Source: a virus
IMG/VR virus record: IMGVR_UViG_3300042507_007934
Location: 1-26,787 of that record
Direction: 5' to 3' (one strand)
Length of the DNA: 26,787 nt
The notes under the pieces were generated by a model. That model did not search any database. It had not been told where the DNA came from and saw nothing but the letters and a program-made list of their open reading frames with translations. Shown piece after piece: positions 1 to 26,787 of this stretch (positions within the stretch are counted from its first letter, which is position 1; every line of letters begins with the position of its first letter). The position numbers and the translations under genes are program-made.

Positions 1-2
1 TA

Positions 3-263
3 ATAATAATTCTAGTGTTAATGGTTGTGGTCTTAGGATACACAACCTTTAACCTTCTTAAGAAAAATGAAAGGGCTGAAGATATTATCAATAGTCAAGT
101 CAAATACATCAACGAAGTATCTGAAATAGTTCAATTTGTTGATAAAAGAATGGGCGAACTTGATAATAAAGGCACTTTTGAGTCTGATGATGAAATAGGT
201 TTCTTCTTCCAAAGAATAAAATTGTTAAATGACCTATTAAAAAAGTACCAAATTAAAGTATGA
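3..263 (+). CDS. Small single-pass membrane protein, 5' end cut by the window
   Basis: The frame is open from the left edge of the window, so the N-terminus is probably missing, although a GTG at 15 could also serve as the start. The first visible residues form a strongly hydrophobic stretch (I/L/V/M-rich, about 15 residues), followed by positive residues (KK..ER) and a charged helical tail of about 60 residues. This looks like one membrane anchor with a cytoplasmic coiled-coil-like tail. The stop overlaps the start of the sigma factor gene as ATGA, which suggests translational coupling. I do not recognise a family. A role beside late transcription or in the host membrane cannot be decided from sequence. 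Confidence 0.55.
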   Translation: MIILVLMVVVLGYTTFNLLKKNERAEDIINSQVKYINEVSEIVQFVDKRMGELDNKGTFESDDEIGFFFQRIKLLNDLLKKYQIKV

Positions 264-994
264 GCCATGAGATAATAGAAGAAGTACCTACAAAACCCAA
301 GACAAAAGGAGTCCAATACTTCACCCAAGAAACCGAAGATGCTATTGTAGCATATAATAATACAGATGATTTTGAAAAAAAAGATAGGATTTATCAAACA
401 AAAATCCATTATGCTTTTTTCAAATTAACAGAAAATATAATCCATACCTTCAAATTCTACCATACTGAGGTAGATAATATAGAAGATCTCCAACACGAGA
501 TTATAACTTTCCTTTTATCTAAAATCCATCTATTCAACCCAGAAAGAGGAGCTAAAGCTTACTCATATTTTGGGACTATTGTAAAGAGATACCTTATAAT
601 CTCTAATACTAAAAACTACAAACGTAAGATAGATAAAGTATCTGTAGACGAATTAGATGAAAGCGAAACCCACTATTATGTAATTGATGGGGATTCGCCT
701 AATGTTGATAAGTTATCATTTTTTATAGATAAATTTGTAACTTATTGTTCTGAAAATCTTTTTGATTTGTTTCCTAAACCCAACGACGCTAGAATAGCGG
801 ATGCTGTGTTGGAACTTTTTAGGAAACGAGAAAGTTTAGAAGTCTTTAATAAAAAAGCATTATACATCTACATTAGAGAAATGGTTGTAGATGTGAAGAC
901 TCCCCAAATTACCAAAACAGCAAACAAACTTTACGCTATATTTAAAAAAAGCTATCCCTATTATTTAGAAACAGGGGTAATAAAATTCACTTAA
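260..994 (+). CDS. 55: T4 gp55-like sigma factor for late transcription
   Basis: This is a probable phage sigma factor that directs host RNA polymerase to late promoters. At 244 aa it is longer than T4 gp55 (185 aa). The middle (about residues 45-125) resembles sigma region 2 as it appears in T4-like gp55 proteins. It has a helix with ENIIHTFKF, then DLQHEIITFLLSKI, then FNPERGAKAYSYFGTIVKRYLI, the familiar core of marine and freshwater T4-type late sigmas. A basic segment (KNYKRKID) follows, and the C-terminal third is helical. The gene sits directly before the baseplate cluster and is coupled by ATGA to the small membrane protein upstream. The assignment rests on motif recognition; the C-terminal extension is unassigned. 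Confidence 0.82.
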   Translation: MSHEIIEEVPTKPKTKGVQYFTQETEDAIVAYNNTDDFEKKDRIYQTKIHYAFFKLTENIIHTFKFYHTEVDNIEDLQHEIITFLLSKIHLFNPERGAKAYSYFGTIVKRYLIISNTKNYKRKIDKVSVDELDESETHYYVIDGDSPNVDKLSFFIDKFVTYCSENLFDLFPKPNDARIADAVLELFRKRESLEVFNKKALYIYIREMVVDVKTPQITKTANKLYAIFKKSYPYYLETGVIKFT

Positions 995-998
995 ATTC

Positions 999-1007
999 AT
1001 ATTTATA
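999..1007 (+). promoter_or_regulatory. ATATTTATA motif, candidate late regulatory site (copy 1)
   Basis: ATATTTATA lies in the 27-bp gap after the sigma gene and ends 14 bp before the ATG at 1022. The same motif recurs in four other gaps, always upstream of a plus-strand gene. Its core TATTTATA is the reverse complement of the T4 late box TATAAATA, so either this phage's sigma reads a different orientation or the motif has another role. Confidence 0.45.
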
Positions 1008-1021
1008 ACAAACTTATAATT

Positions 1022-1354
1022 ATGAGTCAATTTGATAAAATAGTATTTGGTAAAAAGAAATTCTCTGATTTATTAGAGGAAATCTACGATAACCAAAAGA
1101 AAAAAGATAAGCAGATAAGTGCTCTTATCAATGAGCTTAAACCTATGATCGAAGAAATAGGTGATGCTACTCTCTTGGTTCCCTTAATTAAAGAATACTT
1201 AGAGATTGGGGTTAAAAATGATGACTTACTCATCAGAATGGCCGCTTTAGCACAACGTTCTCTTCAAGCTGAAGCTTCAGATACAGGTTTAGGCATTTCA
1301 GACGAAGAAAAACAACAATTACTTTCTGAGTTAGATAAATTCAAGAAAAATTAA
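1022..1354 (+). CDS. Small conserved-looking phage protein, function unknown
   Basis: A 110-aa, soluble, largely helical protein with a basic N-terminal third (GKKKF, NQKKKDKQ) and an acidic, glutamine-rich C-terminus. It includes the segment LVPLIKEYLEIGVKNDDLL, which reads like a well-packed helical core. Its overall look resembles small conserved proteins of T4-like environmental phages, but I cannot name a function. It is preceded by an ATATTTATA motif and is followed after 2 bp by the baseplate hub gene. It is therefore probably expressed late with the tail genes, as a chaperone, an assembly factor or a small structural component. Confidence 0.72.
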   Translation: MSQFDKIVFGKKKFSDLLEEIYDNQKKKDKQISALINELKPMIEEIGDATLLVPLIKEYLEIGVKNDDLLIRMAALAQRSLQAEASDTGLGISDEEKQQLLSELDKFKKN

Positions 1355-1356
1355 TA

Positions 1357-2586
1357 ATGGTATTTGAAGATGAAATTTTAGGGAATAATTTTGGAGATTC
1401 TATATTAGCCAATCTTCAAGACCTTCTTGTCCCTGTAAGAGTTCAAAGTGTAATTTATGATGACACCCACCCTAGATTTAATGAATTAGGAGGTTGGAAC
1501 TCTATAGGAACAATTGAATTCTCATCAGTTAGAAATCCTTTAGCTTCTCAATTACCTAAATACCAAACTGCTCGCCCTTTTTTTTCTAATATAAAACAAT
1601 ATCCTGTTGAGAATGAATTAGTTCTTCTTATTCAAGGATTAGCCCCTATTGAAGGGCAAGAAAACGTTTCGGACCAAACCAACTATTATGTAGCTATTTA
1701 TAATACTTGGAATACACCCCACCAAAATGCTTCACCCAATCCATTTCAAGCTTTAAGTCCCAACTTAGCCCAAAAAGATTATGTTACAGCAAATGCAGGG
1801 TCGCCCAATGTTATAACCGGACAAAACCCTACAATATATCTAGGGCCTGGATTCCAAGAACAAAAAGACATCCACCCAGCTCAATCTTACCCAGGTGATA
1901 TAATATATGAGGGTAGATGGGGAAGTAGTATCCGTTTTGGAAGCACAGCAGAAAATCCAAAGACTAATGAATGGTCTTCAGCAGGGCCTGTGGGAAGTCC
2001 TATTTTAATTATAAAAAATGGTCAATTTAAAGATCCTCTTATTCGTGGTTGGATTCCCCTTTCGGATTATATAAATGAGGATGATGCTTCAATTTATTTA
2101 GGTAGCACTCAAAAAATCCCCCTAAGAGCTGCAAGTACTAATGATTACTTCAGTTATAAATCCAATCCTCCTCAAAATCCGGGTCAATATGCTGGCAAAC
2201 AAGTCATTATAACCTCAGGAAGAATAGTTTTAAATGCTTCATCAGATCATATTTTATTTAGCTCTAATCAATCTATTAACCTAAATGCTGTACAGTCAAT
2301 TAATTTTGATACTACTGGAGATGTTGTAATCCAATCAGGAAAAACTTATATAGGTTCTAAAAATGCGGTTGAACCTTTACTATTAGGCAACGCTACAGTT
2401 AATCTTTTAGGTACTTTACTACAAGCACTTAAAATTTATTTTAATACTTTAGGTAACACTCCTACAGCCCCAGCGGGCGCTATAAACCCTATAACTCAGG
2501 TATCAACTCAAAATATGGTAGGACTTATAGATGCTTTAGACAAACAATTAGATCTTATAACTTCTAATTCTAACTATACCATTTAA
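1357..2586 (+). CDS. 5: Baseplate hub / central spike protein, gp5-like
   Basis: This 409-aa protein resembles the gp5 family of T4-like phages, which forms the spike beneath the tail tube. The N-terminal part (about residues 20-75) has the look of the gp5 OB-fold: VPVRVQSVIYDD, then GTIEFSSV, then a stretch around VENELVLLIQGLAP. The middle holds GDIIYEGRWGSSIRFGST, typical of phage spike proteins. The C-terminal part (about 285-345) shows short alternating beta segments such as IVLNASSDHILFSS and SINLNAVQSINFDT, consistent with a trimeric beta-helical needle. T4 gp5 is 575 aa and contains a lysozyme domain between these parts; I see no such domain here. The stop overlaps the next start as TAATG. 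Confidence 0.8.
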   Translation: MVFEDEILGNNFGDSILANLQDLLVPVRVQSVIYDDTHPRFNELGGWNSIGTIEFSSVRNPLASQLPKYQTARPFFSNIKQYPVENELVLLIQGLAPIEGQENVSDQTNYYVAIYNTWNTPHQNASPNPFQALSPNLAQKDYVTANAGSPNVITGQNPTIYLGPGFQEQKDIHPAQSYPGDIIYEGRWGSSIRFGSTAENPKTNEWSSAGPVGSPILIIKNGQFKDPLIRGWIPLSDYINEDDASIYLGSTQKIPLRAASTNDYFSYKSNPPQNPGQYAGKQVIITSGRIVLNASSDHILFSSNQSINLNAVQSINFDTTGDVVIQSGKTYIGSKNAVEPLLLGNATVNLLGTLLQALKIYFNTLGNTPTAPAGAINPITQVSTQNMVGLIDALDKQLDLITSNSNYTI

Positions 2587-3566
2587 TGGCTACCCCTCAA
2601 GAAATAGAAAATACTAGACAGTCTGAAAATCTTAAAAGACAGTTAGCTATTGGTTATTCAGAAAACCAGGCTTCGGGTCTTAATTTTATTTCACCCAGCA
2701 TTCCTGACAATCAGAAACCTAAAGGGAACTCAAAGTTAATTTCTTTAATAACTTCAAAATCCCAAGATCTTATTACAAAAATCAATCCTGCTTTTCTTCA
2801 AATAGCAGGACTTTTAGGAATCCAGGGATTTGGTACTGCTCAACAAACCATACCAGATGTTTGCCCCCCACAAGAAATTATAGATAAAGCACTTAATATT
2901 AGAAATAATATTGTAGGTCAGTTAAATAATGTTTCAAAATTTATCGAAAGATCTTCAGGTAGATTAGAAGATTTGTTGGGTGTAATTAATGCTCAAATTG
3001 AAGTTATTAGAACTTCTAAAATTACTAAAAACGTTCTTAATAATACTCAAAGAGTAACATCAGCGGCAGCAGCTGCTGCTGGTATTCCTGTACCGGGCCC
3101 CGTAAGTGCTTTATTAAGCAATCTTTTATCCGGTGTAATATCGCTAGATAACGTTATAAAAAACATTCAATTTGATGACTCGGGTAACCCCAAACTCCCA
3201 GCTTCTTTATCCAATCTAAACGGGGGATTATTTGCTTTAACATATTTAGACAACATAGTTCAAAATATAATTCAAAAGTTAAATTCCATAGATCAACTTT
3301 TAGCTAAGTGTGGGGCACAATTAGATCCTTTAGACTCTAATCTACAACTTATAGCAAATAACGAAAACGATAATTTATATAAAGGATTTTTACTTAAAAT
3401 TGAAGAAATTAAATTCAATGATAGATTAACCCAAAAGTTAGCAGTTGCATATAACACATCAGGAATAGCTCTTTTAAAAACTGATCCTTCATTTACAGAT
3501 ACCCCCCAAACTTTAATTGATACTCTTAAATTTATTATTGACAGAGATAATTTAAAAGCTAATTAA
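2586..3566 (+). CDS. Helical baseplate-region protein, function unknown
   Basis: A 326-aa protein, mainly alpha-helical. It has long amphipathic stretches around residues 95-150 and 210-245, and a central hydrophobic Ala/Gly/Pro/Leu-rich segment near residues 160-190 (an AAAAAA run followed by GIPVPGPVSALLSNLLSG). That segment could insert into a membrane or pack inside a tail structure. There is no signal peptide and no enzymatic motif that I recognise. It is coupled to the hub gene by a 1-bp TAATG overlap and is followed by the gp25/gp6 wedge genes, so a structural or hub-associated role is likely. A short tape-measure-like or hub cap protein is possible but unproven. Confidence 0.7.
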   Translation: MATPQEIENTRQSENLKRQLAIGYSENQASGLNFISPSIPDNQKPKGNSKLISLITSKSQDLITKINPAFLQIAGLLGIQGFGTAQQTIPDVCPPQEIIDKALNIRNNIVGQLNNVSKFIERSSGRLEDLLGVINAQIEVIRTSKITKNVLNNTQRVTSAAAAAAGIPVPGPVSALLSNLLSGVISLDNVIKNIQFDDSGNPKLPASLSNLNGGLFALTYLDNIVQNIIQKLNSIDQLLAKCGAQLDPLDSNLQLIANNENDNLYKGFLLKIEEIKFNDRLTQKLAVAYNTSGIALLKTDPSFTDTPQTLIDTLKFIIDRDNLKAN

Positions 3567-3570
3567 TTTA

Positions 3571-3579
3571 ATATTTATA
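3571..3579 (+). promoter_or_regulatory. ATATTTATA motif, candidate late regulatory site (copy 2)
   Basis: This copy lies in the 16-bp gap after the helical protein and ends only 3 bp before the ATG at 3583 (ATATTTATAACCATG). The spacing is nearly the same as at 18179, where ATATTTATCACCATG is found. Such closeness means a promoter here would give a leaderless or nearly leaderless mRNA. Confidence 0.45.
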
Positions 3580-3582
3580 ACC

Positions 3583-3972
3583 ATGAAAGCGCAAGATTTC
3601 AAAAAAATAATAAAAGAAGCAGTTAGAGAAGCTATCCAAGAGGAATTAAAAGATATCCTTTTGGAAGCAGTTCGTACTCCTAAATTACCAATCCAGGAAA
3701 CTTACCAAATGAACAATTTGTTGAGCCCTGTAGCTGTTGATTCAACAACACCTCAAATTCCACAAAAATCAGCTACTGAAAAAAGAGCAATGATGGAAAG
3801 TATTATGGGTGATATGAGAAGAGGACAAGATACTCTTAATTTTACAACTCAGAATATAGCAGCCAATACTTTACAGGTAACCCCAGGTATGAATACTATG
3901 GGGGATGGAACTAAACTCCCAGAAGGTAATGTAGGTCTTGATATGATTATGGGATTAATGAATAAAAAATAA
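3583..3972 (+). CDS. Small protein with an amphipathic N-terminal helix, function unknown
   Basis: A 129-aa protein. Residues 1-30 form a strongly amphipathic charged helix (KKIIKEAVREAIQEELKD) ending in ILLEAV. Two L/I-x-E-A tripeptide contexts (IKE-A at 10-13 and LLE-A at 26-29) match the general form of prohead protease sites in T4-like phages. The rest is polar and methionine-rich (MMESIMGDM, GMNTMGDG, DMIMGLMNKK), with no catalytic motif. It is followed by gp25 through a TAATG overlap and preceded by an ATATTTATA motif. It may be a minor virion or assembly protein. The similarity of its head to those of the genes at 18191-24671 is seen directly, but a shared function is inferred. Confidence 0.65.
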   Translation: MKAQDFKKIIKEAVREAIQEELKDILLEAVRTPKLPIQETYQMNNLLSPVAVDSTTPQIPQKSATEKRAMMESIMGDMRRGQDTLNFTTQNIAANTLQVTPGMNTMGDGTKLPEGNVGLDMIMGLMNKK

Positions 3973-4379
3973 TGGCATTCGGAGCTAGATATATATTTCC
4001 TAATGACGCCAACCCTAGAGTTGCCGTAGGAGTTAACCTTCCTTTTTCAGGAAATTCAGTGTTTACTCCAAATTTTACTACAAAAGAGGCTGTTAAATAT
4101 AATTTAATTAATTTTTTCTTAACTAACGCTGGTGAAAGACCTTTAAACCCTACATTTGGAGCTAATCTTAGAACTCGTATTTTTGAGCAATTAGACGATA
4201 CCACATATAACGGATTAGTTGATGTTATAGGTTCTTACATAAGTAATTATTTCCCTAATGTTAGATTATTTGATTTAGCAGTTAATGGAGACCCTGATAC
4301 TAATACTATGGTGGCAACTTTAACTTATGATATTTTAGATCTAGGTACAACCGACACTATACAACTTGAATTCTTATAA
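3972..4379 (+). CDS. 25: Baseplate wedge protein, gp25-like
   Basis: At 135 aa it is close to T4 gp25 (132 aa). It has the pattern of the GPW/gp25 family: VGVNLPFSGNSVFTPNFTTKEAVKYNLINFFLTN, then GERPLNPTFGANLRTRIFEQ, then a segment around NYFPNVRLFDLAV, and a C-terminal beta hairpin. These proteins help hold the wedge core together and contact the sheath side of the baseplate; the family is sometimes annotated as lysozyme but has a structural role. The gene is coupled on both sides by TAATG overlaps, to the small protein before it and the gp6-like protein after it. A wedge gene directly followed by gp6 is a typical contractile-injection arrangement. Confidence 0.88.
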   Translation: MAFGARYIFPNDANPRVAVGVNLPFSGNSVFTPNFTTKEAVKYNLINFFLTNAGERPLNPTFGANLRTRIFEQLDDTTYNGLVDVIGSYISNYFPNVRLFDLAVNGDPDTNTMVATLTYDILDLGTTDTIQLEFL

Positions 4380-6238
4380 TGGCTACAAATAGAAACATAC
4401 AATATGTAAATAGGGATTTTACCCAGATAAGACAAGCTCTTATCAACTATTCTAAAACATATTTCCCTACAACTTACACCGACTTTTCTCCAGCATCACC
4501 TGGTATGATGTTTATGGAAATGGCTGCCTATGTAGGTGATGTTTTATCTTTCTATTTAGACAACCAAATTCAAGAAACCTATCTCCAATTTACTAGAGAA
4601 ACTAGTAATCTCTATAACCTTGCTTACATGTTTGGTTACAAACCTACAGTAACAGGTGTCTCTACAGTAGATGTTGATCTATACCAGCAAATCCCAGCTA
4701 ACCCAGTCACAGGTAATCCTGATTTCTCATATTGTTTAATTTTAGAACCAAATGCAGTAGTATCTTCTAACTTAAACACTAATCAACAATTTCTAATTCA
4801 AGATAAGGTTGATTTTTCTGTATCTAATTCTTTAAGCCCTACAGAAGTTAACGTTTACACTTATTCGGGTACTCAACCCTCATACTATCTTTTAAAGAAA
4901 ACTGCTCAAGCAATATCTGCTACAGTTAATACTACTACATTTTCTTTTGGTACTCCTGTAGAATTTGCTACCGTTTCTATAAATGACGATCAAATTATAA
5001 GAATTCTTGATATCTTTGATAGTGATGGAAATCAATGGTATGAAGTACCTTATTTAGCTGAGGATTGTATTTTTGATACTATTCAAAATTCACCTCAAAA
5101 TGATCCTAATCTAAGCGCTAATAATGATCAAGTACCATATTTGTTAAGATTAAAACAAGTTCAAAGAAGATTTGTAACTCGTTTTATTAACTCTGGTTCT
5201 TTACAACTGCAATTTGGTGCCGGTACTACTAACGATATAGATGAAGTTATTGTACCCAACCCTGATAACGTAGGTTTAGGGTTACCTTATACTCAAGATA
5301 AACTTACAACTGCTTATTCTCCTACCAACTTTATATTTACTAAAACTTATGGTATTGCTCCTGCTAATACTACATTAACAGTAAGATATTTAACAGGAGG
5401 AGGAGTAGCATCTAATGTCCCCGCTAATAGTTTAACTAACTTAGATACTTCTAATGTTAGATTCTTAAATAATTTACCTAATTCTGTAGCTTCTCAAGCT
5501 AATTATGTATTTAATTCAATAGCATCAAATAATCCTAGAGCTGCTTATGGTGGTCAAAATGGAGATACTATTGAAGAAATCCGCCAAAATACTCTAGCAA
5601 CTATAGGAGCTCAACTCCGCAGTGTTACCCCTGAAGATTACCTAATCAGAGCACTTTCTATGCCCGCTGAATACGGTACCGTTGCTAAAGCGTTTGTAGA
5701 AAAGACAAAATTGCAAAACGTACAGCCCGGTGAAATACCTTCGACCCTCGATCTATACGTTTTAACTTACGATCAAAACGGCAATTTAACTACGGCTGCA
5801 GCCGCTCTAAAACAAAACCTATCTACCTATCTTTCTCAATATAGAATAATGGGAGATACGGTAAACATTAAAGACGCTTTTATCATAAACATTGGAGTTG
5901 ATTTTGATATTATAGTATTACCTAATTATAATTCAAATGATGTTTTACTAGCCTGTACCAATGCTTTAATAGTTAGATTTGCTATTAGAAATTGGCAAAT
6001 AAATCAACCCATTATTTTAAGTGAATTATTTATTCTCCTAAGTAATATCTCTGGAGTACAATCAGTGTCTAATATTAAAATTTCCAATAAAGTAGGAACT
6101 TCTGAGGGGTATTCTCAATACGCTTATGGTATAGAAGGAGCAACTGTTAACAATACAGTTTACCCTTCATTAGACCCTATGATTTTTGAGGTTAAATACC
6201 CATTATCTGATATTAAAGGAAGAATAGTAACATTATAA
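4379..6238 (+). CDS. 6: Baseplate wedge protein, gp6-like (baseplate J family)
   Basis: This 619-aa protein is close to T4 gp6 (660 aa), which forms the inner iris of the baseplate. The N-terminus carries the characteristic start of T4-like gp6: NRDFTQIRQALINYSKTYFP, then SPASPGMMFMEMAAYVGDVL and SFYLDNQIQETYL within the first 70 residues. Around residues 400-435 is the baseplate-J signature region: EIRQNTLATIGAQLRSVTPE followed by DYLIRALSMPAEYG. The C-terminal domain is beta-rich and ends with a segment like the J-family tip. It follows gp25 with a TAATG overlap. Confidence 0.9.
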   Translation: MATNRNIQYVNRDFTQIRQALINYSKTYFPTTYTDFSPASPGMMFMEMAAYVGDVLSFYLDNQIQETYLQFTRETSNLYNLAYMFGYKPTVTGVSTVDVDLYQQIPANPVTGNPDFSYCLILEPNAVVSSNLNTNQQFLIQDKVDFSVSNSLSPTEVNVYTYSGTQPSYYLLKKTAQAISATVNTTTFSFGTPVEFATVSINDDQIIRILDIFDSDGNQWYEVPYLAEDCIFDTIQNSPQNDPNLSANNDQVPYLLRLKQVQRRFVTRFINSGSLQLQFGAGTTNDIDEVIVPNPDNVGLGLPYTQDKLTTAYSPTNFIFTKTYGIAPANTTLTVRYLTGGGVASNVPANSLTNLDTSNVRFLNNLPNSVASQANYVFNSIASNNPRAAYGGQNGDTIEEIRQNTLATIGAQLRSVTPEDYLIRALSMPAEYGTVAKAFVEKTKLQNVQPGEIPSTLDLYVLTYDQNGNLTTAAAALKQNLSTYLSQYRIMGDTVNIKDAFIINIGVDFDIIVLPNYNSNDVLLACTNALIVRFAIRNWQINQPIILSELFILLSNISGVQSVSNIKISNKVGTSEGYSQYAYGIEGATVNNTVYPSLDPMIFEVKYPLSDIKGRIVTL

Positions 6239-6239
6239 A

Positions 6240-7436
6240 ATGGCAGTATACAAAATATTCCCCGAAAAAGATGCTACCATGTATTCTCTGTTCCCACAGA
6301 TGAATACAGGACTTGATGAGATCTTACAAATAGGTAACCTTAACTTTGCTATTGATACTTCTCCTCAAGTATCAAGATATTTGATCAAATTTGATCAAAA
6401 TGAAATAGACAGTTTTCTTGATACTAAAGTATTTCCTGTTACTAACAATTGGAAAGCTTATCTTAAAAACTATATAGCAACTGCTCAAGGAATAGCCTTA
6501 GACTCTAGACTCTATGTCTACCCAGCTTCAGGAGCTTGGGGAATGGGTACTGGAAAATATTTAGACATCCCAATTGTAACTAATGGAGTTAGCTGGGAAT
6601 GGCAAACTACAGGTGATGGTAAAAGATGGGATTTTACCAATTTTGGTCCTTATGTTACTGCTTCATACAACACAAATACCAATAGAGGTGGGGGAACTTG
6701 GTTTACTGGATCCAATTATCCCGGTTTAGATATAGTTCAAACACAAACCTTTACCTACCATTCTGATAAAGACTTAAATGTTGACGTTACCGATACTGTA
6801 AAAGTTTGGTATACTAGTTCTAATGGTATAACTGGTAGCTATGTAAACATAGCAAATGAAGGCTTTCTTGTAAAATGGGAAGGTAGTAGTTCTTATGAAG
6901 ATCCTTTAGGAAATTATTATATAGAATTTAATCCTAATAAGAACGTTCAACCTGTTCTTCAATACTATTCTAGAGATACCCATACTATTTATCCTCCATG
7001 TTTAGAAATTAGATGGAGAGATTATAGATTTAATACTGGGTCTTCTACAACTACAATTGTTAACACTGACAATATTTACGCTTCTATAGCTAATAATGCT
7101 GGTTTCTATTATAGCCAGAGCATCCAGAGAGTAAGAGTAGATTGTCGTCCTAAATACCCACCAGTAGTATTCCAAACATCTTCATTATATACTACAAATT
7201 ATTATCTACCTACAGCTTCATATTGGGCTATTAAAGATCTTGATACAAATGAGTATATAATAGATTTTGACCCTGAATACACTCAAATCAGTGCTGATAA
7301 TCAATCAAGCTACTTTGATTTATATATGAATGGTTTGCAGCCTGAAAGATATTATACTATACTTATCCAAACCACAATTAATAATTCTACTATGGTTATG
7401 GATATGAATTACAATTTTAAAGTTATTAATGGATGA
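6240..7436 (+). CDS. Tail/baseplate protein with an N-terminal DNRLRE-like domain
   Basis: A 398-aa, beta-rich protein with many Tyr, Trp, Thr and Ser residues. The N-terminal 60 residues read as FPEKDATMYSLFPQMNTGLD, then ILQIG, then VSRYLIKFDQNEI. This is the layout of DNRLRE / CBM96-like beta-sandwich domains (DAtiys..P..N.G, L.vG, R.liKFD). The remainder contains further beta segments rich in aromatics and no catalytic motif. It begins 1 bp after the gp6-like gene and overlaps the next gene as ATGA, so it belongs to the baseplate operon. A wedge or fibre-attachment role is plausible; carbohydrate binding is suggested only by the domain type. Confidence 0.7.
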   Translation: MAVYKIFPEKDATMYSLFPQMNTGLDEILQIGNLNFAIDTSPQVSRYLIKFDQNEIDSFLDTKVFPVTNNWKAYLKNYIATAQGIALDSRLYVYPASGAWGMGTGKYLDIPIVTNGVSWEWQTTGDGKRWDFTNFGPYVTASYNTNTNRGGGTWFTGSNYPGLDIVQTQTFTYHSDKDLNVDVTDTVKVWYTSSNGITGSYVNIANEGFLVKWEGSSSYEDPLGNYYIEFNPNKNVQPVLQYYSRDTHTIYPPCLEIRWRDYRFNTGSSTTTIVNTDNIYASIANNAGFYYSQSIQRVRVDCRPKYPPVVFQTSSLYTTNYYLPTASYWAIKDLDTNEYIIDFDPEYTQISADNQSSYFDLYMNGLQPERYYTILIQTTINNSTMVMDMNYNFKVING

Positions 7437-7792
7437 GTCAAGAAAGAATAAATCTTGTAAAACAAGTATTTGATAAAAGACAGTATGATAAAACTATTAA
7501 TACTTCTTTTAATCAATTAACTTTTGCTGCCGGAAGTGCTACAGGATCTACTCTTCCTACAGTAGACCAATTCTTTGAATTCTACAATCAGTTATTTTTT
7601 GAAATACCTAAATTTGGAGTAACTGATTCTCATGAGTATCTTATTAAAACTAGCCAAGATTATATAGGTTTAGATACACAAAATGAAGAAATACAAGCAT
7701 TAATAGCAGAAATAACTGATTTAAGACAAGAAGTTTTAAGTTTAAATCAACAAATATTTGATTTACAAAATACTAATACGTTAAATGGCTGA
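7433..7792 (+). CDS. Small baseplate-region protein with a C-terminal coiled coil
   Basis: A 119-aa protein. The central part has an aromatic segment (VDQFFEFYNQLFFEIPKFG). The last 35 residues form a clear heptad pattern (NEEIQALIAEITDLRQEVLS and LNQQIFDLQNT), a likely trimeric or dimeric coiled coil. It overlaps the preceding gene by 4 bp and the giant tail gene by 8 bp, so it is probably made in fixed ratio with that protein. It may act as an adaptor or trimerisation partner for it. I do not recognise a named family. Confidence 0.7.
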   Translation: MSQERINLVKQVFDKRQYDKTINTSFNQLTFAAGSATGSTLPTVDQFFEFYNQLFFEIPKFGVTDSHEYLIKTSQDYIGLDTQNEEIQALIAEITDLRQEVLSLNQQIFDLQNTNTLNG

Positions 7793-10700
7793 GAGTAAGA
7801 TTAATATTGTCCAAGTAAATCCAAATACTTTTGAACTACAAACATATAGTTCAACTGATGAAACCCTTATATCTAATCAAATAGTTGAAGGAAAGTTTGG
7901 ACTTCCTGGTGATTATGTAGAGTATTTTGTTTATTCTTTTGATAAGTTACTTCTTTATCCTGTAGATACTCCTGCAATTTCTTCTACAGATTATACTGTA
8001 ACTAATGACCCTTATCTACAAAACCAAGGATTTTATTCTACAATTAATATTAATCCTCTTGTAGATGCTTCTGAATTAGGATTTGATGTAGGTCAATTCT
8101 ATACAATATATAATTTCTTAAAAACTAAACTTAGCTCTTCAGTAGACAATCAATTTTATATTACTGAAATTAGCTCTGATAGAACTGAAGTTAGATTAGA
8201 TACAAACAATATCCCTGATGTTTCTTGGGTACCTTTAGCTCGAGAATTTCAAGCTCAAATCTCAGCTAGTTTTCCATACTACACAGATTTTTATCTGAAT
8301 TTTGGTTATAATAATCTTATTATAGCTAATAATATTTTAGTTGATACTTCTATTGCTTCTAATCCTACAATTTTAGTTAAGCTTTATGAACCCCTACCCC
8401 AACAATATACTTTAAAAAGTGAATGTTGGATTGTAGAACAAGCAGCAGAATCTGTAGCATACCAAATAGAAATTTCTCAACTGTTTGATGTTGAAGATGA
8501 TACTATCCAAATCTCAGGCCCCAATTTTAATTTATCTGAAAAAGATTTAATTAATAATTCTACAACCTACCAGGATTTTGCCTCTTTAACTGCAACTACA
8601 GTTTCAGGTTCATTTAATCAATTAGATAGCCTTTTAGAAGAAAAGGGAATTGAAATTAATGTTGATTATTCTTTATATAACAATTTTATTTTCCTCTCTT
8701 CAGCTTACCAAAGATTATACAACTTTAGATATAAACTAGAATTACTTGAAGAATTATCTGCTACTTCTTCTCTATTATCCAGTATTACAGGTTCAGCTTT
8801 AACATCTTCTGGAGTTTCATCTTCACTAGCAATTAACAATTATCAAATAAATGATATTATTCGAAACTTTGATGGGTACGAATATTATCTATATTACGAG
8901 TCTTCTTCTACTACATGGCCTAAGCAAAACGCTCTTCCGCCCTATACTTTATATTCCACAACTTCACCTGAAGGTATAACCTGGTTTACCTCTCAATCTA
9001 TAGTTGCTAATGACTATGATCAAAATAATTCCAACAATCTTTATTGGAGTATTCCTGAATATATAAGAGAAGACACTCAAAACGAGCCCTATGTACTTTT
9101 TAGTAACATGGTAGGTCAGAGTTTTGATAACAGTTGGCTTTATACTAAAGATCTAAGTAATCGATATAATACAGATAACAGAATTAATTTTGGTATCTCT
9201 AAAGATCTTGTAGCAGATGCTATTAGATCTTTTGGAGTTAAACTTTACCAAAACAATTTCTCATCTAACGATCTTTATATTGCATATTTAGGTTACAACC
9301 CCGAAACCGGGGGTTATTTACCCCCTACTGGGTCTGAATTAATTACAAACTATGTTACTTCATCAGCAGATCCTGTACCTTTAGATGATGTAAATAAAAG
9401 AATCTATAAAAGAATCTATCACAACTTACCTTATCTTTTAAAGAAAAAAGGCACAGTAGATGGGTTGAAAGCTCTTATTACCATCTATGGTATTCCTGAT
9501 ACTATTTTAAGAATATCTGAATTTGGAGGTAAAGATAAAATTAACTCTAACGATTGGGATTTTTGGCAACAAAAATTTAATTACAAATATGATCTTGTAA
9601 AGGATGATACTATCTCTACCCCATTATTTTTAAATAGTACTTGGGGATCAGAAGACAATCGTCCCCAAACTGTAACATTCAGATTTAAAACCCCAGGAGT
9701 TAAATCAGCTTTAACTTTCCCTTCTCAAAGCTTATTTGTAACAGACTCAACACCCAATAATGTTGTTTTAGGGTTACAATACAATCTTTCCAATCACTCT
9801 AGTGGATCCTATAGTGGTTCTATTCTTAATCCTGAATATGAATACGCTAATTTAGTACTCTACCCATATATAACAGATCTCACAACTTCAGCAAGTGTTT
9901 ATTTACCTTTCTTTGATGGGGGTTGGTGGAATGTAGCACTTACTAGAGATGCCGATAATTGGAATTTATATGCTGCTAATAACATTTATAATGGAGATGA
10001 TGGCAGTCAATTAGGCTTTATAGCTTCTGCCTCACTTAATGCCTCTTCAGGACCTTATGCAGCATCAGTTTCAGCTTCATTTGGAAGTGATTTTGGTAAT
10101 GATATTTCTATATTCAAAAAATTCTCAGGATCTCTCCAGGAGATAAGATACTACACTCAACCTATTGCAGTTTCTAGCTTTGAGGATTTTACAATGAATC
10201 CTGATTCTATAGAAACTACATTATGGGATGGAGCTCCCCTACAATTAGCTTTTAGAGGTAATTTAGGTGGAGAATTATACACTGAATCTATCTCTACTCA
10301 TCCTAAAGTTGCTGGTTCTTGGATTACTACATCTTCATTTGAGGGGGATCACAGTAATTTTATTATAGGATCCAATAATTTTACCCCAAATACCGAAACT
10401 GTATATTTTGAACAGCCTATAGCAGGTATTAAAAACGCAGTTTCTAACAAAATTAAACCTATATCTTCTAGTCTCCCCTCAGGTGATACTCTTTCAAGAT
10501 ATATTACTATAGAACAAAATACTGAAGCTGAAAATAATTACACTAATAATGTTAATTATGCTGAAATAGCATTTTCTCCTCAAAACGAAATAAATGAGGA
10601 CATTATGGATCAGCTTGGATTCTTCAATATGGGAGAATTTATAGGAGATCCTAGACAACGTTTCTCTGAAGCAACTTCTTACCCTGATCTAGATCTTTTA

Positions 10701-13244
10701 AGAAATAGTTTCTTTGAAAAATATACAGGCAATTACGACCTTACAGATTATATAAGACTTATCAAATATTTTGATAATTCTTTATTCAAAATGATCAAAG
10801 ATTTTACCCCAGCAAGAACAAGTTTAGCTTCTGGGGTTGTAGTAAAACAAACCTTACTTGAAAGAAGTAAGTATCCGATGCCTGAAGTAACTCAAACACA
10901 GAGTTATTATGAAGGTACTCTTGATATAGTTGAAGTTTCAGGTAGCACTGGGGGTACTTTTAATCAATACAACGGTTTAACTAACAATTGGGAAGTAACT
11001 CAAAGTTGGACTGAAACTATTGTTACCCCATATGGCCTTACTACTCAAATTCACTCTAATCAAGATGAATTTTATAATGGTGAGTTAAGTGGTTCAACTA
11101 TTTTAGTTGAAAACGGTGAGTTGAATGAATTTAACCCATTTAAACAAGTCGATACTACTCCTACAATTTATAACATTCTACTATACGGAGGTGATGGAGC
11201 AGGTGGAACTCCTACTTCATCTACCCAATTCCTTAGCTCAGTATTCCCAGTACCCGGTACAGCTTCTTTTTGGAGTCAAGACCCATCTCAACCTACAGTT
11301 CCAGGACAACCTCCATTTTTTATCCCATACGCTAAAATTCATAGCTTAGATTTAGAAGGAATAAACAATGGTCTAACTTTAGCTAGTGTTGAATCTATTG
11401 TTTGGGGAGGATTTACATTTTATCCTATTACAATCTCTCCAAGAGATGGAGGCGATTATTATTTCTTTGAATTTGCCCCAGGTAACCCTGCTCAGTATTT
11501 ACTTGGTGTTGATCCCCAACTTTTTACTAATCAACTTTTAGTATTTAGCCCTAAAGTAACAGATGCTACAGGCCCATTTCAAAATAATGAGTATAATCCT
11601 ATTATTAATAATAGTGAATTTAATAGATCAAATACTAGTGTTAGACAAGTAGATTACACTACTAATCAGCTAGTCCCTATTAACTTCTCCGCTATAATTT
11701 CAGGAACGGCTGAACCTGCTTCTATCCCTAATTCAAATTATACTTCATATAATTACATTACTCCTAGATATGTTGGTAGTAAAAACACAACTGATGATTT
11801 TAATTCTGATTCTTTAACTACTACTAATTTAATTAAAATCCAACAAAATGTAAACTTAGGAGATAATCCTGTAGGTTTACCTTCTGTAGATTTAAACCAA
11901 ACATATTTTGCCTACTTTAATTGGGCTGGAGGTACATCTCCTGAGTGGGGTGATTTTAAGTCTGATAGAACTACCTATAATATTAGATTTTTTGTTAATG
12001 AACAAGGAAACATAATTAAACCTATCAATGATTCTAATGGAGTCAATTTAGGTATTATGCGTCAAAACTTTACCGAAGGTGGATTAGCCACATCCGCCTT
12101 AACTAATACTAATTTATTTGGTACTCAACTTTCTATTTTAAATGGTTCTTACCCTATATTTAAAAGTGGTAAAACTATCCAACCTATTATTTACAACCAA
12201 TATTCTGTTTTTGATGGTAATGGTAATACTGTAGATTATAACTTCACTAGTTCTATCTATTTTAATCTTCAACCAGGTACTTCACCAACTACAAACTGGT
12301 TATTCCAAGCTAACCGTATTACTACTGATGCTACTATTACTACTAATATATTTGCTACTACTCCTATAGTTATAGATTGGAATAATGTATCTTTTGATAG
12401 TGGTTCTTATTTTGATTTAAGTGGTGATTATTATGAATTCCCAGCTAATACTGATACTCAAGTTAGATTTATAGTTGGTATTGCTTCTCTACTTTCATTT
12501 GCTTGGACTCAACCTGGTCAACAGGCTACACTTACCTATGCTATTCAAAAAGCAGCTAGTCCTTATACCAATTGGACTACTTTATCTCAAGGGAATGTAA
12601 GTTTTAGCAAATTTACTAATGCTTTCAACGATGTTACTATAGAAACACAACCTTTAAACTTCACAGCAGGAGATAGAGTTAGAGTTGTATTAACTAATTT
12701 TTCAGTTAATCCTTTCTCTTCTAATACTGCTACTATAAAAATAGGTGCTGGTTCATTTTTCTATAATACACAACTTAAATCTCCCGGAACTATTCCTTCT
12801 GCAAGTAGTCCATACTTTACTTCTAATACTGTTAATCTTAATGTTTTAACAGCATCTGCTGAGTTTTCTAGTTTCTATGGATTTACTGCAACCGGAATTC
12901 CTAATAGTGGATTTAATGCTATTAGTTATCCTTTTATCCCTCAAGTTAATGATGAAATAAGATTTGAAGGTGTTGAATCTGAAGCTTATACTATTACTAA
13001 TGTAACCTATACTAATAGATTATACTTTACTTTAAACCACGATATCTCAACTGGAATTAATATTAACCAATTCTTAATCAGAAGGTATGTAGACGACCCA
13101 GCATTTATAATTTTAGACGTAGACAAACCCGCAGGCGATTCTGGTGGTGGTATCTTAAAACCTGAATATTTATTGGGTAGAATTGAAAACAGAGTAGATT
13201 CAATCCTTCAGAATCTAGAAGAAAAAGGTTTAATAGAATCCTAA
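7785..13244 (+). CDS. Giant (1819 aa) baseplate/tail protein with a lectin-like region
   Basis: This is the largest gene in the window and a probable outer baseplate or tail-tip component. Around residues 305-325 is an AYQRLYNFRYKLELLEEL segment. Around residues 540-585 is a basic region with LPYLLKKKGTVDGLKALI and IYGIPDTILRISEFGG. Around 985-1030 are LIKYFDNSLFKMIKDFTPAR and LLERSKYP. I associate these motifs with very large structural proteins of Bacteroidetes-type contractile phages. Roughly residues 625-790 look like a concanavalin A/LamG-type sandwich (VTFRFKTPG, then GGWWNVALTRDADNWNLYA, then LQEIRYY). The last third is beta-rich and repetitive in composition, ending in a short coiled coil (LLGRIENRVDSILQNLEEKG). 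Exact equivalence to T4 gp7 or gp10 cannot be shown by eye. Confidence 0.78.
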   Translation: MAESKINIVQVNPNTFELQTYSSTDETLISNQIVEGKFGLPGDYVEYFVYSFDKLLLYPVDTPAISSTDYTVTNDPYLQNQGFYSTININPLVDASELGFDVGQFYTIYNFLKTKLSSSVDNQFYITEISSDRTEVRLDTNNIPDVSWVPLAREFQAQISASFPYYTDFYLNFGYNNLIIANNILVDTSIASNPTILVKLYEPLPQQYTLKSECWIVEQAAESVAYQIEISQLFDVEDDTIQISGPNFNLSEKDLINNSTTYQDFASLTATTVSGSFNQLDSLLEEKGIEINVDYSLYNNFIFLSSAYQRLYNFRYKLELLEELSATSSLLSSITGSALTSSGVSSSLAINNYQINDIIRNFDGYEYYLYYESSSTTWPKQNALPPYTLYSTTSPEGITWFTSQSIVANDYDQNNSNNLYWSIPEYIREDTQNEPYVLFSNMVGQSFDNSWLYTKDLSNRYNTDNRINFGISKDLVADAIRSFGVKLYQNNFSSNDLYIAYLGYNPETGGYLPPTGSELITNYVTSSADPVPLDDVNKRIYKRIYHNLPYLLKKKGTVDGLKALITIYGIPDTILRISEFGGKDKINSNDWDFWQQKFNYKYDLVKDDTISTPLFLNSTWGSEDNRPQTVTFRFKTPGVKSALTFPSQSLFVTDSTPNNVVLGLQYNLSNHSSGSYSGSILNPEYEYANLVLYPYITDLTTSASVYLPFFDGGWWNVALTRDADNWNLYAANNIYNGDDGSQLGFIASASLNASSGPYAASVSASFGSDFGNDISIFKKFSGSLQEIRYYTQPIAVSSFEDFTMNPDSIETTLWDGAPLQLAFRGNLGGELYTESISTHPKVAGSWITTSSFEGDHSNFIIGSNNFTPNTETVYFEQPIAGIKNAVSNKIKPISSSLPSGDTLSRYITIEQNTEAENNYTNNVNYAEIAFSPQNEINEDIMDQLGFFNMGEFIGDPRQRFSEATSYPDLDLLRNSFFEKYTGNYDLTDYIRLIKYFDNSLFKMIKDFTPARTSLASGVVVKQTLLERSKYPMPEVTQTQSYYEGTLDIVEVSGSTGGTFNQYNGLTNNWEVTQSWTETIVTPYGLTTQIHSNQDEFYNGELSGSTILVENGELNEFNPFKQVDTTPTIYNILLYGGDGAGGTPTSSTQFLSSVFPVPGTASFWSQDPSQPTVPGQPPFFIPYAKIHSLDLEGINNGLTLASVESIVWGGFTFYPITISPRDGGDYYFFEFAPGNPAQYLLGVDPQLFTNQLLVFSPKVTDATGPFQNNEYNPIINNSEFNRSNTSVRQVDYTTNQLVPINFSAIISGTAEPASIPNSNYTSYNYITPRYVGSKNTTDDFNSDSLTTTNLIKIQQNVNLGDNPVGLPSVDLNQTYFAYFNWAGGTSPEWGDFKSDRTTYNIRFFVNEQGNIIKPINDSNGVNLGIMRQNFTEGGLATSALTNTNLFGTQLSILNGSYPIFKSGKTIQPIIYNQYSVFDGNGNTVDYNFTSSIYFNLQPGTSPTTNWLFQANRITTDATITTNIFATTPIVIDWNNVSFDSGSYFDLSGDYYEFPANTDTQVRFIVGIASLLSFAWTQPGQQATLTYAIQKAASPYTNWTTLSQGNVSFSKFTNAFNDVTIETQPLNFTAGDRVRVVLTNFSVNPFSSNTATIKIGAGSFFYNTQLKSPGTIPSASSPYFTSNTVNLNVLTASAEFSSFYGFTATGIPNSGFNAISYPFIPQVNDEIRFEGVESEAYTITNVTYTNRLYFTLNHDISTGININQFLIRRYVDDPAFIILDVDKPAGDSGGGILKPEYLLGRIENRVDSILQNLEEKGLIES

Positions 13245-13250
13245 TATCAA

Positions 13251-14981
13251 GTGGCTGAAAAAAGAATAGCTAATAAAAGAGTTGATACTGATGGTGGTAT
13301 CTGGGTAGATAGACGTTTAGCTTTTAATAAATTCAATCTCCCTATAATCGAGTCTGGGTGGCAAAATTATTTCCTTACCATAGACAACGATGGAATTACC
13401 TCTCTAGCCCAGGGAATGTCAGGAACTAGTGGAGCAGGTACAGCAGGAACATCAGGCCTTTCTAATGGCACTTCAGGCACCTCAGGTACTTCAGGCGCAA
13501 GAGGAACTTCAGGCACATCAGGCACATCCGGTGTGGGTTCCGCAGGCACCTCAGGAGCTACTGGTACTTCAGGAGCCCCAGGCACTTCAGGCACTTCGGG
13601 AGCCCCAGGTACTTCAGGAGTTCCAGGTAGTTCAGGTACTTCAGGAGCTCAAGGCACTTCAGGCACATCAGGTGCTCCTGGCAATCCTGGTACCTCAGGC
13701 ACTTCAGCTCCAGGTATAACTTCAGGTACTTCTGGTGTGGGTTCACCTGGAAGTTCAGGCACCAACGGTACTTCAGGAGCCAATGGTACTTCAGGCATAA
13801 ACGGATCTTCGGGCACATCAGGCTTTAGAGGCACTTCAGGCACCTCAGGTATTAATGGTACTTCGGCCACTAGCGGCACTTCAGGTACTAATGGTACAAC
13901 AGGTACTTCCGGAACCAGTGGTACATCTGGTATTAATGGTACCGCCGGTACTTCAGGAGCTCAAGGAACAGGGGGAACAAGCGGAACCTCAGGGGCTCAA
14001 GGTGATAAAGGAGCTCAAGGAACAGGAGGAACAAGCGGAACAAGCGGAACTTCAGGGGGGGCTGGTGCTGCCGGTACTTCTGGTACTTCTTCTACAAGTG
14101 GTTCTACCTGTGGAAATGCTGTAGCTTTTCAATCAGCCGCAATTCTTCAAAGTACAGCTCAAAACGCCCAATTAAGATTTAGAAGACTTTATACCCTCCC
14201 AGTATTAGCTAACCAAGCAGGAGGAATTTCTACTACTCCTTCATCTGAGATGTATAATTTTAATAATCCTTCTTATACTGGAGGCACTACAGAAAGCCCA
14301 GTTACGGTTCTTAATGCCACTATCCCCTCTAATTTCGCTAATGCTATAGCTAATTCTTTAACATCCCCAGTAACTTATGAAGGAGATCTTTTAGACCAAG
14401 ATCCCCTATATGCAGGTGAAGTAGCTAATATGCTTCCCATGGATACGGTTATGTATACTACTTATGCCCAAAACCCAGACCCATCAACAGCACCTGCTTA
14501 CAGAAGACCTTATTTAGCTACTAATTTTTCTTTTATAGGAAATAATGCAGCTCAAGACCTTTCAGATGCTTCATTTATAGTTTGTATGGTGGTTTTTGGT
14601 TTAACTCCTAAACCTGCTCATTTAGAAACATTCTGGGGTCCCGATATATATTATAATCCTTATAATAATATTCTTAGTACTAATAATCCTCAAATAATTG
14701 AATACAATGTTAGATTTATAGGACCTATAATCCCTGACAATCCATTTTTAAGTGAAACTTTTACTAGAGCTACTAATAATTGGAGGTCTACAGGTGTAGC
14801 AGATGTTGCCGGGTATAACCATTATGGGATAGGTTGGACTATAATTAATCCTGATACTCCTGAAGATGATGAAGGTTATATTGTGTTAAATCCTGAAAGT
14901 TTAGGTAATATCAATACTATGATTAGAGGAAGGTGGGGTCATGTATTTAAGATTTGTCAACAACCTTTACCTCAAGTTTAA
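13251..14981 (+). CDS. Collagen-like tail fibre protein with Gly-X-X repeats
   Basis: A 576-aa protein in three parts. Residues 1-56 form a short head ([18 protein letters not shown]..). Residues of about 57-286 are an almost unbroken Gly-X-X array, mostly GTS with APG, AQG, INGT and VGS variants, expected to form a collagen-like triple helix. The C-terminal 290 residues are aromatic-rich and globular ([47 protein letters not shown]), a plausible trimerisation or receptor-binding tip. The start chosen is GTG: GTG-GCT-GAA here parallels ATG-GCT-GAG in the preceding gene, and there is no better ATG upstream. It lies 6 bp after the giant tail gene, as expected for a fibre assembled onto it. Confidence 0.8.
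13418..14103 (+). repeat. Degenerate 9-bp DNA repeat encoding the Gly-Thr-Ser array
   Basis: Tandem degenerate copies of a 9-bp unit (GGCACTTCA, GGTACTTCA, GGAACATCA and similar) encode the collagen-like stretch. The region is more GC-rich than its surroundings and keeps several other frames open on both strands; these are by-products of the repeat. Third positions vary (GGC/GGT/GGA, ACT/ACA/ACC, TCA/TCC/TCT), so the array is old or under selection against perfect repeats. It could still expand or contract by slippage. Confidence 0.85.
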
Positions 14982-14984
14982 GAT

Positions 14985-15007
14985 AACTTGGTAATAGGTT
15001 TTATTTT
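14985..15007 (+). terminator. Weak hairpin plus T-rich tract, possible terminator
   Basis: AACTT (14985-14989) can pair with AGGTT (14996-15000) across a 6-nt loop, including one G-U pair, and is followed by TTATTTT. The stem is short, so this is at best a weak terminator. It lies in the 59-bp gap between the collagen-like fibre gene and the next motif-preceded gene, where a transcript boundary would make sense. Confidence 0.25.
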
Positions 15008-15010
15008 CAT

Positions 15011-15019
15011 ATATTTATA
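15011..15019 (+). promoter_or_regulatory. ATATTTATA motif, candidate late regulatory site (copy 3)
   Basis: This copy ends 21 bp before the ATG at 15041, the widest spacing of the five. The spacer contains ACGCATTTAAAC directly before the ATG, similar to ACGCGTTTAA before the ATG at 23868. This is the copy that best fits a normal promoter with a short leader. Confidence 0.5.
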
Positions 15020-15040
15020 ATAAAAAATACGCATTTAAAC

Positions 15041-15700
15041 ATGGGATATTTAAACAACAGTGTAGTAACAGTAGATGCTATCTTAACAGATGTAGGTAGA
15101 GAGTTACTTGCTAAAAACGACGGTTCATTCCGTATTACTCAATTTGCTCTATCTGACGACGAAATCGATTATACACTTTATAATCCAAGCAACCCTTCAG
15201 GTTCAGCTTTTTATGGTCAAGCAATTGAAAACATGCCTCTTCTAGAAGCATTTCCTCTTGTAACCCAAGAAATGAAGTATGTGTTAACTACACTACCTCG
15301 TGGAACCTCTAAGATGCCAGTACTTGATCTAGGATATGCAGCAATTACTCTAAAACAAGGAGCTTCACTTGCTATTACACCTCAGACACTAAACTATTTA
15401 GGTGGCCTCAATACATTCGAATCTAGCGGTTATACCGCAACTATATCCGATGTACGCGTGCTTAACACATTTAACGGGGTAGGCATCAACACTCCAGAAG
15501 CCAACGCACTAAACAGTACTACAACGGTAGGTACAAACGTATCTAAAACAGTTGTTGGTACAACAATCAATATGACTGCAACTACTGTAAATACATTGTT
15601 TGGTTCTAATACAATCTTACAAGCCACTTTAACAGTAGTAGGTAGAGATTCAGGTGCTCGTATTACAATTCCTGTAACTATTACTAAAACTTCAGCTTAA
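15041..15700 (+). CDS. Probable virion structural protein (219 aa)
   Basis: The N-terminal half is reminiscent of a small structural protein common in environmental T4-like phages: VDAILTDVGRELLAKNDGSF, then RITQFALSDDEIDYTLYNP, AIENMPLLEAFPLVTQEMKY and LDLGYAAITLKQGASLAI. The C-terminal 90 residues are Thr/Val/Asn-rich and resemble an Ig-like beta-sandwich (SGYTATISDVRVL ... LQATLTVVGRDSGARITIPV). There are no catalytic motifs. It starts a new transcription block, with an ATATTTATA motif upstream, and is followed after 2 bp by another structural-looking gene. Its codon choice looks somewhat more balanced than that of the flanking tail genes, which may mean high expression. The exact virion location is unknown. 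Confidence 0.7.
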   Translation: MGYLNNSVVTVDAILTDVGRELLAKNDGSFRITQFALSDDEIDYTLYNPSNPSGSAFYGQAIENMPLLEAFPLVTQEMKYVLTTLPRGTSKMPVLDLGYAAITLKQGASLAITPQTLNYLGGLNTFESSGYTATISDVRVLNTFNGVGINTPEANALNSTTTVGTNVSKTVVGTTINMTATTVNTLFGSNTILQATLTVVGRDSGARITIPVTITKTSA

Positions 15701-15702
15701 TT

Positions 15703-16743
15703 ATGTCGTTTAAAAGATTAACCCCTTCAGATTTTTTAGTATCAGCTGATTCAGTTACAGCCCCTTGTTGGACAAATGATATTCAAACATTATCTAGTTT
15801 TTATACTTCTTCTACTCAAGAAGCAAGTTCACAAGGAGATTATGTATTAGCAGTTTATAACACAGTTTCATCTTACGATAGTGCCTCAATCCAATTTTAT
15901 ATTGGATATTGCGATGCTTATGGTTCGGGTTCAACTGCTTACAATTCTGCTATCCCTGGTCTTTCTCCTTCAAGAACTTTATATGGTCAATACCGAAACC
16001 TTATTCTTGAAGATGAAAACTCTGAGTTTGCATTTGGATCAGTTTCTAGCTCTCAATTCTTTGCTATCTCAGTAGAAAGAGCTAATTATAAACAATCCCT
16101 TCTTCCTGGATCTCTAAACCTAACCCTTTCAGGTTCTGCAGCTAATACTACATTAAAGTTAACAGATAATAGTAACGATATTTCTGTTGTGCCTTATATC
16201 AATGGAACTAGAGTTTATCAAATCATCTCAGGTTCAAATGGTACTGCTGCTTCTGCTGCGCCAACAGGAACAACTACACGTGGTTATACCGCTTCGGGTT
16301 CTTATGGATGGTTTATTCCTGATATGGGTACTATTTTATTAAATGCTAAAGCTCTTCAACTTCAAGTTGTAAATGGAGGTGTTGCTTTAGTTCCTCAAAC
16401 CGGTAGCTCAAATATAGCCAATGGTTTAAACAATACAATAATGTTTAGATCCATTAATAGTGGTTCTAGCTTTGCTTTAAATTCTCAAGAAAACGTTACT
16501 TCGGATTATGTATTCATAAGACCGCAAAACGCAGAATTTAACTACACAACCAACCCATCCTTCATCTCAGGTTCAACTGGTGAGGTAATTTACTCTCAAT
16601 ACATCAACAACCCACAAACTTATATTACAACTGTAGGTTTATATAACGATGCAAACGAGTTATTAGCTGTAGCAAAATTATCTAGACCATTAGTTAAAGA
16701 TTTTACCAAAGAAGCATTAATCCGCGTTAAGCTAGATTTTTAA
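15703..16743 (+). CDS. Probable virion/fibre protein sharing a C-terminal module with the next gene
   Basis: A 346-aa, Ser/Thr/Asn-rich, beta-type protein without catalytic motifs or a signal peptide. Its last 80 residues contain EFNYTTNPSFISGSTGE, then TYITTVGLYNDANELLAVAK and LSRPLVKDFTKEALIRVKLD. Almost the same layout ends the following gene (EFNLTLNPSAQ, YVTTVGLYNEAQDLLAVAKL, LTILVNLD), so the two are paralogs at the C-terminus with unrelated N-terminal regions. The shared module probably docks both proteins to the same virion partner. It lies 2 bp after the 219-aa structural gene and 5 bp before its partner. Fibre, whisker or decoration protein are all possible. Confidence 0.7.
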   Translation: MSFKRLTPSDFLVSADSVTAPCWTNDIQTLSSFYTSSTQEASSQGDYVLAVYNTVSSYDSASIQFYIGYCDAYGSGSTAYNSAIPGLSPSRTLYGQYRNLILEDENSEFAFGSVSSSQFFAISVERANYKQSLLPGSLNLTLSGSAANTTLKLTDNSNDISVVPYINGTRVYQIISGSNGTAASAAPTGTTTRGYTASGSYGWFIPDMGTILLNAKALQLQVVNGGVALVPQTGSSNIANGLNNTIMFRSINSGSSFALNSQENVTSDYVFIRPQNAEFNYTTNPSFISGSTGEVIYSQYINNPQTYITTVGLYNDANELLAVAKLSRPLVKDFTKEALIRVKLDF

Positions 16744-16748
16744 AATGA

Positions 16749-17717
16749 ATGGGAGCTTGGAAACAATTTTTAACCTCAGACATAATTGTTACCCCATTTC
16801 AGGTTAACAAAGGTTTTAGCTTACCTTATACCCAATGGGCAACCGGATCAGATGGGCAAATAGTAGGTATCGATAGATTTTTTGGACTTAGCGGTAGTTG
16901 GTTTAGCAATAAATCAACTACTGGTACTCTTACTGTCGAATACCAAACTTTAATTTACGATTCTGTAAAACAACTCTACTACTCTAATTTTTTGAGTAGT
17001 AGTACAGGAGACAATGCTGTACCTCCTACTCTTATCCCCGGTTCTACCCCTTCAGGTTCAGGTAATGTTTTAATAGGGTCTGGTTCAGGTCCTCTATACG
17101 ACAATTTCTTACAAAGCACTTTAACTCCACAACGATACTGGAATCCTATAGAAATTTTAGTTTTATCTGTACCTTCAAAAGTTTATGGAGAATATATTGC
17201 TCCTAATACTTTTAGATGGGCTTGTGGCACACCGGGTGTTGAAGGAACTATTGTAGATGATGGGGAAGGTAACCTATTTTCAGGTAGTACTAATGTGGGG
17301 AATATTATTTACCCTCATGGTCTAGCAATCTTAACTTATACTTCTTCTATTTTTGGAGAAGACCTTGCGTTTTGGTTAGGAGAAACAAACATGACTTGTT
17401 CTTTCTCTTCATCCATGACCATATATGAAACACAATATAAATGCACAATCCGAGAAGATGAGTTTAATCTTACACTAAACCCATCAGCTCAAGCCAGTGG
17501 TTCTATAATCACTGTTAATTCAGGATCAGGATCATTTTACCAACCAGGTAATGGAAAACTATTAGATACTGTAACCGGATCTTATTTCTCACCTTATGTA
17601 ACCACTGTTGGTTTATATAATGAAGCACAAGATCTATTGGCTGTAGCCAAATTATCACAACCATTACCTACTTCAAACACAACTGATCTGACAATCCTAG
17701 TAAACCTAGATAGATAA
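16749..17717 (+). CDS. Probable virion/fibre protein, paralog of the preceding gene at its C-terminus
   Basis: A 322-aa beta-rich protein, low in Lys and Arg, with many Ser, Gly, Tyr and Trp residues. The N-terminus reads WKQFLTSDIIVTPFQVNKGF and the middle has Gly/Ser-rich loops (STPSGSGNVLIGSGSG). The C-terminal 80 residues repeat the module of the preceding gene (YVTTVGLYNEAQDLLAVAKL). An ATG at 16745 is in another frame, and the in-frame ATG at 16749 is used here. The stop overlaps the start of the GIY-YIG-like gene as TAATG. Its location in the virion is unknown; the paired arrangement suggests a heteromeric assembly with its neighbour. Confidence 0.7.
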   Translation: MGAWKQFLTSDIIVTPFQVNKGFSLPYTQWATGSDGQIVGIDRFFGLSGSWFSNKSTTGTLTVEYQTLIYDSVKQLYYSNFLSSSTGDNAVPPTLIPGSTPSGSGNVLIGSGSGPLYDNFLQSTLTPQRYWNPIEILVLSVPSKVYGEYIAPNTFRWACGTPGVEGTIVDDGEGNLFSGSTNVGNIIYPHGLAILTYTSSIFGEDLAFWLGETNMTCSFSSSMTIYETQYKCTIREDEFNLTLNPSAQASGSIITVNSGSGSFYQPGNGKLLDTVTGSYFSPYVTTVGLYNEAQDLLAVAKLSQPLPTSNTTDLTILVNLDR

Positions 17718-18160
17718 TGTGGAAATATAATAATGAAGAAATGACTTGCCTTGAAGATTTCCCTCAAGGCACTTATGGTTTTGTATATAGAGTTATACAT
17801 AAACCTAGTGAAATTGCTTATATAGGAAAAAAAGTTTTATTTCATAATATAAAAAAGAAACTTACCAAAAAAGAATTAAATCTGATAGAAGGTCAGGGAC
17901 GACGTCCTGTATATAGATTAACCCAAAAAGAATCAGACTGGAAGACTTATTATGGTTCTGCTAAACCTATTTTAGAACTTATTAGTAATGGAAGATCAGA
18001 CGAATTTGAACGTACTATTATTAAATTAGCTCCTGATAAAAAATTGTTAACTTATTACGAAACTAAATATTTGTTTGTGTATGAAGTTTTAGAAAAGCCT
18101 GATGATTTTTATAATGATAATATTTTAGGTAAATTTTATAGTAAAGATTTTTTTCAATAA
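17717..18160 (+). CDS. GIY-YIG-like nuclease domain protein
   Basis: A 147-aa protein. The first 45 residues contain YGFVYRVIHKPSEIAYIGKK, which fits the paired GIY (here GFVY) and YIG strands of the GIY-YIG nuclease fold. It is followed by DWKTYYGSAKPILELI, as in phage members of this group. The Glu in LLTYYETKYLF is a good candidate for the metal-binding glutamate of the family. The end (DDFYNDNILGKFYSKDF) matches the layout of small phage GIY-YIG-type proteins that lack a separate DNA-binding domain. It could be a stand-alone nuclease, a homing-type enzyme or a DNA-processing protein. It sits at the end of the structural block, coupled by TAATG. Activity is inferred. Confidence 0.7.
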   Translation: MWKYNNEEMTCLEDFPQGTYGFVYRVIHKPSEIAYIGKKVLFHNIKKKLTKKELNLIEGQGRRPVYRLTQKESDWKTYYGSAKPILELISNGRSDEFERTIIKLAPDKKLLTYYETKYLFVYEVLEKPDDFYNDNILGKFYSKDFFQ

Positions 18161-18178
18161 AACCTCAAATTAATTCGT

Positions 18179-18187
18179 ATATTTATC
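18179..18187 (+). promoter_or_regulatory. ATATTTATC motif, candidate late regulatory site (copy 4)
   Basis: This copy has C at the last position. It ends 3 bp before the ATG at 18191 and reads into ACCATG exactly as at 3571-3585, so the two sites are nearly identical over 15 bp. It is the only such site upstream of the block of head-peptide genes at 18191-20869. Confidence 0.42.
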
Positions 18188-18190
18188 ACC

Positions 18191-18817
18191 ATGAAACGTA
18201 CGGAACTCCTCAACCAGATCAAGAATCATATTTTAAAAGAAGTTCAAGTTAAAACTTCTAAAGTATCCAAAGACAACCCTAATATCTTTGTTGTAGCTAA
18301 AGTAACCTACAAACCCGAGGATTACACTAAATATGTTCGATTCGCACAAGGTACATACACAGGAAATTCTCCAGAACAATACCTAAAAAACGCTATCCAG
18401 TTAAGACAAAGAGAAAAAAAAGAATTTGATCCTAATACTTTAAGTTACTATTTCAATCAAGATGGTAACATGGAAAATTATGAGGTTGAATTTATTGAAA
18501 CTGGTTTGTCTGCAAACGAAGCTACAAGAATGGCTAATCAAAAAAACCAAGAACTTGGTATTAAAGATAAGAGATTAGGTGGTTTAGCAGGTGTTTCTAA
18601 TCCTATTGAAGTAGATAAAAAAGATATTATAGGACCTATGAAAGATGGTTTCTACTATATTGATAAAATGGCTTTACCTAAATATAAAACCTTAAAAGTA
18701 GATAAAAAAATTGAAACTGTTATAAATGGTTTCAATAAACTTACTAAGAAGCCTAAATCTTGGACTTATCTTAAAATTACTTCTCAAATCAAGCCTACTA
18801 CATCTTTAACAAAATGA
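18191..18817 (+). CDS. Unrecognised protein with a targeting-like head peptide (208 aa)
   Basis: The first 17 residues (MKRTELLNQIKNHILKE) form a basic amphipathic helix ending in L-K-E, followed by VQVKTS. This has the form of a T4 capsid-targeting head cleaved after L/I-x-E. The body is Lys-rich and mixed alpha/beta (PNIFVVAKVTYKPEDYTKYV, YEVEFIETGLSANEATRMAN, GFYYIDKMALPKYKTLKV), with no catalytic motif that I recognise. The segment around residues 95-150 reads like a small GIY-YIG-neighbour or helix-turn-helix-like region, but too weakly to claim. It overlaps the next gene as ATGA and opens a run of genes with similar heads. Packaging in the head is an inference. Confidence 0.65.
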   Translation: MKRTELLNQIKNHILKEVQVKTSKVSKDNPNIFVVAKVTYKPEDYTKYVRFAQGTYTGNSPEQYLKNAIQLRQREKKEFDPNTLSYYFNQDGNMENYEVEFIETGLSANEATRMANQKNQELGIKDKRLGGLAGVSNPIEVDKKDIIGPMKDGFYYIDKMALPKYKTLKVDKKIETVINGFNKLTKKPKSWTYLKITSQIKPTTSLTK

Positions 18818-19743
18818 TTAAGTTAAGTTCTCTTTTAAAAGAAATCAAAGTTATATCACCATATGATAGACTAGTTATACAGTTATCAGCTACGGATGAA
18901 TATGGTGAAGCACGAGATAAAACTACACTTATTTTTCCAAAACATGGAGACCAATTACATCCAGAAGATAAAGCATATCTTGAATCAGAAGAAGTAGGTA
19001 TTCCTGAGGAAAGTGGATTTTTTTTCTATTTAGATCTTGCTTTAATGTATTTTGAAAATCAGATTCAACAATTAGGAAATAACCCAGATAGATCTCAAGT
19101 AGAAGATGTAATAATAGAATTAGTAAAAGATTTATCTAAATATATTGAGGAAAATGAAGCTTATTCTATAGAGGATACAGGTCCAAGAGATGATATTGCA
19201 AATAATATTCTAGAGAAATTTAAAGAACTTTTCCCAACCGTTAACCCCCACTTTGTAGGTCTGGGGTGGTTCACTTTTTCTAATGGTTTAGTAGAATCTT
19301 TAGTAGAGGGCGATCCTTCATTTCTTATAGACTTTACCTTTGGGGGTAATGTAAATGAAATTAGAGTAGTAGCTCCTAATCTATCCATAGCTGATTACTT
19401 AAATTCTCCTCAAAATACAAAAGATGTTAGAGATTGGGCGTGGGAATATTCTAGAAATAATTTGGACCGTACTGAACATCAAGAAATCTATAACGACTAC
19501 ATACAGCGTATAAAACCTGGAAGTTTTCGACTTGTTGACCCTGATAGGGATCCAATGGGTGCTACAGACTATAATTTTGATAAAGTTTTTAAGGACCCAC
19601 TTAATGTAGCCACATTCAATTTCTCCACAGAACAAGTATGGTACTTTGCTTTTTCCTCTAACTTTTTAGAGGGAGGTTTTAAATTCTGGGATTTAGAACC
19701 ATTTTTTGCTGGAGATAAACTTATTGAAGCCGTAACTTTCTAA
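18814..19743 (+). CDS. Unrecognised two-unit protein with repeated E-I-K/R-V junctions (309 aa)
   Basis: The head MIKLSSLLKEIKVISP is almost the same as that of the following gene, with L-K-E at 8-10. A second junction, NVNEIRVVAP, lies at about 179-188 and divides the protein into two units. Unit 1 (about 11-178) is acidic and helical (LALMYFENQIQQLGN, VEDVIIELVKDLSKYIEENE) and ends in a beta region. Unit 2 (about 183-309) is Trp/Tyr/Phe-rich (VRDWAWEYSRNNLDR, VWYFAFSSNFLEGGFKFWD). No enzyme motif is recognised. It overlaps the previous gene as ATGA and stops 4 bp before a paralog in head and layout. The junction repeat is seen directly; cleavage there is a hypothesis. Confidence 0.68.
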   Translation: MIKLSSLLKEIKVISPYDRLVIQLSATDEYGEARDKTTLIFPKHGDQLHPEDKAYLESEEVGIPEESGFFFYLDLALMYFENQIQQLGNNPDRSQVEDVIIELVKDLSKYIEENEAYSIEDTGPRDDIANNILEKFKELFPTVNPHFVGLGWFTFSNGLVESLVEGDPSFLIDFTFGGNVNEIRVVAPNLSIADYLNSPQNTKDVRDWAWEYSRNNLDRTEHQEIYNDYIQRIKPGSFRLVDPDRDPMGATDYNFDKVFKDPLNVATFNFSTEQVWYFAFSSNFLEGGFKFWDLEPFFAGDKLIEAVTF

Positions 19744-19747
19744 AGAT

Positions 19748-20869
19748 ATGATTAAATTAGTTAACCTTTTAAAAGAAATTAAAGTTGTTAGTCCAAAAAC
19801 TGAATTGATTTTTTGGCCTGCCCTCTTAAAAGCTTTAAGACGAAATTTTGGAAAAGATTGGAAAATATATAATAATCTTACCACATCTTCCCCCTCAGTT
19901 AAAATCTATAATGCTATCTATAATGCTACTAATAATTTAGAAGATATAAAACAATTTATTGATTCTATTGATGGTTGGAGATCATCTCCCATATCTAGAG
20001 GCCAATTACTAATTTACCCTACAACTATGGCCAGAGGAAAGGTTAAACAGGATATATTGACATCCTATAGACATCCCGAAAGAGAAATCTCTCCTTTAGT
20101 TTTAGATTTTTTTACAAAATTACGCCAACAAGGAATTGCTGATCTTAATACACCCCAGGAGTATTTTTCTTTTATAAAACCCCACTTCCCAGCTGGGGTT
20201 AATGAAATTAAAGTTTTAGATCCTAAAGATATAAATTTTTATGGTAATATACCTGCTTTGGGTATTTTATTTAATTATTCTGATGAGGAACCAGAAATTC
20301 CTTATGAATGGGACGATAAGGAGATACGAAAACTAGTTAAAGGTTTAGGATATAAAGATTGGAAAGATATAGCAGGTGAAGTCACTCACTATTTCCCCCC
20401 AGATGATGAGGATTTTTTAATAACAATTAGAGATCAAGAAAATCGTCCTAATATAGAAGTTAAAGACCTTACTATAGGAATGATTATTAAGAATATTTTA
20501 CAAGACTTCCCTTACGAATCAGATGAACCCATTGAAACTGATAGTTATGTGCCTAAAGTTAAGGATGTTGAAGTTGATAATAGTTTTAAAACAAAACAGA
20601 ATCCAAAATTAAAAGCTCTTATTGAAAAATATAAAGATGAATTAATTGATAAATTTGAATTAGATAGATCTGCTGTAGAAGTAATAGATTACACATATTA
20701 CCCTGAAGTAGGGATTGGATCACCTTATAGCGGATTTGTTAAATCTGTAAAGTTTATCACACCTAAAGATTGGGAAGAAAATAAAAAATATTTTGCTCAA
20801 AATCAAAACTATAGAGAAGCCAAAAATATAAAAATAGGGGGTGTTGATTTAAAATATTATATAAATTAA
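19748..20869 (+). CDS. Unrecognised two-unit protein with repeated E-I-K-V junctions (373 aa)
   Basis: It begins MIKLVNLLKEIKVVSP, nearly the same head as the preceding gene, and carries an internal AGVNEIKVLDP at about 149-159. The first unit (about 11-150) is basic and aromatic (LLKALRRNFGKDWKIYNNL, KQFIDSIDGWRSSPISRG). The second (about 154-373) is acidic and then Lys-rich (EEPEIPYEWDDKEIRKLV, YFPPDDEDFLITIRD, NPKLKALIEKYKDELIDKFE). The differing charge of the two parts suggests that two former genes have fused. No catalytic motif is visible. It is separated by only 4 bp from the upstream paralog and followed by the first 18-bp hairpin repeat. Function is unknown; head packaging is inferred from the head peptide. 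Confidence 0.68.
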   Translation: MIKLVNLLKEIKVVSPKTELIFWPALLKALRRNFGKDWKIYNNLTTSSPSVKIYNAIYNATNNLEDIKQFIDSIDGWRSSPISRGQLLIYPTTMARGKVKQDILTSYRHPEREISPLVLDFFTKLRQQGIADLNTPQEYFSFIKPHFPAGVNEIKVLDPKDINFYGNIPALGILFNYSDEEPEIPYEWDDKEIRKLVKGLGYKDWKDIAGEVTHYFPPDDEDFLITIRDQENRPNIEVKDLTIGMIIKNILQDFPYESDEPIETDSYVPKVKDVEVDNSFKTKQNPKLKALIEKYKDELIDKFELDRSAVEVIDYTYYPEVGIGSPYSGFVKSVKFITPKDWEENKKYFAQNQNYREAKNIKIGGVDLKYYIN

Positions 20870-20877
20870 TAAAAAAT

Positions 20878-20895
20878 ATCTTAAAAGTTAAGCTT
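20878..20895 (+). repeat. 18-bp hairpin direct repeat, left copy
   Basis: ATCTTAAAAGTTAAGCTT occurs here and again, identical, at 22076-22093. It contains a perfect small hairpin (CTTAA, loop AAG, TTAAG). The two copies bracket the three-gene block with shared heads. The left copy is not followed by the CCAAGCTT arm and T-tract that turn the right copy into a terminator. Confidence 0.8.
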
Positions 20896-20910
20896 AGAAA
20901 TAAAATTAAA

Positions 20911-20985
20911 ATGAAAAAACAACTACTTTCCGAAGAATTTACTCGCATGCAAAAGCTTGCAGGCATTGTAAATGAAATTAAAGTA
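20911..20985 (+). repeat. 75-bp coding head repeat, copy A
   Basis: These 75 bp encode the shared 25-residue head. They differ from copy C (21706-21780) at about five positions, by eye, while the DNA after the repeat shows no similarity. The border of similarity falls exactly at the end of NEIKV. Confidence 0.85.
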
Positions 20986-21237
20986 GAACCTCCTATGAAA
21001 TTAAAATTTAAAGAAGGTGTTTACGGTTTTATCTTTGATTCTCAACATGATGAGATTGTAAAAATATTCACATCACCCCCAAGTGAAGCTGAATTAAAAC
21101 GTCTTTCAGGCATGTTAGATGAATATGATATGATATTTACAGACCTTAAAACAGTTAATGAATTGTTTGAAATTGAAAGTAAAGAACAATTATTAGCCGA
21201 TAAAGGATTGAGTCAAGTATTAGATTGGTGGCAATAA
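20911..21237 (+). CDS. Small protein, shared-head family member A (108 aa)
   Basis: The first 25 residues (MKKQLLSEEFTRMQKLAGIV then NEIKV) are almost identical to those of the next two genes; the body then diverges completely. The head is an amphipathic helix ending in V-N-E, close to the L/I-x-E form of prohead protease sites. The body (about 26-108) begins EPPMKLKFKEGVYGFIFD and continues as a small alpha/beta domain ending DKGLSQVLDWWQ. I do not recognise it. It follows the left 18-bp repeat and lacks a Shine-Dalgarno; the start is preceded by AAAATTAAA, as in the next gene. Shared head plus unique body suggests a common delivery address with different cargo. Confidence 0.68.
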   Translation: MKKQLLSEEFTRMQKLAGIVNEIKVEPPMKLKFKEGVYGFIFDSQHDEIVKIFTSPPSEAELKRLSGMLDEYDMIFTDLKTVNELFEIESKEQLLADKGLSQVLDWWQ

Positions 21238-21243
21238 ATTAAA

Positions 21244-21318
21244 ATGAAAAAACAACCACTCTCCGAAGAATTTCAACGCATGCAAAAGCTTGCAGGTATT
21301 ATATCTGAAATTAAAGTA
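21244..21318 (+). repeat. 75-bp coding head repeat, copy B
   Basis: This is the most diverged of the three copies, with changes clustered near the middle (CAACGC for ACTCGC) and before the junction (ATATCT for GTAAAT). The 5' flank (AAATTAAA before ATG) matches that of copy A, so the repeat unit includes the initiation region. Confidence 0.82.
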
Positions 21319-21702
21319 ACATCTGGTTCTTTCCCTCTCCCTAAAGGGTGGAAAGAACTACCTGTAGATAATGACCCAGATCTAGAAGAAGATATTGAAA
21401 TTGAAAGTTATGGTGCCCCTATGGAAGGGTGGGATGAAGATCATCCTGATATTGTAAGCATCTACTCAACCCCAGAAATTGATGCCGAGACCGGAGAACC
21501 AATAGAAAAAAAGCAATACTATGTAGAAGTCTATATATCTTATGGTGATTGGGCAGAAGATATGGAAAAATATGATACATTTATAGGAGCTAAAACAAAA
21601 GCTATAGAAATAATGAATGATATATCTAGTGATTGGCCTGATGATGAAGATTGGGATACCGATTTTGATAATGACGATGATGATAACAATAATGAAATTT
21701 AA
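21244..21702 (+). CDS. Very acidic small protein, shared-head family member B (152 aa)
   Basis: It has the same 25-residue head as its two neighbours, here reading FQRMQKLAGIISEIKV with I-S-E before the junction, an exact match to I-x-E. The body is highly acidic throughout (DNDPDLEEDIEIESYG, GWDEDHPDIVSIYS) and ends in an Asp/Asn-only tail (DWDTDFDNDDDDNNN). The middle contains a small beta strand and helix region (KKQYYVEVYISYGDWAEDME). The charge pattern recalls DNA-mimic proteins, but acidic phage proteins are common and the likeness is weak evidence. It lies 6 bp after member A and 3 bp before member C. Function is unknown; delivery with the phage DNA is inferred from the head. Confidence 0.66.
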   Translation: MKKQPLSEEFQRMQKLAGIISEIKVTSGSFPLPKGWKELPVDNDPDLEEDIEIESYGAPMEGWDEDHPDIVSIYSTPEIDAETGEPIEKKQYYVEVYISYGDWAEDMEKYDTFIGAKTKAIEIMNDISSDWPDDEDWDTDFDNDDDDNNNEI

Positions 21703-21705
21703 AAA

Positions 21706-21780
21706 ATGAAAAAACAACTACTCTCAGAAGAATTTACCCGCATGCAAAAGATGGCAGGCATTGTAAATGAAATTAAAGTA
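21706..21780 (+). repeat. 75-bp coding head repeat, copy C
   Basis: Nearly identical to copy A: about five differences in 75 bp, three of them silent and two in one Leu-to-Met codon. The match stops at the end of NEIKV, as in the other copies. Confidence 0.85.
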
Positions 21781-22059
21781 AAACCTTCATTACCAAAAAA
21801 CGTAGAAGCATTCAAACAATTTATAATCTCAGAATTAGGTGAGGTTTTAGAAGATTACATTGAAAGTGGTGAAAACTTATTTGGTGAGCCCTTTGATGCC
21901 CCTCAATATGAAGAATTAAAAAATTCTATTAATAGCTTAACAACATTAGAAGATATAGAAAATGTCGTTGAGGATTTTTTATATGAAAATGTCTATGAAA
22001 AAGATTACGAAGTAAAAGATTTTTTTCAATATATCTATAGAAATTTTATTGAAGGATAA
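21706..22059 (+). CDS. Small acidic protein, shared-head family member C (117 aa)
   Basis: The head is MKKQLLSEEFTRMQKMAGIV then NEIKV, differing from member A at one residue (M for L). The body starts KPSLPKNVEAFKQFIISELG and is a helical acidic domain (EVLEDYIESGENLFGEP, LEDIENVVEDFLYENVYE) ending in aromatics (VKDFFQYIYRNFIEG). No family is recognised. It begins 3 bp after member B and is followed by the right 18-bp repeat and terminator. Together the three genes look like a cassette row in which one head has been joined to different bodies. Confidence 0.66.
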   Translation: MKKQLLSEEFTRMQKMAGIVNEIKVKPSLPKNVEAFKQFIISELGEVLEDYIESGENLFGEPFDAPQYEELKNSINSLTTLEDIENVVEDFLYENVYEKDYEVKDFFQYIYRNFIEG

Positions 22060-22075
22060 AATATATTTTTAAAAC

Positions 22076-22093
22076 ATCTTAAAAGTTAAGCTT
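22076..22093 (+). repeat. 18-bp hairpin direct repeat, right copy
   Basis: Identical to 20878-20895. Its last bases (AAGCTT) form the left arm of the terminator hairpin that follows, so the small CTTAA/TTAAG hairpin and the terminator stem cannot both form at once. Confidence 0.8.
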
Positions 22094-22115
22094 GGTTTTC
22101 CAAGCTTTCTTTTTT
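22088..22115 (+). terminator. Intrinsic terminator after the shared-head gene block
   Basis: A perfect 8-bp stem AAGCTTGG / CCAAGCTT with a TTTT loop (22088-22107) is followed by TCTTTTTT. Flanking AAAAG and CTTTTT can extend the pairing across a small internal loop. It separates the head-peptide genes from the primase gene that starts at 22127 and is the strongest terminator candidate in the window. Confidence 0.75.
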
Positions 22116-22126
22116 ATCTTATCTAC

Positions 22127-23059
22127 ATGGTTAATCAACTACTTGTAGCGCTTGTCAATTCTGTTTTAGGGCAGGGGAAATCAACTGCAAGAGGTAACCA
22201 AGCCCACACCTGCCCATTTTGCCATCACCATAAACCCAAATTAGAAATAAATCTTAGTGAAGGAAATGGAGATAAAAACCCGTGGCATTGTTGGGTGTGT
22301 GGGAAAAAAGGAGTAAAGCTAATCACTCTATTTAAACAAATTGGAGCTCCTGAAGATAAACTAAACGAATTACGTGCTTTAGTTAAATCTTCATATAAAG
22401 ACGAGCAAACCCAAACCCACGAAGAAGCTAAACTACCTGAGGAATTTAAACCTATTTCTCAAATCACCGAAAATGATATTGTAGGGAGACATGCCATTGC
22501 TTACCTTAAAAAACGAGGTATTACAAAGGCAGATATTCTAAAATACAATATAGGATATTGTGAAAGTGGCAACTTTAAAAACATGATCATAATCCCTTCT
22601 TACAATATTTCAGGTAAACTTAACTATTTCACAGCCCGGAATTTTGATTCTACATCCCCAGTAAAATATAAAAATCCACCTCTTAGCCGAAATATAATTC
22701 CTTTTGAGCTTTATATAAATTGGTCTTCACCGCTTATATTGTGCGAAGGACCATTTGATGCCATAGCCATCAAACGTAATGCTATCCCGCTTCTAGGAAA
22801 AAATATACAAGCTAATTTGATGAAGCGTATTGTAACTTCTCAAGTTGAAAAAATTTATATTGCTTTAGATAAGGATGCCCAAAAAGATGCTTTAAAATTT
22901 ACTGAATTACTCTTGGCTGAGGGTAAAGAAGTTTATATCGTTGACCTGGATGAAAAAGATCCGAGTGAAATGGGATTTGAAAACTTTACTAAACTTATAC
23001 ACGAAACATATCCCACAAATACATTTGACTTAATGTCAAGAAAAATAGCACTATTATGA
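22127..23059 (+). CDS. DNA primase, gp61-like, with zinc ribbon and Toprim domain
   Basis: A 310-aa primase that would make RNA primers for phage DNA replication (T4 gp61 is 342 aa). The N-terminal zinc ribbon has C29-P-F-C32, then WHCWVCGKKG with C55 and C58. The Toprim core is visible as LILCEGPFDAIAIK (Glu207, Asp211) and IYIALDKDAQKDALK (Asp248, Asp250), the acidic residues expected to bind metal. Between them, LKKRGITKADILKYNIGYC and NFKNMIIIPSYNISGKLNYF fit the DnaG/gp61-type catalytic core. It lies directly after a terminator, has no ATATTTATA motif, and overlaps the following nuclease gene by 4 bp (ATGA), as expected for a separate replication transcript. No helicase domain is present. 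Confidence 0.88.
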   Translation: MVNQLLVALVNSVLGQGKSTARGNQAHTCPFCHHHKPKLEINLSEGNGDKNPWHCWVCGKKGVKLITLFKQIGAPEDKLNELRALVKSSYKDEQTQTHEEAKLPEEFKPISQITENDIVGRHAIAYLKKRGITKADILKYNIGYCESGNFKNMIIIPSYNISGKLNYFTARNFDSTSPVKYKNPPLSRNIIPFELYINWSSPLILCEGPFDAIAIKRNAIPLLGKNIQANLMKRIVTSQVEKIYIALDKDAQKDALKFTELLLAEGKEVYIVDLDEKDPSEMGFENFTKLIHETYPTNTFDLMSRKIALL

Positions 23060-23844
23060 TAGAAAAAGGAACTAAAATTTATAAAAAAAGCGTTACAAGA
23101 ATTCTTGAAATAGACCAAGATGCAAAACAGGTAAATTTTTTAGATACACGTTTTTACAAAAAGGGAGACAATTACTACCCTTCAATCACATCTGTTTTGC
23201 AGTACTTCCCTAAAAACAAATTCTTTGAATCCTGGCTTAAAGATGTAGGCCACAATTCAGATGTTATTGTTAGAAGAGCAGCAGATGAAGGAACACAAGT
23301 TCACGAAGCAATTGAAGCCTATTTGGAAGGAAAACAAATTTCCTGGTTAAACGAACAAGGTCAAGCTAACTATTCTTTAGATGTTTGGAAAAATATCTTA
23401 AAATTCGCTGAGTTCTGGAAGCAAGTTAAACCGACCCTCATCAAAAGTGAAATTCACCTATTTTCGGATGAATCTAAAATTGCCGGAACCTGTGACTTGG
23501 TTCTTGAAATTGAAGGCGAGATGTGGATTCTGGATATTAAAACTTCAAACAGCCTCCACACAAGCCAAGATCTTCAAATTGCAGCTTATGCTAAAATGTG
23601 GAACGAAAGCTTTGAAGAAAAAGTTACTCGCACTGGTATTCTCTGGCTTAAATCAGCTAAAAGAGGACCAGACAAATCTGGAAAGAAAATTCAAGGTAAA
23701 GGGTGGGAAGTATACGAGTCAAATCGTTCAATAGAGGAAAACTGGAAATATTTTCAAAATATCCTTGAATTGTACCATCTTGAAAATCCTGATGCCAAAC
23801 CTGCATTTGAGACTCTCCCTTTAACAATTCAATTAGAGGGTTGA
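23056..23844 (+). CDS. PD-(D/E)XK superfamily nuclease (RecB/exonuclease-like)
   Basis: A 262-aa nuclease. It shows the RecB/Cas4-type motif series: SEIHLF with a possible metal-binding Glu near 132, GTCDLVLE with Asp147, then WILDIKTS with Asp160 and Lys162, and Q171-D-L-Q174-I-A-A-Y178, the usual QxxxY-type helix. The N-terminal part (YYPSITSVLQYFP, RAADEGTQVHEAIEAYLEG) matches the lead-in of phage exonucleases of this type. There is no cysteine cluster of the Cas4 iron-sulfur kind. It is coupled to the primase by ATGA, so a role in replication, recombination or host DNA breakdown is likely. Endo- versus exonuclease action cannot be told from sequence. Confidence 0.85.
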   Translation: MIEKGTKIYKKSVTRILEIDQDAKQVNFLDTRFYKKGDNYYPSITSVLQYFPKNKFFESWLKDVGHNSDVIVRRAADEGTQVHEAIEAYLEGKQISWLNEQGQANYSLDVWKNILKFAEFWKQVKPTLIKSEIHLFSDESKIAGTCDLVLEIEGEMWILDIKTSNSLHTSQDLQIAAYAKMWNESFEEKVTRTGILWLKSAKRGPDKSGKKIQGKGWEVYESNRSIEENWKYFQNILELYHLENPDAKPAFETLPLTIQLEG

Positions 23845-23852
23845 TATTTATA
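23844..23852 (+). promoter_or_regulatory. ATATTTATA motif, candidate late regulatory site (copy 5)
   Basis: It begins on the last base of the nuclease stop codon and ends 15 bp before the ATG at 23868. The spacer holds the perfect 10-bp palindrome AAACGCGTTT (23856-23865), which merges into the start codon. It would restart late-type expression after the primase/nuclease pair. Confidence 0.45.
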
Positions 23853-23867
23853 CGCAAACGCGTTTAA

Positions 23868-24671
23868 ATGATCAGTCTTATTCAATTACTAGAAGAAGTC
23901 TCTTCCAGACCCAAAGCTATTATATTAGCAGGTTCTCCGGGTGCTGGAAAGACTTCTTTTGTTGAAAATTTTATACAGCCTTTTAAATTAGAGGTTTTAA
24001 ATATAGACGATTATTATAAACAAAACTTACAACAGGCTGGAGTTTCTTTAAATCTTAAACAAGCCACAGCTGAGGAAAGAAGCAAATCATCTTCAGCGAT
24101 GCATAAATCCATTAAAGAATACCAAGCAGCTTTAAACGAAAAAGTTAAACAAAAAGCTAACATCCTCATAGACTCAACCTCAGGCTCTTTTAAAAAAACA
24201 GCTGAGCTAAAAAATTATTTAGTAAAAAATGGGTATGATGTTTTTATGGTATATATGTTTGCTTCACTAAAAAAGTCTTTGAGAAGAAATGACACTAGAT
24301 TTGATAGATCCAATGGAAAAGATAGAAGTCTTCCCCCGTCAATTGTTTTACAAACATGGGTTAATGTTAGTAAAAATTACGACAATTATAGAACCTTTTT
24401 TGGCGATAATTTTATCTCGATTGTAAACGACGATCTTCCTAAAACTTTATCTTCCCTAAAAGACATAAAGCAAATCTATTTAGAGCCATATAAGATTACA
24501 GACTCTAAACCTAAAACTCCTCAGGAGCAGGCTAAATCTGATTCGCTTAATAAAGAAAATGATTTGTTTATCACGAATTTTTGGAAATCAGATAAAACCC
24601 AAGACATTATAGATAATTCAATTTCAAAAAAAGAAGCACAAGCCAAAATTAAGTCATTTCTTCAATCATGA
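23868..24671 (+). CDS. Zeta-toxin-like P-loop kinase with a targeting-like head
   Basis: A 267-aa protein. After a short head (MISLIQLLEEVSSRPK, with L-E-E at 8-10) comes AIILAGSPGAGKTSFVENF, a clear Walker A (Gly22 to Ser30), and then VLNIDDYYK, as in zeta-toxin and polynucleotide-kinase-like P-loop enzymes. ANILIDSTSG and YDVFMVYMFASLKKSLRRND fit the core strands, and an Arg-rich segment (RRNDTRFDRSNGKDR) fits a phosphate-binding lid. The C-terminal 60 residues are polar and helical. Zeta proteins phosphorylate UDP-N-acetylglucosamine, but the substrate here is not evident, and no epsilon-type antitoxin is adjacent. It has an ATATTTATA motif upstream and an ATGA overlap downstream. Confidence 0.78.
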   Translation: MISLIQLLEEVSSRPKAIILAGSPGAGKTSFVENFIQPFKLEVLNIDDYYKQNLQQAGVSLNLKQATAEERSKSSSAMHKSIKEYQAALNEKVKQKANILIDSTSGSFKKTAELKNYLVKNGYDVFMVYMFASLKKSLRRNDTRFDRSNGKDRSLPPSIVLQTWVNVSKNYDNYRTFFGDNFISIVNDDLPKTLSSLKDIKQIYLEPYKITDSKPKTPQEQAKSDSLNKENDLFITNFWKSDKTQDIIDNSISKKEAQAKIKSFLQS

Positions 24672-26365
24672 GTACAGATAAAATACCTGGAGGTCTAGCA
24701 AAAGGAATGTCTTTATCAGACATTGCTAAACACCATAAACTTCCCTTAAAATCCCTTCAGTCAAAACTTGAACAAGGTATTAAAACTGAAATGGAACACA
24801 CTACAGATAAAGCTATAGCTCGCGAAATTGCTATGGATCATATTTACGAAGACCCAAATTATTATTCTAAATTAAAACAAATAGAGACTGAGGGTACTTG
24901 TGGGTATACAATGGATGCTGAAACCGGAGAAGAATTAGGAACACCAGGTGGTTTGGAAGAAGGTGATAAAAGAGGCTTAGACATGTATGCTTTAGAACTT
25001 CAAAAAGGTCTAGAAGAAGCTATCTTAAATCATTTACTTAACGAAAATGAGAATATAACAACCAGTACTTACCCATTTGAAGTTACAGATAGGACTTATG
25101 ATGATGAAGATGATTCACTAATCTCAGTTTCATATGAATTAACAACCCCCTACAATTCCTATAAAGTTGAGTTTTATTCTGGAGAATATAGTCCTGAATC
25201 AAAAAAATTTGATCTATCATTCGGTGTAAATATCGGATATTTAAATAAAATTGATACCTTTCAAATGACAGGTGAAGGGAATGCTAAAAAAATATTTAAT
25301 ACTATCCTTAATATTGTAGAAGATTTTATAAATAAAGAAGATGTTAAGAAAATAGTAGTAGATGGAACTGATGAAAAACGTAAAAGAATTTATAAAGCTA
25401 TTTTTTCATCCACACCTCCAAACATATCTGATAAGATTGAACTTAAAGAAGCTAACCTAAAAGGCACAATGACATTCCGTAATTGGACTGATAGTATTGA
25501 AGAAGATGGTCAAAAAACATCCGATAAAAATATGGATGATTATAAAAAACAAAACAACCCAAGTGGTAAAGTAAAAGACCCGTTTGGTTTAAATCAATTT
25601 GCTCGCGAGTTAGTTATGGGTTTAGAAGAAGCAGATCCTAAAACCGGTACAGGTAAAAAACCTGAAGGGTCATCTCGTAGATTATACACAGACGAAGATC
25701 CAAGCGATACTGTTAAAGTAAAATTTTCTACTAAACAAGACATTATAGATACTTTATCTAAAGCTTCTTTCAAATCAAAATCACACGCTCGCCAATCTCA
25801 AATTATTAACCTGATTCATCAGCGAGTAAGAGCAGCCTACGAAAGAGCTAAAGATCCTGATGTTAAAAGACGTTTAAAAACAGCTTTAGATTATGCTGAA
25901 CAAAGAAAAGAAGCATCTAAAGAAAAAACACAACGTTTAAAAAAAATAAAAGAAGCATCTGACCCACAAGCTGGAACAGCTATACCTTATGGATCAGGTT
26001 ATAAAGAACTCATACCTGAAATAACAAAATTTATGTTAGATAAAGGGATGAATTTAAGACCTCTCCCTAAAGTAAAATTTATAGAAGACGATAAAGAAAA
26101 TGCTGAAGATATTTTAGGCAGAACAGCATTTTACAATCCTGAAGAAAAATCAGTTACATTATATACTTTAGGTCGTCACCCTAAAGATATTTTACGTTCA
26201 TTTTGTCACGAAATGATACACCACTTACAAAATGTAGAAGGTAGATTACCTAAATTTTATACTACTAACACTCAAGAAGATTCCGCTTTAAATGATATTG
26301 AGGAAGAAGCCCACAGATTAGGTAGTATGACAATGAGAGAATTTGAAGATACAATAAAAAAATAG
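24668..26365 (+). CDS. Multidomain protein: DUF5661-like N-terminus and HExxH metallopeptidase C-terminus
   Basis: A 565-aa mosaic. Residues of about 5-80 match the DUF5661 pattern (GIKTEMEHTTDKAIAREIAM then DHIYEDPNYYSKL). About 125-260 is an alpha/beta domain (YKVEFYSGEYSPESKKFDLS, MTGEGNAKKIFNTILNI, GTDEKRKRIYKAIF). About 355-430 is a Lys/Arg-rich helical segment (SHARQSQIINLIHQRVRAAY). The C-terminus has H514-E-M-I-H518 followed by Glu545-547, a zincin-type HExxH with a plausible third ligand. Linkers contain L/I-x-E-A at 115-118, 259-262, 319-322 and 427-430, close to the domain borders. Two of them share a longer form, (Y/F)A.EL..GLEEA. It is coupled to the kinase by ATGA. Peptidase activity is inferred from the motif only. 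Confidence 0.75.
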   Translation: MSTDKIPGGLAKGMSLSDIAKHHKLPLKSLQSKLEQGIKTEMEHTTDKAIAREIAMDHIYEDPNYYSKLKQIETEGTCGYTMDAETGEELGTPGGLEEGDKRGLDMYALELQKGLEEAILNHLLNENENITTSTYPFEVTDRTYDDEDDSLISVSYELTTPYNSYKVEFYSGEYSPESKKFDLSFGVNIGYLNKIDTFQMTGEGNAKKIFNTILNIVEDFINKEDVKKIVVDGTDEKRKRIYKAIFSSTPPNISDKIELKEANLKGTMTFRNWTDSIEEDGQKTSDKNMDDYKKQNNPSGKVKDPFGLNQFARELVMGLEEADPKTGTGKKPEGSSRRLYTDEDPSDTVKVKFSTKQDIIDTLSKASFKSKSHARQSQIINLIHQRVRAAYERAKDPDVKRRLKTALDYAEQRKEASKEKTQRLKKIKEASDPQAGTAIPYGSGYKELIPEITKFMLDKGMNLRPLPKVKFIEDDKENAEDILGRTAFYNPEEKSVTLYTLGRHPKDILRSFCHEMIHHLQNVEGRLPKFYTTNTQEDSALNDIEEEAHRLGSMTMREFEDTIKK

Positions 26366-26369
26366 TTTT

Positions 26370-26787
26370 ATGGAAGATAATGTTTTAAAAAAACAGTTTC
26401 AAGAGAAAGACGTTCAACGTCTAAGAAATTTAATAACAGGCAAACATGCAGATAAATCCCAAGTATCAGTCGGTTTTTCAAAAGGACAAGAACTCTATCA
26501 TACGGAAGGAGATACTTGGACCGAAGGAGATAAGACGTGGACAATTAAGGATGGTATTAAACAAAATGTTACCAAACTTGATAAAGCGCGTGAAGCGGTC
26601 AATTTCCCGATTTTTTGCCCGTCTTGTAAAAAAACGATGAAACCCCATCTGGATAAAAAGTGGTATAGCATGTTTAATCACTGCTATAATTGCCATATAG
26701 ATTTTGAGCATAACCTCCGAATCAAAGGACTTTGGGGCGAATATACTAAAAATATTATCAATACAGACTTGGATGGTATTATAAATG
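26370..26787 (+). CDS. Zinc-ribbon phage protein, 3' end cut by the window
   Basis: The frame runs from ATG at 26370 to the end of the window (139 codons, no stop). The N-terminus is charged and helical, followed by VGFSKGQELYHTEGD and TWTEGDKTWTIKDGIKQNVT, a small beta region. Then comes a four-cysteine zinc ribbon: C83-P-S-C86 and C105-Y-N-C108. The layout reads like a conserved hypothetical protein of T4-like phages, but I cannot give a function. It begins 5 bp after the metallopeptidase gene, so it probably shares its transcript. A different plus-strand frame inside it (26446-26640) is a shadow. Confidence 0.72.
   Translation, partial: MEDNVLKKQFQEKDVQRLRNLITGKHADKSQVSVGFSKGQELYHTEGDTWTEGDKTWTIKDGIKQNVTKLDKAREAVNFPIFCPSCKKTMKPHLDKKWYSMFNHCYNCHIDFEHNLRIKGLWGEYTKNIINTDLDGIIN

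Follow-up and report, generated by a model that had tools for sequence, protein, structure and literature searches.

Seven of the ten genes at positions 17717 to 24671 of the window, the 26.8-kb viral fragment analyzed here (26,787 nucleotides), start with a short peptide head that very probably serves as a prohead-targeting propeptide acting like the T4 capsid-targeting sequence (CTS). This reading is based on a T4-like register in one class of heads, a copy of the scaffold protein tail in another, swapping of heads, and a hypervariable slot that holds six of the genes. The initial annotation had described heads of 10 to 22 residues, ending in [LIV]-x-E and followed by unrelated bodies, on the genes at 18191, 18814, 19748, 20911, 21244, 21706, and 23868. 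All seven open reading frames and heads are present at these positions, and no two bodies match after removal of the heads (blastp, E ≤ 0.1).

The window phage belongs to a T4-like phage group. Its protease, scaffold, and capsid genes all lie outside the fragment, so evidence on these proteins was drawn from relatives. The relatives encode a capsid protein and a T4-type (S77) prohead protease, with PF03420 above the cutoff in five of six. An [LIV]xE site is retained in their capsid protein at about residue 60 to 65, comparable to LTE-65 of T4. Related phages also carry the same heads, as the initial annotation had proposed to check. Among them is Flavobacterium phage immuto, cultured on Flavobacterium sp. 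LMO8, in which the same scaffold tail and each of the four head classes described below occur.

Six headed genes occupy a hypervariable cargo slot (18191 to 22060, plus strand, as are all features given as ranges below) between a SegE-like GIY-YIG gene (17717) and a primase gene (22127). Both flanking genes and an exonuclease gene (23056) are without heads. In relatives, the slot contains zero to eight genes; close relatives differ completely in its content, and in G001 and L008 it contains none. The slot thus appears to be a swap site for headed cargo.

The heads sort into distinct classes, A to D, a division missed by the initial annotation. Class A heads have the T4 CTS register, with hydrophobic residues at 4, 7, and 8 and E at 10. 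These are MIKLSSLLKE/IKV (18814 to 18843; the slash marks the end of the head) on a 309-amino-acid protein (18814 to 19743), MIKLVNLLKE/IKV (19748 to 19777) on a 373-amino-acid protein (19748 to 20869), and MISLIQLLEE/VSS (23868 to 23897) on a kinase (23868 to 24671). Class B heads are MKKQLLSEEFTRMQKLAGIVNE/IKV (20911 to 20976), with the scaffold-tail motif RMQKLAGI and a VxE site, MKKQPLSEEFQRMQKLAGIISE/IKV (21244 to 21309), and MKKQLLSEEFTRMQKMAGIVNE/IKV (21706 to 21771). They precede proteins of 108 (20911 to 21237), 152 (21244 to 21702; an acidic body with no assigned function), and 117 amino acids (21706 to 22059). The weakest of the seven is the class C-like head MKRTELLNQIKNHILKE/VQV (18191 to 18241) of a 208-amino-acid protein (18191 to 18817), whose body has no assigned function. 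Its LKE is not conserved, because the relative in L003, with 77% body identity, starts MKRNEILSLIKEYITTK and has no LKE at that position.

The heads of the window's own genes are swapped or lost in relatives. In L003, a relative of the 18814 body (37% identity) has a class B head in place of A, and the 19748 body is divided between two proteins, of which one starts with an A head and the other with a B head. The L010 relative of the 21706 protein (68% identity) has the class D head MENFDLIKYLAEGKLLKE, and the L104 relative of the 20911 protein (41% identity) is headless, its start MKVKFKDNVYGFIYDSQ matching the window protein from about residue 29 onward. More widely, the 145 headed proteins among the matches listed form 92 body clusters; the same bodies recur with different heads or headless, and B/D swaps are seen in alignments. 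The genes thus seem to have arisen by joining interchangeable heads to bodies of any kind.

Over the first 66 bases, the DNA of the three class B heads of the window is 83 to 92% identical, and bases 67 to 75 match fully. Such near identity within one genome might suggest that the shared starts are duplication remnants, left on paralogs with diverged bodies and with no targeting role. However, identity drops sharply to about 30 to 40% directly after EIKV, the same body can bear an A, B, or D head or none, and the motif also ends the scaffold, a different protein family. We therefore rejected duplication as the sole explanation, as it is contradicted by the head swaps and has very little probability left.

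Two further genes touch on the set. A headless multimodule protein (24668 to 26365) combines DUF5661, DUF6934, and a C-terminal HEMIHH peptidase-like motif, and its modules are found elsewhere as separate headed proteins. In the tail region, the gene at 3583 to 3972 has a conserved head-like start, MKAQDFKKIIKEAVREAIQEELKDILLE/AVRTPK, which the first reading had missed; it is a possible further member.

The bodies themselves gave few matches. A Pfam search of 88 body representatives returned essentially nothing and no informative domain, and headed bodies had no Pfam or PHROG match to T4 internal proteins (IPs) or Alt. Some are enzymes, including the kinase and a deoxyribonucleotidase/cytidyltransferase-like protein; searching the PDB by sequence with a nucleotidyltransferase-like headed protein gave nothing firm. 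The kinase, already counted in the set by the initial annotation, has a P-loop and matches PF06414 (4.8e-16). In its predicted structure, the fold starts at residue 16 and has zeta toxin as its top Foldseek matches (3q8x/1gvn, TM about 0.5), with polynucleotide kinases also matching. By P-loop, family profile, and fold, the 23868 product is a zeta-toxin/polynucleotide-kinase-like P-loop kinase, with no substrate assigned.

The kinase also suggests that a head need not belong to the fold behind it. The initial annotation had noted that heads forming part of a folded domain would count against targeting; in the AlphaFold model, the kinase head is a short helix of low confidence (pLDDT 54 versus >90 for the fold) that lies outside the kinase domain. 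Residues M1, L4, L8, and E10 of the head are invariant in 37 kinase orthologs, and L7 is kept in >90%. In T4, residues 4 and 7 of the CTS were mapped to targeting and residues 8 and 10 to processing (PMC9026906). E10 stays invariant across orthologs of 27 to 59% identity, a further point against duplication remnants.

Headed genes are concentrated near the head genes. In six genomes, [LIV]xE heads are found on 83 of 167 genes of the SegE-to-capsid region versus 100 of 492 elsewhere (p = 1.3e-12), and a rule taken from published T4 work (hydrophobic at 4, 7, and 8; E at 10) selects 11 of 167 versus 2 of 492 (p = 1e-5). We chose such sequence-specific tests because a hydrophobic-moment rule discriminated heads only weakly (odds ratio, 3.1). 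For the same reason, "amphipathic" was the weakest part of the initial description of the heads, while their [LIV]xE ending held.

The class B heads carrying RMQKLAGI copy the extreme C terminus of the scaffold protein, whose gene lies between the protease and capsid genes in relatives. This C terminus reads RWQKLAGIIKS in the nearest relative, RWQKLAGIIK in immuto, RMKKLAGIVK in Mel-JY01, and RIKRLAGL in RM378. In the predicted scaffold structure, the tail is a separate helix (residues 401 to 411) following a linker of low confidence, and E400 lies at the site. Among the IMG/VR matches listed, which are samples of contigs rather than totals, R[MW]QKLAGI occurs at 215 distinct sites, 183 of them within 8 amino acids of a stop; 165 of these 183 are scaffold by homology or by an adjoining capsid gene. 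N-terminal heads account for 29 of the 215 sites, RWQ-type heads also occur, and some proteins bear the tag at the C terminus. In the same kind of sample, NFDLKK[YF]LxE was N-terminal at 124 of 133 distinct sites among the matches listed. No report of the motif turned up among open-license papers.

Tag and cleavage site come in opposite orders in the two kinds of protein. Among the matches listed, [LIVM]xE precedes the scaffold tail at exactly -9 to -7 in 139 of 165 cases, and it follows the non-C-terminal tag within 2 to 5 residues in 31 of 32. The scaffold thus runs body, I-x-E site, tag, and the cargo runs tag, [LIV]-x-E site, body; one protease would therefore release both. Since the heads are predicted as short helices, they might instead be uncleaved N-terminal helices for membrane association, oligomerization, or binding of a host-cell partner. 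This is improbable, as it accounts neither for the match to the scaffold terminus, nor for [LIV]xE on opposite sides of the tag, nor for the clustering of heads close to the head genes.

Tag and tail are not identical: immuto and G006 have an RW scaffold but RMQ cargo heads. We do not claim strict covariation, because it was seen in a single genome (G005, with LAFG in both) and the RW/RM pairing runs counter to it. RIKQLMGL, a guessed scaffold tail for a second lineage, had 9 scattered matches among those listed and was dropped as unsupported; the scan doubles as a rough control on how common such motifs are.

We infer the following sequence of events. A headed protein would be made late in infection, and its head helix would dock into the assembling prohead at the same place as the scaffold's terminal helix, as the sequences suggest for class B and as we extend to the other classes. 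The S77 protease would then cut after [LIV]-x-E, leaving the freed body enclosed in the head together with the packaged genome, from where it would probably enter the host at infection. Packaging and cleavage are strongly supported by sequence evidence, namely, the S77 protease of relatives, the CTS register, the identity with the scaffold tail, the swaps, and the position of the kinase head outside the predicted fold. Injection with the DNA is likely, and a host-directed role is conjectural; the initial interpretation as a whole is thus partly supported. We also lean, with less assurance, toward a broader reading: the scaffold's terminal helix would be a general prohead entry ticket, fused, with a protease site on its opposite side, to arbitrary proteins, mostly N-terminally and sometimes C-terminally, and supplied from a dedicated swap slot, giving dozens of injected proteins and a natural, evolvable form of cargo loading.

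Alternatively, the headed proteins could be packaged and cut yet act as minor core or assembly proteins, like T4 gp67/gp68 and IPIII, rather than as effectors. Many bodies are indeed small, some acidic, and without known domains, and T4 IPIII affects head morphogenesis (PMC9026906). Even so, complete replacement of the slot between close relatives, and its emptiness in two genomes, would be odd for assembly factors, and some bodies are enzymes. We consider this alternative unlikely, though the most credible of the three weighed here.

If heads are prohead-targeting propeptides, a simple sequence rule makes many unannotated phage proteins a testable class of probable virion cargo; one small sample, the matches listed, already holds 92 body families, essentially none with a Pfam domain. 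Imitation of the scaffold's own end is a possible recruitment logic for short targeting peptides and, if the entry-ticket reading is true, would supply the CTS receptor logic not resolved in T4. Cultured immuto, with its four head classes, offers a direct test by virion proteomics. By analogy to T4 IPI and Alt, the bodies, if injected, would be candidates for host takeover or counterdefense against Bacteroidota.

The closest known system is the T4 CTS of IPI, IPII, IPIII, and Alt, which is likewise an N-terminal propeptide of 10 to 20 residues with an L/I-x-E end, attached to unrelated bodies; there too, the phage group has the S77 protease and variable gene sets. The 4/7/8/10 register is shared by class A only (18814, 19748, and 23868); classes B to D are laid out otherwise. 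Unlike T4, these phages have several interchangeable head classes, would accept V at P3, and fill a dedicated slot with far more cargo genes; some of their proteins are tagged C-terminally, and the bodies are unrelated to the IPs and Alt by Pfam. Class B equals the scaffold C terminus, which is not seen in T4; the C terminus of gp22, considered as a source of the T4 CTS, has no resemblance to IP heads.

In SPN3US and phiKZ, ejection and inner-body proteins are packed in the head and lose propeptides to a gp21-type protease (PMC5694885). The likeness lies in packing into the head and removal of a propeptide, both predicted here; propeptides there are mostly >100 residues versus about 10 to 27 here, and no gp22-like scaffold has been confirmed in those phages, whereas one class here copies the scaffold tail. 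In engineered P22, cargo enters the capsid as a fusion to the C-terminal portion of the scaffold (PMC9962691), and no protease releases it; the arrangement seen here occurs in nature, with an N-terminal tag and a predicted cleavage site after it. The Dar/Hdf proteins of P1, head-associated myophage proteins acting against host restriction (PMC12810830), are similar by analogy only. The headed proteins are of a known kind, that of the T4 internal proteins; what appears to be new is the mimicry of the scaffold tail and the interchangeability of the head classes.

The 26.8-kb window, from an IMG/VR virus record, is a fragment of the genome of a T4-like phage. Tail and baseplate genes (1-17717) are followed by a SegE-like GIY-YIG gene (17717-18160), six small genes, a primase (22127), an exonuclease (23056), a P-loop kinase (23868), and a headless, 565-residue multi-module protein (24668-26365). 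The SegE-like gene forms one edge of what we call the cargo slot, which ends at the primase; it is conserved at this position in relatives and may assist movement of the slot contents. The NAD synthetase label that it bears in phrog_447 and in immuto, a cultured phage of Flavobacterium, is probably wrong. Of the ten genes between 17717 and 24671, the initial annotation described seven as starting with a short N-terminal peptide ending in [LIV]-x-E, here termed a head, followed by unrelated bodies. The window's open reading frames bear out both statements, with no body-to-body match among the headed genes. All seven genes start as described, although the head at 18191 is doubtful.

The heads fall into classes. 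Class A (MISLxxLLKE) is found on genes 18814, 19748, and 23868, and class B ((I)LSEEFxRMQKLAGIxxE) on 20911, 21244, and 21706, while 18191 carries a weak relative of class C (MKKSELKxLIKE). Class D (MDNFDLKKYLAExKLxxxE) does not occur in the window and appears six times consecutively in the related genome G004. At the DNA level, the first 66 bases of the three B heads are 83-92% identical and the next nine fully so, after which identity drops to ~30-40%; upstream of the ATG, these genes are also largely unrelated. Thus, the repeated unit is the head itself. Heads ending in [LIV]xE are concentrated, across six genomes, in the region from SegE to the capsid gene (83/167, versus 100/492 elsewhere; p=1.3e-12), as are heads fitting a T4-register rule (11/167 versus 2/492), but the region was chosen with the finding known and with simple gene calls, making the p-values supportive rather than decisive. 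The same arrangement occurs in a different, large-phage lineage, where three adjoining genes of a 254-kb contig (L276:9463-10476) all start with MKITRRQLR[RQ]II[KR]E.

Slot contents differ from one relative to another. Gene order in the window is shared by its nearest long relative, G001 (170 kb; primase 87% identical), except that SegE there adjoins the primase directly and all six slot genes are missing. Eight genes occupy the slot in contig L003 (seven or eight headed, five consecutively with class B), and immuto has four headed genes there. L004 and L010 each have two, with B heads in L004 and D heads in L010, and the slot of L008 is empty. Of the six relatives searched, five encode a T4-type prohead protease (family S77), with scaffold and then capsid genes downstream, as in T4; since the window is a fragment, these three genes were observed in relatives only.

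The class B head matches the C terminus of the scaffold protein. Scaffolds encoded between the protease and capsid genes end in RWQKLAGIIKS (G001), RWQKLAGIIK (immuto), RMRKLAGLI (G004), and RMRELAFGKK (G005), and similar tails are present in Microcystis phage Mel-JY01 (RMKKLAGIVK) and Rhodothermus phage RM378 (RIKRLAGL). Scans of IMG/VR for R[MW]QKLAGI, with no positional condition, gave a sample of at least 215 distinct places. Among the matches listed, 183 of 215 lie within eight residues of the stop, 165 of these in scaffolds as judged by homology or an adjacent capsid gene; 29 lie in N-terminal heads and three elsewhere. An [LIVM]xE site follows the motif by 2-5 residues in 31 of the 32 non-C-terminal matches listed, and precedes it at exactly -9 to -7 in 139 of the 165 scaffold tails listed, adjacent offsets being almost empty. 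The order is therefore body-site-tag in scaffold and tag-site-body in cargo, as release by one protease requires. An AlphaFold scaffold model shows the tail as a helix of its own (401-411), preceded by a linker modelled at low confidence; the Glu of the site is residue 400. In some genomes, one position of the motif is M in the cargo tag and W in the scaffold tail. The scaffold end RMRELAFGKK of G005 (contig L006) and its cargo head EHMQKLAFGE (gene 49486) share an unusual LAFG, a covariation seen in this one genome. Eight loci (L139, L141, L195, L206, L276, L282, L286, and L315) encode the motif near the stop of proteins not recognisably scaffold. L139, L141, and L195 also carry an N-terminal head, and so resemble T4 Alt, a protein with processing at both termini.

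Heads are also exchanged between bodies. Clustering by body sorts the 145 distinct B- or D-headed proteins into 92 groups, and both head classes occur together in five of them; in the cleanest pairs, bodies 43-50% identical carry different heads. The A-headed 18814 has a B-headed relative in L003, where 19748 is split into one A-headed and one B-headed protein. In L010, the relative of 21706 (68%) has a D head, and for 20911 there is a headless relative in genome G002 whose start coincides with that of the window body. The 24668-26365 protein combines DUF5661 and DUF6934 with a HEMIHH peptidase-like motif at its C terminus. Its modules occur in other places as small headed proteins, which suggests that cargo modules have been fused in it; they are also found in fusions downstream of a headed nucleotidyltransferase-like domain. 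Among the baseplate genes, 3583-3972 has a conserved head-like start (MKxxxFKKIIKEAVxEAIQEExKDILxEAVRxPK), kept in G001 and G004 and looser in G005; its product is possibly a further packaged or cleaved protein, beyond the span of the initial annotation. At 13251-14981 lies a GTSGTSG-repeat (collagen-like) fibre protein, matched by scattered repeats in large G001 fibre genes.

Class A heads share the register of the T4 IPIII peptide, in which residues 4 and 7 were mapped to targeting and residues 8 and 10 to processing (PMC9026906). When the window kinase is aligned with 36 orthologs that share 27-59% identity with it, L4, L8, and E10 never vary among the 37 sequences, nor do the P-loop and further core positions, and >90% have L7. 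The model of kinase 23868 places the head (pLDDT 54) outside the folded domain, which begins at residue 16 (pLDDT >90), whereas heads lying within a folded domain were what the initial annotation named as counting against its reading; the fold is nearest to zeta toxin and polynucleotide kinases.

By analogy with T4, the head most likely takes proteins into the prohead, where the protease would free the bodies for carriage in the virion; injection may follow, as for T4 internal proteins and Alt. Slot turnover among close relatives may point to host-directed rather than assembly functions. Pfam searches with 88 body representatives gave essentially no matches. Recognisable exceptions are the kinase and headed proteins (MDQLTKFLVRE, then AIYGGGFKPPTKGHF) with a cytidyltransferase-like N-terminal part and a 5'-3' deoxyribonucleotidase C-terminal part, encoded at L107:4714-7476 (minus strand), L111:9227-10906, and many further loci. 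A nucleotide-metabolism enzyme would be unusual as packaged cargo.

In the open-licence literature, we found no description of targeting peptides that reproduce the end of the scaffold itself, or of a cargo slot whose head classes are interchangeable. T4 already provides known examples of internal head proteins that carry cleavable targeting peptides.

Follow-up and report, generated by a model that had tools for sequence, protein, structure and literature searches.

Predicted head-cargo genes of a T4-like phage include fused forms that the prohead protease may split

Results

Five consecutive genes of a T4-like phage are likely to encode proteins that are packed into the head, two of them as fusions whose products would be split by the prohead protease, in a variant of the internal proteins of T4. 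The window, meaning the whole stretch of DNA that was analyzed, is a single virus record, 26,787 bases long, in which baseplate, tail, primase, and exonuclease genes are found. The baseplate wedge protein that it encodes shares 48.7% identity with that of Flavobacterium phage immuto, which is of the T4-like myophage type, and the window primase shares 87% identity with the primase of a further related phage (G026). Protease, capsid, and scaffold genes were not seen in this 26.8-kb window, which is a fragment; an S77 search gave no match, and neither did its controls. In the tail region, the protein encoded at 13251-14981 carries a long collagen-like GTSGTSG repeat.

An insertion site for headed cargo genes

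The five genes lie in an island next to the primase gene.

18191..22059, plus strand: accessory cargo island, flanked by a conserved gene (17717-18160) and by the primase gene at 22127

In addition to the five motif genes, the island holds one more. These six genes in 3,967 nt form the largest insert among the records that contain both anchors. The gap between the anchors was 51 nt or less, i.e., the island was empty, in 63 of 81 such records, the window counted, and genes were inserted in the other 18. By reading of the sequences, 14 of these 18 carried at least one inserted gene with a head-like start. The site between the conserved gene and the primase gene is a hypervariable insertion site for headed cargo genes.

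A junction motif that recurs inside two proteins

A sequence-only reading of this DNA had proposed that the motif E-I-(K/R)-V closes the N-terminal head in five consecutive genes and that proline usually follows within three residues. Both statements agree with our count over the 27 coding sequences of the window (8,735 amino acids). Seven copies of EI[KR]V were found, none of them outside the five named genes, each of which has one copy at the end of its head. Proline follows within three residues at six of the seven sites, the exception being the 152-aa protein. The six-residue core [ILV]xEI[KR]V occupies residues 20 to 25 in the 108-, 152-, and 117-aa proteins and residues 8 to 13 in the 309- and 373-aa proteins, so that all five N-terminal peptides end in [L/I/V]-x-E. 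The second, inner copy claimed for the two longer proteins is also there, at residues 180 to 185 of the 309-aa protein (VNEIRV) and residues 151 to 156 of the 373-aa protein (VNEIKV). In 200,000 shuffles, an inner [ILV]xEI[KR]V arose in 0.15% and 0.44% of the 309- and 373-aa bodies, respectively, and VNEI[KR]V arose in 0.004% and 0.005%. Both open reading frames are intact. The features are as follows.

18814..18843, plus strand: short head MIKLSSLLKE of the 309-aa protein; predicted cut after E10; the short type also precedes the core in L157 and L158
18844..19359, plus strand: unit 1 of the 309-aa protein, residues 11 to 182 (IKVISP ... GGNVNE), delimited by junction positions; no homologs
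19351..19368, plus strand: inner junction of the 309-aa protein, residues 180 to 185, VNE/IRV followed by VAP; predicted cut after E182
19360..19740, plus strand: unit 2 of the 309-aa protein, residues 183 to 309, delimited by junction position; no homologs
19748..19777, plus strand: short head of the 373-aa protein, MIKLVNLLKE
19778..20206, plus strand: unit 1 of the 373-aa protein, residues 11 to 153, delimited by junction position; no homologs
20192..20215, plus strand: inner AG-VNE/IKV of the 373-aa protein, residues 149 to 156; homologous to the head end of a 124-aa gene product; predicted cut after E153
20207..20866, plus strand: unit 2 of the 373-aa protein, residues 154 to 373; the first ~100 residues match the L278 gene and the C-terminal domain of L169
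20911..20976, plus strand: long head, capsid-targeting type, of the 108-aa protein, MKKQLLSEEFTRMQKLAGIVNE
21244..21309, plus strand: long head of the 152-aa protein, whose body matches 133-aa proteins of L116 and L012 that have their own head
21706..21771, plus strand: long head of the 117-aa protein, whose body recurs in L203 under a different head

Some further observations concern the proteins with such heads. The products of window positions 20911-21237 and of immuto gp178 (L121:41013-41453) look by eye like small protein-kinase-like folds with a glycine-loop-like stretch, which is an impression. In immuto, gp178 directly precedes the primase region, and its N-terminal short head, MISIYNILKE, leads into VISP. 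The zeta-toxin/kinase-like protein encoded at window positions 23868-24671 (Zeta_toxin, E 4.8e-16) begins with MISLIQLLEE, a short head of the cargo type that is conserved in many of its relatives.

Fusion in the 373-aa protein and a probable one in the 309-aa protein

The sequence-only reading had taken both longer genes for fusions of head-plus-body units. For the 373-aa protein, this holds, since a separate headed gene matches its second half from the junction onward. Neither the 309- nor the 373-aa sequence, used singly as the query against viral contigs and phage records, returned a match, and the relative was found when an alignment of unit 2 of the 373-aa protein with L169 (two rows) served as the query. 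L278 carries a separate 124-aa gene with an intact head, MKLIKEAKRFQELAGINEIKV, whose product matches residues 149 to 254 of the 373-aa protein with 37.8% identity over 111 columns (E 4.5e-15). The alignment begins at AGINEIKV in L278 and at AGVNEIKV in the 373-aa protein. A second fusion of the same domain was found in a 191-aa protein of L169, which is 71.6% identical to L278 and has a worn head remnant, EARKWYDL-DEVKI, ahead of the domain. We considered DLDEVKI of L169 as the exact counterpart of the window junction and rejected it, as the direct alignment of the window with L169 starts elsewhere; L278 was taken instead because it aligns across the junction and L169 does not. By these alignments, unit 2 of the 373-aa protein is a fused-in headed cargo gene, its head trimmed to AG and its predicted cut site kept. 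The protein thus comprises two units rather than one cargo protein per gene. Unit 1 had no relative in the sequence searches made.

The 309-aa protein is probably a fusion of two units as well, a view that draws on the motif and on analogy. Neither half had a relative in the viral contigs and phage records searched. The likeness of the inner motifs to the AGI(V)NEIKV head end is true homology in the 373-aa protein and resemblance in the 309-aa protein. Pfam and PHROGs assigned no function to either protein, and no Pfam family scored above the cutoff. Modeled with AlphaFold from one sequence, the 309-aa protein reached a mean pLDDT of 40.5, and the model was unusable for placing the junction.

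Heads as candidate capsid-targeting peptides

A scan of viral contigs with the long head yielded at least 120 stretches. Among the matches listed, there were 113 distinct long-head contexts, 58 of them N-terminal, 53 C-terminal, and 2 internal. Within 8 residues after the long head, [ILV]xE was present in 56 of the 58 distinct N-terminal copies listed, compared with 12.6% of random 8-residue windows. It also stood just upstream of the tag in 52 of the 53 C-terminal copies among the matches listed. The C-terminal copies examined were mostly located at the ends of long acidic proteins of the gp22-scaffold type; two further kinds of protein, in L003/L070 and in L024, end in the tag. In immuto, EIISEVSEQVSRWQKLAGIIK is the end of the protein whose gene lies between those for the prohead protease and the capsid protein, and a small protein starts with MKKQILSEQFRRMQKLAGIITE. 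A tag of the R-x-Q-K-L-A-G-I type ends the gp22-like scaffold, after [ILV]xE, in L156:21627-22868 (immuto gp204), L287, L290, L142, L288, and L289. Immuto gp204 is annotated as a "DNA polymerase phi-like protein."

A gp21-like protease, a tag-ended scaffold, and a capsid protein with [ILV]xE near residue 60 co-occur in immuto and five related phages, including G026. In these five related phages, the capsid site reads LVTE or LVVE. A homolog of the gp21-type protease was detected in 6 of 10 related records, counting immuto, from which the query came, and G026. In T4, the site of cutting by the prohead protease gp21 lies behind L/I-x-E, and the residues of the IPIII CTS that matter for targeting differ from those that matter for processing, as described in excerpts of PMC9026906. 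Given this rule, and since the tag stands next to [ILV]xE in cargo and scaffold, the best interpretation of the heads is that they are capsid-targeting peptides bearing a prohead-protease site. We infer that the scaffold, too, has at its C-terminus a tag used for targeting or binding.

Heads of other phages match those of the window at 77 to 95% over 22 residues, and no match between the bodies of the seven window units was better than E 0.008 (best pair, C-D, over 20 residues). The body of the 117-aa protein has a 68% match in L203 under another head, with a repeat region after it. Heads and bodies have therefore been shuffled. By eye, the repeats at the C-terminus of this L203 protein (L203:2655-3428) are leucine-rich-like (TSLPNNLQVGGNLDLSYTKI).

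Fused and separate forms in other phages

Separate-gene homologs, which the sequence-only reading had suggested looking for, exist not only for unit 2 of the 373-aa protein but also for modules in other phages. A module of 163 to 166 aa is encoded by a separate headed gene in L170 (184 aa) and forms the C-terminal part of a 287-aa protein in L138 (65% identity) and of a 521-aa protein in L157 (47%); the matches start at, or just ahead of, the junction. The N-terminal part of the 521-aa protein is in turn a separate 337-aa protein in L158 (67%). A module of ~650 aa stands alone in L161 and also in L157, whose copy ends with a C-terminal tag; fused versions occur in L178 (792 aa), L143 (772 aa), and L193 (1,271 aa). 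The L143 protein contains an inner head, EEFRRLQQLAGIITE, and the L193 protein contains an inner start-like MIRLLPLLKE as well as an inner RWQKLAGITEIHVKEP. A 769-aa chain of L193 has four junctions; L191 has the first part of this chain as a separate protein of 402 aa (50%). Multijunction polyproteins are 622, 792, 769, and 1,271 aa long. The 622-aa protein of L178 (L178:139-2007) has two stretches that are missing from its relatives in L157, L158, and L141, and both start at a core site and end near another -NE. In our reading, they are cargo-like units that entered, in frame, a late protein whose relatives are uninterrupted.

Besides the window, six groups bear fusions (G001, G002/G006, G007/G013/G021, G010, G018/G020, and G024), with up to about six units per chain; contigs sharing the same open reading frames were counted once, by reading of contig listings. 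The 24 modules that follow a junction have a median length of 105.5 aa, similar to that of 36 separate headed proteins (116 aa). Assembly error is an unlikely source of the fusions, given that fused forms recur in several contigs (L157/L164/L172 and L077/L124/L125), although each of these two sets looks like one phage type. A model of the L157 521-aa protein from six rows had a mean pLDDT of 59.8. Residues 334 to 366, which span the inner head and junction, fell below 50, a confident domain starts at residue 367, and the preceding segment scored 58 to 83. The low confidence would fit a linker at the junction, without proving one. In this related fusion, the junction was not seen to be buried within a single domain, which is what the sequence-only reading had named as refuting evidence. 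In a fold search with this model, there was no PDB match at an E value of 0.001 or lower and one match to an uncharacterized viral protein (E 3e-5).

These forms bear on the question of whether the inner sites are still used. The genes may have fused and the inner site may be a leftover that is no longer cut, so that the fused protein acts as a whole. No direct sign of cutting was seen, and the CTS part ahead of the 373-aa junction is trimmed to AG, as it would be in a decaying relic. However, [ILV]xE followed by [IV]K survives where heads are worn (SLTEIKI in L138 and DLDEVKI in L169), and several junctions persist in the 769-, 1,271-, and 622-aa chains, a contrast that is biased because these chains were found largely via the core. 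We consider such a fossil junction unlikely, though it is the strongest of the alternatives to cutting by the prohead protease.

The core after the predicted cut site

A subset of phages has I-(K/T)-(V/I)-x-x-P conserved after the site; 20 and 5 stretches were obtained in two narrower scans. A DNA pattern for E-I-x-(V/I)-x-x-P had 47 matches in 19 whole records, on a single strand in each record, of which at least 19 are built in since the records were picked for holding a match; the reversed pattern had 1. The core follows at least three types of head, namely, the long head, the short MIKLxxILNE (L157 and L158), and others, such as that of L130. It was present in 60 distinct open reading frames and lay beyond residue 40 in 16 of them. 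It should be noted that 5 of 26 internal contexts were in proteins seemingly unrelated to cargo, e.g., a primase, so the motif by itself is no proof and single matches are weak. Likewise, related fusions were located by core search, and fusions without a junction are therefore undercounted.

At the capsid and scaffold sites compared in the same phages, IK(V/I)xxP is absent, so that the protease alone fails to explain its conservation in cargo. The idea that I-K-V-x-x-P is a protease requirement was dropped on the same grounds. The motif may be retained for docking, as the context in which folded cargo is processed, or as a signal that acts after the cut. In its strong form, docking would mean that E-I-K-V-x-x-P is a strand binding the capsid, the scaffold, or another head protein, one per unit, and that cutting is incidental. 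Its restriction to cargo and its position behind several different head types would suit such a strand. The residues that precede it nevertheless obey the L/I-x-E rule of T4 gp21 (PMC9026906, in excerpts), which docking does not need, and we regard docking without a role for cutting as improbable, somewhat more so than the fossil junction.

A different enzyme could also be responsible. In excerpts of PMC5512222, Iyer et al. propose that MPTase domains release the units of polyvalent proteins, and a metallopeptidase borne by the cargo might do the processing here. The first unit of the L193 769-aa chain has a weak match to a metallo-protease (phrog_87, E 0.0017), and a 565-aa protein of the window matches that unit (E 1e-7). 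Against this, the site fits the prohead-protease rule of the capsid and scaffold of the same phages, and Pfam detected neither a peptidase nor polyvalent-associated domains (MPTase, ParB, LPD, etc.) in the 309- and 373-aa proteins. We give a cargo-borne enzyme a slightly lower chance again than docking. DUF5661 and DUF6934 are present in the 565-aa protein (window positions 24668-26365), as is a HEMIHHLQ stretch that resembles the metallopeptidase portions of immuto gp183 and the L193 769-aa polyprotein.

Finally, the inner motifs could be coincidental short matches, such as occur now and then in unrelated proteins of other contigs (the 5 of 26 contexts above), but the shuffle rates make this very improbable, and homology across the junction already refutes it for the 373-aa protein.

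Discussion

We favor processing by the prohead protease. The five window genes would encode proteins that a T4-like, Immutovirus-type phage packs within its head. An N-terminal peptide, either long (...FxRMQKLAGI-xE) or short (MIKLxxLLKE), would carry each protein into the forming head, where the prohead protease would then cleave after [ILV]-x-E to give a mature protein with I-K-(V/I)-x-x-P at its start. The 309- and 373-aa genes would each have arisen from two joined cargo genes, the second unit losing all or part of its targeting part and retaining its cut site. Because one head would suffice per chain, the targeting part of the second unit would be dispensable, and with the inner cut site retained, a single chain could be packed and then split in two. 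The units would be freed inside the head and ejected later. Cutting at the inner junctions is consistent with the site rule, with the retention of the core where the targeting part has eroded, and with the predicted linker position in a related fusion.

More tentatively, the prohead protease may be a true polyprotein processor in this T4-like branch, a wider proposal that we regard as possible but doubtful on present evidence. Cargo chains of up to about six units would travel on one tag and be cut inside the head, some units having been inserted in frame between cut sites, as in the L178 622-aa protein. The freed proteins would start with I-K-(V/I)-N-x-P, and the tag at the end of the scaffold would recruit the cargo. 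The I-K-(V/I)-N-x-P start could possibly be a second signal for packing or ejection.

How cargo proteins are selected for the T4 core was called mysterious in a 2023 review (PMC9958956, in excerpts). For a large group of phages, a tag common to the scaffold C-terminus and the cargo N-terminus would offer a direct answer that can be tested. The fused and separate forms also make visible a route to polyproteins, from a separate gene through a fusion with an intact inner head to a worn head with a kept cut site. In addition, they provide a sequence rule for spotting unknown proteins that phages may inject into bacteria. We found no description of cargo chains separated by a head protease, or of such fusions, in those parts of the open literature that were searched.

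A close known parallel is T4 itself. According to excerpts of PMC9026906 and PMC9958956, IPI to IPIII and Alt have a short N-terminal propeptide (CTS) that is cut by gp21. The propeptide ends in [L/I]-x-E and stands on otherwise unrelated small proteins, as the heads do here, and the related phages of the window resemble T4 in their gp21-like protease, gp22-like scaffold, and gp23-like capsid protein. In contrast to the T4 internal proteins, at least two cargo units are present per chain here, with internal sites; IK(V/I)xxP is conserved past the site; and the tag also occurs at the scaffold C-terminus. Another parallel is provided by the polyvalent proteins that Iyer et al. (2017, PMC5512222, in excerpts) described in phages and conjugative elements, in which several unrelated domains share one chain. 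These proteins are presumed to accompany the DNA on delivery and to be divided into units, and the authors draw an analogy to polyproteins. The proposed splitter there is an embedded metallopeptidase, whereas here, a short, repeated junction of the prohead-protease type lies between the units. The heads of the giant phages phiKZ and SPN3US contain many internal proteins that bear propeptides; a gp21-type protease cuts these behind x-x-E, in some cases at several positions within a single propeptide (excerpts of PMC5694885 and PMC10052503). All identified cuts reported in the excerpts of PMC10052503 gave N-terminal propeptides, save that of the protease itself. The extra sites in those phages thus chop the propeptide, whereas the inner sites described here part modules that are separate genes elsewhere.

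Follow-up and report, generated by a model that had tools for sequence, protein, structure and literature searches.

A scaffold-like peptide heads exchangeable genes of T4-type phages as a probable cleavable capsid-targeting sequence

Three tandem genes of a virus start with one highly similar 25-codon head and continue with entirely different bodies. Judged from sequence comparisons, this head is very probably a cleavable capsid-targeting sequence that borrows the terminus of the phage scaffold and serves interchangeable, injected cargo; packaging, cleavage, injection and the anti-defence role of the cargo are what we infer from the genes. The head core, RMQKLAG(I), reads as the same peptide as the conserved C-terminus of the gp22 scaffold in this group of phages, so the cargo should dock where the scaffold tail docks, whether on shell, portal or core. 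Docked cargo would be carried into the prohead by co-assembly, a gp21-type protease would free it at an (I/L)xE site that closely follows the docking helix, and the freed cargo would be injected with the DNA into the next bacterium. The bodies would then be early-acting proteins that can replace one another, most of them probably directed against host defence, and a hypervariable site would gain and lose them in the form of gene cassettes. A broader reading, which we favour with less confidence but still hold to be rather probable, is scaffold mimicry: heads would be detachable copies of the termini of core proteins (class A being that of the scaffold C-terminus), one docking site and one protease would serve both scaffold removal and cargo loading, and the phage pool would swap injected effectors via their heads, including strings of polyprotein cut by the protease.

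The genes lie on the plus strand of a 26,787-bp virus record, the whole of which was analysed (the window), and are spaced by 6 and 3 nt (Table 1). The head positions given in the initial annotation (20911, 21244 and 21706) are exact. Over 75 nt we count 9 differences between copies 1 and 2, 11 between copies 2 and 3, and 5 between the outer copies, the last figure being the one estimated earlier. In blocks of 15 bases, identity is 11-15 within the heads against 3-8 in the block directly after, which bears out the abrupt end of similarity described after codon 25; copies 1 and 3 run on for about two further codons (E/K-P) past IKV. A repeat search of the window likewise groups the heads into a single family of 84 nt, at 86% and 93% identity, and clustering places the three bodies in three separate single-member clusters. 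The upstream region, also described as partly shared, stands for copies 1 and 2 (10 of the 15 bases before the ATG) but hardly for the other pairs (about 5-6 of 15), so that this sharing is weak.

Table 1. Features of the exchange site and its flanks in the window
Feature	Position	Strand	Basis
Conserved upstream boundary gene, GIY-YIG-like by eye	17717..18160	+	Directly upstream of primase in relatives
Island gene 1, head MKRTELLNQIKNHILKEVQV (class C-like, LKE)	18191..18817	+	ORF list; lies in the insertion that empty-site relatives lack
Island gene 2, head MIKLSSLLKEIKV (class D, LKE)	18814..19743	+	ORF list, locus comparison
Island gene 3, head MIKLVNLLKEIKV (class D, LKE)	19748..20869	+	ORF list, locus comparison
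23-bp direct repeat, left copy	20873..20895	+	Repeat search; same sequence just before primase in L168
Head 1 (class A), MKKQLLSEEFTRMQKLAGIVNEIKV	20911..20985	+	Repeat search, block comparison, class A family
Cargo gene 1, 108 aa, body without known relatives	20911..21237	+	ORF list, body clustering, family and body searches
Head 2 (class A), MKKQPLSEEFQRMQKLAGIISEIKV	21244..21318	+	Repeats; predicted structure has helix at 8-16 and linker of low confidence at 18-28
Cargo gene 2, 152 aa, folded alpha/beta domain about 29-128	21244..21702	+	Predicted structure; body relatives L338, L339, L041
Head 3 (class A), MKKQLLSEEFTRMQKMAGIVNEIKV	21706..21780	+	Repeat search, block comparison
Cargo gene 3, 117 aa	21706..22059	+	Body also in L161 under different (class B) head
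23-bp direct repeat, right copy	22071..22093	+	Repeat search; one mismatch to left copy
Intrinsic-terminator-like hairpin and T-run closing island	22088..22114	+	-13.4 kcal/mol, z -5.3; conserved in L161, L162, L163, L168
DnaG-type primase, conserved downstream boundary	22127..23059	+	Family searches; query used to find relatives

The window heads belong to what we call class A, MKKQ(I/L)LSEEFxRMQKLAGI(I)xE, a protein module widespread among T4-type relatives of the cultured Flavobacterium phage immuto. Further copies were collected with a degenerate-DNA scan of IMG/VR for RMQKLAG followed by a hydrophobic residue, and the counts given here cover the matches listed. Since the scans fixed RMQKLAG or EEFxxRMQKLAG, conservation of these columns is by construction; the downstream protease sites lay outside the selection. 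A search of 84,980 bacterial and archaeal genomes gave no match to the pattern, which occurs in at least 119 stretches of viral contigs. Among the matches listed, 231 distinct RxQKLAG-like contexts were found, with the motif at most 16 aa after the Met in 137, at most 6 aa from the C-terminus in 80 and elsewhere in 14. The N-terminal motifs of these matches sit in small proteins, usually at M+11 or M+10 (78 of 137 at exactly M+11). The C-terminal ones mostly lie 2-3 residues before the stop and belong in most cases to one protein of ~350-500 aa.

In five loci and in immuto, this larger protein is encoded directly between a gp21-type prohead protease (phrog_207, E about 1e-54) and a gp23-type major capsid protein (phrog_138, E about 1e-73), downstream of portal and terminase. 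It is acidic and of low complexity, has no match among the PHROG families, and begins in most copies with (I)A(E/D)AK, to be compared with LIAEAQ in T4 gp22. Because of its position and composition we regard it as the gp22-type scaffold. In the alignment its end, PEVISE-VSDAV-RRMQKLAGIIK-end, is among the most conserved parts (R, QKLAG and I are invariant columns), and much of the remaining protein is of low complexity. Aligning the immuto scaffold tail with the class A cargo head of the same phage gives a score of 49, against a maximum of 26 after shuffling. Scaffold tail and cargo heads also occur together within one record in immuto, G003, G020, L091 and G009. The window, a 26.8-kb fragment, has no gp20-gp23 region of its own and the scaffold identity is taken from relatives of the window phage, which encode a T4-type gp21 protease, gp22 scaffold and gp23.

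T4 gp21 cleaves after (I/L)xE-type sites, and the original capsid-targeting sequences are the internal-protein propeptides of the same phage (PMC9026906, PMC9958956). In the matches listed, an (I/L)xE follows the class A head core within 7 aa in 123 of 137 cases, against 126 of 2257 windows (5.6%) taken from the bodies of the same proteins. Similar tendencies are seen in the head proteins: the first 16 aa of gp23 contain such a site in 96 of 98 sequences (218 of 2306 control windows), and gp21 homologues have one N-terminally in 38 of 52 (control 104 of 432), many starting MxxxLLIET, as T4 gp21 does, with LLIET at the place of LIE-9 of T4. Scaffold tails have the site within 12 aa before the motif in 66 of 80 of the matches listed, at a scaffold background of 640 of 1996. 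Among the window heads, head 2 has ISE at the expected site; heads 1 and 3 have VNE (IVNE) there, which is not (I/L)xE, and LSE upstream. In the predicted structure of cargo 2, the ISE site falls in the low-confidence stretch between a short helix and a confidently predicted domain.

Mullaney and Black (1996) and Repoila et al. (1994) are said to have described the T4 internal proteins IPI, IPII and IPIII with their capsid-targeting sequences. Like the class A genes, these have a short N-terminal propeptide on unrelated bodies, an (I/L)xE for gp21 and a place as variable genes in a genomic hotspot (reviews PMC9026906, PMC12373910); as read from the genes alone, class A genes thus show the sequence-level features that define the T4 system. 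The likeness that we claim is one of mechanism and not of homology, the T4 targeting sequence MKTYQEFIAE and the class A head having no common block by eye. The T4 heads are also without likeness to the C-terminus of T4 gp22, whereas class A copies the scaffold C-terminus: when T4 gp22 and the T4 internal proteins were compared in the same way as the immuto pair, nothing comparable was found, and the idea of such a resemblance in T4 was rejected for lack of similarity in the alignment. Compared with T4, body families are also far more numerous in the class A group, which has mixed arrays, polyprotein cargo and several classes of head that can replace one another. The ejection proteins of phiKZ and SPN3US are alike in that cleavable propeptides with short x-x-E sites occur on many packaged proteins (PMC9026906), but they differ in protease specificity (S/A-x-E) and in phage lineage. 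How proteins are selected for the T4-type prohead core was called 'mysterious' in a 2023 review (PMC9958956). A targeting peptide that can be read as a copy of the scaffold end names a candidate docking site and makes it testable. A search of the open-access literature for the motif strings returned no paper, and the scaffold-tail identity of the head, the interchangeable head classes, the fused or polyprotein cargo and a virion-tagged Acb1 appear to be undescribed in the open-access literature searched.

The proposal of a targeting-type head that is combined with many other bodies agrees well with the collected genes: in the matches listed, 131 class A heads stand on 80 body families, of which 61 are singletons. 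A second head, class B (M(E/D)NFDLKKYLAEGKLLKE, F[DN]LKKYL...LLKE), was found in 95 N-terminal cases on 72 body families, 91 of the 95 with (I/L)xE, and classes C (MKKSELRxLIKEEL) and D (MIKLxxLLKE) occur within the same arrays. It is common to find the same body under a different head. In L161 a class B head precedes the body of window cargo 3 (82% nucleotide identity over 245 bp, 68% amino acid identity over 82 residues), and further A-B, A-C and A-D pairs exist. The body of cargo 2 recurs in L338 behind a variant head, adjoining apparent chaperonin genes, and twice within a 601-aa polyprotein of L339, in which five segments are each introduced by E-ARVTP.

The window is a fragment of a T4-type myovirus, with a gp25-like gene at 3972 upstream of the DnaG-type primase; the same order is found in immuto at about 82-106 kb, and from this Flavobacterium-phage relative the host is probably a member of the Bacteroidota. 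The three genes make up the second half of an island of six (18191-22059), in all of which a short head contains an (I/L)xE site or something like one. The exchange site, from the upstream boundary gene to the primase, is empty in 64 of 81 loci and then measures only 27-55 bp; these loci include L158-L160, with primases 86-87% identical. The 17 occupied loci, the window among them, hold one to six genes, mostly one to three with A, B or C/D heads, the window having six. Insertions of other genes are seen at the site in L176, L182, L213 and L235. Relatives therefore do not repeat the same three bodies in the same order, and the variable copy number that the initial annotation had anticipated for cassette shuffling is what is found. 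A 23-bp direct repeat flanks the three-gene block on both sides, and its right copy, as in L168, is part of the conserved junction and terminator that precede the primase. Gain or loss of the block by recombination between short repeats, a frequent event in T4 (PMC9391042), agrees with this arrangement. A candidate island promoter, TATATTTAT, was discarded as not above chance within the window.

The initial annotation also saw in the head a site of homologous recombination, and this holds in part. Within contigs the synonymous-codon identity of heads is 0.77, against 0.58 expected from contig codon usage and 0.59 between contigs. Of 27 within-contig pairs (not all independent), 22 exceed the expectation, the three of the window included, and about a quarter show little or no excess. 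Given this excess, recent duplication or conversion of heads is probable in many phages. On the other hand, head homology is not the sole route of exchange, because bodies also join heads of other classes without evident nucleotide similarity, and the 23-bp repeats that flank the block suggest that other short homologies recombine too. It might be argued from the synonymous excess and the flanking repeats that the head is mainly a DNA element, i.e. a short homology block kept for cassette capture with a secondary role as protein. We consider this improbable: between phages the head is kept as protein and not as DNA, with synonymous codons at codon-usage background; the peptide is also kept at the scaffold C-terminus, where it is useless as a cassette head; and bodies move between heads of unrelated sequence.

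Nearly as improbable, with only slightly more in its favour, is that the head sends proteins not to the prohead core but to some other complex or section of the virion, be it the tail, the baseplate, the portal vertex or a replication or membrane complex. The island indeed lies between baseplate/tail-fibre genes and the primase, outside the head operon, but so do the ip genes lie outside it in the T4 genome. Moreover, the sole carrier of the motif at a fixed position is the scaffold beside gp21 and gp23, and the enrichment of protease sites matches head maturation. Tandem order, near-identical heads and the spacing of 3-6 nt would also be expected if the genes were simple tandem duplicates, their bodies diverged beyond recognition and the head held under constraint. 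The sharp boundary at codon 25 argues against this, and since body 3 recurs under another head and body 2 recurs both in a different neighbourhood and inside a polyprotein, the bodies have separate histories; simple duplication is the least probable explanation of all.

Under the preferred reading of the head as a capsid-targeting sequence, the function of the cargo is of interest. The three window bodies match no Pfam, PHROG or PADLOC family above noise, and body-only scans gave no relative of body 1 or 3 (the L161 match of body 3 came via the primase search). For the cargo 2 model, a Foldseek fold search gave no convincing match (best E 0.7 in PDB, 0.04 in BFVD), and the best VIA-align Z of 6.4 is within the range that the tool calls common. 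Few of 76 representative cargoes have a family match. One class A cargo (L106:4266-4826) matches Pfam Acb1 (PF23474) with 29.1 bits at a cut-off of 27 and keeps two HxT motifs, HCT and HMT; it has no sequence match in PDB, and its structure, predicted from a single sequence at pLDDT 37, is unusable. In T4 the gene for gp57B, which is Acb1, adjoins ipI; the L106 cargo instead carries the class A head itself, and with that head it would be a virion-delivered Acb1. The T4 internal proteins are injected, and the three, with only the leader in common, inhibit three distinct GmrSD enzymes (PMC12373910). Because of these internal proteins and the Acb1-family cargo, the cargo is likely an anti-defence pool delivered with the DNA, a role based on one Acb1-like case and the T4 analogy (most bodies match no known family) and extended by analogy to the three window bodies. 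Used as a search key, the head flags dozens of otherwise unrecognisable small phage protein families as probable injected effectors, the Acb1-like anti-CBASS case already being among them.

Some individual genes deserve mention. The L106 gene encodes a 2H-phosphoesterase-like cargo of the Acb1 anti-CBASS family under its class A head. In T4 (L392, 15592-16411) the start of gp57B, MMEFKDFST, recalls MKTFKEFTST of the neighbouring ipI and is possibly a degenerate targeting head on Acb1 of T4. The L339 gene (L339:13-1818, IMGVR_UViG_3300046007_008394) has five E-ARVTPVG repeats between domains of ~110 aa in its 601-aa reading frame; domains 3 and 5 are the relatives of window cargo 2 and domain 4 resembles a class A cargo of L065 by eye, so that it is an apparent cargo polyprotein. 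Two class A heads per reading frame, i.e. fused cassettes, occur in L290 (ORF L290-3264), where the second head has no Met at its start, and in L274 (ORF L274-3012). In L402 (G018), neighbouring genes over about 3 kb have class D, A, C and D heads and form a mixed-head array. The relative of cargo 3 in L161 (2655-3428) extends into a leucine-rich-like repeat domain (TSLPxNLxVxGNLDLSYTKI) that is absent from the window gene.

The class A motif is also found deep in longer reading frames (offset 121-393) of L240, L268 and L284, and of L004, L248 and L333; in three of the six it lies about 40 aa before the C-terminus and is followed by VITE, as in a possible C-terminal targeting tag. A 914-aa protein of L262 (ORF L262-1427) has class A-like motifs at both ends, MEKSLNGEFLRMQQLAGIEF ... 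EEFLRMQKIAGLKK-stop, and recalls T4 Alt, a head-packaged enzyme with cleavable termini, both of which are processed by gp21 (PMC9026906). Elsewhere in the window, a tail-fibre-like gene (13251-14981) contains a long collagen-like GTSGTSG tract that aligns with L158 in many registers, probably reflecting repeat-driven length variation. Finally, the window encodes a zeta-toxin-like P-loop kinase at 23868-24671 (Pfam PF06414, E=4.8e-16), which is conserved beside primase and exonuclease in many relatives and whose N-terminus, MISLIQLLEEV, resembles a class D head.
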